A stretch of 46,004 bases of DNA, from the NCBI GenBank assembly GCA_903844825.1, contig CAIMVC010000388.1:1-46004 (forward strand), in the 5' to 3' direction. This document shows positions 1 to 46,004 of this stretch, piece by piece. The notes beneath the pieces are model-generated. The model saw nothing but the letters and a program-made list of their open reading frames with translations, was not told the DNA's origin and did no database searches. Source of the DNA: an uncultured Burkholderiales bacterium (lineage in GTDB: Bacteria; Pseudomonadota; Gammaproteobacteria; Burkholderiales; Burkholderiaceae_C). Positions within the stretch are counted from its first letter, which is position 1. Each line of letters begins with the position of its first letter. The translations under genes and the position numbers were made by a program.

Positions 1-17
1 CCCTTGGGCAAAATTGG

Positions 18-43
18 AAAAGGCCACTTGTGTGGCCTTTTTC
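18..43 (+). terminator. Rho-independent terminator
   Basis: A 10-bp stem (AAAAGGCCAC pairing with GTGGCCTTTT, loop TTGT) ends in a T-run. It would terminate a plus-strand gene lying left of the window. It sits immediately before the group II intron 5' end, the placement expected of class C introns, which insert just after terminator stems. Confidence 0.85.
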
Positions 44-47
44 TTGG

Positions 48-763
48 GTGCGCCCAGCATGGGCGCACACCTGCGGGTGCAAGTCCCGCTGCGAGCTGGT
101 CACAGTGAGCAAAGCGAAGCGCAACTGCGCAAGGGCGACCGAGCGTGGGGAGGAAGCGGGGAGCGTAAATCGTGAGCCGATGAACAAGAACCGCATAGGA
201 GGCGCTGCCAAGCAGGGCGAGCAGGCCCATTACTGCAAAGCTCTTGTGACCAAGGCGAGGTGGCGCAGATGCGGCGGTTGTGCGATGAAGGTGTGCGACC
301 CTGACCTGGGGAGATCTCGCCCTGTGCCTGAAAGGGCGACGGCTTGTGCCCGAGCGAGAAGTCAGCAAAGGTCGTAGCAGTTGGAGCCGGGGCCGCTGAG
401 GCCACAAGGCAAGAGCGAAGGACCGAACGAGAGTCAGTGAGCGAGGACAAGAAGATGTCAAAGGCCATGCGTCAGATGCCGGAGCAACCCGGGCGGGCAA
501 GCGTAGCGCGGGGTGAAGCCCTGTGTGAGAGAGCCAGCGACGAAGCCTGCGGCCCGCCTCTTGAGCACCCGCACACAAGGTCGGCAAGGCCGATGACAGG
601 CACAGGTGGCCTGCTGGCGGCGGCGCTGACGAGACAGAACCTGCAAACGGCGTGGAAACGGGTCAAGGCCAACAAGGGCGCGGCCGGGGTGGATGGGCTC
701 GACATCGAGCAAACTGCCCGGATGCTGCAAACGAGCTGGCCAGACATCCGCCAAGCGCTGCTG
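48..763 (+). mobile_element. Truncated group II intron (5' part), probably bacterial class C
   Basis: The block begins GTGCGCCCAGCATGGGCGCA, the conserved 5' end of bacterial group II introns (GTGYG start). It is followed by about 540 bp of structured, ORF-poor sequence that would be ribozyme domains I-III, then the start of the intron-encoded protein. Homology stops near 763, inside the protein, so domains V/VI and the 3' splice site are missing and the element cannot splice or move by itself. Insertion directly after a terminator hairpin supports class C. The class is inferred from context, not from a ribozyme fold. Confidence 0.8.
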
Positions 764-829
764 CACACGACGCGGTCAAGGCCGCACGGGCATACGTCCA
801 ATCGGGCAAACGCAAGGCTTCTGTACTGA
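593..829 (+). pseudogene. ltrA: Truncated group II intron reverse transcriptase/maturase
   Basis: The first 57 residues from the ATG at 593 match the N-terminus of group II intron-encoded proteins. They contain the RT-0-like stretch WKRVKANKGAAGVDGLDIEQ and a WPDIRQALL segment that normally leads into RT domain 1. After that point (about 763) the frame runs into unrelated residues and stops at 829. The YADD catalytic block, the maturase X domain and any DNA-binding region are all absent. Intact proteins are about 400-450 residues, so this is a 5' remnant with no enzymatic function. Confidence 0.8.
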
Positions 830-1167
830 ACGAGGTGACCAGGCGCGTCAAAATCAAGATCGTCAACACCGTCTGGAAAGGGGAAATACACGCGACCGCA
901 CCCACCCTCAAGATGTCTTGCAGGTGCTGGCGTACCAAGCGGATGCCACGAATTCTCAGCTTCACCTTGCCATGGCCTGCAGACAGGTAAGCCCACAAAA
1001 ACAGCGCACCTGCCGCATTGGCTAAAACACCGCCGGCGGCCACCATTGGGGCGCGTTATCGCTTCTAGATCTATGAGCTTGCGGTCCGGGGGCTCGAGCC
1101 TTCGGCCGCTGACGCCACGCGGTGCGGTGCGGTGCAGTGATCTGACTTCGAGCGCGTCGAGGCGCTG
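764..1167. other. Unassigned sequence after the intron break
   Basis: No convincing gene. Several short overlapping frames exist on both strands, including a plus-strand frame across about 764-990 and a hydrophobic-looking minus-strand frame, but none has a recognisable motif, ribosome binding site and start together. It may be the remains of whatever recombined with the intron. Around 1117-1135 there is a short GGTGC-type direct repeat of no clear meaning. The response-regulator gene to the right ends at 1168. Confidence 0.4.
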
Positions 1168-1851
1168 CTAATCGGCGGGTGGCTCAAAGCGGTAGCCCAC
1201 GCCGTAAACCGAAGCGATGCGGTCGTCATCCGCGCGAATGGCCATCATTTTTCGACGCAGATTTTTGACATGGGTGTCGATGGTGCGGTCGCTGACATCG
1301 CGCAGCTCGCCGTGTGCGCTCTCCAGCAATTGAGCCCGTGAAAATACCCGCCCCGGTTGACTCAACAGCTGGCGCAGCATCCGGAACTCCAATGGCGTCA
1401 GCGACAGCCAGTGGGCGCGCCACTGGATGCGCAGGCTGGCATCGTCGATCGCCCAGATGCCGGCTGCTGGCGCGACGCGCCGCTCTGAACGGCGCAAGAG
1501 TGCATGCACGCGTGCCATCACCTCGCGCGGGCTAAAAGGCTTGCATACGTAGTCGTCCGCGCCGCTGTTGAGGCCCAGCAGGCGATCGAGCTCGTCGATG
1601 CGGGCAGTCACCATCAGGATCGGGATGTCGCTAAATTCCCGTACGGCGCGGCACACACTCACACCGTCCAGACCGGGCAGATTCAAGTCCAGGATCAGCA
1701 GGCTCGGTGGCGCATGCCGAACTTCCGACAACGCCAGTTGGCCATCGGCCAAGCTGTGGGCCTCAAGGCCTTCGCTGCGCAGGTAGTCCACTAGCAGCAA
1801 GGCGATGCGCGGATCGTCTTCCACCACCAGCACGCGGCGGATGGTCTTCAT
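1168..1851 (-). CDS. OmpR-family response regulator (BaeR-like)
   Basis: Cytoplasmic DNA-binding response regulator of 227 residues, the usual OmpR/PhoB size. The receiver domain (about 1-120) has the acidic pair E11-D12, phospho-acceptor D55 in LILDLNLPGLDG and the conserved lysine K104 in YVCKPFSPRE. The C-terminal winged helix (about 130-225) shows LTPLEFRMLRQLLSQPGRVFSR and DRTIDTHVKNLRRK. The kinase gene upstream overlaps it by 4 bp (ATGA), so the pair is translationally coupled. The divergent YHYH/HupE operon is the nearest candidate target. Similarity is closest to BaeR-type envelope-stress regulators; the inducing signal cannot be read from sequence. Confidence 0.93.
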   Translation of the reverse strand: MKTIRRVLVVEDDPRIALLLVDYLRSEGLEAHSLADGQLALSEVRHAPPSLLILDLNLPGLDGVSVCRAVREFSDIPILMVTARIDELDRLLGLNSGADDYVCKPFSPREVMARVHALLRRSERRVAPAAGIWAIDDASLRIQWRAHWLSLTPLEFRMLRQLLSQPGRVFSRAQLLESAHGELRDVSDRTIDTHVKNLRRKMMAIRADDDRIASVYGVGYRFEPPAD

Positions 1852-3341
1852 GCGGAAATTCCGGCAGTTGCAGCTTCTTGCTCGACGGGCGCTTGCGGCA
1901 ATTCCAGCGTCAGGGTCAGGCCGCCGAGCGACGAGGCCGAGGCTGTCAACTGGCCCCCATGCGCCTTGGCAATGACCTGGCAGATGGCTAGGCCCAGGCC
2001 ACTGCCGCCCGAGCTACCGCTGCGCGCCGTGTCACCGCGGTACATGCGCTCGAAGACCTGGGATAACTGTTCATCAGACACGCCGGGCGCGCTGTCCTCC
2101 ACCACCAGGCGAAGCCGGGTGTCGAAGCACTCCAGTCGCAGTTGCACCTGGCCTGGCGAATGGGTGTATCGCAAACTGTTCTCCAGCAGATTGGCCATGA
2201 GTTGCTCGATGCGACCTGCGTCCCACTTCACCCTTAGCGCCTCCAGCGCGTTCATCGTCGCCACGTTCGCTGGCAGTTGCAGGCGCAAGCTGAGCCCGGC
2301 GGCGCGGGCGCGCTCTTCATAGCGGCCGTGCAGGCGCCGCATCAGGTCCACGGCGTCGTCATCAGCCAGGCGACAGGGCAGGGTTTGCAGATCAGAGATG
2401 GCCAACAGGTGCAGGTCGTTCACCAGCCGGCTAAGGCGAAGCACCTCCTCATGCAGCACCCCAATGGCCTCGGGCCGTAACGGCCGCACACCATCATGCA
2501 GCGCTTCAATGTCGCCGCGCAGAACCGTCAGTGGCGTGCGCAGTTCGTGCGAAATATCAGCCAGCCAGCGGCGCCGCGCGCTTTCCATTTGCTGCAAGCC
2601 TTCGGCCATGCGGTTGACGTTGCGGATGAGGTCGCCAAGCTCGTCGCTGCGCCCGGCCAGGTCGCGCCCTGACGGCAGGCGCACGGTCAACTCACCCTGG
2701 GCCAGCCGCTGCGTAGCCTCCTGCACGGCGGTCAGTGGTTTTGTCCAGCGGCGTGCAAGCCAGGTCGCGGTGATCAGGGCCAGCATGAGCAGCGCCAGGC
2801 TGACAGTGGCGATCAGGACGTTCTGGTCACGCAGGAAGCGCGTCTCGGGGCCGGTGCGGAGGGTGGGCGCGGACCGCATGCGAGCCACGGCCAGCAACTG
2901 GCCGTCAACACGTATGGGACGCTCGACGACGGGCCCGGTGTTGTTGCGGTCGAGACTTGTCTGCCCCAGCAGTACGTTGCCGTTCGGCGCCAGCACCTGA
3001 ATGCGGTTGGGAAAGGCGTCCGACGCGAGCGCATCTGATCTCGGTGGCATGCCGGGCAGCATGGGCGGGCGAATAAAGGGCTCGGGCCTGGGGGACAGCT
3101 CTTCGAGCACGCCGTGCAGATCCATGCGACCCGTCAACAATTCTGCGCTGCCACCGCCGCGGGCCAGTCGCGCTTCTACGACGCCGACGAAGCGCTCGAA
3201 ATGCTGCACATCGCGCGCGCTCAGGTACTCGCCAAAGCCGTGGCGCAGTTGCCAAGCCGTCAGCCCACCCAAGGCGAACACAGCCACGCTGGCGAAAGCC
3301 AGCAAAGTCAGTGCAAGGGTGTGGACGAGCCGCAGGCGCAT
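1848..3341 (-). CDS. Sensor histidine kinase (BaeS-like)
   Basis: Inner-membrane sensor kinase, about 497 residues from the ATG at 3341. A further in-frame extension reaches 3491, but it is Arg-rich and precedes the first membrane segment, so the shorter start is preferred. Order: TM1 (about 5-31), a periplasmic sensor region of roughly 140 residues rich in Pro/Arg, TM2 (about 175-195), HAMP, the dimerisation helix with phospho-acceptor H265 in DISHELRTPL, and the ATPase domain with N-box LLENSLRYTH and G-box GGSGLGLAICQ. It overlaps the response-regulator gene and is divergent from the YHYH operon about 220 bp away. It probably senses an envelope or metal signal; that is inference from neighbours. 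Confidence 0.92.
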   Translation of the reverse strand: MRLRLVHTLALTLLAFASVAVFALGGLTAWQLRHGFGEYLSARDVQHFERFVGVVEARLARGGGSAELLTGRMDLHGVLEELSPRPEPFIRPPMLPGMPPRSDALASDAFPNRIQVLAPNGNVLLGQTSLDRNNTGPVVERPIRVDGQLLAVARMRSAPTLRTGPETRFLRDQNVLIATVSLALLMLALITATWLARRWTKPLTAVQEATQRLAQGELTVRLPSGRDLAGRSDELGDLIRNVNRMAEGLQQMESARRRWLADISHELRTPLTVLRGDIEALHDGVRPLRPEAIGVLHEEVLRLSRLVNDLHLLAISDLQTLPCRLADDDAVDLMRRLHGRYEERARAAGLSLRLQLPANVATMNALEALRVKWDAGRIEQLMANLLENSLRYTHSPGQVQLRLECFDTRLRLVVEDSAPGVSDEQLSQVFERMYRGDTARSGSSGGSGLGLAICQVIAKAHGGQLTASASSLGGLTLTLELPQAPVEQEAATAGISA

Positions 3342-3561
3342 GGTCAAAGGCGATTTGCAAAGAGCCCATTGGAGCGCAGCATTGTGAAGAAAGTATGTGC
3401 TGCGCCGCGCGCTTGGGATCGGGATGCGCCGGCTGCGGGACCGTCTCAATTGTGTGGACACCGTGAGGACTTGTTCATTTTTTCTGCGCATTGCTTAGGC
3501 ACAGTTCCATGAAGCCTCGCGGTGCCACTCGCCGCATTTTTTACCTTCGCACATCGCCGTC

Positions 3562-4575
3562 ATGAACAAAATTTTTTCTTTCACGCTCGATCATTTCACG
3601 TGCCATGGCGCCAGGGCCAAAGTTCATAGCCCAAGAGCCAGGGCGGCGGCTACTTTATTTTTAGTCACCTCCGTTTTGACGGCGGCCCTGGTCGCCTGTA
3701 GCGGCAGCAGCAGCGATGCATCGGGCACCAGCTCGGATACCAGCACCGGCGGCACGGCGGGCGTGCTTTGCGACTACAGCCACAGCGCCTTGAACGTCCA
3801 TCCCTTGGTCAACCTGACAAGCACCGCCACCTGGTCGTGCACCAGCAGCTTGCGCAAGCTGTCGGCCAATGGCGTGCCCGATCATGATGTCGGGCCCTTC
3901 AACATCCAGCCGGACCTGGACTTCAAAATTACCGCGCAGACGATCAATGTCAGCGGGCCGATCGTGCCCGTTCTGACCACCACACCCAGGCCCTTGGGTG
4001 GACCGGATGGGGACATCGGTTACATGCTCAACGGCGTGAAACTGGACCCGGGCACGGGCGGCAGTTGCGATGACAGTGGCAACAATTGCACGCTGCTGGG
4101 ACGGGCCGGTCAGTGGCGCATGGAAGCGCTGGGCCAGACCTCTTTTAACTTTGGTGCCGACGCCAGCAACGCCCACGTACAGCCCGGTGGCGTGTACCAC
4201 TACCACGGTATGCCCGAAGGCTTCCTCACCCAACTCGGCAAGGGCCAGGCGATGACTTTGGTGGGTTGGGCGGCCGACGGCTTTCCCATCTACGCCCGCT
4301 ATGGCTACAGCTCGGCGAGTAACGCGGCCTCAGGGCTCAAGACCATCACCAGCAGCTATCGCATCAAGTCGGTAGCTGACAGCAATCGCCCAGCTACGAG
4401 CCGGTACCCCATGGGCACCTTTATGCAGGACTACGAGTACGTCGCTGGCTTGGGCGATCTCGACGAATGCAACGGCCGCACCGGCGTCACGCCCGAGTTC
4501 CCCAAGGGGATCTACCACTACTACGCCACCGACACCTACCCCTACCTGCAGCGCTGCATCAAGGGTCAAATCTGA
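3562..4575 (+). CDS. YHYH-domain lipoprotein (first copy)
   Basis: Predicted exported lipoprotein of 337 residues. A basic, unusually long N-region precedes a hydrophobic segment ending at lipobox LVAC, followed by a Ser/Gly/Thr-rich linker. The body carries the YHYH-family hallmarks: GVYHYHGMPEGF, GWAADGFPIYARYG, DYEYVAGLGDLDECNGR and a terminal IYHYYATDTYPYLQRC. Conserved His, Asp and Glu side chains suggest metal binding, but the family has no settled biochemical role that I know. Its neighbour at 4653 is a clear paralogue, 77 bp downstream. The ATG at 3562 has no strong ribosome binding site. It is divergent from a two-component system that may control it. Confidence 0.85.
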   Translation: MNKIFSFTLDHFTCHGARAKVHSPRARAAATLFLVTSVLTAALVACSGSSSDASGTSSDTSTGGTAGVLCDYSHSALNVHPLVNLTSTATWSCTSSLRKLSANGVPDHDVGPFNIQPDLDFKITAQTINVSGPIVPVLTTTPRPLGGPDGDIGYMLNGVKLDPGTGGSCDDSGNNCTLLGRAGQWRMEALGQTSFNFGADASNAHVQPGGVYHYHGMPEGFLTQLGKGQAMTLVGWAADGFPIYARYGYSSASNAASGLKTITSSYRIKSVADSNRPATSRYPMGTFMQDYEYVAGLGDLDECNGRTGVTPEFPKGIYHYYATDTYPYLQRCIKGQI

Positions 4576-4652
4576 CGCCCCAAATTTTCAATCTCCTGAT
4601 TCTCAGACTCTCCAATTCCCTGATCTTTTGATCGCTTTAAAAAGGACGCACC

Positions 4653-5597
4653 ATGAAGTCGTTGAAGATGGCCACCTGTTTTTCTTGGGCCAGCGCCGTT
4701 CTGGCCAGTGCCACACTGATCGCCTGTGGCGGCGGCAGTGACAGCACCACGAGTTCCGACACCACGTCTGGAACCAGCACCGCCGGCGTGCTGTGCGACT
4801 ACAGCAGCAGCGTGTTCAACAGCAGCCCTTCGGTGAATGCCAACGCCACGGCCACATGGTCGTGCACAACGACCACCCGGTCGATACAAACCAATGGTCT
4901 GCCTGACCATGCCGTGGGCAGCTTCCCGAACGTCGATAACCCAAACCCCATTCGTGCGATCAATGCGTCAGCATCCGCGACACTGACCCCGACGCCCACC
5001 TCAGCGGTCACGGCACGCAACGGACCTGGTGTGCCGATGGGCTATGTTCTCAACGGCATCAAGATCGACCCCAGTACGGCGGGCACATGCAACAACGACG
5101 GTAGCCTTTGTGACGCGGGACGCACCGTGGGTGCATGGAATCTTGAAGGCATAGGAGGGGACTTCAAGTTCGGCACGGATACCAGCAATGCGCATGTTCA
5201 GCCTAACGGGAGTTACCACTATCACGGCATCCCGGAGGGCTTTGTCACGAAGTTGAACAAAGGGCAGGCCATGACCCTGATCGGGTGGGCTTACGACGGC
5301 TTTCCAGTCTATGCGCGCTATGGTTTTAGCGTGGCGGCCGATGCCAGCTCAGCGGTGAAAGTCGTCCAGCCCAGCTACCGCCTCAAGGCCGTGGCGGCGA
5401 CCAATCGGCCTGCCACGAGCCTGTACAAGATGGGCACGTTCACGCAGGACTACGAGTACGTGGCCGGCTTGGGCGATCTCGACGAATGCAATGGCCGCAG
5501 CGGCGTGACGCCCGAGTTTCCCAAGGGCACCTACCACTACTACGCCACCGATAGCTACCCGTACCTGCAGCGCTGCGTCAAGGGCAGCTTGTCATGA
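4653..5597 (+). CDS. YHYH-domain lipoprotein (second copy)
   Basis: Paralogue of the preceding gene, 314 residues. It has a signal peptide ending at lipobox LIAC then GGGSDS, as in many proteobacterial lipoproteins. The same motif series is present: SYHYHGIPEGF, GWAYDGFPVYARYG, DYEYVAGLGDLDECNGR and TYHYYATDSYPYLQRC. The two proteins diverge mainly in the N-terminal third (about residues 40-130) and are nearly identical in the C-terminal motif blocks, consistent with tandem duplication under selection on the core. A good ribosome binding site (AAAAAGGA) precedes the ATG. Its stop overlaps the start of the HupE/UreJ-like gene (ATGA), so the two are coupled. Confidence 0.87.
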   Translation: MKSLKMATCFSWASAVLASATLIACGGGSDSTTSSDTTSGTSTAGVLCDYSSSVFNSSPSVNANATATWSCTTTTRSIQTNGLPDHAVGSFPNVDNPNPIRAINASASATLTPTPTSAVTARNGPGVPMGYVLNGIKIDPSTAGTCNNDGSLCDAGRTVGAWNLEGIGGDFKFGTDTSNAHVQPNGSYHYHGIPEGFVTKLNKGQAMTLIGWAYDGFPVYARYGFSVAADASSAVKVVQPSYRLKAVAATNRPATSLYKMGTFTQDYEYVAGLGDLDECNGRSGVTPEFPKGTYHYYATDSYPYLQRCVKGSLS

Positions 5598-6757
5598 TCC
5601 TCAACTTGGCTAGTCTGCGGCGCGCGGCGCGTTGCTCAGGCTGGTTGCTGTGCGCCTGGCTGCTGTGCCTAATGCCGGCCCGAGCGCACTTGGTCGCAGC
5701 GCAAAAGGGCACGCTCAACATCGTGGGCGATGCGGCCTTCCTGGTGCTGTCGGTGCCGGTTGCCGCCTTGCAGGGTGTCGACGACGATGCGGATGCGGTC
5801 TTGTCAAAGGTCGAGCTCCAGGCCCATGCCGATGCCATCCGCGCACAACTGCTGGCCGGTGTGCAACTGCTCGGGCCGGGCGGAGCGCTGCCGTTGCAGC
5901 TGGTGATGGTTGACATCGCGCCGCCCGACAATACGCCGCAAGCCGCGGCCAGCCACTTGACGGTGCTGGGGCGCTTTTCGCTGGGCCCTGCAAGTGGCGG
6001 CAGCGACGGTGGTGAAACGTCCTCGTTCGACGGACTGTCGCTGCATTTTTCCTTGTTCGGCAGCAAAGCCGGCGAGCGGCAGCAAGACCTGACCATCACC
6101 CGGGACAAGGACATGCAGTGGCTGCGCTTCACGCCGGAACACGCCACTCATGCCTTGTTGCCCGACCCATTCACGCTGCTGGCCGAGTATCTGCATAGCG
6201 GCGCGGCCCATGTGCTCGGTGGCGCAGACCACTTGCTGTTCTTGCTGGTCGTGCTGTCGGCAGGCTGGGGCTGGCGAGCCTTGCTGGGCGTGCTGACTTG
6301 CTTTACGGTGGGTCACGCATTCACGCTGCTGGTCTGCGTCTTGGGCGGCTGGTCCGCGCCGGAGCGCATCGTCGAGCCGGCCATTGCCGCCACCATCGTC
6401 GGCATGGCGGCCTTCGACGCCTGGCGCCGACGTCAGGGCAGACCGGCGTCGTCCCCGGTCCGGCTGGCTCTCGTGCTTGGCTGTGCCCTGGTCCACGGGC
6501 TGGGCCTGGCGGACGCGCTGACCGGCCTGACCCAGTGGCCGCTTGGTAGCAGCCCGATGCTTTGGGCCTTGGCTGGCTTTAACCTCGGGATTGAGTTGGG
6601 GCAGGTCTTGGTGGCCGCTCTGGCCTACTGGGTGTGGTGGGGCCTGGCTCGCTGGCCGGGACCAGATTGGCAGCGCAATGCCGGTCGATTCGCCACGCTG
6701 GCGGTCATGGTCACGGGCTCGTTCTGGTTTGCCGAGCGGGTGCTCCGGTCGAGCTGA
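5594..6757 (+). CDS. HupE/UreJ-like integral membrane protein
   Basis: Protein of 387 residues with an N-terminal signal (about 1-33, ending near PARAHL), an exported domain to about residue 195, then a multi-helix membrane domain. The membrane part contains the HupE/UreJ_2 signature, HSGAAHVLGGADHLLF followed by LTCFTVGHAFTLL. These histidine/aspartate clusters are thought to coordinate metal in Ni-transporting relatives. A second His at LVHGLGLADAL lies in a later helix. It overlaps the YHYH gene by 4 bp. No hydrogenase or urease genes are nearby, so a nickel role should not be assumed. A combined job in metal handling with the YHYH lipoproteins is an inference. Confidence 0.82.
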   Translation: MILNLASLRRAARCSGWLLCAWLLCLMPARAHLVAAQKGTLNIVGDAAFLVLSVPVAALQGVDDDADAVLSKVELQAHADAIRAQLLAGVQLLGPGGALPLQLVMVDIAPPDNTPQAAASHLTVLGRFSLGPASGGSDGGETSSFDGLSLHFSLFGSKAGERQQDLTITRDKDMQWLRFTPEHATHALLPDPFTLLAEYLHSGAAHVLGGADHLLFLLVVLSAGWGWRALLGVLTCFTVGHAFTLLVCVLGGWSAPERIVEPAIAATIVGMAAFDAWRRRQGRPASSPVRLALVLGCALVHGLGLADALTGLTQWPLGSSPMLWALAGFNLGIELGQVLVAALAYWVWWGLARWPGPDWQRNAGRFATLAVMVTGSFWFAERVLRSS

Positions 6758-6930
6758 GCTCGGTATCTTTGACCTGCTTTGCGCCGCGTGAGGCTGTGTT
6801 CACTGCCCGCGCCAAACTGGCAGAGCGTGTGATGTGGTCGCACACCTCAATGTAGCTGCTGTGTTCGGCCCCCAAGAACCGTGCAGGGTTGGTGGCAGTC
6901 GTCGCCTGGCCGGCTGGAAGCCTGCGGGAC
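6758..6930. other. Intergenic region between convergent genes
   Basis: About 170 bp separating the plus-strand HupE-like gene from the minus-strand racemase-like gene. I see no strong terminator hairpin with a T-run and no gene. Confidence 0.4.
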
Positions 6931-7680
6931 TCAGCCTTCGGATAGACCGATCAGGTCTTGCATGGCCTGACCCATTGCGGTGAGCTTTCGCTGGCTGGGC
7001 GTGGCGTAGCTGCCCCTGGCGTGCACGCCGGGTTTCATCTGGGCCAGTGCAAAGGCCTGCCAGCAGGCCGCCTCGGTGCCGTCCACCAGCGGCACGGGCA
7101 GTCGCTGTGCCACGATGTCGCGGTACCCTGCCAGCACCGCGCCGCTCAAGATCAGGACGTCAAGGTCGTTTTGATCGACCATTGCCAGGGCTTGCTCGCA
7201 CAACAAGTCGATCGCTTCCGGTCCAGGTTTCGGGCTGTACAAAGCCGGTAGCGTGGCGCCGCACCAGGCCACCATGCGTGCGCCCATGGCGTAGGCCTGA
7301 ACCTGTTCCTGGTAGAGCGGCAGCATGCGCTGACCCAGCGTGAGCAGGCCGATGCGGCTGCCCAATTGGGCGGCTGACATCAGCGCGGCTTCCAGCATGC
7401 CCGTCACCGGCACGTGGAGCAGTTCGCGCAGCGCTGCAAGCCCCGCATCGGTGGAGATGCCCAGCACCACGGCGTCCACGTTTTTGGCGTGTTCGGCGGC
7501 GAGCTCGACTGCATGGGCAGCGGCCAGGGTGTTCTCGGTTCGGCTCCCCACCACCGCCGGGCCGCGCACACCGGTGACAGCCACCACCTGGGCATGCCGG
7601 CCCAAGGATGCTTGGGCGGCGCTGAGCATGCGCGCACTGACGTGCTCGCTGGTATTGGGGTTGATCAGCAGCAGCTTCAT
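6931..7680 (-). CDS. Asp/Glu/hydantoin racemase superfamily protein
   Basis: Cytoplasmic protein of 249 residues with the family N-terminus MKLLLINPNTSEHVS, a family-typical length and fold-defining blocks (VTGMLEAALMSA, IGLLTLG). Classical hydantoin racemases use two cysteines, one in a CFGDPGL-type loop and one in a GCAG-type loop. Here the corresponding segments read GISTDAGL (residues 74-81) and SGAVLAG (179-185), so both catalytic cysteines appear to be missing. The protein may therefore catalyse another reaction of the superfamily or act non-catalytically. The GntR regulator upstream overlaps by 4 bp. The divergent partner operon encodes an amidohydrolase and a PuuE-like enzyme, which suggests ureide or cyclic amide catabolism. 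Confidence 0.8.
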   Translation of the reverse strand: MKLLLINPNTSEHVSARMLSAAQASLGRHAQVVAVTGVRGPAVVGSRTENTLAAAHAVELAAEHAKNVDAVVLGISTDAGLAALRELLHVPVTGMLEAALMSAAQLGSRIGLLTLGQRMLPLYQEQVQAYAMGARMVAWCGATLPALYSPKPGPEAIDLLCEQALAMVDQNDLDVLILSGAVLAGYRDIVAQRLPVPLVDGTEAACWQAFALAQMKPGVHARGSYATPSQRKLTAMGQAMQDLIGLSEG

Positions 7681-8393
7681 GGTCGACCTTGCAGCACCGA
7701 GCGGAGGATATCGGCCACGGGCGTGGGCTCTTTCACGTTGAGTTGATCGATCACCCGCTGCTCCACCCGGGACAGATGTTCCAGCATGGCGTCGACGGCG
7801 CGTTGTGCATCGCCCTGGGCTAGCGCATCAAGCACCGGCCCATGCTCTTCAGCGGCGCAGTGCGAGTCGTGCGCCGGCTCGAACAGGGCCACGAACATTT
7901 GCGTTAAGCTGACCAGGCGCCTGAGTATGTCGCTCAGGTCCTGGTTGTTCAGCAAACCCGCCAGCACCACATGAAAGTCACCGGCCAGTTGAATCGACTC
8001 GTCACGGCGGGCGCGCTGGCTGGCCAGGTGCTCGTCGTGAACGTGGGCCCGGAGGTGCTGCAACTGGGCGTGCGTGATGGTCGGCGCCAGCAGAGACAGG
8101 ATGCCAGCCTCAACCGCCTTGCGAGCCTGGTAAACGTGGCGAATCTGCTCGGCTGTAGGTTCGGGCACGAACGCACCCCGGTTGGCGTGTATTTCAAGCT
8201 TTCCCTCCTGTCCCAGTCGCAACAGCACCTTGCGGATCATGCCGCGGGTCACGCCAAAGGCCTCGGCGAGGTAGCGCTCGCGCAAGGGCGTTCCAGGCCT
8301 GAGCTTGCCTTCGAGCAAGGCCCGGGTGATGGCTTCGCGCAGTGCGTCCTCGTCAAGGGTATCGGTTGCAGGTGTATCGGCCATGTTGCCCAT
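7677..8393 (-). CDS. GntR-family regulator, FCD subfamily
   Basis: Transcription factor of about 238 residues from the ATG at 8393. The open frame extends to 8513, but the extra N-terminal part is low in motif content. The winged HTH covers roughly residues 15-80 (LRPGTPLRERYLAEAFGVTR, then EGKLEIHANRGAFV). An all-helical FCD ligand domain follows with the expected Asp/His positions (FHVVLAGL, HGPVLDAL). FCD regulators respond to small carboxylates or amino-acid-like ligands. It is co-transcribed with the racemase-like gene and divergent from the amidohydrolase operon. A TGGTTAACCA palindrome lies in the shared promoter region. Confidence 0.9.
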   Translation of the reverse strand: MGNMADTPATDTLDEDALREAITRALLEGKLRPGTPLRERYLAEAFGVTRGMIRKVLLRLGQEGKLEIHANRGAFVPEPTAEQIRHVYQARKAVEAGILSLLAPTITHAQLQHLRAHVHDEHLASQRARRDESIQLAGDFHVVLAGLLNNQDLSDILRRLVSLTQMFVALFEPAHDSHCAAEEHGPVLDALAQGDAQRAVDAMLEHLSRVEQRVIDQLNVKEPTPVADILRSVLQGRP

Positions 8394-8557
8394 CCGTGCG
8401 TCTGGCGACCGCGCAGTGGCCGGGGCTGGCCGGCGAGGCAACTCGGCAGGGGATCTGACAGATAAAGAAGAGGGCACGTCTGATGACTCCAGTGTTTCGA
8501 AGCGAACGCACATTATGTGCCGACACCACTTGTAAAACCGACAAAAAGGCGCAACAA

Positions 8558-8590
8558 TGGTTAACCAAACAATAATTTTTCAGTTAACCA
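8558..8590. promoter_or_regulatory. Candidate GntR operator pair
   Basis: TGGTTAACCA at 8558-8567 is a perfect 10-bp palindrome. A second, partial copy, CAGTTAACCA at 8581-8590, follows with centres 23 bp apart, about two helical turns. The form matches the TGGT-N-ACCA type bound by many FCD regulators. It lies between the divergent GntR and amidohydrolase genes. Autoregulation and control of the operon are inferred. Confidence 0.6.
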
Positions 8591-8613
8591 AAATGGTGCA
8601 CTAAGGGTATTTC

Positions 8614-8633
8614 TTTGGTGCGCATGCACCAAA
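8614..8633. promoter_or_regulatory. Inverted repeat just before the amidohydrolase start
   Basis: TTTGGTGC and GCACCAAA form perfect 8-bp arms around a 4-bp centre, ending 7 bp before the ATG at 8641. A third TGGTGCA half lies at 8594-8600. It could be an additional regulator site or an mRNA hairpin masking the start, for which no clear Shine-Dalgarno is visible. Confidence 0.5.
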
Positions 8634-8640
8634 AACCGCC

Positions 8641-10017
8641 ATGACCGTGACCCCGCAAGCCCCACAGAGCAACGTTCCCGTTCAATTCGATCTGCTCATT
8701 CTGGACGCCATCGTGCTGACCGCCGATCCCGTCCGGCCCGAGCTGCGAAGCGGCGCGCTGGGCATCAGGGACGGCCGCATTAGTTGGTTGGCTGACAGCC
8801 CACCTGCCCACTACCAGGCGCGTCGTACCTTGCGCCTGCCGGGGCATTTCGTCACGCCCGGGTTTGTCAATCCGCATGTCCATTCGATCCTCAGCATGGT
8901 CCGTGGTGTGGCCGCCGATCTGGGCTTTGCCCCGTCCTACACCCCGGGCATTCCCAAAGGCACCCAAGTCAATCCGGAGCAGGCGCGGGCACTGGCCCGA
9001 CTGGGCGCGGTGGAAGCCATGCTGTTTGGCTCCACGGTCATTGGCGACAATTTTGTGCATGCCGACGTGACGACAGAGGCCATGGAGGAGCTCGGCGTGA
9101 GGCTGTGCCCCAGCTGGCGCCTGCACGACGTGGATTTCGCCAAGGTGGCGAACGGGGACTGGCACTTTGACGCAGCCATCGGGGCGCAGACACTTCGCGC
9201 CGGTATGGATCTGCAGGCGCGCTGGCAGGGGCATCCCCGGGTCAAGGTCAACCTTGCGGCGCATGCCGTCGACACTTGCTCCGAAGATTTTCTTCGCGAG
9301 CTTGCTGCGCTGGCCGGGGCGCATGACATGGTGGTTTCCACGCACCTGGGGCAGAGCAAGGTGGAGGTCGAGCGGGTCAAGGCGCGGACGGGTCGCACCT
9401 CCACCGAGGTGCTGGAGGATGTGGGTCTGCTGAACCACCGGCTCATGGCTGGCCACTGCATCTACGTGACGCCAAGCGACATCCAGCGTATGGCCAAGGC
9501 CGGTGCCCACGCCATTCATATTCCTAAATGCAATGCGGCCTCAGGGCGAATGGCGCCGACGCCGGCGATCAAGCGGGCCGGTGTCAACATGGCGCTGGCC
9601 ACGGACACGCAGCACGGGGACATGGTCGAACTGATGCGCTGGACGCTGGCGACCGCCCGCGTGCAGACCGGCGGCGTGGACGACGAATGGCAACCTCACC
9701 ATGTGTTTCACATGGCCACGCTGGGCGGCGCCAAGGCGCTGGGCATGGACCATGACATTGGCAGCATTGCCTTGGGGAAAAAGGCCGACCTGGTGGTTTT
9801 CAACGCCAACCGGCCCCACCTTCGACCGCACGTGAACCCGCTTGGCCTGTTGGTCCACACGGCTCAGGGGCGCGATGTGGAGATGGTGATCGTGGACGGC
9901 GACATCGTGGTCGAAAACGCTCTGCCAACCCGTGTCGATATGGAGCGCGTGTGCCTTGAAGCCGAAAAGGCTGCCCGCGAACTCTGGGGTGCCGAGGGTA
10001 AGCGGTACTGGCTTTGA
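8641..10017 (+). CDS. Amidohydrolase / deaminase (chlorohydrolase-cytosine deaminase type)
   Basis: Metal-dependent hydrolase of 458 residues, typical of the TRZ/ATZ/8-oxoguanine-deaminase group. N-terminal beta-sandwich strands (about 17-75) lead into the HxH metal motif at H79-H81 (FVNPHVHS). Further metal or catalytic positions are seen in STHLGQ, MAGHCIYV and ALATDTQHGDM. The C-terminal sandwich (ALGKKADLVVFN) closes the fold. No signal peptide, so cytoplasmic. The substrate is probably a nitrogen heterocycle or cyclic amidine, judged from the PuuE-like and racemase-like neighbours; guanine, cytosine or oxidised purine cannot be distinguished here. First gene of a plus-strand set with the Bug protein 85 bp downstream. 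Confidence 0.87.
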   Translation: MTVTPQAPQSNVPVQFDLLILDAIVLTADPVRPELRSGALGIRDGRISWLADSPPAHYQARRTLRLPGHFVTPGFVNPHVHSILSMVRGVAADLGFAPSYTPGIPKGTQVNPEQARALARLGAVEAMLFGSTVIGDNFVHADVTTEAMEELGVRLCPSWRLHDVDFAKVANGDWHFDAAIGAQTLRAGMDLQARWQGHPRVKVNLAAHAVDTCSEDFLRELAALAGAHDMVVSTHLGQSKVEVERVKARTGRTSTEVLEDVGLLNHRLMAGHCIYVTPSDIQRMAKAGAHAIHIPKCNAASGRMAPTPAIKRAGVNMALATDTQHGDMVELMRWTLATARVQTGGVDDEWQPHHVFHMATLGGAKALGMDHDIGSIALGKKADLVVFNANRPHLRPHVNPLGLLVHTAQGRDVEMVIVDGDIVVENALPTRVDMERVCLEAEKAARELWGAEGKRYWL

Positions 10018-10102
10018 AGCAAGCCAATCCCGCGGGCTTCGCAACTGGCGCGGCGCTTGCTTGGAGAGCTTGTATTTTTATTTTTTACAGACAGGAGTTT
10101 TT

Positions 10103-11104
10103 ATGTTCCGATTGATCCGTACCCAGCTTCTTCGCTCTTTAATCGCGGTTGCCATGGGCGCCGCGTGTGTGGCCGCCGTGCCGCTTTCAGCTCAGGCTCA
10201 AGAGGCCGCCTTTCCTTCGAAGCCGGTTCGCTTCCTCGTGCCGTTCCCACCCGGTGGCGCGGCAGACATCTTTGCGCGCCTGGTCGGCGACCGACTGGCG
10301 CAGAAATGGGGTCAGCCGGTGGTGGTGGAGAACCGGCCTGGTGGCGGTGGCATCGTGGCGACGCAGGCGGCCGTGCGTGCTCCGGCGGATGGTTACACCC
10401 TGCTGGTCGTCACGGTCGGCCATGCCGTGAACCCCGCGCTGCATGCCAAGTTGCCCTACGACACCCTGGCTGACCTTCAACCCGTGGCACGACTGGCTAC
10501 CGTGCCGAGCGTTCTGGTCGTCAACCCGTCCTTGTCGGTGAAGACAGTCGCTGAGCTCGTCGCCCTGGCCAAGAGCCAGCCCGGCAAGCTGACCTACGCT
10601 TCGTCCGGCAACGCCACCACCAGCCATGTGGCAGGCGCCATGTTCACCAGTCTGGCCAATGTTGACATCACGCATGTGCCCTACCGCGGCTCGGCGCCAG
10701 CCATCAGCGATTTGCTTGGCGGACAGGTCAGCATGATCATCGACCCGATCTCCTCCTCGGCCAACCACATACAGGCCGGCAAGCTGCGTGCGCTGGCCGT
10801 CAGCACGGCGACCCACTCCGCACTGGCGCCGAATCTGCCCACCCTGGCCGAATCCGGTTTGCGTGGATACGATTTCTCCGCCTGGTTCCTGTTGCTGGCG
10901 CCCAAGGGCGTTTCACCGGCCATCGTGGCCAAGGTCAATCAGGACGTGAGCGCCGCCATGGCAAGCGTCGAAATCAAGGAGCGCTACAAGACCATGGGTG
11001 CCGAGCCTGGGGCCGGAACGCCGCAGGAACTGGCGGTGTTTCTCGCCGCTGAAGTCAAGCGCCTGGGGGAAGTGGCCAAGGCCGCCGGCATGAAGGTCGA
11101 GTAG
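10103..11104 (+). CDS. Bug/TctC-family periplasmic substrate-binding protein
   Basis: Protein of 333 residues. The ATG at 10103 is chosen because it follows AGGAG at a good distance and begins a classical signal peptide (cleavage near SAQAQ). The mature part has the family signature KPVRFLVPFPPGGAADIFAR, then VENRPGGGGIVATQA, and later THVPYRGSAPAISDLLGGQV. Bug proteins bind small carboxylates, amino acids or aromatic acids, often as orphans without cognate TctAB membrane genes, as here. Co-directional with the amidohydrolase, so it probably captures the substrate or a related metabolite of that pathway. Confidence 0.92.
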   Translation: MFRLIRTQLLRSLIAVAMGAACVAAVPLSAQAQEAAFPSKPVRFLVPFPPGGAADIFARLVGDRLAQKWGQPVVVENRPGGGGIVATQAAVRAPADGYTLLVVTVGHAVNPALHAKLPYDTLADLQPVARLATVPSVLVVNPSLSVKTVAELVALAKSQPGKLTYASSGNATTSHVAGAMFTSLANVDITHVPYRGSAPAISDLLGGQVSMIIDPISSSANHIQAGKLRALAVSTATHSALAPNLPTLAESGLRGYDFSAWFLLLAPKGVSPAIVAKVNQDVSAAMASVEIKERYKTMGAEPGAGTPQELAVFLAAEVKRLGEVAKAAGMKVE

Positions 11105-11118
11105 CCTCGCAACCCAAG

Positions 11119-11156
11119 CAGGCCCTAGGCCTGTGCCCGGTTGGTTTCAGCCGGGC
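11119..11156 (+). terminator. Possible weak hairpin terminator
   Basis: Two consecutive stems follow the Bug gene: CAGGCC/GGCCTG (3-nt loop) and GCCCGG/CCGGGC (10-nt loop). The T-run is very short, so it may only attenuate transcription into the PuuE-like gene at 11183. Confidence 0.35.
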
Positions 11157-11182
11157 TTAACCTCAAAACCAGTTGATCGACT

Positions 11183-12145
11183 ATGACCCGCAGTGAAAAT
11201 AGTTTCCCGAGGGACCTGCTTGGCTACGGTCCCCGGCCGCCCGATCCGCGCTGGCCCAATGGCGCGCGCGTGGCGGTTTCTTTGGTGCTCAACTTTGAAG
11301 AAGGCGCGGAGTATTCCGTGGCCGAGGGCGATGCCCGTAACGAGGCGGTCTACGAGGTCATCGACCGGCTCGACGGCGTGCCTGACACCTGCTTGCAGTC
11401 TCACTTTGACTATGGCACCCGCGTCGGCTGGTGGCGCATCATGGACACGCTGGGCCGGTTTGATGCGCCTTGCACCGTCAGTGCCTGTGGCGCGGCGGTG
11501 CAGCGTTTGCCAGAGCTGGCCAAAGACGCAGTTTTGCGCGGTCACGAAGTGGCGGCACACGGCTGGCGCTGGGAAAGCCACGCCATGATGGATCGGGAGA
11601 CCGAGCGCGACCTGATTGCACGAACGGTTGAGGTCATCAAGCAGGTGACCGGCCAGCGCCCCGTGGGTTGGCACACGCGGTCGTCGAGCAGCCCGAACAC
11701 CCGCGCGTTGTTGATGGAAACGGGCGGCTTTCTCTACGACAGCGATTTCTACGGCGACGACCTGCCCGTCACCCTGAAGCGCCCCGACGGCGGGCCGCAT
11801 GTGTTGCTGCCCTATGCTTTCGACACCAATGACATGCAGTTTCAGCACACCCAGCGTTTCGTGCGTGCAGACGACTTTGCCGGTTATGTCATCGACGCTT
11901 TCGACTGGCTCTGGCGCGAAGGCGCAGAGCAGCCCCGGATGATGTCCATCGGCTTGCACTTGCGCATGCTGGCGCGACCGGCCCGCATGTGGGCCCTGGA
12001 GCGTATCTTGCAGCATATGCGTGATCGGGGACAGGTCTGGATAGCCCGGCGCGACGCGATTGCCCGCCATTGGCTGGACGGTGCCGGCAGCGTTGCCAGA
12101 CAGCTAGGTGACCGGTCGGAACCTGACACCGCTGGGCCCGCGTGA
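11183..12145 (+). CDS. PuuE-like polysaccharide deacetylase family protein (allantoinase type)
   Basis: Protein of 320 residues of the NodB-like deacetylase fold. The motif usually read as TFDD is NFEEGAE (37-43), as in metal-independent PuuE allantoinases (NYEEGGE). Other shared blocks are the C-x-F-DYGTRVGWWRI region, HEVAAHGWRWESH, and GWHTRSSSSPNTR. No signal peptide, so cytoplasmic; chitin or peptidoglycan deacetylation is unlikely. Reaction: probable hydrolysis of a hydantoin-type ring such as allantoin or a related imide. It is the last plus-strand gene of the ureide-like island, and faces the minus-strand DapA-family gene across 177 bp with no evident terminator. Confidence 0.85.
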   Translation: MTRSENSFPRDLLGYGPRPPDPRWPNGARVAVSLVLNFEEGAEYSVAEGDARNEAVYEVIDRLDGVPDTCLQSHFDYGTRVGWWRIMDTLGRFDAPCTVSACGAAVQRLPELAKDAVLRGHEVAAHGWRWESHAMMDRETERDLIARTVEVIKQVTGQRPVGWHTRSSSSPNTRALLMETGGFLYDSDFYGDDLPVTLKRPDGGPHVLLPYAFDTNDMQFQHTQRFVRADDFAGYVIDAFDWLWREGAEQPRMMSIGLHLRMLARPARMWALERILQHMRDRGQVWIARRDAIARHWLDGAGSVARQLGDRSEPDTAGPA

Positions 12146-12322
12146 TCATCGTCTCTGGATATCAAGGCGCGTGCCCACGGCCCGGCTGCGCCAGGCACCC
12201 GATCGCACCCCGCTGGGCGCGCCTTGCGGCCTTGTTCGTCCCTGCGCAAAGACTTGCGCCGCGTGGCTGACCTCTTGACCAGCGTCATTTCAGCCGAGCA
12301 CGCGGGCCAGCGGTTCAGCGAC
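12146..12322. other. Intergenic region between convergent genes
   Basis: 177 bp between the PuuE-like and DapA-family genes. I see no strong terminator or gene. It marks the border between the ureide-like and IclR-controlled islands. Confidence 0.4.
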
Positions 12323-13210
12323 TCAGCGCAAGGGCTCGCCCAGGTTCTTTTCAAGCACGGCCTTGACTCGCTGCTTGGCGGCATCGGTCAGCGGCTTGAA
12401 CGGGCCTCTGCATGATCCGCAATCGACTCCGCGCAAGGTCATGGCGTATTTCACGGCGTTGAAAACGCCCACCTCGACCATCGTCTCGACCACCTCATTG
12501 ACCTCGCCCTGCAGGCGCAGGGCCTCTGCGGGCTGACCAGCACGAAAGGCGTCGCGCAGGGCAATGAACTTTCCGGCCATGAAGTTGACCGTGCTGCCGA
12601 TCATGCCGCTGGCCCCCATCGACAGCCCGGACAGGAAGGCCTCGTCATAGCCGTTCAGGGCAATCAGCGATGGGTTGTGTGCGAGCACTCGCTCGAGTTC
12701 ATACATGTTGGTGTTGGTATGTTTCAGTGCAACGACGCGCGGATGTTTGAACAGCTCCCGGATGGCGCCCTGCGTCATGTTGATTCCGGTGAATGCCGGG
12801 ATGTTGTAGACGACCAGGGGCATATCTGACTGATCGATCAAGTCAAGGTAGTAGCCAATGATTTCCTCGGTCGTGTATTTGAAATAGATCGGCGGAACCG
12901 AAGAAATGGCATCGGCGCCATGGGCCCTGGCATGCTTTGACAAACGCACAGCCGCGTCGGTTCCGCCGGCGCCGGTATGAACGATGACTTTGACCTTGCC
13001 AGCGGCTTGGTGCAGGACTACTTCGGCGATTTTTTTTCGCTCGTCCTCGGTCAGGAGAAACGACTCGGCTGTGGAGCCGCCAACGTAGAGACCGTCGACG
13101 CCCTGAGCGATAACGTAATCAACCAGCTTGCGCAGCCCCGCGTCATTGATCTCGCCCTCGGCCGACATGGGCGTTGGCAGCGCCGGGTAAATTCCGGATA
13201 AATTTTTCAT
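12323..13210 (-). CDS. DapA/NanA-family lyase or aldolase (first copy)
   Basis: Schiff-base class I aldolase/lyase of 295 residues from the ATG at 13210 (an upstream in-frame extension is less likely). Catalytic Y135 (LVVYNIPAF) and Schiff-base K163 (VVALKHTNTN) are in place. The 2-oxo-acid carboxylate loop reads GGSTAES (45-51), closer to N-acetylneuraminate lyase-like members than to DapA. It lies 16 bp downstream of the SDR gene in a minus-strand operon. It should cleave or condense a pyruvate-containing substrate. Lysine biosynthesis is unlikely given the context of a catabolic island with a second family member. Confidence 0.88.
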   Translation of the reverse strand: MKNLSGIYPALPTPMSAEGEINDAGLRKLVDYVIAQGVDGLYVGGSTAESFLLTEDERKKIAEVVLHQAAGKVKVIVHTGAGGTDAAVRLSKHARAHGADAISSVPPIYFKYTTEEIIGYYLDLIDQSDMPLVVYNIPAFTGINMTQGAIRELFKHPRVVALKHTNTNMYELERVLAHNPSLIALNGYDEAFLSGLSMGASGMIGSTVNFMAGKFIALRDAFRAGQPAEALRLQGEVNEVVETMVEVGVFNAVKYAMTLRGVDCGSCRGPFKPLTDAAKQRVKAVLEKNLGEPLR

Positions 13211-13226
13211 CAGTAGTTTTCCATTT

Positions 13227-14051
13227 TTACCAAGCCGTCCAGCCGCCATCGACGACCAGGTTGGACCCGGTCATGTAGCGGGACGCATCCGAGGCGAGAA
13301 AAATCAGCGCGCCGTTAAATTCATCTTCTTCCGCCATGCGGCCGATCGGCATGCGCTGGCAATAATTGGCCTGGAATTGGGCGTCCTGTGTGTCGCGCCT
13401 GACGCCCGAAGGGGTCAGGATGTTCGCGCGCACGCCCTTTCGCCCCCAGTAGGTCGCCAGGTAGCGTGTGAAGTTGTACAAGCCTGATTTCGAGGCGCAG
13501 TAGGCCACCGGCTTGATGAACGGCGTGCCCGTTATCGCTTCCTTGTAGGCGTAGATGTCCTGCACGGGGGACAACATGCCGTAGATGGATCCGACGTTGA
13601 TGATGGAGCCGCGGCCCAGTTTGGCCATCGCGCCGCCTATGGCCTGGCAGCACAGAAATGTTCCCGTCATATTGACTTCAAGTACCTCGCGCCAGACGTC
13701 TTCCGGGAAGTCCTCGAACGGTCCCGAGACTTCAGGCGGTGCGCTGGGCTGGGTGTCGATACCGGCATTGTTGACAAGAACGTGCGGCACGCCCCAGCGC
13801 GCGACAAGCGCATCAAGCCCGGCTTTGACGGAGGCCTTCTTCGTGATGTCCACCGCAAAGAACGCCAGCCGCTCGGGATCCAGTGGAAAGCGCTCACTCA
13901 AAATGGCATCTTCTGGAATCCGGCGGTTGAAGATGGCCACCTTGGCGCCACGGTCAATCAGTTCGAGTGTGAATTGGCGTCCGATTTGGCCCAATCCGCC
14001 GGTGATGACGATCACGCGGTCGGTCAGGTCGAAAACGTCTTTTCGGTTCAT
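13227..14051 (-). CDS. SDR-family oxidoreductase
   Basis: Short-chain dehydrogenase of 274 residues. The cofactor motif TGGLGQIG (17-24), NNAG (94-97), catalytic S155, Y184 and K188 (YCASK) are all present. A Cys replaces one common position in the YxxxK motif without affecting catalysis. It resembles sugar or hydroxy-acid dehydrogenases (gluconate 5-dehydrogenase-like). Probable role: NAD(P)-dependent oxidation of a hydroxyl of the substrate before cleavage by the adjacent DapA-family enzymes. It starts at the ATG at 14051 and belongs to the IclR-linked operon. Confidence 0.88.
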   Translation of the reverse strand: MNRKDVFDLTDRVIVITGGLGQIGRQFTLELIDRGAKVAIFNRRIPEDAILSERFPLDPERLAFFAVDITKKASVKAGLDALVARWGVPHVLVNNAGIDTQPSAPPEVSGPFEDFPEDVWREVLEVNMTGTFLCCQAIGGAMAKLGRGSIINVGSIYGMLSPVQDIYAYKEAITGTPFIKPVAYCASKSGLYNFTRYLATYWGRKGVRANILTPSGVRRDTQDAQFQANYCQRMPIGRMAEEDEFNGALIFLASDASRYMTGSNLVVDGGWTAW

Positions 14052-14328
14052 GTGGGTTGTCCTTTAAATACGTGGCAGGCGGAAGTCGTCGAGGCGTTGT
14101 GACACGCTGCGCCTCCCATGGCTCGGGCATGGGCAGTGTGGCGCCTGCTTGCGTCCTTGTATGTCGAGCCGCAAGCAAGCTCAAGGTAGTCGCTAAATGC
14201 AGTCGCTAAATGCAGTCAGGCGCAAAAAGCGCCTGTTGGATGTTTCAAGAATGGCGCTGCCGTCGATCCAGACTGCACGGCGCCCTGCTTGCCAAAGCCC
14301 GACGTTCTCCGTTGTGGGGAGTCAGCGC
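14052..14328. other. Intergenic region between Bug protein and SDR genes
   Basis: 277 bp inside the minus-strand operon. It holds a 13-bp tandem duplication, AGTCGCTAAATGC at 14188-14200 and 14201-14213, and a hairpin (next entry). A promoter for the SDR/DapA pair could lie here, but none is clear. Confidence 0.5.
14217..14235 (-). terminator. Hairpin after the Bug gene
   Basis: CAGGCGC and GCGCCTG form a perfect 7-bp stem with a 5-nt A/T loop, about 95 nt beyond the end of the Bug gene. There is no T-run directly after the stem on the minus strand, so it may be an mRNA-stabilising or weak terminating element. Confidence 0.35.
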
Positions 14329-15324
14329 TTATTTCACGCCCAGTTGCTGAATTAGCTGTTTGAACAGCGCGCTGTCGGCCATGATCTGCTTGCGGAAGGT
14401 CTCGCCGTCGGCCACGGAATAGCCCAGGTTTTGTTTCTCCATGGCTTCCTTGACGGCGGGCTCGTTAGCCGTCTTGATGGTGATTGCGGAGAGCTTGCTC
14501 ATGACGTCCGCCGGCATGTTCTTAGGTCCGGCCAGGCCGCGCCAGGTTCCCATCGACAAGTCGATCTTGCGCTCCTTGAGCGTTGGCACCTGATCAAAGC
14601 CGACACCCTTGAAACGCTGGTCGGCAAACACTCCGAGAGTGCGCAGCTTGCCGGTGGCGATGAAGGTAGACACCTCGGATGGCGACGATGTAACGGCGTC
14701 GATGTGCCCGCCCAGCAGCGCGACCACGGCGGGTGCATTTCCCTGGAAGGGGACATGCGTGAAGGTGGTGCCGATTTTCTGGCCTAGAGCCGCTGCTGCC
14801 AGGTGAGACAGGCCCCCGCTGCCGGCATTGCCGAACTTCATGGGCTCTTTTGATTTTTTCGCGGCTTCGACAAATTCCTCCACCGTGTTCCAGGGCGCTT
14901 CGGCGCGCACGGTCAGTACGATGGGGTCGGCGTTGAGCCGCACGATGGGGGTGAAATCATCGGGCAGGAATTTCACGATGCCCATGTGCGGGATGATGGC
15001 CATCTCGACCGTCACCATGGCGATTTTGTAGCCGTCCGCCTTGGCGGCAACCACTTCAGCCAAACCAATGCCGCCGCTGGCGCCGGGCTTGTTGAGCACC
15101 GTCATGGGTTGGTTGACATGCTTTTTGGCCGCATCTGCGAAGACGCGTGCCAGCACGTCGGTGCCTCCGCCCGCGCCGAAGGGAACGACGAGCTCAATCG
15201 GCTTGTTGGGGTAGTCGGCCGCGCCTTGGGCCTGCGCCGTCAGGGGGCTTGCAGCTAGCCAGATGCTGGCGGTTGCGGCGGCAGCAGCCAGCAGTTTCTG
15301 GACAGTGGGTCGGTTGCTCATCAT
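14329..15324 (-). CDS. Bug/TctC-family periplasmic substrate-binding protein
   Basis: Protein of 331 residues with a signal peptide cleaved near LTAQAQG. Mature start: KPIELVVPFGAGGGTDVLAR, followed by NKPGASGGIGLAEV and FTHVPFQGNAPAVVALLGG, the standard Bug blocks. A Shine-Dalgarno-like GAGGAA precedes two adjacent ATGs. No TctA/TctB membrane partners occur in the window, so transport would need distant genes. Placed between two DapA-family enzymes and an SDR under IclR-type control, it probably binds the sugar acid or oxo-acid substrate of this island. Confidence 0.92.
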   Translation of the reverse strand: MMSNRPTVQKLLAAAAATASIWLAASPLTAQAQGAADYPNKPIELVVPFGAGGGTDVLARVFADAAKKHVNQPMTVLNKPGASGGIGLAEVVAAKADGYKIAMVTVEMAIIPHMGIVKFLPDDFTPIVRLNADPIVLTVRAEAPWNTVEEFVEAAKKSKEPMKFGNAGSGGLSHLAAAALGQKIGTTFTHVPFQGNAPAVVALLGGHIDAVTSSPSEVSTFIATGKLRTLGVFADQRFKGVGFDQVPTLKERKIDLSMGTWRGLAGPKNMPADVMSKLSAITIKTANEPAVKEAMEKQNLGYSVADGETFRKQIMADSALFKQLIQQLGVK

Positions 15325-15399
15325 GGTGGTCGTTCCTCTGGTGATTTTTCGGATGAAGGCGGGAAGGGTGATCGGTCTTGAGCGAATCTGCGGGCTCGT

Positions 15400-16302
15400 T
15401 CAGGCCAGCAAAGGCTTCAGTGCCGCCTTGATGGCGACCTTCTGCTGCTCGGTCACGCGCATCATGGGTGCGCGCGGTTCGAACATACGCAGTCCCTGCA
15501 GGTGCTGGATGTACTTGATGCAGGCCGGCAAGTTGTCATGGTTCAGGGTGTTCCACAAGGCGTTGAGTTTGAAGTGCAGATCACGGCCCGTGACATGGTC
15601 GTTGGCTTCTACTGCCCGCTGGATTTTCACCACGATCTGCGGCAAGGCGCTGGTCAATGCTGATATGGCGCCGTGCATTCCCAGGCAAAAGCCAGGGTAG
15701 AGAAGGGCGTCCACGCCGGACAGCACCACGTTCTCGGGCTTGCAGCGCAGCAGCAGGTCCGACAGGGATTTGAGGTCGCCGCCGCTTTGCTTCATGCCGA
15801 TGACGCCGGGCACCTCGTCCATGATGCGCAGCATCAGGTCAACGCTGAGGTAGTTCCAGGGGATGACGTTGTAGATCAGGATCGGGATGCCGGTGGCGTC
15901 GGCAATGGTGCGAAAGTGTTCCACCGTGGCGTCTGCGTCGGGTTTGAACAGGTAGTGCACCGGCGTGACCTGCAGCGCCGCAACCTTCATGCCCTTGAGC
16001 AACTGGGCGCGCTCAATGGCGCTTCGCGTGCTCTGCACGATCAGGCCCGCCAGGAAAGGGACGCGTTCGGCCGTGGCGTCATAGGCCTCGCGCATGACGG
16101 ATGCGTATTCAGCGTCCGTCAGCGTGTGGCCCTCGCCCGTGCTGCCGCCTGCCACCACGCCGCTGGCGCCTTGCGCCACGATGAAGTCGACCTGCTCGCG
16201 AAGCCCGCCCTTGACCAGGTCGCCATTCATGTCAAACGGCATCGTGATGGGAGGGAGCACGCCGGTGAGTTGCTGGCGAAGGGATGGGTTGGAACTTGGC
16301 AC
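15400..16302 (-). CDS. DapA-family lyase or aldolase (second copy)
   Basis: Class I lyase of 300 residues starting at a GTG (16302) with GAGG upstream. The canonical pyruvate-binding loop GGSTGEG (52-58) is retained, with Y144 (ILIYNVIPWN) and Schiff-base K171 (IGMKQSGGD). It differs clearly from the copy at 12323 (loop and flanking residues), so the two are not a recent duplication and likely act on different steps or substrates. First structural gene after the IclR gene; an IclR-type inverted repeat lies 50 bp upstream. Confidence 0.88.
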   Translation of the reverse strand: MPSSNPSLRQQLTGVLPPITMPFDMNGDLVKGGLREQVDFIVAQGASGVVAGGSTGEGHTLTDAEYASVMREAYDATAERVPFLAGLIVQSTRSAIERAQLLKGMKVAALQVTPVHYLFKPDADATVEHFRTIADATGIPILIYNVIPWNYLSVDLMLRIMDEVPGVIGMKQSGGDLKSLSDLLLRCKPENVVLSGVDALLYPGFCLGMHGAISALTSALPQIVVKIQRAVEANDHVTGRDLHFKLNALWNTLNHDNLPACIKYIQHLQGLRMFEPRAPMMRVTEQQKVAIKAALKPLLA

Positions 16303-16351
16303 GAAGAGACCTCGTTAGTTGAAAAAAACATGAAAAGCCGGAAGACAAAAC

Positions 16352-16366
16352 GTCCGGATACCGGAC
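16352..16366. promoter_or_regulatory. IclR-type operator, copy 1
   Basis: GTCCGG-ATA-CCGGAC, a perfect inverted repeat with a 3-bp centre, upstream of the DapA-family/Bug/SDR operon. The same architecture occurs before the IclR gene at 17330-17344. The 15-bp palindrome size suits IclR-family regulators. Confidence 0.7.
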
Positions 16367-16476
16367 AATCATTCCGTAAATTTCACAAAGTCTAAGAGGC
16401 AGTCTCAGTCCGGGCAATGCGGGTTTTCCCTGCGCGATGGGCTGCCTTTCGTGCGGCGGCAAACAGGGGTGTGCGC

Positions 16477-17277
16477 TCAGTCCTCGCGCTCGTAGCCGAT
16501 CTGGCGCGAGATCGAGTCTGCGGTCTGCACGACCAGCGGCGCGAGGCTGTCGATCTTGCCATCGGTCATACGGTCAGCCGGTCCTGTCACGCTGACCGAG
16601 GCGAACACATGGCCCGACGAATTGCGGATCGGCGCCGCCACGCAGCGCACCCAGACCTGGTGCTCCGAGTTGTCAATCGCATAGCCACGCTTGCGTATCG
16701 CGCCCAGTTCCTTGCGCAGGGCCTCGGCGGTGGCGATGGTGGTGGTGGTGTAGACCTTCAGCCCGGCGGCGATCACCTGTTCGACCACCTCGGGCCGCTG
16801 GAAGGCCAGCAAGGCCTTGCCCACGCCGGTGCAGTAGGCTGGCGACGCCTCGCTGGGCCTGATGCTGCTGATCTGGCGGTCCGCCGGCTCTTCGCGCTCA
16901 ACGACGACGACCTCGAAACCATTGAACACACCCAGGTGCGACGATTCGCCGGACAGCTTGCACAGGCGGTCAATGAAGGGCTTGGCCTCGCGCAGGATGT
17001 CCATGTTGGCCAGGGCAATATTGCCCAATTCAAACAGCCGCAGACCCAGTCCGTAGCTGCCGGTGCGCACATCCTGTTCGACGAAGCCGATCTGCTTCAT
17101 GGCCGCCAGCATGCGGTGGGCCGTGGGACGCGGCAAGCCTGACGTCGTGGCAATCTGGGCCAGCGAAAGATGTCGGCTCACTGTCGAGAAGCACTCCAAA
17201 ATACCCATCATCTTTCCGATCGACTGGATTTTGCTTTTATCGTCTGACGCAGGGGGAGTGGACTTTGCTTTCGCCAT
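16477..17277 (-). CDS. IclR-family transcriptional regulator
   Basis: Regulator of about 266 residues from the ATG at 17277; a GTG at 17316 would add 13 residues. The winged HTH near residues 20-85 shows MMGILECFS, SLAQIATTSGLPRPTAHRML and a wing at GFVEQD. The C-terminal effector domain has typical IclR blocks (SHLGVFNGFEVVVVER, YCTGVGKALLAF, RKRGYAIDNSEH, SVSVTGPADRM). Paired GTCCGG-N3-CCGGA sites before this gene and before the next operon support autoregulation and local control. Effector unknown, probably the substrate of the island. Confidence 0.9.
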   Translation of the reverse strand: MAKAKSTPPASDDKSKIQSIGKMMGILECFSTVSRHLSLAQIATTSGLPRPTAHRMLAAMKQIGFVEQDVRTGSYGLGLRLFELGNIALANMDILREAKPFIDRLCKLSGESSHLGVFNGFEVVVVEREEPADRQISSIRPSEASPAYCTGVGKALLAFQRPEVVEQVIAAGLKVYTTTTIATAEALRKELGAIRKRGYAIDNSEHQVWVRCVAAPIRNSSGHVFASVSVTGPADRMTDGKIDSLAPLVVQTADSISRQIGYERED

Positions 17278-17294
17278 AACTGAAGGTGTTTCGT

Positions 17295-17317
17295 TGTGGA
17301 TGCTCAGTATATCCACA
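17295..17317. promoter_or_regulatory. Inverted repeat in the iclR leader
   Basis: TGTGGAT and ATCCACA are perfect 7-bp arms around 9 bp. It overlaps the alternative GTG start and lies just upstream of the preferred ATG at 17277. Possible second regulator site or leader hairpin. Confidence 0.4.
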
Positions 17318-17329
17318 GATGGTCATTTT

Positions 17330-17344
17330 GTCCGGATTCCGGAA
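17330..17344. promoter_or_regulatory. IclR-type operator, copy 2
   Basis: GTCCGG-ATT-CCGGAA upstream of the IclR gene, matching copy 1 in 13 of 15 positions, including both CCGG cores and the 3-bp spacer. Likely autoregulatory site. Confidence 0.65.
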
Positions 17345-17480
17345 TTATTCGCGCTCAGCCCGCTGGGGGACGGCTGGGATGGGGGCGTGCCAGCCTTCGG
17401 GTCGAGGCGCCCGTTTGAGTTTGGCTTGACGCTAAGGGCCGGCGGCTGGAGGCTGTGGAGGCCGGTGCGCGTCTGCCCGG

Positions 17481-19754
17481 TCAAACTGGCGGCGCTGACG
17501 CTGACGCTGGCTCTGGCGCCACGGGCGCCACGGGCGTCATGCGAATGGCCATGCCGCCCAGCACTGCGTTGCCCGACAGCGGGTCGCGCCATTGATCGTC
17601 CAGCAGGGCGTTGAGGTTGGCGCCGGGTCGCTGCGCTGCCAGGCCGAGTTGGGTGCCTGGCAGGTCATGGCCCCAGCCATGGGGCAGGCTGACCACGCCG
17701 GGCATCATGTCGGGGCTGATTTCAACTTGCGCCTGCAAGCTGCGCGGCCCTTGCCGGGTCTGGCTGGTGATCCGGGCCATGGCACCGTCCTGCAGGTTCA
17801 GGCGAGCAGCGTCGCTCGGGTGGACCAGCGCGGTGCAGCGCATTGGCCCTTTGGCGAGCACCGGCAGGTTGTGCATCCAGCTGTTGTTGCTGCGCACGTC
17901 GCGCCGGCCGATGATGACCAGTTCGGGCGCTGGCCGTGCCAGGTCAGCCACAGCGCGCAGCATGTCGCTCAGCAGGCAGGGTGGGGCCAGCTCGATCTTG
18001 CCGCTGGGCGTGCGCAGCATCTCGGGCATGCGGGGCTGTAATTCGCCCAGATCAATGCCGCCAGCCGGGTTGGAGGCCATGACGCTCGCAAGCGTCAGGC
18101 CATCGACCCGCGCGCCGAAGCCGTCGCCGTAGGGGCCGCTGCGCAGGGCCGCGTCCAGAGCCCGCTGCGGTCCCGCCAGACCTTGCGTGGCCAAAAGCAC
18201 GGCCTCGGCCTGGGCGCCGAACAGGCGCGGCGCATCCTCCTCAAACTGGGCGTCGTCCAGCGCCCGAGCGTCAAGTCCACTGCCTTTGCCCTGGGCGATC
18301 GCGGCCAGCCTGAGCAGGGTTTCCCACTCCTCCGGCTGGCCTGCCGGGCGCTCGAACACCGGAGGGCTGTAGCGTGCGTGGTTGCGCCAGGACAGCTGCG
18401 GAAACGCCAGGTCGTAGTGCATATCCTCCAGCGGTGACGGGCCGGGCAGGATCACGTCGGCATGGCGCGTGGTTTCGTTCAGGTAGATGTCCATGCTGAC
18501 CATGAACTCCAGCGTGTCGAGTGCCCGGGCCAGGCGCGGCCCGTTGGGGCTGGACAGCACGGGGTTGGTGGCGATCGTGATCAGGGCGCGGACCTGGCCC
18601 GGGCCCTGCGTTTCGATTTCTTCGGCCAGGCAGGTGATCGGCAACTCGCCCATCACCTCGGGCGCGCCGCTGACCCGGGCGTGGTGGCGGCCGGTGGCAA
18701 CGCCTTTGCCGATGCCGGGTTTGCCCATCGTGTTGGCCCCAAAGGCGGCAGGTTTTGCAAACATGGCGCCGCCGGGGATGTCCAGATGGCCGGTCAGCAC
18801 GTTGAGCACGTCGACCAGCCAACTGGCCAGGGTGCCGTATTCTTGCGTGCAGGTGCCGATGCGGGCGTAAACGGCCGCACGCGGGGTGAGCGCCAGTGTG
18901 CGGGCCAGTTCGCGGATGGTGTCGGCGCCCATGCCGCATCGCGCTGCCACGGTTTCGGGGGTGAAGGGGGCCACCGCCTGCGCCACCTCGGCCACGCCAT
19001 TGACCCAGTTGGCCACGGTGCCCAGGCGTACCAGGTTCTCCGCAAAAAGGGTCTGCACCAGGGCAGCGAGCAAAAATACGTCGGCACCGGGGCGAATGAA
19101 GTGGTGGGCGTTCGCCATGGCGGCGGTCTCGGTGCGCCGCGGGTCGATCACGATCAACTGGCCGCCGCGTGCCTGCATGGCCCGGGCCTTGCCCTTGAAG
19201 TCGGGCACGGTCCACATGCTGCCGTTGCTGGCCAGGGGGTTGGCGCCCAGCACCAGCAGCAGATCGGTGCGAGCAATGTCGGGCAGTGCCACCGACAGCC
19301 AGTGGCCGAACATCAGCCCGCTGGCCAGTTGCTTGGGCATCTGGTCCTGGGTAGACGCAGAAAAAACGTTCTGGGTGCCCAGGGCCCGCGCCAGTTTGCC
19401 AAAATAATTGAGCAGGCCGATCTTGTGCGCCGCCGGGTTGCCGACCACGGCCGCTGTTGCGTTACGTCCGTGCCTGGCGATCACTGGCGGCAGTCGGCGC
19501 TCGATCTCGGCAAACGCTTCGTCCCAACTGACGGGCACATGCACGCCCTTGCGTTTGATCATCGGGCTGCGCAGCCGGTCCGGGTCTTCATGCAGATCCT
19601 TGAGCGCCACGCCCTTCGGGCAGATATAGCCAGCGCTGAAGACGTCCTGCGCATGGCCCCGGATGCTGGTGACGCGGCCTTGTCGGACCTTGATCTCCAA
19701 ACCGCAGCAGGCTTCACACAGGGGGCAGATGCGGTGGTGGGTGGTTTCAGTCAT
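17481..19754 (-). CDS. Molybdopterin (bis-MGD) oxidoreductase with 4Fe-4S cluster
   Basis: Catalytic subunit of about 757 residues, start at the ATG at 19754 (the open frame runs further upstream but overlaps the divergent gene). An N-terminal 4Fe-4S motif C-x2-C-x3-C is seen in CPLCEACC, with the fourth Cys in GYICPKG. The molybdopterin domains follow ([40 protein letters not shown]), then the C-terminal MGD domain ([15 protein letters not shown]). No Tat signal, so cytoplasmic. It belongs to the broad FdhA/NarB-like oxidoreductase group; substrate not determinable. No small electron-transfer subunit is adjacent. Divergent from the IorAB-type Mo hydroxylase. Confidence 0.88.
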
Positions 19755-19792
19755 CGGGTCTCGCTGATGAGGTGGGGCAAGGGCGGCTGCGG

Positions 19793-19966
19793 TCAGGGCT
19801 TGGGGAACTCGAACTTGATTTTGCCTGCGTCCAGCGCTTTGACAAGGGCCGGCGGCGGAGCCAGCTTGCGCGGCCGGGCTGAATCGACCGTCAGATCCTG
19901 GCGTAGGATGCAGCGATACCAAGTTTTCACTTTTTCCGGCCCTGTCTCCAGGGCGTCTTTTCCCAT
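19793..19966 (-). CDS. Possible small protein, 57 residues, unknown
   Basis: An open frame on the minus strand between the divergent molybdenum enzymes, ending 38 bp before the bis-MGD oxidoreductase. Its C-terminus ([19 protein letters not shown]) looks protein-like, not random. Its only nearby ATG overlaps the start codon of the divergent 2Fe-2S gene, which argues against it unless a later start is used. No family recognised. It could be an accessory protein or the remnant of a longer gene. Confidence 0.3.
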
Positions 19967-20417
19967 GAATCTGAACATCAACGCGCAAAGCGTCACCGTC
20001 GACGCTGACCCCGCCATGCCCCTGCTGTGGCTGCTTCGCGATACCCTGAACCTGACGGGTACCAAATTCGGTTGTGGCGTGGCCGCCTGCGGCGCTTGTA
20101 CGGTGCATGTGGACGGGCGTGCCGCCCGCGCCTGCGTGCTGCCGCTGTCGGTGGTGGCGGGCGCGAAAATCCGGACCATTGAAGCGCTGGGTACGGCCGA
20201 CAAACCGCATGCCCTGCAACTGGCCTGGATAGCCGAGCAAGTGCCGCAATGTGGCTACTGCCAAAGTGGCATGCTGATGGCTGCGGCCGCCTTGCTCGAG
20301 GCCAAGCCCCATCCGAGCGACGCCGACATTGACGCCGCCATGACCAACATCTGCCGCTGCGGCACCTACCAGCGGGTGCGTGCAGCCATTCACCGCGCCG
20401 CAGGAGCCGCAGCATGA
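19965..20417 (+). CDS. 2Fe-2S subunit of molybdenum hydroxylase (IorA/CoxS type)
   Basis: Small subunit of 150 residues with two 2Fe-2S clusters. The plant-ferredoxin-type cluster is C-x4-C-x2-C-x11-C ([14 protein letters not shown] then ARAC). The second is in the helical domain, CGYC and CRCGTYQR. Size and lack of a signal match isoquinoline 1-oxidoreductase alpha subunits, which are exported with the Tat-signal-bearing partner. It transfers electrons from the Mo site to an acceptor, typically a cytochrome. It overlaps the large subunit gene by 4 bp (ATGA). The ATG at 19965 is the first start compatible with the family N-terminus. Confidence 0.93.
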
Positions 20418-22681
20418 AGCGCCGCACCTGGGTCCTCAGTGCGCTGGGTGTGACCGGCGCTCTGGTGGTGGGCTGGGGCCTGATGCCGGCACGTTCCCGG
20501 CTCGGCACTGCTGCCACGATGCTGCCAACCGAGGGCGACGTGGGCTTGAACGGCTGGATCAAGATAAGCCTTGATGGCAGCATCATCCTGGCCATGCACC
20601 GCAGCGAGATGGGGCAGGGTGTGCACACCGCGCTGGCCATGCTGGTGGCCGAAGAGCTTGATGTCCCTTTGCACAGGGTCCGTCTGGAGCAGGCAGGGGC
20701 CGACGCGATTTACGGCAACGTCGCCATGTTTGTAGGCAGCTTGCCTTTTCATCCCCTGGACTCGGAAGGCGGCCACAAGCCCTTGTCGGTGCGCACCGGG
20801 GAGTGGCTGGTGGGCAAGATTGCACGGGAGCTGGGGATCAACGCCACGGGCGGCTCTTCGAGTGTGGCCGATGCCTGGCTGCCTTTGCGCCAGGCTGCGG
20901 CTACGGCGCGTGCGAGTTTGCTGTCGGCCGCCGCCTTGCGCTGGCAGGTGCCGGCCGAGGCCTTGAACGTGCAGGCCGGTGTCGTCAGTCACGCCTCTGG
21001 CAAATCGGGTCATTACGGCGAGTTTGCTCAGGCGGCGGCTGGCCTGGCGCCTGCGAACGTGCGCCTCAAGGAACGCCAGACCTGGACGCTGATCGGCCAG
21101 GCGGCATCCCGCACCGACATTCCCGCCAAGACCGATGGCACAGCGCTATTTGGCATGGATGTGCGCCTGCCGGACCTGCTGTACGCCTGCGTGGTGCAGT
21201 CGCCGCAGTTGGGGGGCAGTGTGGCGTTTCTGGACGCCAAAGAGGCCCTGGCCATGCCGGGCGCGCTGCGCCTGGTCAGGCTCGACGCGGAGGCGGGCGG
21301 CAGTGCCGGCTTTGCGGTGGTGGGCAAAACCACCTGGCACGCCAGTCAGGCGGCGAAAGCGGTGCAGGTGCGCTGGGCGCAGCGCCCGGAAGGCTCGCTC
21401 GACACCCAGCGCATTCAGGCGCAACTGCAGGCCAGGCTGGCGTCCGACAAAGGCTTTACCTTCTACGACAAGGGCGATGTCGCCCAGGCCGAGGCGGCCG
21501 CCAAGCGCGTCATTCAAGCCCAGTACACGGCGCCTTATCTGGCTCATGCGACTTTGGAGCCGATGAACTGCACGGCGCAGGTCAAGGACGGCAAGGTTCT
21601 GGTTTGGGTGCCGACCCAGGTCCCCGGCATGGCGCGCGCGGCGGCTGCCCGGGTCGCTGGGGTCAAGGACGAGCAGGTCACGCTGCATGTCACCTTGCTC
21701 GGCGGTGGCTTTGGCCGTCGCCTCGAAGTCGACTTCGTGGCCCAGGCCGTGCGCATTGCCATGCAGTGCGAAGGCAAACCGGTGCAACTGAGCTGGTCGC
21801 GCGAGGAAGACATGACGCACGACTTCTACCGCCCCATGCATGTGGCGCAGCTCAGTGCGGCGGTGAACGCACAGGGGGCGGTTGACAGCTTGCGCATCAA
21901 GTCGGCGGGCGACGCCATCACGCCGCGCTGGATGGAGCGCGGTCTGCCCGCCCTGGCCGGCCCCATTGACCTGCCGGACAAGACCGCCTCCGAAGGCCTG
22001 TTTGATTTGCCTTACGGCTTTGCCCATCAGCACATGTCGCACGTGGCCACCCGCATGGGCGTTCCGGTGGGTTTTTGGCGCTCGGTTGGCCATTCGCACA
22101 ACGCTTTTTTCTCGGAGAGTTTTGTCGACGAGTTGGCGCGCGAGACCGGACAAGACCCGCTGGCCTTTCGCGCCTCACTGCTGCGGGCAGCGCCGCGCTA
22201 CCTGGCGGTGCTCAATTTAGCCGCCGAAAAAGCCGGCTGGGGCAGCGCATTGCCTGCGGGCCATGCCCAAGGCGTGGCGCTGCACGAATCCTTTGGCGCC
22301 ATCGTGGCCGAGGTGGCCGAGGTCTCCATCGAAGCCGGCGTGCCCCGCGTCCACCGCGTGGTGTGCGCGATCGACTGCGGCACGGTGGTCAACCCTGACA
22401 CGGTGGCCCAGCAAGTCGAAGGCGCTGTGATCTTTGGTTTGACGGCGGCGCTCTATGGGCGAGTCGATATTCAGGACGGGGTGGTGCAGCAAAAATGTTT
22501 TACCAGCTACCCCATGCTGCGGCTGGCGCAGGCCCCGGTGGTGCAGACCTGGATCGTGGCGAGCACGCGAGACCCCGCCGGTGTGGGTGAACCCGCCGTG
22601 CCGCCGCTGGCCCCGGCCGTGGCCAATGCCTTGTTTGCCCTGACCGGCAAGCGCTTGCGTTCCTTGCCGCTGGTGGTGTGA
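20414..22681 (+). CDS. Molybdopterin-binding large subunit, IorB type
   Basis: Protein of 755 residues, related to isoquinoline 1-oxidoreductase beta subunit and periplasmic aldehyde dehydrogenases. The N-terminus has a twin-arginine-like stretch ([11 protein letters not shown]) before a hydrophobic segment, so periplasmic membrane anchoring is likely. HRSEMGQGV (62-70) and LLGGGFGRR (about 428-436) bind the molybdopterin cytosine dinucleotide cofactor. [20 protein letters not shown] near the C-terminus carries the catalytic glutamate. Pairs with the 2Fe-2S subunit; no cytochrome subunit is adjacent. A second, divergent pair of this type lies at 43317-46004. Substrate: an N-heterocycle or aldehyde. 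Confidence 0.9.
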
Positions 22682-22703
22682 GCGCCGGCGGCGCTGCCGC
22701 TGG

Positions 22704-23639
22704 CTACTTGGCAAAGATGGCTGATATCTGGATCACGGCCGGACCGATCAGCACCGTCAACAGCGAGGGGAAGATGAAAAAAATCAGTGGCACCAGCATC
22801 TTGACCGGCACCTTGGCGGCGATTTCTTCGGCGCGCTGCATGCGCTTGGTGCGCATGACATCGGATTGAATGCGCAGCGACTCGGCCAGGCTGGTGCCAA
22901 ATTTATCGGCTTGCACCAGCATCGAGACCAGAGCGTGCAGGTCTTCCAGGTTCACGCGCAGGGCCAGGTTTTTCAGGGCGGCTGCGCGCCCTGAACCGGC
23001 CCGGATCTCCAGCGCCACGAGGTAGAACTCTTCGGCCAGCGTCTGGCTGCTACGGGCAATTTCCTGCGACACGCGGTTGATGGCCGCATCCATCCCCAGG
23101 CCCGATTCGGTGCAAATCACCAACAGGTCCATCAGGTCGGGCAGGGTGTCGCGCATCTCGCCGGACCTGCGTCGAATCCTGAACCCAAGGTAAAGGTCTG
23201 GCAAGTAGTAGCCTGCCGCGGCAAGCGACAGCACGCACAAGGCCAGTGTCGAGTAGCCCATGGCGGGCCAGCGGGCACGTATGAGCAAGGCCATCAGCAG
23301 GGGCAGGGCGACGGTCAGCGCCGTCTTGGTGGCGTAGTAGGTCTGCGCGGCAGCAACGTCGCGATAGCCGGCCCGGATGAACCTCAGGCGCAACTGCGAA
23401 TCCTGCCAGCCACCCTGCGGCAGGGACAGCCGTGTCAGCGACACCAGCAGCGTCTGCCAGCGGCTGCGCGGTGACCCGGTGGCGTCAGCGTTGCCGCAGG
23501 GCGTGGCCCGGTGCGTGACAGTCTGCTTCAGGCGCTGTCGGATGCGGTCCTTTTTATAGAGCTTGCCCAGGCCCAGCACCAACAGGACCGCGGTCAGAAA
23601 GGCCAGCGCCATCAAAGCCAGTTGGTCGAGCTCAGTCAT
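22704..23639 (-). CDS. tadC: Tad pilus inner-membrane protein TadC
   Basis: Type II secretion F-domain protein of 311 residues, last gene of the Tad operon. One N-terminal TM, then the T2SSF cytoplasmic domain (DLMDLLVICTESGLGMDAAINRV, LVSMLVQADKFGTSLAESLRIQS, MQRAEEIAAKVPVKMLVPLIFFIFPSLL split over about 170-305), and C-terminal TMs. With TadB it forms the platform on which Flp pilin is assembled. 9 bp downstream of tadB. It converges with the Mo hydroxylase gene, with only a GC hairpin and no T-run between them. Confidence 0.92.
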   Translation of the reverse strand: MTELDQLALMALAFLTAVLLVLGLGKLYKKDRIRQRLKQTVTHRATPCGNADATGSPRSRWQTLLVSLTRLSLPQGGWQDSQLRLRFIRAGYRDVAAAQTYYATKTALTVALPLLMALLIRARWPAMGYSTLALCVLSLAAAGYYLPDLYLGFRIRRRSGEMRDTLPDLMDLLVICTESGLGMDAAINRVSQEIARSSQTLAEEFYLVALEIRAGSGRAAALKNLALRVNLEDLHALVSMLVQADKFGTSLAESLRIQSDVMRTKRMQRAEEIAAKVPVKMLVPLIFFIFPSLLTVLIGPAVIQISAIFAK

Positions 23640-23648
23640 GGCGTAAGT

Positions 23649-24622
23649 TCAGACTTTGATCTGAACGATTTTCCACATCCATAGGCCGCCCAGACACATC
23701 ATCACCAGGCCGGCCAGCACCAGCGTGCGGCCCGTCTCGGTCGTCCAGAGCGTTGCCATGTAAAGCGGGTTGATCAGGGACAAAATGATGCCCAGGATGA
23801 AGGGCAGCGAGCCAATCATCAAGCCGGACAATTTGCCTTCAGAGGCCAGCACCCTGATCTTGCCCTTGAGCTTGATGCGCTCGCGCACGGTTCTGGCCAG
23901 CGTGCTGAGCAGCTCCGTGAGGTTGCCGCCGGTCTTGCGCTGTATCGTCAGCGCGATCACCAGAAAATTAAGGTCGTTGCTGTGGATGCGGTCGGCCAGT
24001 TCCCCCATCGCGTCGTCAAACGTCATGCCCAGGTTGATGTGCTCAAACGTTGTCTTGAACTCGGCACCCACGGGGTCGGGCAATTCCTCACCGACCATGC
24101 CCATGGCCACCGACAGACCATGCCCGGCGCGTAGCGCACGGGCAATGAAGTCAAGCGCCTCCGGCAGCTGGTCCTCAAATCGAAGTCGGCGCTTTTTTTC
24201 CTGTTGCATGAGGTAGAGCGTCGGCAGTGAAAAAGCGGCCAGCCCGCTGACAAATGAAACGACCCAACGCCCTTGCAGCAGCCAGATCGGCAGCAGCCAG
24301 GCGAGGAAACCCAGGGCTGCGCTGCTGAGCATGACTTGCGCCAGCGTCTGCTGGCTACCAGAGCGCTGGATCAGCAGGCTCAGCTGTGTAACGCCGGGTG
24401 CGTGCGTCAGGATCCACTGCAGCCACAGCAGCGGGTGGATCGCCTCCGATTTGAGCAACTGCTCCGGCTGGTGCTGGCGCCGGCGCAGGGCGATGGCGCC
24501 GAGGCGGGAAGACAGCGCCCGTGAACGGGTGCTCAGTCGCCGCCCCCATAGCGCGAGCAGCACCGCCGCGGCGCCTGTGATCACAAACACCAGCGACAAG
24601 ATCACGTAGAGCAAGTTGTGGT

Positions 24623-24626
<4 letters not shown>
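23649..24626 (-). CDS. tadB: Tad pilus inner-membrane protein TadB
   Basis: Protein of 325 residues with a T2SSF domain. Starts at a GTG (24626) that overlaps the stop of the cpaF/tadA gene (GTGA). N-terminal TM, a second TM pair near residues 95-135, then QLPEALDFIARALRAGHGL and LNFLVIALTIQRKTGGNLTELL, characteristic of TadB, and two C-terminal TMs. Partner of TadC in the pilus platform. Confidence 0.92.
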
Positions 24627-26082
<1,456 letters not shown>

Positions 26083-26107
<25 letters not shown>

Positions 26108-27237
26108 ATGGATGTCTCCGGTAAGCGCTGGCCGGTCAGGTCGGCGACCCACGCGGCGATCGACTTGGCAAAATCTGATCGGGGCTTGAGCGTGACCGCA
26201 GGCACGCCCCTGAGCAGCGAATCCTGCAGGGTGTCGATGTCTTGCGGCAGAACGCGGCTGGCGCGCAGCCCCAGTGTTTTTTCAATGTCGCTGTGGCTCA
26301 AGTCTGAGCCGCTGGTGTGGCGGTTGATCACCAGTGCCAAAGAAGATGTTGGCTGCTCCAGGCTTTCCCAGAGCCGGATGATCTGGCTGGCGCGCCGCAC
26401 CGACGGCACGTTTGCCGTTGTCACCAGAACCAATTGGTCCAGCAGGTCCGGCAGGCCCAGCACATGCAGGCTGATGGCGTCCAGGCCGAGATCGATCAGC
26501 ACGTGGTCGTAGTGTTCCAGGGCGATGCGAATGAGCCTTTCTACACACGCGGGCGTGACATGCAGCAGCGGCTCAAGCGTCTGCGGCGTCTGAATCAGGT
26601 GAAAGTTGGGCGCCAGGTGCTGCGCCATGACCTCCAGAAGTGCGCCGTCGAGCCGTTCTATTTCGTCTGAAAAATCAGCCAGGTCGTGCGCTGCCGGCGC
26701 GTTCGTGAGAAAGAGCTCCACATCGCCGAACGGCAGCGAGAGGTCGATCACCAGCACCCGCAGCCCGGGATTCTTGGCGATCTCGGCGGCCAGGTTGGCC
26801 ACCACGCAGGTGCTCCCATCACCGCCCTTGGCCGGCATGACGCCCAAGCAGCGACCTGCCCTGGCCTGGCTGGTCTGCGGTCCGTGCTGGCGGGCCTGCA
26901 GGCGGGCGACGGCACCGTCGACTGCGGCTTGGGCATCGGAGGCGATGACTTCCCGGACACCCGCGCGCATGGCCCGCAGCAGGAAAGCAGGCTCCGGGCT
27001 CGCGGCTATCAGCACGATCGCCGCTTTGGGCAGTGCTGCGCTCAGGGTTTCAATTTTTTCGAGCAGGGCGTCAGTATTCTCAAAACCACCGATCAGCACC
27101 AGGTCGGGTCGGTAAGCCAGCACGCGCACAGGCAGCTCGGCCAGCAGGCCTTGCACTCTGGTGAACTGGTACGTTGGCGGCTCGAAGCTCAGGCTCGGTT
27201 CGAAGGCGCTGCGATTTGAAAACAGGACGATGTGCAC
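26083..27237 (-). CDS. cpaE: CpaE/TadZ-like pilus localisation ATPase
   Basis: Protein of 384 residues starting at a GTG (27237), 8 bp after the TadE-type gene. The longer open frame lies in that gene and is rejected. An N-terminal receiver-like domain (about 1-120; DLVLIGG, AAIVLIAA) lacks a clear phospho-acceptor. The C-terminal MinD/ParA-type ATPase has a deviant Walker A (AKGGDGSTCVVANLA), switch I DLSLPFGDVELFL, and DHVLIDLG. It positions the Tad machine at a pole or site. Confidence 0.9.
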
Positions 27238-27245
27238 GGTTGTGT

Positions 27246-27713
27246 TCAGTGGCAACTGCTGTTGGACTCGCCGGCAATGACGTTGCGCATGGCCTCGCGA
27301 ATTTGTAGGCTGCGGTGAGCAGGCAGGGTCAAGGTAAGGGGGGAGGCAGGAATCAACAGCTGCGCCTGCAGACCGCTCAGGCGGGCCTCGACCAGCGTGC
27401 AATCGGTCTGTGTGCACTGGGCAGGGCTGTAGGTCAGCACCAGCCAGTCACTGCGGCTGCCAACGCGGATGTGACCCGAGGCTTCAATGAAATAGCGCAC
27501 CTGCTCGCGGATTCGCGTCTCCTGAACAGCGCCCGGGTCGCACAAACTGGCCAGACGACTGGCTCGCGCCGAGGCTTCGGCGGCCGTGTTCCACAGCAGC
27601 ATGAATCGGGCAAACTCCAGCGCCGCGATCAGGGCCACGCAAAACACGGACAAGGAAAGTGCCAGCTCGATCATGGCCGAGCCGGCTTGCTGGCGCCGCC
27701 CAATGAGGCTCAC
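27246..27713 (-). CDS. TadE-like pseudopilin
   Basis: Protein of 155 residues. The GTG start at 27713 overlaps the preceding stop (GTGA). Short basic leader, then the prepilin-like TadE segment GSAMIELALSLSVFCVALI and a single TM. The rest is a periplasmic domain with a Cys pair near CTQTDC. Minor pilin of the Tad system, processed by a prepilin peptidase not found in this window. Confidence 0.85.
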   Translation of the reverse strand: MSLIGRRQQAGSAMIELALSLSVFCVALIAALEFARFMLLWNTAAEASARASRLASLCDPGAVQETRIREQVRYFIEASGHIRVGSRSDWLVLTYSPAQCTQTDCTLVEARLSGLQAQLLIPASPLTLTLPAHRSLQIREAMRNVIAGESNSSCH

Positions 27714-28243
27714 AGGGTTTGCCTCATGGTGCTGCTGATGGGGCCGAAGGTCAGGGTCGGTGAGCTACCGACCACGTTAGACAAGAAGCCTGCAAAGTGC
27801 AGGGGATGCTGGTAGCCGGTGGCGGTGACGCTGACCAGATTGATGCGGGTGGCGCTCGTCACCGTGGCGTCTGCCGTGGTGCGCTGGGAGCGGTGTGTCG
27901 CTGGCGCGTTGAGGGCGTCGCTGACCGTCACGCTAAAGCCGCTCGCAGAAAATCCCGGCAGCAAGGCCGTGCCGCTGCAGGGTCTGGTGCTGCTCAGGCT
28001 GGCGTGGGTGAGCAGGCACCCGGCTTCGATGTGGCCAGTTCCGGGTGCGCGTGTCGAGAGATAGCGGGCGGCGCTGTGGACCTGGTTGACCAGCACCTTG
28101 TAGGCCGCAATCGCCAGTGAAAATTCCACGCTGGCCAGCGTCAGAAACACCAGCAGCGGCAGCAGCAGGGCCAGCTCGACCAGCACCGCACCCTGTGCCT
28201 GTCGGGCGCGCCCGTGCCTTGAGTGCTTTGTTTGACGCGTCAT
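27710..28243 (-). CDS. TadE-like pseudopilin
   Basis: Protein of about 177 residues. The ATG at 28243 overlaps the TadG stop (ATGA), so it is preferred over the ORF's longer form. Basic leader followed by QGAVLVELALLLPLLVFLT, the TadE-family membrane segment with the conserved Glu. The exported part has a Cys pair (GCLLTH, RPCSG). Paired with the next TadE-like gene, as in many Tad loci with TadE and TadF. Confidence 0.86.
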   Translation of the reverse strand: MTRQTKHSRHGRARQAQGAVLVELALLLPLLVFLTLASVEFSLAIAAYKVLVNQVHSAARYLSTRAPGTGHIEAGCLLTHASLSSTRPCSGTALLPGFSASGFSVTVSDALNAPATHRSQRTTADATVTSATRINLVSVTATGYQHPLHFAGFLSNVVGSSPTLTFGPISSTMRQTL

Positions 28244-29466
28244 TGCACCAGCACCGGTACCAGCGGCCCGATGGCATCTGTTCCGCCCGGCAGCCCCGAG
28301 CTTGTGCAACCCGAGGCGGGATCGTCGGCGCGTCCCCGAAATTCAATCTCGGCATTTTGTGACGGTGACTTGGGACTGAGCATCAGCGCACAGGCCCAGC
28401 CCAGGATCGGCTTGGCCCCCGAGCCGCAGGCGCCGCTGGCGCAAGCGACCACCGGCATCGACACCAGTCGGCGCGACGAGGCGCCGTACTGCACATGCAC
28501 CTGCGCTGGCGATGAGTAGCTGGAGATGTGGCCTTGATACGCTTCACGCCCTGGCACCCGGTTTTGCATGTAGTCGCTGTAAGCGCCGCCGGCAGGGGGA
28601 GGGCGGTAGCCGTAGCCGGTGAGGTCCGGGATGGCGATGGCTGGGTCCAGCCCGCTGCCGCCTTGCTTGTAGAGGCCGAAGCGGGCATTCCATGCGTCAT
28701 CCAGCGAGGTGACCACGCCGGTCTTGATGCCGATACAGCGGTTCGCTGGGGTTGGTACGTCGCAGATGCCGGTGCCCATGAAGGCCGCCACATACGGCTC
28801 CAGCCCGCCCGAGGTGTCGGTTCCCAACACATTGGCCCAGGTAAAAAATCCGCTCACCTGCGACGCGGCCAGTGTGATCTTGTCGCCGGCCTGGTAGCCG
28901 AAGTTGCTGGTGTTGGCACCAGCGCCCTGGCACATCGCCATGGGAATCGCGCACACGCTCTGGGACGGCATGACGGTGGCCGTGGCCGTGGCCGAGAGGT
29001 CGGATGCACCCAGCCCGAGCAGGCCCATGAACAGGTGCCGCAAACTGGCCTGCCTGACGGCGCAGCGTGCATAGCGCGAGGCGGCCACAGCGCCCCCGCC
29101 CGCTGGCTGGTAGCTGCCGCCCAGGGTGGTGCTGAAGCTCACGCTGACCGGGCTGCTGCTTACCAGCGCGGCCTGAAAATCACGCCGGTTACGCTCACCC
29201 CCGACATACTGCCCGGCCAAGGCGCCGCGGCTGGGCGCATCGGGCAGGCCATTGAGTTCCAGCACCGCGGCCAACGCACAGGCGTCAGCCGAATTTTTCA
29301 GCTCGGCCTGCACCACCTGCAGTCGGCTGGCATCAATAGCCAGGCCGACAAAGCCCAGCAACACCAGCAGCGCCAGCGCGGTGGAGATGGCCACCACACC
29401 GCGCTGCTGGTGGCGAGCCGCTGCCCGCGCCGCGCCACGTTCAAAGCCCACGTGGCGGCCTCGCAT
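28240..29466 (-). CDS. TadG-like Flp pilus assembly protein
   Basis: About 408 residues from the ATG at 29466; a GTG at 29514 is an alternative, and both overlap the secretin gene. N-terminal basic stretch, then QRGVVAISTALALLVLLG and VGLAIDASRLQVVQAELKNS, the classical TadG leader helix with the AD-x-CALAA continuation. The long periplasmic domain has several Cys. Predicted to be anchored in the inner membrane and exposed to the periplasm; function in pilus tethering or assembly is inferred from Tad systems. Confidence 0.85.
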   Translation of the reverse strand: MRGRHVGFERGAARAAARHQQRGVVAISTALALLVLLGFVGLAIDASRLQVVQAELKNSADACALAAVLELNGLPDAPSRGALAGQYVGGERNRRDFQAALVSSSPVSVSFSTTLGGSYQPAGGGAVAASRYARCAVRQASLRHLFMGLLGLGASDLSATATATVMPSQSVCAIPMAMCQGAGANTSNFGYQAGDKITLAASQVSGFFTWANVLGTDTSGGLEPYVAAFMGTGICDVPTPANRCIGIKTGVVTSLDDAWNARFGLYKQGGSGLDPAIAIPDLTGYGYRPPPAGGAYSDYMQNRVPGREAYQGHISSYSSPAQVHVQYGASSRRLVSMPVVACASGACGSGAKPILGWACALMLSPKSPSQNAEIEFRGRADDPASGCTSSGLPGGTDAIGPLVPVLVQ

Positions 29467-31183
29467 CAGACCCGGTTGGCTCACCTCGCAGCGGTTGTTC
29501 CAGCAGAAATTCACGGCTGCTCGGTGGGGTGACCTTGTCGGTAGGCAGTCCGGGTGGGGTGTTGCTGGCTTGCACCAGGCTGGCCCGCACCACCACCACC
29601 AGTTCGGTCAGGTCGGCTGCATATTGTTTGCTGCGAAACAGCGCACCCAGAACAGGCAGCTCGCCCAGGATCGGGAAAGCGCTGGTGCTGGCGCTGCTGT
29701 TGTTGCGTATCAGCCCGCCAATCGCCAGGCTCTGTCCATCGCGAAGTTGCACCGTGGTCGAGACGCGGCGTGTGGTGAAGGCGGGCAGCAGCGGCGCTGC
29801 ACTCTGGTTGCCGGCACTGACCGATTCGCGCGAAATCTCCGAGACCTCGGGCGCTACCTTCAGGCTGATGCGACCGCCATCAAGCACCGTCGGCACAAAC
29901 TTCAGTCCGACGCCAAACTCGCGTTCCTGCAGTGTCACGGCCGAACCCGCGGTGCCGGCCGATTGCGTGACCGGAATAAAGACCTTGCCGCCGACCAGAA
30001 AACTGCCTTCCTGCCCACTCATCGCCACGATGCTCGGCTCGGCAAGTATGCGAACCAGACCATCGCGCTTTTCAGCGTCGAGGTTGACGGCGCTGCCATT
30101 GCGAAACAGTAGACCGGCCACGGCGTTGCCACCGCCCAGAAAGTTCGACAGGATATTCCAGCGCAGATCCCCGCCCCCGCCAGCGGCCTGCACCCGCAGG
30201 CCGAGCTGGTCCAACAGGCTCTTGGAGACTTCGGCAATGCGCACGTCGAGCATGACTTGCTGCGTGTCTCGCACGCGCAGCAAGTTGATGACGCGTGAGC
30301 CAGCGGCTGTCCCGCCCGACGCACGTTGCTGATAGGCCTCGGCCAGGGCAAGCACAGCCTCGGCCGCGAGCGTGTTGGACACGCTGCCCGAGAGCAGCAC
30401 CGAGCCCGACGCCAGACTCAGTTCAATGGCCTGCTCTTGGGGCAAGGCCTGGCGGATAGACCGGCTTAATGGCTGCAGCCGTTGATCGTCGCGCAGCCGC
30501 AGCAAATTAATGACCTGGGCGGTCTGGCCGCCAGTGCCCGCGCCTGCGCTCGGGTTGGCGCTGACGCTGACGCTGCTTGTGGGCGGCGCCGTTGCCGCTG
30601 CGGCGTTGCTTGTGCTGCCGGATGCAGCGCTGTTGCCGCTGGCGCTGCCTAGGTAGCGATTGAGCTGGCGCGTGAAGGCTTGCGCCATGGCCAGGGCGGC
30701 ATCGGATGAGGCCAGGTCGCTCACCGTGCCACTGAGAACCACCGAGCCCGAGCTCATCATCAGGGCGATGTCTTTTTCGTGCGGCAGGGCGCGCTGCAGT
30801 GAATCCTGCAAGGGTGTCAGGTCTGCGCTGACCGCGATGGCCATAGAAAAAGGCGTGCCGTCCTGGCGCCACAGCACCAGGTTGGTGGTGCCTACCGCCT
30901 GGCCGAGTACATACAGTTCCTTGTGCGAGATCAGGCGGTAGTCGGCAACCCTCGGGTCGCCCACCACCACACGACTCACCGGCTCAGGCAAGGGCAGCAC
31001 CACGACATGACCCACCACCGCCTGCACTGTGTTTTGCCAGGCAACCGGCGCACGGGTCTGTGCCGGCCGGGCCTGAGTTACTGTGCTGTTGGTGCGCGCC
31101 TCGGTGCGAGACGTTGAGGCGAGCAAGGTCGCGGCCAGGGCGATCGCCAGGCTCACGGTGCTGGACGTGCTGGGTTGACTCAT
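29441..31183 (-). CDS. cpaC: Tad secretin CpaC/RcpA with duplicated BON module
   Basis: Outer-membrane secretin of 580 residues with a signal peptide (about 1-29). An N-terminal pilus-type domain (about 46-118; VVVGDPRVADYRLIS) is followed by two related BON modules at about 123-174 and 236-287. They share LxxSLRQALPxExxIxL, SGSVxLSGxVS and a trailing VINLLRxRD strand. A Ser/Ala/Thr/Gly-rich linker (175-221) separates them. The secretin barrel covers about 310-545 (SGQEGSFLVGGKVFIPV, VQLRDGQSLAIGGLIRN). Most CpaC-type secretins I know carry one BON domain; the duplication is unusual. It starts 7 bp after cpaB. Confidence 0.92.
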   Translation of the reverse strand: MSQPSTSSTVSLAIALAATLLASTSRTEARTNSTVTQARPAQTRAPVAWQNTVQAVVGHVVVLPLPEPVSRVVVGDPRVADYRLISHKELYVLGQAVGTTNLVLWRQDGTPFSMAIAVSADLTPLQDSLQRALPHEKDIALMMSSGSVVLSGTVSDLASSDAALAMAQAFTRQLNRYLGSASGNSAASGSTSNAAAATAPPTSSVSVSANPSAGAGTGGQTAQVINLLRLRDDQRLQPLSRSIRQALPQEQAIELSLASGSVLLSGSVSNTLAAEAVLALAEAYQQRASGGTAAGSRVINLLRVRDTQQVMLDVRIAEVSKSLLDQLGLRVQAAGGGGDLRWNILSNFLGGGNAVAGLLFRNGSAVNLDAEKRDGLVRILAEPSIVAMSGQEGSFLVGGKVFIPVTQSAGTAGSAVTLQEREFGVGLKFVPTVLDGGRISLKVAPEVSEISRESVSAGNQSAAPLLPAFTTRRVSTTVQLRDGQSLAIGGLIRNNSSASTSAFPILGELPVLGALFRSKQYAADLTELVVVVRASLVQASNTPPGLPTDKVTPPSSREFLLEQPLRGEPTGSDARPPRGL

Positions 31184-31190
31184 GGCCGGT

Positions 31191-32006
31191 TCACCGTTCT
31201 TCTAGCCGAACACGCTGGGTGCCGCGAAATTCTTCGATGCCCGGGCTGCGCCCTGCTCGCGCTCTGGCACTGGCCTTTGAGGGCGGTGCTGCAAGCTGTT
31301 GCGCCGGCTGCGCAGCGTGGCCTGGCTCGCGCAGCAAATCATCCAGGCGTGTGCCATCCGATGCCAATTGACTGTGGTCCAGTTCGTTGCGAAGTGCCAG
31401 CGACAAGCTGCCCACGCTGCGGGCCAGATCAAGGCGTTCCGCCTCTGTCGGCGACAGCTCCAGCGTGACCGCATTGACGACCTTGGGCTTGGCCGGATCG
31501 CCGGCGGTTTCCTGCGCCACCGCCAGCACCTTGACCCTGGCCAGAACAATTTTTGAGAAGGGATCGTTACGGCCATCGCGGGCGCTCACCAGCACGTCGA
31601 CATAGCTGCCAGGCAGTGCAAATCCGGCCACGCCAATCACGTCATTGACGCGCACGGTGATGGCCCGCTTGCCGGATTCGAGTGTGGCCGAGAGGCCGCC
31701 TTTGACATCGACCGGCGCCAGCCTGGACTCGAGCACCGGCTCGCCTGGCACCATGGTTTGTCGGGCCACGCGGCCGATGACTTTTTCGATGCCATCGAAG
31801 GCACCTTGTGGCGCTGCGGCCGCTGGCCAGGTCAGTGTGCGAACTTGATTGGCCAGCAAGGGCAGGCCCGAATCAATCGTGCTGGCAGCCACCACGACCC
31901 GCGGACCGCTCAAGCTGGCGCCACCGAGGCCGACCCAGCGCGCCACCAAAAAGACGGCAACCGCCCCCATCAAAAGGGCGATTGAAATCAGCGTCGAAGG
32001 TCTCAA
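31191..32006 (-). CDS. cpaB: Flp pilus assembly protein CpaB/RcpC
   Basis: Protein of 271 residues, apparently starting at a TTG (32006) since no in-frame ATG precedes the N-terminal TM (ISIALLMGAVAVFLVARW). A SAF-like domain (VVVAASTIDSGLPLLANQV) and RcpC domain (AITVRVNDVIGVAGFALPGSYVDVLVS) follow. Probably modulates the secretin in the periplasm. 34 bp downstream of flp. A TTG start could limit its level compared with the pilin. Confidence 0.9.
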   Translation of the reverse strand: MRPSTLISIALLMGAVAVFLVARWVGLGGASLSGPRVVVAASTIDSGLPLLANQVRTLTWPAAAAPQGAFDGIEKVIGRVARQTMVPGEPVLESRLAPVDVKGGLSATLESGKRAITVRVNDVIGVAGFALPGSYVDVLVSARDGRNDPFSKIVLARVKVLAVAQETAGDPAKPKVVNAVTLELSPTEAERLDLARSVGSLSLALRNELDHSQLASDGTRLDDLLREPGHAAQPAQQLAAPPSKASARARAGRSPGIEEFRGTQRVRLEER

Positions 32007-32040
32007 AAAATATCGCCCAGCCTAGCGTGTTCGTGCGCTA

Positions 32041-32268
32041 TCAGCCGCCGTTAGCGCTGGTCAGTGCGCTTTTTATTTTTGTAAATGTCACACCGAGTTC
32101 CGTGCCCAAGGCGCCGAGAACGGTCACCAGGACCACAGCGATCAGGGCGGCGATCAGGGCGTATTCGATCATCGTGACGCCGCTTTGTCGCCTGCCAAAT
32201 CGGCTTGTATGTTCACTTTGAGGGCGGGCGATCGGCGATTGGGACATGGGGTGGAAAATTTTTTTCAT
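32041..32268 (-). CDS. flp: Flp-type pilin
   Basis: Major pilin precursor of 75 residues. The leader ends at G30, and the mature protein would begin VTMIEYALIAALIAVV, with the conserved Glu at mature position 5 followed by Tyr, as in Flp pilins. A short polar C-terminus ends in GG. The leader is a little longer than usual (30 residues). First gene of the Tad operon; no strong Shine-Dalgarno is seen. A five-unit 11-bp repeat array lies 46 bp upstream. Confidence 0.93.
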   Translation of the reverse strand: MKKIFHPMSQSPIARPQSEHTSRFGRRQSGVTMIEYALIAALIAVVLVTVLGALGTELGVTFTKIKSALTSANGG

Positions 32269-32314
32269 GGCAGTCTTTCATTAAAAAAAAACGGGGTGTC
32301 AACAAATGCAGTTC

Positions 32315-32369
32315 AAGTGGAAATCAGGCGGAAATCAAGGTGAGATCAAGGTGAGATCAAGGTGAGATC
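32315..32369 (-). repeat. 11-bp tandem array upstream of flp
   Basis: Five adjoining 11-mers. Plus-strand copies in order: AAGTGGAAATC, AGGCGGAAATC, then three identical AAGGTGAGATC. Read toward flp, the three perfect copies are distal and the two divergent copies proximal, ending 46 bp before the start. The one-turn period places every copy on the same DNA face, as for a cooperative activator or repressor. Confidence 0.8.
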
Positions 32370-32377
32370 AATGGAAA

Positions 32378-32448
32378 AAAAAGACCAACGAACCGAGTCA
32401 ATAAAAGCTCAACCGCTGCGGAATGGATCATGTTGAGCAGGTCTTTTT
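32378..32448. promoter_or_regulatory. Nested inverted repeat
   Basis: An outer 9-bp pair AAAAAGACC/GGTCTTTTT (32378-32386, 32440-32448) encloses an inner 7-bp pair GCTCAAC/GTTGAGC (32407-32413, 32432-32438). The inner stem leads almost directly into the outer 3' arm and T-run on the plus strand, so it could act as a terminator or structured leader. Direction and function unknown. Confidence 0.45.
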
Positions 32449-32787
32449 CTGTCAACGACGAAGCTCATGTATTTCGTTAGCAAATGTTTTTTCAGCACAC
32501 TGCATTGGCCCTGTCTTTGCGTGTGCTGTCGATGTCCTGTCACCCGTGCGCGGGCATCTGTCCTGCGTCCGCATCGGCCTCGCCGTGCACTGAACCCACG
32601 TGCCTTGTGCTGCGTTCAGATGGCTTTTTGGCGTGTGCGTGTTAACCATGCAAGCCGTACGGCGCATCGGTGCATGCGTCGATCCGGGCCGTGGGGTAAC
32701 TTTGCGTAAGAGCGTTGGTCGAGCTTTTTTGAGCGCGATTGAGCGATGTAAATTTCTTGTCACCTTAACCACTGATGGAGAAAAACC

Positions 32788-33315
32788 ATGACATCTCGTT
32801 TCATTGCTACCCTTGCACTGTCTTGCCTCTGTGCCGTCGCGGCCAACGCGCAAACCACGGTAGGCCAGGCCTTCAACGTAAGTACCACATTCACCTCGGC
32901 ATGCGTGACCAACAACACCTCGCCTGCCACGCTGGACTTTGGCGCTTACACCGCCTTCGGCTCAGCCGCCAATGCTGCGCCCACCAGCACCATCAGTTTC
33001 AAATGCTCACGCGCGCTGACCTTGATCAGCGCCGTGTTTGACAGCTCCGGCACCGTCGCCAGCAGCGGCGCTGCGGGCAGCACGCCTACAGCAGGCGGCG
33101 TGGTTGCCGGCTTGCAATACACGCTGGCTACCGCTGCGGCCGTGAAGTCCACCACCGGCACGGCTGCTTCGGCTTCGGCCCTGGGGACTGCGGACATCTT
33201 TGACTACGTGGTCACGGGTAGCATGGCTGCGGGTCAGCCGGGTTGCATCAGCAGTGGCAACAGCGGTGACCGCTGCTCGGCGACGCAGACCCGCACCCTG
33301 ACCCTCACGTACTGA
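32788..33315 (+). CDS. Csu-type major fimbrial subunit (spore coat U domain)
   Basis: Protein of 175 residues with a signal peptide cleaved near AANAQ. The mature part matches SCPU/Csu pilins, with strands around FTSACVTNNTSPATLDFGAY, STISFKCSRALT, DIFDYVVTGSM and the terminal donor/pocket strand TRTLTLTY. Paired Cys residues are present. First gene of a chaperone-usher operon, the place of the major subunit CsuA/B. Strong Shine-Dalgarno upstream. Confidence 0.88.
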   Translation: MTSRFIATLALSCLCAVAANAQTTVGQAFNVSTTFTSACVTNNTSPATLDFGAYTAFGSAANAAPTSTISFKCSRALTLISAVFDSSGTVASSGAAGSTPTAGGVVAGLQYTLATAAAVKSTTGTAASASALGTADIFDYVVTGSMAAGQPGCISSGNSGDRCSATQTRTLTLTY

Positions 33316-33337
33316 CTCGACGGGCCCGGGGCGTCAC

Positions 33338-33772
33338 ATGCTTGCTGTTGCCGTGTCGGCATGGCCTCGCGCTCGCGCCAGGCTTGTCGTTTTCGGGCTT
33401 GGCCTGTGTGTGCTGCTGCCGGGCCTGGCGCAGGTGGCGCAGGCCGGACACGCCAGTGCCAGCTTGTTGGTCAGCGTCAAGCTCGTGGCCAGTCCTGCCA
33501 AGGTCTTTTGCACCAGCCAATCGGGTACGGGCAACTTTGGCGCTGCGGTCACCGTGGTCTGCTCGACCGGGGCGGTGGTCGGTATCGCCGTGCCCGAGCG
33601 GACGGCGAGCTTGCCCGCGCATGGGGGTGCGTTTGAGTACCTGATCCCCATGCCGCGTGGCGGCAAGAACTTCATCACGGTCGATACGCAGGCCATCTCC
33701 GGGACCGTCACCGGCTGGCAGGTCGTGCGCTTCGCGGATCGCGACTATGTCGAACTTACTTTAGGTTGGTAA
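33338..33772 (+). CDS. Small exported protein of the Csu-type operon, unknown
   Basis: Protein of 144 residues with an N-terminal hydrophobic signal (cleavage near QVAQAG). The mature part is rich in beta-prone residues, with two Cys (VFCTS, VVCST) and a C-terminal VELTLGW that resembles the last strand of a pilin. I do not recognise a definite family. Placed between the major subunit and the chaperone, where Csu loci encode minor pilins CsuA/CsuB, so a minor pilin or adaptor is likely. Its stop overlaps the chaperone start (TAATG). Confidence 0.75.
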   Translation: MLAVAVSAWPRARARLVVFGLGLCVLLPGLAQVAQAGHASASLLVSVKLVASPAKVFCTSQSGTGNFGAAVTVVCSTGAVVGIAVPERTASLPAHGGAFEYLIPMPRGGKNFITVDTQAISGTVTGWQVVRFADRDYVELTLGW

Positions 33773-34551
33773 TGCTAAAAGAACCATCTTCCCTTGTGGC
33801 GCCAGTTGCCGCACGTCGGACCTTGCAGCAGGCACTGCTACTGCCTGCCTTGTTGACTGCCATGCTGCCCTGGCCGCAGGCCCAGGCCGGGCAGTTTTCG
33901 GTCTCGCCGGTGCGCATTCACATGGCCAGCCGCGACCGTGCGACGGCGATCACGCTGACCAACGAGGGCGATACCGAACTGGTCATGCAGGCTGACATCT
34001 ATCACTGGAAGCAACAAGTCGATGGACAAGACGATCTGGTGCTCAGCGAGGACATGATTTTGTCGCCGCCTATTTTGAAATTGCCACCGCGTTCGCGTCA
34101 GGTGGTTCGTCTGGCGATGCTGCGCCCGGTGGCTGCTGGCGTGCAGCAAACCTACCGCTTGATCGTGCGTGAAATTCCCGAGGCGCGGGAGACTGAAAAC
34201 GCCGTGAAGCTGCAAATCGCCATGGCGTTTTCCCTGCCGGTTTTTATCTCCCCTGCGGGCGTCAGGCGGGACCTGCAGTGCACTGCGCAGCGCGGCCCTG
34301 TCAAAGAGGTGCGTGCCGTGTGTGAGAACCAGGGCAGCGCCTATGCGCAGCCGATTGACTTTGTACTCAACAGCGCGGGCGGTACCCGGCTCGCCGGCAG
34401 CCAGACCGGTGGCTATGTGCTGCCGGGCATCCGGCGCGGCTTTGATTTGTCAGCTGCGTCTGGTGAGCCCATCGCACCCGGTGCGGCGCAATTGGTGGTC
34501 AGGCAGGACAACGGCTCGGTTCAGACCTTTGACGTTGCGATTCCGGAGTAG
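33772..34551 (+). CDS. Periplasmic pilus chaperone (Csu/FimC family)
   Basis: Protein of 259 residues starting at the ATG at 33772, which overlaps the upstream stop; a TTG two codons earlier is not needed. Signal peptide ends near AQAGQ. Immunoglobulin-like chaperone domain 1 has VSPVRIHMASRDRATAITLTN and PPRSRQVVRLAML with the basic/hydrophobic subunit-binding strands. Domain 2 follows, with a Cys pair (LQCTAQ, VCENQ). Holds pilin subunits for donor-strand exchange at the usher. Confidence 0.9.
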   Translation: MLKEPSSLVAPVAARRTLQQALLLPALLTAMLPWPQAQAGQFSVSPVRIHMASRDRATAITLTNEGDTELVMQADIYHWKQQVDGQDDLVLSEDMILSPPILKLPPRSRQVVRLAMLRPVAAGVQQTYRLIVREIPEARETENAVKLQIAMAFSLPVFISPAGVRRDLQCTAQRGPVKEVRAVCENQGSAYAQPIDFVLNSAGGTRLAGSQTGGYVLPGIRRGFDLSAASGEPIAPGAAQLVVRQDNGSVQTFDVAIPE

Positions 34552-34556
34552 GGGGC

Positions 34557-37049
34557 ATGGGCCTGTCACGGTGCCGCTGCGTCGCAGCGGCAATCGCCTG
34601 GGGCGCCTTCGGTGCCGCGATCGCGGGCGTGGCGACGCTAGACGCGACGCCGCCTGATTCCCGCGATCCGCTCGAAGCGCTGCCGACGCTAGCCGAGCCG
34701 TCATCGTTGACGGCGGCTGCTTCCGGGGCTGCCCCTGCTGTCCGGCCGCGCGCCAGTGAAATTGACCCGATCAACGCAGACCGCATGCTGCCGCTGGAGG
34801 TCACAGTCAATGGCGCTAAAGCGGGTCTGTGGGTCTTTGCGCAACGCGCCGGGGAGTTGTACGCCACGCAAGAGGCGTTTGATGAGTGGCGCGTGAACCG
34901 CCCGCCAGGCCTTGCGGCGTTTGAGGTGCGTGGCAGCCCTTATTTTGCTATCTCGGCCGTGGCCGGCTTTCGCGCGCAACTCGACGCCGAGAGTCAGTCG
35001 CTGGCGCTGTTTTTTGCACCCGAGGCGTTTGCTGCCACGCGTTTGCTGCAGGCGCGTTTGCCCAAGCTGGTGCTGGACCCGACCTTGCCCAGTGCCTTTT
35101 TGAATTACGACCTGAACTACAACCGCAGCTTTTTGCGCGCAGCGCCTAGCCTGCAAAACCTGGGCGCTCTGGGGGAGTTGGGCCTGTCCAGCGGCCATGG
35201 GGTGGCGACGACGAGTTTTGTGGGGCGCAACCTGGCTGGCGAACAGGCGCTGGGCGGGCGTGCTGACTGGGTTCGGCTGGAGAGCAGCTTTGTCAGGCAT
35301 CTGCCCGAAAGCAACCAGACCTTGCGGCTGGGCGACAGCATCACGCGGGGCGGCATGTTGGGTCGCCAGGCGTATTTCGGTGGCATTCAGTTTGGCAGCA
35401 ACTACAGCCTGAGTCCTGGTTTTGTCACCCAGCCGCAGCCTGCCCTGGGGGGTCTGTCATCGGCACCTTCTACGGTGGAGTTGTATGTCAACGATGTGTT
35501 GCGGCAAGTCTCGGGCGTGCCGACCGGGCCATTTGCGCTGGAGAACCTGCCGGTCCTGACGGGCCAGGGAGAAGCTCGGCTGGTGGTGCGCGATCTGCTG
35601 GGCCGCGAGACCGTGATCGTGCAGTCGTTTTTTGCCAATCCGCAGTTGCTGGCGCAAGGCCTGAGCGACTGGAGTGTGGCCAGCGGGCGCCTGCGTCGTA
35701 ATCTGGGCAACCCGGACAGCAGCTATGGCGCCGCTTTTGGTACGGGCCTGTGGCGCTACGGTGTCAACAACAGCCTGACCCTGGAAGGCCGGGCAGAGGC
35801 CACTCGCCGCTTGCGCAACGCGAGCCTCGGTCTGGTGGCGTCCTTGCCCTGGCAGACGCTGGGCCGCGCCGCCTTTGGCGCATCGCATGCGGATAGCGAA
35901 GGCAGTGGCCGGCAATGGTTGCTGGGTTTTGAAAAGCAGGACCGCCATGCCGGCGGCTCGCTGCAAGCCCAGGGTGCCAGCGCGCACTTCAGCCAACTGG
36001 GTCAGGAGGTGGCGGCGCCTCGACTTCAGGTGGCCGGCAACGTCAGCTACTTCACCGAGTCGCGGGGCGCCCTGGGCGCGGGCTTTGCCAGCATCAGCTC
36101 CTACGCCACGCCACTTCGGGGGGCGCAGCGCGTGAGCACGGCGTCATTGAATTACGCGGTGAAGGTAGCCGACCGGGCCAGTCTGAACTTCACCCTCAGC
36201 AAGGTCTTCTCAGAGGCCCGGGGCACAGCCATTGGCGTGACGCTGGTGATGCCCCTGAGTGGCAAGGTCATCAGCACCGCGTCCTTGCAGCGGCGCGGCA
36301 GTGAGCAGGATTTTTTGGCCACGGCTTCCATGACGCCTGACCTGGACCAGCCGCTGGCGTGGCGGCTTTTGGCGGGGCGGCAGCGCGAGGTCAACCGTGC
36401 AGAAGGTGGGCTTTACTACACCGGGCGCTATGGCCAGCTCAGTGGTGACCTGAGCTCATCGAGCAACCAGACGGCCGTTCGCCTGGGGGCCATGGGCGCG
36501 CTGGTGCTTGCCGACAGCCATGTCTTTGCGACCTCGCGGATTGATGACAGCTTTGCCGTGGTCGAGCTGGCCGGCTACCCCGATGTCGGTGTGGGTCTGG
36601 GCAGCGCCATGCAGACCCGAACGAACAGCCAGGGCCTGGCTTTGCTTTCGCGCCTGGTGCCCTACCAGGAAAACGCTATCCGGCTGGACCCCTCGGAGGT
36701 GCCACTCGGTGCCGAGCTCGAGTCCCTAGAAAAGATCGGCGTGCCGCGTCAGCGCAGCGCGGTCAAGATTGTTTTTCCCGTGCGCACCGGGCGGGCCGCC
36801 TTGCTGCGCATCGTCATGGACGACGCCGAGCCGGCGCCGGCCGGTGCCACCGTGAGCCTTGCCGGCCAGAGCGAGGTGTTTTATGTGGCCAGGCGCGGCG
36901 AGGTTTTCGTCACGGGTCTGCAGGCGAGCAACCGCCTGGTTTTGACCTGGCAGGGACGGCGCTGCCTGATCGAGGCCAGTTTGCCGGCACCCTCTGCCGA
37001 GGAGGTCGTCCGGATCGGGCCACTGAACTGCAAGGCGGGTGGTGCATGA
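34557..37049 (+). CDS. Outer-membrane fimbrial usher (CsuD/FimD type)
   Basis: Usher of 830 residues. Signal peptide (about 1-24), then a Ser/Pro/Ala-rich stretch, the N-terminal chaperone-binding domain (LPLEVTVNGAKAGLWVF), and the 24-strand pore (YDLNYNRSF, FALENLPVLTGQGEARLVVRD). The plug domain and C-terminal domains end with a Cys pair (RRCLIE, LNCKAG). Size and motifs are typical of PapC-type ushers of the Csu branch. Starts 5 bp after the chaperone gene and overlaps the tip gene by 4 bp. Confidence 0.93.
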   Translation: MGLSRCRCVAAAIAWGAFGAAIAGVATLDATPPDSRDPLEALPTLAEPSSLTAAASGAAPAVRPRASEIDPINADRMLPLEVTVNGAKAGLWVFAQRAGELYATQEAFDEWRVNRPPGLAAFEVRGSPYFAISAVAGFRAQLDAESQSLALFFAPEAFAATRLLQARLPKLVLDPTLPSAFLNYDLNYNRSFLRAAPSLQNLGALGELGLSSGHGVATTSFVGRNLAGEQALGGRADWVRLESSFVRHLPESNQTLRLGDSITRGGMLGRQAYFGGIQFGSNYSLSPGFVTQPQPALGGLSSAPSTVELYVNDVLRQVSGVPTGPFALENLPVLTGQGEARLVVRDLLGRETVIVQSFFANPQLLAQGLSDWSVASGRLRRNLGNPDSSYGAAFGTGLWRYGVNNSLTLEGRAEATRRLRNASLGLVASLPWQTLGRAAFGASHADSEGSGRQWLLGFEKQDRHAGGSLQAQGASAHFSQLGQEVAAPRLQVAGNVSYFTESRGALGAGFASISSYATPLRGAQRVSTASLNYAVKVADRASLNFTLSKVFSEARGTAIGVTLVMPLSGKVISTASLQRRGSEQDFLATASMTPDLDQPLAWRLLAGRQREVNRAEGGLYYTGRYGQLSGDLSSSSNQTAVRLGAMGALVLADSHVFATSRIDDSFAVVELAGYPDVGVGLGSAMQTRTNSQGLALLSRLVPYQENAIRLDPSEVPLGAELESLEKIGVPRQRSAVKIVFPVRTGRAALLRIVMDDAEPAPAGATVSLAGQSEVFYVARRGEVFVTGLQASNRLVLTWQGRRCLIEASLPAPSAEEVVRIGPLNCKAGGA

Positions 37050-37984
37050 CGGGCCAAAGCGCTGGCCCATGGCGCCTGCTCTGGCCCTGGCTGGTGAGGC
37101 TGCTCGCGAGCCTGGGCCTGAGTTTTATGAGCACGGCGGCACACGCGGTGATCACCTGCAGCCTGTCTGCACCGGTGGCCGTGAACTTTGCCTATGTGTC
37201 TGCCACGTCCAAAACCCGCGCTGGCAACGTGCAGCAGGGCTCGGTGACGGCCAACTGCACCCGGACCTCTGCCGCCGACCCGACCACCGTGACCTTGTCC
37301 GCCAGCAATGGCCTGTATGCCAGCGGCCAGGGCAACAACGTGCGCCAGGTTTTCGGCGGCACCAATTTCCAGATCGCCTACGACCTTTACCAGGACTCGG
37401 CTTGCAGCCTGAGCTGGCGTGACCAAAAAAATAGCACCATCTCGGCGACTTTGTCGGGAACCGCCTTGAACACACCCGTGTCGGCGACTTTTCCCTATTG
37501 GGCTTGCAAGTTGGCAGCGCAGACGCTGACCAGCTACCCGTCGGGCCTGTATTCCGACCGCGTGGACCTGGTGCTCTATGCGGCGCGCACCGAGGTGGCG
37601 ACCTCGTCCCTGAATGTCAATATCTACGCGCCAGCCGTGTGCAGCATCAGCAACGGCCCCAGCCAGCTGACGTTCAGCTACAACGCCTTCAGTCCCACGG
37701 CGGTTTTTGCGGGGACGAGTTTTAGAGCCAACTGCACCAACTTTTTGCCCTACACGCTGGCGTTGAGTCCGGTCTCGGGCGCGGTGGGTGGTTTGCGCTA
37801 CAGCCTGGGCTTGAGCCTGAGCGCGGCTGGCTCAGCCAGCAATATCGGCCCCGTCAGCCTGGATGCTGTGGGTAACGCCACCGGCACGGCCACCCATTAC
37901 ATCAATGGCGCCATGGTGGCAGGCCAGCCCGGTCAGGCCGGCACCATCGTTCCCCAGCCGCACACCCTGACCATCACTTACTGA
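37046..37984 (+). CDS. Two-domain SCPU fimbrial tip protein (CsuE-like)
   Basis: Protein of 312 residues with a signal peptide cleaved near AHAVI. Two spore-coat-U-type domains are visible: one from about 30 to 165 (NFAYVSATSKT, VTANCTR, FPYWACK) and one from about 175 to 312 (VCSISNG, FRANCTN, HTLTITY). Two domains are expected of a CsuE-like tip adhesin. The end matches the major subunit terminal strand. Last gene of the operon. Confidence 0.85.
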   Translation: MTGQSAGPWRLLWPWLVRLLASLGLSFMSTAAHAVITCSLSAPVAVNFAYVSATSKTRAGNVQQGSVTANCTRTSAADPTTVTLSASNGLYASGQGNNVRQVFGGTNFQIAYDLYQDSACSLSWRDQKNSTISATLSGTALNTPVSATFPYWACKLAAQTLTSYPSGLYSDRVDLVLYAARTEVATSSLNVNIYAPAVCSISNGPSQLTFSYNAFSPTAVFAGTSFRANCTNFLPYTLALSPVSGAVGGLRYSLGLSLSAAGSASNIGPVSLDAVGNATGTATHYINGAMVAGQPGQAGTIVPQPHTLTITY

Positions 37985-38016
37985 GCCGCCCGCAGCGCAG
38001 GGCGAGGGGGCTTCAA

Positions 38017-40167
38017 TTAGAGGGGCATGGCCAGCCGCAGTCCCAGGGTCCAGTTTCGGCCGGGTGCCGGTTCATAAAACTGGGACGAGGCTTGGTTGAC
38101 GATGACGGAGCCCGTGTAGCGCTTGTCGCTGAGGTTGTCGACGCGGGCATAAGCCGTCAAGGTACTGGTGCCTAAGCGCCAGCCCTGGCTGGCTTTGAGG
38201 TTGAGTGTGGTGTAGCCGTCGGCAGCGGCGCTGTTGTTGTCGTTGGCGTAGAGCTTGCCCGCGCGGGTGAGCTCGGCACCGACCTGGCTGCCCAGGCGTT
38301 GTTTGGGCTTGGGACCATCCTGCACCTGGCTGGACCAGAGCAGTTCCGAGAACAAAAAGTTTTGCGGGATGCCGGGGATCTTGTTGCCTTCAGATACCGT
38401 GGTTATGTTGAGGCCTGACCCACTGGTGAAGCCTTGCGAGTAGCGCGCGTTGATCATGGAGGCCGACAAGGTCGCGCTGATGTGCGAATTGAGCAAGGTG
38501 CGGCCGGCCAGTTCCCAGCCCGTGCGCAGGGTGCTGGGTGCGTTTTTAAATGTGGAGTTGCCGCCCTCGCTGCTTTGCACCACGATTTCGTTGCTGGACT
38601 TGATCTGAAACAAGGTGAAGTCCAGGCGCGACTGCGGTGCCGGCGCCCATTTGCTGCCGAGTTCATAGTGCTGGCTGCGGGAGGCGTTGATCGTAGTGTT
38701 GAAGATCGGCGCGCGGGTGCCGCTGTAGGCCACTTCAGCCAGGGTTGGCGTCTCAAAGCCCTTGCCGTAGTTGGCATACAGGTTCAGGGCATCGGTGGCG
38801 TGGTAGCTCAGGCCCAGCACGGGATTGGTGGCCCGGTACTTCACGGCGCCGCTGCCGTTGCCGTCGCTCAGGTAATGGTCGGCGCTGTTAAAGCGCACCG
38901 CGCTGCGGCGCAGGCCGGTGACCAGGGATACTTTTTCGGAGACCAGGGCCGTGGCCTGAAGAAAGAAGTCGCTGTTGCTGGCCTGGTTGTCTTCGTTGCG
39001 GGTGGTGCTGGTTTTTTCGCCCAGGGCCGCGGCGCCGGCCTGACGCTCTTCGCGCGACAGATCGAACTCGTAGCCCGCCACCCAGGTCACGGGGATCTGG
39101 GCGATTTTCGTTTTGGCGTTGTACTGCAGCCCGGTGCCGTAGTAGGCCCGCTCAAGCCCGACCCAGGCGCCCGTCGGCGTGACGCCAAAAATGCCGGCCT
39201 GGTACTGCAAATTACTGCGCCGGCCGTAGTAAACACGGGCGGTGACCGAGCGCTCGGTGTCGATGTTGTGCGTGAGCGAGCTGCCCAGCTGGTTTTGCGA
39301 CACGATTTTTCGCACACGCCGGCTGACAGCATTGGTGCCGGCTAGCTCAGGGTCGGCGGCCAGTTGCTGCGCCGTCAGGCCCAGCGGGTCTTGCGCCAGG
39401 GGCATGTCAAACAGGTTGAGCACCACATTCACGCGCGTCTTCTCGTTGGGCTCGAAGCTCAGTTTGCCGTTGAACTGTTTGCGCTCGGCCTGGCTGTTGG
39501 CGCGAAAGCCGTTGGTCTCAAAGGTGCTGTAGTCAGCCACCAGACCGTAGCGGCCAACGCGTCCTGCATATTGCCAGTCCGAGCGCTGCATGCCGAAGGA
39601 GCCGGTGTAGAGCTGCGCGCTGAACTCGGCTTGCTCGGGTGCTTCTCGGGTGAAAGCCTGGATCACGCCGCCCGAGGAGTTGCCATACATTTGCGCCAGC
39701 GGCCCGCGCAGCACTTCGATGCGCTCAATCGAGGGCAGCGCGATCGACGAGCCCTGCGCCTGGCCGTCGGGTGTGGTGGCCGGAATGCCATCGACCAGCA
39801 GGCGAATGCCCCGAATTCCAAAAGCCGACCGGGCCCCAAAGCCGCGGATCGAGACCTGCAAGTCTTGCGCGTAGTTCTGTCGGTTCAAGATGGTCAGGCC
39901 AGCTACCCGGTTCAGGGACTCCGACAAATTGACCTGCGGTCCGGCGCTTTCAATGGTGTCGCGGTCGATCGACTCGATGGCGGCGGGCGTATCAAAGCTG
40001 CGTTGCTGCGCACGCGAGGCCGACACCACCACCTCGCTCAGGCTTTGAGCGCTGGCCCCCGCGCAGGCAGTGGCTGCTGCGATTGCCAGAATGCTCTGGC
40101 GCCAGAAGGTTGGGGTAGGGGTATGAAGTGGGCGGCGCGGCTGCATGAGGTGTGTCCCGGGTGTCAT
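38017..40167 (-). CDS. TonB-dependent receptor resembling PQQ importer PqqU/YncD
   Basis: Outer-membrane receptor of 716 residues (or 709 from the ATG at 40146). Signal peptide, TonB box region, plug with INLSESL-like NLSESLNRVAGL, LNRQNYAQDLQVSIRGFG, and GIRGIRLLVDGIPATTPDGQ, then a beta-barrel ending YEPAPGRNWTLGL and a terminal hydrophobic strand. These blocks, and GSVIVNQ near the end, align by memory with E. coli YncD, reported as the PQQ uptake receptor PqqU. A PQQ dehydrogenase three genes upstream makes that role plausible. Last gene of the cluster. A lanthanophore or other ligand is the alternative. Confidence 0.8.
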   Translation of the reverse strand: MTPGTHLMQPRRPLHTPTPTFWRQSILAIAAATACAGASAQSLSEVVVSASRAQQRSFDTPAAIESIDRDTIESAGPQVNLSESLNRVAGLTILNRQNYAQDLQVSIRGFGARSAFGIRGIRLLVDGIPATTPDGQAQGSSIALPSIERIEVLRGPLAQMYGNSSGGVIQAFTREAPEQAEFSAQLYTGSFGMQRSDWQYAGRVGRYGLVADYSTFETNGFRANSQAERKQFNGKLSFEPNEKTRVNVVLNLFDMPLAQDPLGLTAQQLAADPELAGTNAVSRRVRKIVSQNQLGSSLTHNIDTERSVTARVYYGRRSNLQYQAGIFGVTPTGAWVGLERAYYGTGLQYNAKTKIAQIPVTWVAGYEFDLSREERQAGAAALGEKTSTTRNEDNQASNSDFFLQATALVSEKVSLVTGLRRSAVRFNSADHYLSDGNGSGAVKYRATNPVLGLSYHATDALNLYANYGKGFETPTLAEVAYSGTRAPIFNTTINASRSQHYELGSKWAPAPQSRLDFTLFQIKSSNEIVVQSSEGGNSTFKNAPSTLRTGWELAGRTLLNSHISATLSASMINARYSQGFTSGSGLNITTVSEGNKIPGIPQNFLFSELLWSSQVQDGPKPKQRLGSQVGAELTRAGKLYANDNNSAAADGYTTLNLKASQGWRLGTSTLTAYARVDNLSDKRYTGSVIVNQASSQFYEPAPGRNWTLGLRLAMPL

Positions 40168-40292
40168 TTTTAGTTAGTAAAGCAGGCTTCTTCTATAACA
40201 CTTTGGAATCTATTTGGTTGTGTTCGCAGTCGCGCCTGTCGGGTTCAGTTGTCATGGGCCGTTCGGTCAGCGGCCTTGTGCAAGCACGTCGC

Positions 40293-41093
40293 TCAAGGCA
40301 TGGCCTCAAAGCCCTTGCCGGCCAAGCTCTGCTTGACCTGGGGGCCAAGCAGGTAGGCCATGAGTCGCTTGGCTTCGCTCTGGTTGGGTGCGCCCGTCAC
40401 AATGGCTGCGTCGTAGCGTGTCCACACTTGCAGCGAGGCCGGTAAGGCGCCCGCCAGTTTGGCGCCCTTGGCCACCAAAATCTCGTTGATCGGGTAGACA
40501 CCGATCTCAACGTCGCCGAAGCCGACGGGCGCCACGGGATTGTTGCCCGTGCCAAATTGGGTTTTTGCGCTGATCGCCGAACTCATGCCCAGCCGCTCGA
40601 ACAGCGCCTTGACCTGCACACCGCCCGGGTTTTCGGCGGGGTCGGCGTAGATCAGGGTCTTGGACTGAAGGATGGCTTGCTTGAAGGCTTCGGGGCTTGA
40701 CAGATCGGGGGCCGGCGCGGCTTGCGGTGTCGCTACGCCTAGACCGGTTCGACCGAGTGCCAAGCGGGAATCCTTTTGCATCTGGCCCGCCCTGTCCAAC
40801 TCGCTGATGACCTCTTCGGCGGCAATCACGACATCCGGATGCTCGGAGCCATGCAGGTTCGATTTGAGCTGTGAGCGGTTGACAAAACGCACCGTGATGG
40901 CCTGACCGGTGTCCTTTTCAAACTTGGCCAGCGCTTCGCTGACTGCTTCTTTCAGCGGGGTCAGGCTGAGCACGGTCAGCTCTCCCGGGCCGGCGAAGGC
41001 CGGCGTCAGGCTGATCGCCGACAAGGCAAGCCAGCAGGCGGTCTGGCGCAATTTTCGGGACACCGAAGGTAAAACCGACACGGTCGTCAACAT
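40293..41093 (-). CDS. ModA-like periplasmic substrate-binding protein (orphan)
   Basis: Protein of 266 residues from the ATG at 41093 with AAGGA 7 bp upstream. Signal peptide ends near PAFAG. Mature part shows ELTVLSLTPLKEAVSEALAKF, PDVVIAAEEVISELDRAGQM and FGDVEIGVYPINEIL, as in ModA-like (SBP_bac_11) proteins. No ModB or ModC partner is adjacent. A molybdate/tungstate-binding role would fit the molybdenum hydroxylase in the cluster, but family members also bind other anions. 23 bp after the cytochrome gene, so co-transcribed. Confidence 0.75.
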   Translation of the reverse strand: MLTTVSVLPSVSRKLRQTACWLALSAISLTPAFAGPGELTVLSLTPLKEAVSEALAKFEKDTGQAITVRFVNRSQLKSNLHGSEHPDVVIAAEEVISELDRAGQMQKDSRLALGRTGLGVATPQAAPAPDLSSPEAFKQAILQSKTLIYADPAENPGGVQVKALFERLGMSSAISAKTQFGTGNNPVAPVGFGDVEIGVYPINEILVAKGAKLAGALPASLQVWTRYDAAIVTGAPNQSEAKRLMAYLLGPQVKQSLAGKGFEAMP

Positions 41094-41116
41094 GCTCAAT
41101 CCTTGGTTTTTGTTAA

Positions 41117-41470
41117 TTATTTCTTTTCACCGGCCACCACGTAGGCGAACAGGTTGCCGATTTGCTCTTGCGACAAAACGCTCTTCCATGGAGGCATGCT
41201 GTTCTTACCATTGCTGACCGAGTTGATGAAGCGTGGGCGCTGTTTGGGGGGGAACGTTCTGAGGTCAAAAAAACCGCCACCGGCATCGACCATTTTCTGG
41301 CCGTGACATACCGAACAGTTGTCGGCGTAGAGCTTGGCGCCAGCGGCAATTTGGTCCGGCTGGAATGTCTGTACCTCGTCCTGCGCGAGGACGGCGGCGC
41401 AAGACAGCGCGCTGATGGCGACGCAAATGGTTGCGCGAACAAAAAGACTTTTCAAGATTTTCACGGTCAT
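41117..41470 (-). CDS. Periplasmic cytochrome c, one haem
   Basis: Protein of 117 residues from the ATG at 41470 (AAGGA upstream), with a signal peptide ending near VLAQD. One CxxCH (C52, C55, H56) and a probable axial Met at M92 (NSMPPW). Size and form match the soluble cytochromes that accept electrons from PQQ alcohol dehydrogenases. A strong terminator lies between it and the dehydrogenase gene. It can link both the PQQ and molybdenum enzymes to the respiratory chain. Confidence 0.9.
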   Translation of the reverse strand: MTVKILKSLFVRATICVAISALSCAAVLAQDEVQTFQPDQIAAGAKLYADNCSVCHGQKMVDAGGGFFDLRTFPPKQRPRFINSVSNGKNSMPPWKSVLSQEQIGNLFAYVVAGEKK

Positions 41471-41483
41471 GGAATCCTTATGT

Positions 41484-41518
41484 AAAAACAGCCGGTGCGA
41501 AGACCTCCGCACCGGCTG
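41484..41518 (-). terminator. Strong hairpin terminator/attenuator after the PQQ dehydrogenase
   Basis: CAGCCGGTGCG and CGCACCGGCTG form a perfect 11-bp stem with an 8-nt loop, followed on the minus strand by TTTTTA. It starts 18 bp past the dehydrogenase stop and just before the cytochrome start. It should reduce read-through so the dehydrogenase is made in excess. Confidence 0.85.
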
Positions 41519-41536
41519 CCGGAAGGCTAAAGCGGA

Positions 41537-43219
41537 TTACTGAGGGACTGAAAATGTCCAGACAGAGCCGCCTTGCGGCACGTTCTTGACATCGGGTCCT
41601 ACCCAGCGACGGCCCGGGCCACCCAGACCTGACAACACGGTGACGTATTGCTTGCCTTTGTGGCTCCAGGTGATGGGGCTGGCGTTGATGCCCGAGCTGG
41701 TCTGGAATTGCCAGAGTTGCTTGCCGGTGTCGGCGTCCAGTGCAATGAATTCGCCGGTATGGCGACCGGTGAACAGCAGGCCGCTGTCAGTGACCAGCAT
41801 GGACGCCCAGTTGGCATGGTCATTGAGGGGTACTTGCCACTTTGGCTTGCCGGTCATCGGGTCAATGGCGCTCATGTAGCCGTGTGGCTCGCCTGGCTCG
41901 AAGTCGATCTTGATGTCCTTCATGCCGACCCAGCGGGTGCCGGGCTTGTAGGGCAACTCAAGGTCAACCATCGCCATGCTGGACCACATGTGCATGGTGT
42001 TGGTATAAAGCAGACCCGTCTTGGGGCTGAAGGCCGCATGCTGCCAGTTCTTGGCACCCACGATGTTGGGCCAGAGCTTGACGTTCTCGCCGGCGCGCAT
42101 TTTCCTGGCCACGTCGGTTTCGACCGGACGTCCGGTAGCCATGTCGATGTGGCTGGCCCAATTCACGCGCTCATAAGGGTTGGCCGCCAGCAGTTTGCCG
42201 TCAGCGCGGTCCAGCACATAAGAAAATCCGTTGCGATTGAGTTGCATCACGGTCTTGCGCATCTTGCCGTCGACCTTGACATCGCCCAGGATCAGCTCCG
42301 ACACGGCATCGTAGTCATACAAATCGTTCGGTGTGAACTGGTAGTGCCAGACGATTTCGCCGGTCTTGGGACGCACGGCAATCACCGAAGCGGTGTAGAG
42401 GCTGTCGCCACCCCGGTACTTGGGGTTCCAGGGGCCGGTGTTGCCGGTGCCCCAATAAACGAGGTCCAGTTCCGGGTCATAAGAGCCGGTGATCCAGGTG
42501 CTGCCGCCGCCGTTCTTGTAGGAGTCTTCCACCTTCCAGGTGTCGCCGCCTTTTTCACCCGGCGCTGCCGTGGTGTAACGACGCCACAAGGCCTTACCCG
42601 TGGCTGGGTCGTAGCCGGCGATGAAGCCGCGAATACCGAACTCGGCACCGGACACGCCGGTGATCAGCACGCCGTTGGCCACCACCGGAGCGCTGGTGAT
42701 CGAGTAGCCGTCTTTCCAGTCGATGACCTTGGTTTTCCAGATTTCCTTGCCGGTCTTCTGGTCCAGGGCAACCATGTAGGCGTCCAGTGTGCCGCGCAGC
42801 ACCATGCCGTTATAGAGCGACACGCCCTTGTTCGACACGCCGCAGCAAACGATGCGCGGGGTATCGGGATCAAAGTCCACGGGTGTGCGCCAGATCTGCT
42901 TGCCGGTCAGGGCGTTGATGGCCACGGTCCACTTGGCATCGCTGACGTACATGACACCGTCATACACCAAAGGTTGCGCTTGCTCGCCGAAGTCGTTTTC
43001 GAGTGACAGCGACCAGGTGGGCGTGAGTTTCTTGACGTTCGTCTTGTTGATCTTGCCGAGTTTGGAGAAACGCTGCTGGCCGTAGCCCATGCCGTAGGTC
43101 AATACGTTGTCGGTATTGGCACCATCCTTTTTGAGGTCGTCAGCGGTTTGCGCCTGGGCGGCAAAAGCCGCAGCCAGGGCAAGGCTCAAGGCCAGTGTGG
43201 TCATCTTCACTTGTTTCAT
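41537..43219 (-). CDS. PQQ-dependent alcohol dehydrogenase with lanthanide-type signature
   Basis: Periplasmic quinoprotein of 560 residues, signal peptide ending near AAQAQ. Features of the methanol/ethanol dehydrogenase family: vicinal disulfide C125-C126 (IVCCGVSNKG), metal ligand E193 (GAEFGIRG), Asn block GTGNTGPWN (260-265) and catalytic D302. Two residues later D304 (LYDYDAV) supplies the extra Asp found in XoxF/PedH/ExaF-type lanthanide enzymes; calcium enzymes have Ala or Ser there. Tryptophan-docking repeats (ALDxxTGKxxW) are visible. AAGGAGA precedes the start. It oxidises an alcohol and reduces cytochrome c; which alcohol is not readable. Confidence 0.9.
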   Translation of the reverse strand: MKQVKMTTLALSLALAAAFAAQAQTADDLKKDGANTDNVLTYGMGYGQQRFSKLGKINKTNVKKLTPTWSLSLENDFGEQAQPLVYDGVMYVSDAKWTVAINALTGKQIWRTPVDFDPDTPRIVCCGVSNKGVSLYNGMVLRGTLDAYMVALDQKTGKEIWKTKVIDWKDGYSITSAPVVANGVLITGVSGAEFGIRGFIAGYDPATGKALWRRYTTAAPGEKGGDTWKVEDSYKNGGGSTWITGSYDPELDLVYWGTGNTGPWNPKYRGGDSLYTASVIAVRPKTGEIVWHYQFTPNDLYDYDAVSELILGDVKVDGKMRKTVMQLNRNGFSYVLDRADGKLLAANPYERVNWASHIDMATGRPVETDVARKMRAGENVKLWPNIVGAKNWQHAAFSPKTGLLYTNTMHMWSSMAMVDLELPYKPGTRWVGMKDIKIDFEPGEPHGYMSAIDPMTGKPKWQVPLNDHANWASMLVTDSGLLFTGRHTGEFIALDADTGKQLWQFQTSSGINASPITWSHKGKQYVTVLSGLGGPGRRWVGPDVKNVPQGGSVWTFSVPQ

Positions 43220-43236
43220 GCTTCATCTCTCCTTTT

Positions 43237-43242
43237 GTTATA
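43237..43242 (-). promoter_or_regulatory. Candidate -10 element of the PQQ dehydrogenase promoter
   Basis: TATAAC read on the minus strand, just upstream of the ribosome binding site. The -35 position 17 bp upstream is poor (TCTGTT) and abuts the repeat array, suggesting activator-dependent transcription. Confidence 0.4.
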
Positions 43243-43263
43243 AAACTTTTTCGAATCGGAACA

Positions 43264-43318
43264 GAACTGGAATCCAACTGGATTCAAACGGGAATCAAAC
43301 GGGAATCAAACGGGAATC
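43264..43318 (-). repeat. 11-bp tandem array upstream of the PQQ dehydrogenase
   Basis: Five adjoining 11-mers. Plus-strand copies: GAACTGGAATC, CAACTGGATTC, then three identical AAACGGGAATC, flanked by one degenerate unit on each side (43253-43263, 43319-43329). Read toward the gene, three perfect copies are distal and two divergent ones proximal, ending 44 bp before the start. The stop codon of the upstream Mo subunit gene lies in the array. Confidence 0.8.
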
Positions 43319-45656
43319 AAACGGAACCGAGTTGTTGACGGATCGGCAACTGGCGGATGCGTTTGCCGGTGGCTGCAAAAATCGCGTTGCACAAGGCCGG
43401 TGCCACGGGTGGCAGGCCGGGCTCGCCAACACCGCCCGGGGCGACGCTGTAGTCGGACGGGGCCAAGTGGACCCGGATTGAGCGAGGCGCTTCGCTTTGG
43501 CGCAGCATGGGGTGGTCGTGGAAGTTGCTTTCAACCACCCGGCCGTTCTTGAAGCTGATTTCACCGTGCATGGCCAGACCCAGGCCCATGATCGCCGCGC
43601 CTTCGAGTTGCGAGCGGATGCGCTCGGTGTTGACTTGCGGGCCGCAGTCAATGGCCATGTCCACGCCAATAATTTTGATGCCGCCCTTGGCGTCGACTTC
43701 CACCTCGATCGCGGCGGCGGCATAGCTCATGAAGGAGTAGGCCACTGCAATGCCCAGGCCGCGGCCTTTGGGCAAGGAGCGTCCCCACTTGGCGCCCGCA
43801 GCCGCGAGTTCGACCACGCCGCGCATGCGTCCGGTGTCAATGGGGTAGCGCTCTGGATTTTCGCCGTAGTTGGTGTTGTCGGACAGCGAGCGGGGGTCCA
43901 GCCGACGTGCGGGGCCGATCAGGTCCACCAGGTACTCTTTCGGATCGCGCCCAGCAGCGGCTGCGAGTTCGGCCACAAAACACTGCACGGCAAAGGCGTG
44001 CGGAATGTTAAAGACGGCGCGGAACCAGCCAATGCGGGTGTGCGCTTCGGCTTCGGGCGTTTCGATGCGAACGTTCGGAATCTGGAACGGCACGTTGATG
44101 GCCGTCATACCCATTTCGCCAGCACTCAACATTTTTGCGCCGGCCATGAAGGTCGAGCTGATCGACGGTGCGGCCGAACGGTGCAGCCAGGCCAGCGGTT
44201 TGCCATTGGCGTCCAGCGTGCTTTCCAGGCGCTCGACAGCCACTGTGTGGTAGTAAGCGTGACGCAAGTCGTCTTCGCGAGTCCACTGCACCTTCACGGG
44301 CGTGCTGCCCATTTCCTTGGCGATCAATGCAGCTTCGGCCACAAAGTCATGCTTGGACTTGCGCCCAAAGCCGCCACCGAGCAAGGTGACGTTGAGTTTG
44401 ACCTGCTCCGACTTCAGGCCGAGCTTGGCAGCCACAAAGTCGCGGGCAGCTTGCGGGTTCTGCACCGGAGCCCAGACTTCGCAAACACCATCGACGATGC
44501 GCGCAGTGGCCACGGGTGGCTCCATCGTGGCGTGGGCGATGTGCGGCAGGTAGTACTCGGCCTCGACGCGCTTGGTGCCCTGTGCCAGGGCGGCCATGGT
44601 GTCACCATCGTTGCGTACGGCTTTGCCGGGCTTGCGGGCTGAGGCCTCGAGTTCCTTGCGGTAGTCCACCGAGTTGTAGCTGGCGTGAACGCCGTCGTCC
44701 CACTCGATCGTCAGAGCCTCGCGCCCCTTCAGGGCGGCCCAGGTGTTTTTGGCCACGACCGCAATGCCACCGAGTGGGTGAAACAGCGCCGGCAAGGGGG
44801 TGCTTTGGATTTCGACGATTTTCAGCACGCCAGGCACCTGCAGGGCCTTGGCAGCGTCATAGCTCTTGACCTTGCCACCGAGCACAGGCGGGCGGGCCAC
44901 CACGGCGTAGACCATGCCGTCAAGGCGGATGTCGATGCCGAACTGGGCACGGCCGCGCACGATGTCGGGGCCGTCGATGAGCCGCACGTCGGCTTTGCCG
45001 ATGTAGCGGTACTCGGAAGGCAGTTTGAGCCGGAGTTTGTTGCTGTCGGGCACGGGCAGCTTGGCCGCGTCCAGGGCGACCGCGCCAAAACCCATCTTGC
45101 GACCGGTTGGCAGGTGCACCAGTTGGTGGTTGATGGCTTGCACGTCACTGGCCAGCACATCCCACTTGGCGGCGGCTGCAGCTTCGAGCATGGTGCGCGC
45201 AGCGGCACCGGCGCGGCGCAGTGCCATACCCGAGTGTCGAATGCTGCGGGAGCCGTCAGTGTTTTGGTTGCCGTATTTCTTTTCGTCGGCGGGCGCTTGC
45301 ACGACGCGCACGCGCTTGAGATCGGCGTCGAGTTCGTCGGCCACCAGCATGGGGATGCTGGTGCGCACGCCCTGGCCCATCTCCGAGCGGTGGCACACCA
45401 CCGAGACCAGGCCGTCGGCCCCGATCGAGACGAATACCAGCGGGCTGTCGACCACGCCACCGGGCATGCGGTCGCCACCAAACTTGGGCGGCGGCGCAGG
45501 CGCAGCGGTTTGCGCGAAGACTTCGCCGGCGCCAGTGACGGCCAGCAGCAAGCCGCCCGAGCCCATGGCTTTGAGCCAGCTGCGGCGCGAGCTTGTGGAA
45601 GCGATGCTCAGCGCGCTGGTGACGCTGTCGTGTTGGGTCAAGGCGGTGGTCTTCAT
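43317..45656 (-). CDS. Molybdopterin-binding large subunit of periplasmic aldehyde-dehydrogenase/IorB type
   Basis: Protein of 779 residues from the ATG at 45656, which overlaps the 2Fe-2S stop (ATGA). A long Tat-type leader has [11 protein letters not shown] before a hydrophobic stretch ending near EVFAQ. Cofactor-binding HRSEMGQGV (about 90-98) and LLGGGFGRK (about 423-431), plus the C-terminal [17 protein letters not shown] with the catalytic Glu. Only moderately similar to the large subunit at 20414. Together with the small subunit and the neighbouring cytochrome it could oxidise the aldehyde produced by the PQQ enzyme. Substrate is inferred. Confidence 0.9.
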
Positions 45657-46004
45657 GCTTTGGCTCCCCGTTGTGCGGCGACGGTCTTGATGGCTGCGCG
45701 GATGCGGGTGTAGGTGCCGCAGCGGCAGATGTTGCCGCTCATGGCTTGGTCGATATCGGCATCGGTCGGGTTGGGCTTGGCTTTGAGGAGGGCCACGGCC
45801 GACATGACCTGTCCGCCCTGGCAGTAGCCGCACTGCGGCACGCTGGCTGCGACCCAGGCCGCTTGCACCTGAGCGCCGAGCTTGTCGGTTTCCAAGTGTT
45901 CAATCGTCGTGACTTGTTTGCCGGCAACGGCAGACAGGGGGGTGACGCAGGAGCGCACAGCGTCATCGCCAACGTGAACGGTGCAGGAGCCGCACAAACC
46001 GGCG
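45653..46004 (-). CDS. 2Fe-2S subunit of molybdenum hydroxylase (partial at window edge)
   Basis: C-terminal 117 codons of an IorA/CoxS-type small subunit; the start is beyond the right end. Visible cluster residues: CGSC of the ferredoxin-like domain with a later Cys (VRSC), and CGYC plus ICRCGTYTR of the helical domain. It forms a heterodimer with the downstream large subunit, overlapping it by 4 bp. The gene order small then large subunit matches the pair at 19965-22681. Confidence 0.92.

Follow-up and report, generated by a model that had tools for sequence, protein, structure and literature searches.

Acetic acid bacteria convert alcohols to acids in the periplasm by a PQQ enzyme and a Mo enzyme; the PDB entries 8gy2 and 8gy3 are presumably enzymes of such a bacterium. 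In Methylorubrum extorquens, PqqT is a periplasmic PQQ-binding protein. Scavenging of PQQ has been described for PqqU/YncD of E. coli, which uses PQQ without synthesis genes (PMC12124388). In that study, Munder et al. 2025 defined PqqU by an aromatic residue (Y/F/W) at position 99 together with R304 and R365. The synteny given in the part of the article used here is only with pqq synthesis genes, in four Burkholderiales genomes, and linkage to a dehydrogenase is not described there. The ped cluster of P. putida (PedH, PedF, PedG) holds a lanthanide-type dehydrogenase, a small cytochrome c, and a periplasmic binding protein (PMC12997753). This review describes PedG, XoxJ, and MxaJ as proteins that resemble binding proteins and help such dehydrogenases, perhaps by inserting the cofactor. 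A term search of the review text available gave no hit for PqqU, molybdenum, or xanthine. An IorA/IorB-like Mo pair is linked to PQQ alcohol oxidation in the P. putida trio PP_3621-PP_3623, which rises with lanthanum and has been proposed as an aldehyde oxidase (PMC7188995). Its cytochrome is annotated as an alcohol dehydrogenase cytochrome subunit, and an importer is not mentioned in the sections of that article used here.

In this study, we analysed a stretch of 46,004 nucleotides (the window), which is contig C388 of an 88.9% complete MAG of 4.66 Mb in 464 contigs (G000). Six co-directional genes occupy positions 38017-46004 of the minus strand (Table 1). A first-pass annotation had read these genes as a Mo pair, a PQQ alcohol dehydrogenase, a cytochrome c, a ModA-like protein, and a PqqU-like receptor on one strand, and the domain and profile matches bore out this gene content. 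The last base of the contig is 46004; therefore, the small Mo subunit is cut and nothing upstream of it is visible. The stop codon of the small subunit overlaps the ATG of the large subunit (ATGA), and the following gaps are 97 bp (large subunit to dehydrogenase), 66 bp (dehydrogenase to cytochrome), 23 bp (cytochrome to binding protein), and 125 bp (binding protein to receptor). Neither promoter-like sites (2 versus 1.3 in shuffles) nor terminator-like sites (11 versus 9.0) were in excess. Plus-strand chaperone-usher genes run tail to tail into the receptor gene. A search of plasmid records gave 277 matches at E ≤1e-80, every one below 60% identity. Judged from sequence, we consider it fairly likely that these genes form a periplasmic alcohol-oxidation cluster of a PQQ scavenger, with importer, dehydrogenase, and Mo enzyme.

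Table 1. Features of the oxidation cluster at the end of the window.
Feature	Position	Strand	Evidence
[2Fe-2S] small subunit of Mo hydroxylase, 5' end cut	45653..46004	-	Fer2_2 100.9 bits (45653-46003)
Mo-cofactor large subunit, aldehyde dehydrogenase / IorB-like, Tat-type signal	43317..45656	-	MoCoBD_2 116.7, MoCoBD_1 102.3 bits; best PDB 8gy3_C
11-bp tandem array, 5.5 copies, mostly between large Mo subunit and dehydrogenase	43265..43324		TRF score 92
PQQ alcohol dehydrogenase without haem domain	41537..43219	-	TIGR03075 603 bits (cut-off 480); best PDB 6zcv
Single-haem cytochrome c, ATG at 41470	41117..41470	-	Cytochrome_CBB3 52.7 bits; one CxxCH
ModA-fold periplasmic binding protein without ModA ligand residues	40293..41093	-	PF13531 113 bits
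TonB-dependent receptor, PqqU type	38017..40167	-	6v81/9c4o 397-398 bits; signature residues

Quinoproteins of the lanthanide type (XoxF/PedH-like) carry a second Asp two residues after the catalytic Asp. The dehydrogenase passed the TIGR03075 model of PQQ methanol/ethanol dehydrogenases and has a Cys pair (Cys125-Cys126) and the metal ligands Glu193, Asn260, and Asp302. It also has the extra Asp304, by which it would be of the lanthanide type, and both Asp were present in all 112 readable copies among 116 related ones. Its closest PDB chain was 6zcv, which we take to be PedH (410 bits). In contrast to the enzyme of acetic acid bacteria, it has no haem domain, and 8gy2 reached 294 bits. These results suggest that the metal used is probably a lanthanide. 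The cytochrome c, with a single CSVCH, lies directly downstream of the haem-less dehydrogenase and is likely its electron acceptor.

The large Mo subunit has Mo domains, the Tat-type motif SRRSWL, and the motif GEPG, which holds the catalytic Glu. Together with the separate [2Fe-2S] subunit, these features would place it in the IorB/AldH type. The best PDB match was 8gy3_C, annotated as 'large subunit of aldehyde dehydrogenase' (256 bits), so that an aldehyde fits better as substrate than a heterocycle. Since the subunit is closest to an aldehyde dehydrogenase and PP_3621-3623 provides a precedent, oxidation of an alcohol to an acid is the likeliest chemistry. Such a conversion by the PQQ enzyme and the Mo enzyme appears plausible on these comparisons.

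To see how the cluster is conserved, 79 loci with a related dehydrogenase were compared. Both Mo subunits were found in 13 of the 79, in several orders; the pair of L058 is weak and on two strands, and many loci are cut by contig ends. The order small Mo subunit, large Mo subunit, dehydrogenase, cytochrome, binding protein is kept in L033, and the order dehydrogenase, cytochrome, small subunit, large subunit is found in L073, L074, L088, and L106. L032 and L105 are pieces of the cluster on separate contigs of one genome; they and L033 have the same core and are recorded as Comamonadaceae MAGs. The receptor coordinates of G041 are identical to those of G114, and those of G042 to those of G118; both Comamonadaceae MAGs therefore appear to belong to the genus of the window. 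We think it unlikely that the substrates of the dehydrogenase and of the Mo pair differ and that only their regulation is shared, the pair being a heterocycle or other hydroxylase. Their relative order and strand vary among the loci, and most of the 79 have no Mo pair in the fetched flanks, many of which are cut. However, the two arrangements kept in L033 and in the four other loci, and an aldehyde dehydrogenase as the nearest PDB chain, argue against this reading.

The only strong PDB relatives of the receptor were two E. coli YncD/PqqU entries, the next being FecA with 50 bits. F116, R317, and R375 of the receptor stand at Y99, R304, and R365 of PqqU and give the published signature, so that the resemblance to PqqU is better supported than the first-pass annotation had claimed. 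K287 keeps K274, and N537 stands at R536; this replacement by Asn was counted against PQQ import. The receptor scored 507.7 bits with the NCBIfam PqqU equivalog model NF041535, under its cut-off of 1200, and is therefore a PqqU homologue with the signature and not the NCBI equivalog. The signature was present in 19 of 21 aligned PqqU-type sequences, with Ser at 99 in G055 and G056, and all three weaker TonB receptors taken as comparators lack it, each at 304. The proposal that the receptor imports PQQ is thus supported by the signature residues, by its gene neighbours, and by its co-occurrence with a lack of PqqC (both below), and we infer that the receptor of the window itself transports PQQ.

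We next compared the surroundings of PqqU in the 87 genomes of the genus and in a panel of 25 genomes with related dehydrogenases, which came from 26 chosen handles (G000 and 25 of the 79 loci; two in one genome). In the genus, no fewer than 21 of 46 PqqU places have a quinoprotein-type gene within 3 kb (TIGR03075-type 7, glucose/sorbosone-type (GSDH) 14), where GSDH rows were entered mainly for genomes with PqqU and several PqqU genes are at contig ends. In the panel, such a gene was within 3 kb in 15 of the 22 genomes with PqqU: an alcohol dehydrogenase in G000, G046, G048, G052, G061, and G044, and a GSDH in G041, G042, G057, G050, G051, G047, G053, G055, and G056. None was seen within this distance in G043, G049, G045, G058, G059, G063, and G064; the PqqU of G049 is at a contig end, and G064 has an alcohol dehydrogenase about 6 kb from PqqU. 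Three PqqU-adjacent GSDH proteins were scanned; they passed the Pfam cut-off but fell well short of the NCBIfam cut-off for the PQQ subfamily, and are therefore likely rather than certain users of PQQ. A GSDH match was found in 84 of the 87 genus genomes, which makes co-occurrence with GSDH uninformative, and only adjacency was used. G113 has a PqqU 72% identical to that of the window, arranged in tandem with a different [2Fe-2S]/Mo pair, and a GSDH and a cytochrome c gene diverge from it; this is an independent bringing together of the same kinds of parts.

The claim that the importer is built into the same cluster held for the window but not for its two closest relatives, G041 and G042 (dehydrogenase 88-89% identical), where a separate contig carries PqqU, after a GSDH and a cytochrome c gene. 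Likewise, the gene order proposed for a conservation check was kept in L033 from the Mo pair to the binding protein, whereas PqqU was seen beside this core in the window only. PqqU was therefore either gained next to the cluster in one lineage or lost from the others. The receptor could be a chance neighbour that mainly serves another quinoprotein, for example a GSDH-type enzyme, as the GSDH next to PqqU in G041/G042 and 7 more panel genomes, the 125-bp gap before the receptor gene, and the three GSDH matches of G000 itself would suggest. This is unlikely, as an alcohol dehydrogenase is within 3 kb of PqqU at 7 of the 46 genus places and in 6 of the 22 panel genomes, in independent arrangements, and PQQ in the periplasm is accessible to any quinoprotein there. 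Import of another cargo, such as a metal complex or the alcohol, is still less probable. TonB receptors switch substrate easily, according to the part of the PqqU study used here (PMC12124388), and several near relatives of PqqU are in genomes without a TIGR03075 enzyme over the cut-off; however, the signature residues are retained, and quinoprotein-type neighbours persist even at 37-45% receptor identity.

The binding protein was described by the first-pass annotation as ModA-like, with capture of molybdate built into the cluster. Its fold family stood, and ModA was the closest solved family (1amf, E 2.6e-17, 4-sequence profile), but the protein reached 46.9 bits with the modA model, under the cut-off of 62.5. 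The molybdate ligands of ModA are, as we take them, Ser12, Ser39, and Tyr170. At these positions the binding protein has Pro48, Arg75, and Pro203 (numbered from the TTG at 41099), and its four homologues have, in this order, only Pro, either Arg or Pro, and either Pro or Ser. Homologues of 72-74% identity were found in the genus only in G114 (two) and G118 (one), the next best being 34%, and each shares its contig with a dehydrogenase match. A homologue of 52-54% identity also follows the dehydrogenase and cytochrome in L108, with a PqqU-type receptor about 5 kb past it, and no Mo enzyme was found in this 21.6-kb locus. Capture of molybdate for the Mo enzyme would agree with the ModA fold and with the L108 homologue, which passes the modA cut-off (69.9 bits). 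We rejected it as very improbable, since the ligand positions depart from Ser/Ser/Tyr in the protein and its homologues, the L108 locus holds the protein but yielded no Mo pair, and no modB or modC is among the cluster genes. Two other proteins of G000 that match the binding protein (C85, C125) were tried as ModA comparators and set aside, one being under the modA cut-off and the other matching no model at the limit used; among their scanned neighbours, two had no match and the others were an aldolase and a glucokinase, and these yielded no comparator either.

The binding protein takes a position like that of PedG, XoxJ, and MxaJ but belongs to a different family, and in this the window differs from the ped cluster. 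No PedG, MxaJ, XoxJ, or PqqT model was among its NCBIfam matches at E ≤0.001, and no chain of PqqT (9B1V) or of PedG, MxaJ, or XoxJ was among its 21 PDB matches with E up to 10; its identity as PqqT or PedG was rejected on this basis. A role as PQQ carrier may still be shared with PqqT, which it does not match in sequence. The predicted model of the protein had a pLDDT of 50.5, too poor for fold comparison. We suggest that it assists the dehydrogenase and does not trap molybdate, and that it may act in cofactor loading or in binding of substrate or product. A more speculative idea, to which we give a low probability, is a PQQ-salvage cassette in which this protein takes imported PQQ (or PQQ-lanthanide) in the periplasm and loads the dehydrogenase as a new quinoprotein helper, as has been proposed elsewhere for XoxJ/PedG and PqqT. 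For this conserved protein, naming as a molybdate binder is probably wrong.

A dependence on external PQQ had been suggested for this strain. A check of G000 supports the suggestion, as it gave no match to PqqD or PqqC and no PqqE match over the cut-off. PqqC over the cut-off was missing in 17 of the 25 panel genomes, one of which (G061) has a 49.7-bit match, and 16 of these 17 carry a complete PqqU-type receptor scoring at least 413 bits, the copy of G046 being cut by a contig end. Among the eight PqqC-positive panel genomes, five have the receptor (335 bits or more); those without are a Bradyrhizobium, a Phaeobacter, and a Salipiger. Of the 87 genus genomes, 14 gave a PqqC match, 45 a PqqU match (E ≤1e-60), and 24 a TIGR03075 match over the cut-off. 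In PqqC-negative genomes, PqqU was present in 11 of 12 with the TIGR03075 enzyme versus 27 of 61 without it (Fisher 0.003, kinship ignored), and in PqqC-positive genomes in 6 of 12 versus 1 of 2, with no association; the genomes in these counts are related and not independent. The 27 genomes with PqqU but neither PqqC nor the enzyme over the cut-off indicate that PqqU has other uses too, and G069, which has the dehydrogenase and in which neither PqqC nor PqqU was found, was counted against scavenging. That pqq genes exist and are merely missing from the 88.9% complete assembly, given PqqC in 14 of the 87 genus genomes, is the least probable explanation considered, as searches for PqqC likewise found none in G041/G114 or G042/G118, the two closest relatives, whose listed completeness is 93% and 92%. 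The undetected pqq genes, the PqqU signature, the co-occurrence in PqqC-negative genomes, and the linkage of PqqU to quinoproteins together make scavenging of PQQ for the dehydrogenase of the window a well-supported reading of the sequences.

In the mechanism that we propose, the receptor would bring free PQQ across the outer membrane with TonB energy, and PQQ, probably with a lanthanide ion, would enter the dehydrogenase in the periplasm. The dehydrogenase would then oxidise an alcohol to the aldehyde, with the small cytochrome c accepting the electrons. That aldehyde would most likely be oxidised to the acid by the neighbouring Mo/[2Fe-2S] enzyme, which is exported by a Tat-type signal and would also feed a cytochrome; the coupling of the two enzymes is our interpretation of their linkage. 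Scavenging of PQQ has already been published, while the linkage of PqqU to a dehydrogenase and the ModA-like partner look new. A PQQ importer tied to the enzymes that it may feed means that PqqU calls can be supported by gene neighbours besides residues, and that PqqU assignments can be tested in bacteria seemingly unable to make PQQ. It also suggests that the range of alcohols open to oxidation by such a bacterium is set by the PQQ that other cells release.

A separate observation concerns the Cys pair in relatives of the dehydrogenase. Four orthologues of a related dehydrogenase (L041/G050, L040/G049, L046/G130, L044/G129) carry an in-frame TGA in place of the second Cys of the pair; it is the sole stop in the aligned 535-557 codons. 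We searched 74 genomes of that family, 26 of which had matches, and among the matches listed only these four had an in-frame stop; at that codon, TGC or TGT is found in seven orthologues with 75-87% identity. A SECIS-like hairpin lies 17-18 nt past the UGA, with the loop CGUGUC in three genomes and GUG in G129. Over a fixed 33-nt stretch, its energy was -13.9 (three) and -10.5 (G129) versus synonymous-recoding means of -5.5 and -6.4, with recoding fractions of 0.0005-0.0015 (three) and 0.046 (G129) compared to 0.10-0.44 in Cys orthologues. Over 51 nt, the best fold of G129 differs from this hairpin, which counts against it. The limits given for bacterial SECIS elements in the part of the source used here are a loop of 3-9 nt, G in the first two loop positions, a spacing of 16-37, and an energy of -7.5 or lower, and the hairpin values are within them (PMC13188914). 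SelB was over the cut-off in three of the four UGA genomes, and G050 has it in fragments; Cys-form relatives have it too, so that it is needed but not specific. tRNA-Sec was found on the selB contigs of G130, G129, and G050 and not on the 10-kb contig of G049. The main text of a 2026 inventory of prokaryotic selenoproteins contains no PQQ, quinoprotein, or alcohol dehydrogenase, and searches of the open PMC library listed no paper on a selenocysteine quinoprotein. From these sequence features, a selenocysteine branch of the dehydrogenase family is likely. This candidate selenoprotein is possibly more important than the cluster itself and merits its own study.

The PQQ alcohol dehydrogenase of the window carries a vicinal cysteine pair, Cys125-Cys126. 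In related dehydrogenases from four genomes, the second cysteine of this pair was replaced by an in-frame TGA, the codon aligning with Cys126 of the window enzyme. A SECIS-like hairpin accompanied the TGA form, and none was found in seven orthologues of the TGA-type dehydrogenase that code Cys at this position. SelB was present in three of the four genomes, the fourth containing SelB fragments, and tRNA-Sec was detected in three of four. These results make the TGA-containing PQQ alcohol dehydrogenase a candidate new selenoprotein.

Loci carrying TGA-containing dehydrogenases or a PqqU/Mo-enzyme tandem
Feature	Position	Genome
TGA-carrying PQQ alcohol dehydrogenase	L041:8249-9853	G050
TGA-carrying PQQ alcohol dehydrogenase	L040:3464-5134	G049
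TGA-carrying PQQ alcohol dehydrogenase	L044:4510-6159	G129
TGA-carrying PQQ alcohol dehydrogenase	L046:558-2213	G130
PqqU in tandem with [2Fe-2S]/Mo pair, divergent from GSDH and cytochrome c	L223:6672-13727	G113

The vicinal pair has been lost from six copies in the tandem dehydrogenase arrays of loci L060, L061, and L079, where the site reads GG, SG, NT, TS, or TG. Asn and both Asp residues were retained in all six, and the metal-ligand Glu was Asp in some. Tandem arrays at L045-L048, L057, L061, L062, L064, and L107 resembled those of uncultured betaproteobacteria; the record title of these MAGs, Bordetella parapertussis, looks doubtful. One close relative (L105; G114 contigs C41, C155, and C161) has several copies: a dehydrogenase end precedes FeS-MoL-dehydrogenase, and on two contigs the binding-protein gene comes after a dehydrogenase match.

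A PqqU-type receptor gene adjoined a glucose/sorbosone-type dehydrogenase (GSDH, PF07995) gene at L150, L151, L152, L154-L157, L160, L161, L223, L225, and L226; in several of these loci, a cytochrome c gene separates the two or flanks them. Such pairs are likely PQQ-salvage sugar/aldose dehydrogenase units. In G113 (L223), the GSDH and cytochrome c genes were divergent from the PqqU/[2Fe-2S]/Mo tandem, whose Mo pair is distant from that of the window (28%).

In the window, an 11-bp tandem array (AACGGGAATCA, 5.5 copies, 43265-43324) lies mostly inside the gap preceding the dehydrogenase gene; the matching gap in the close relative L033 is only ~42 bp. Positions 22704-37984 contain minus-strand Flp/Tad pilus genes (T2SSF, T2SSE, secretin, RcpC, Tad), followed within this interval by a plus-strand chaperone-usher set with SCPU proteins.
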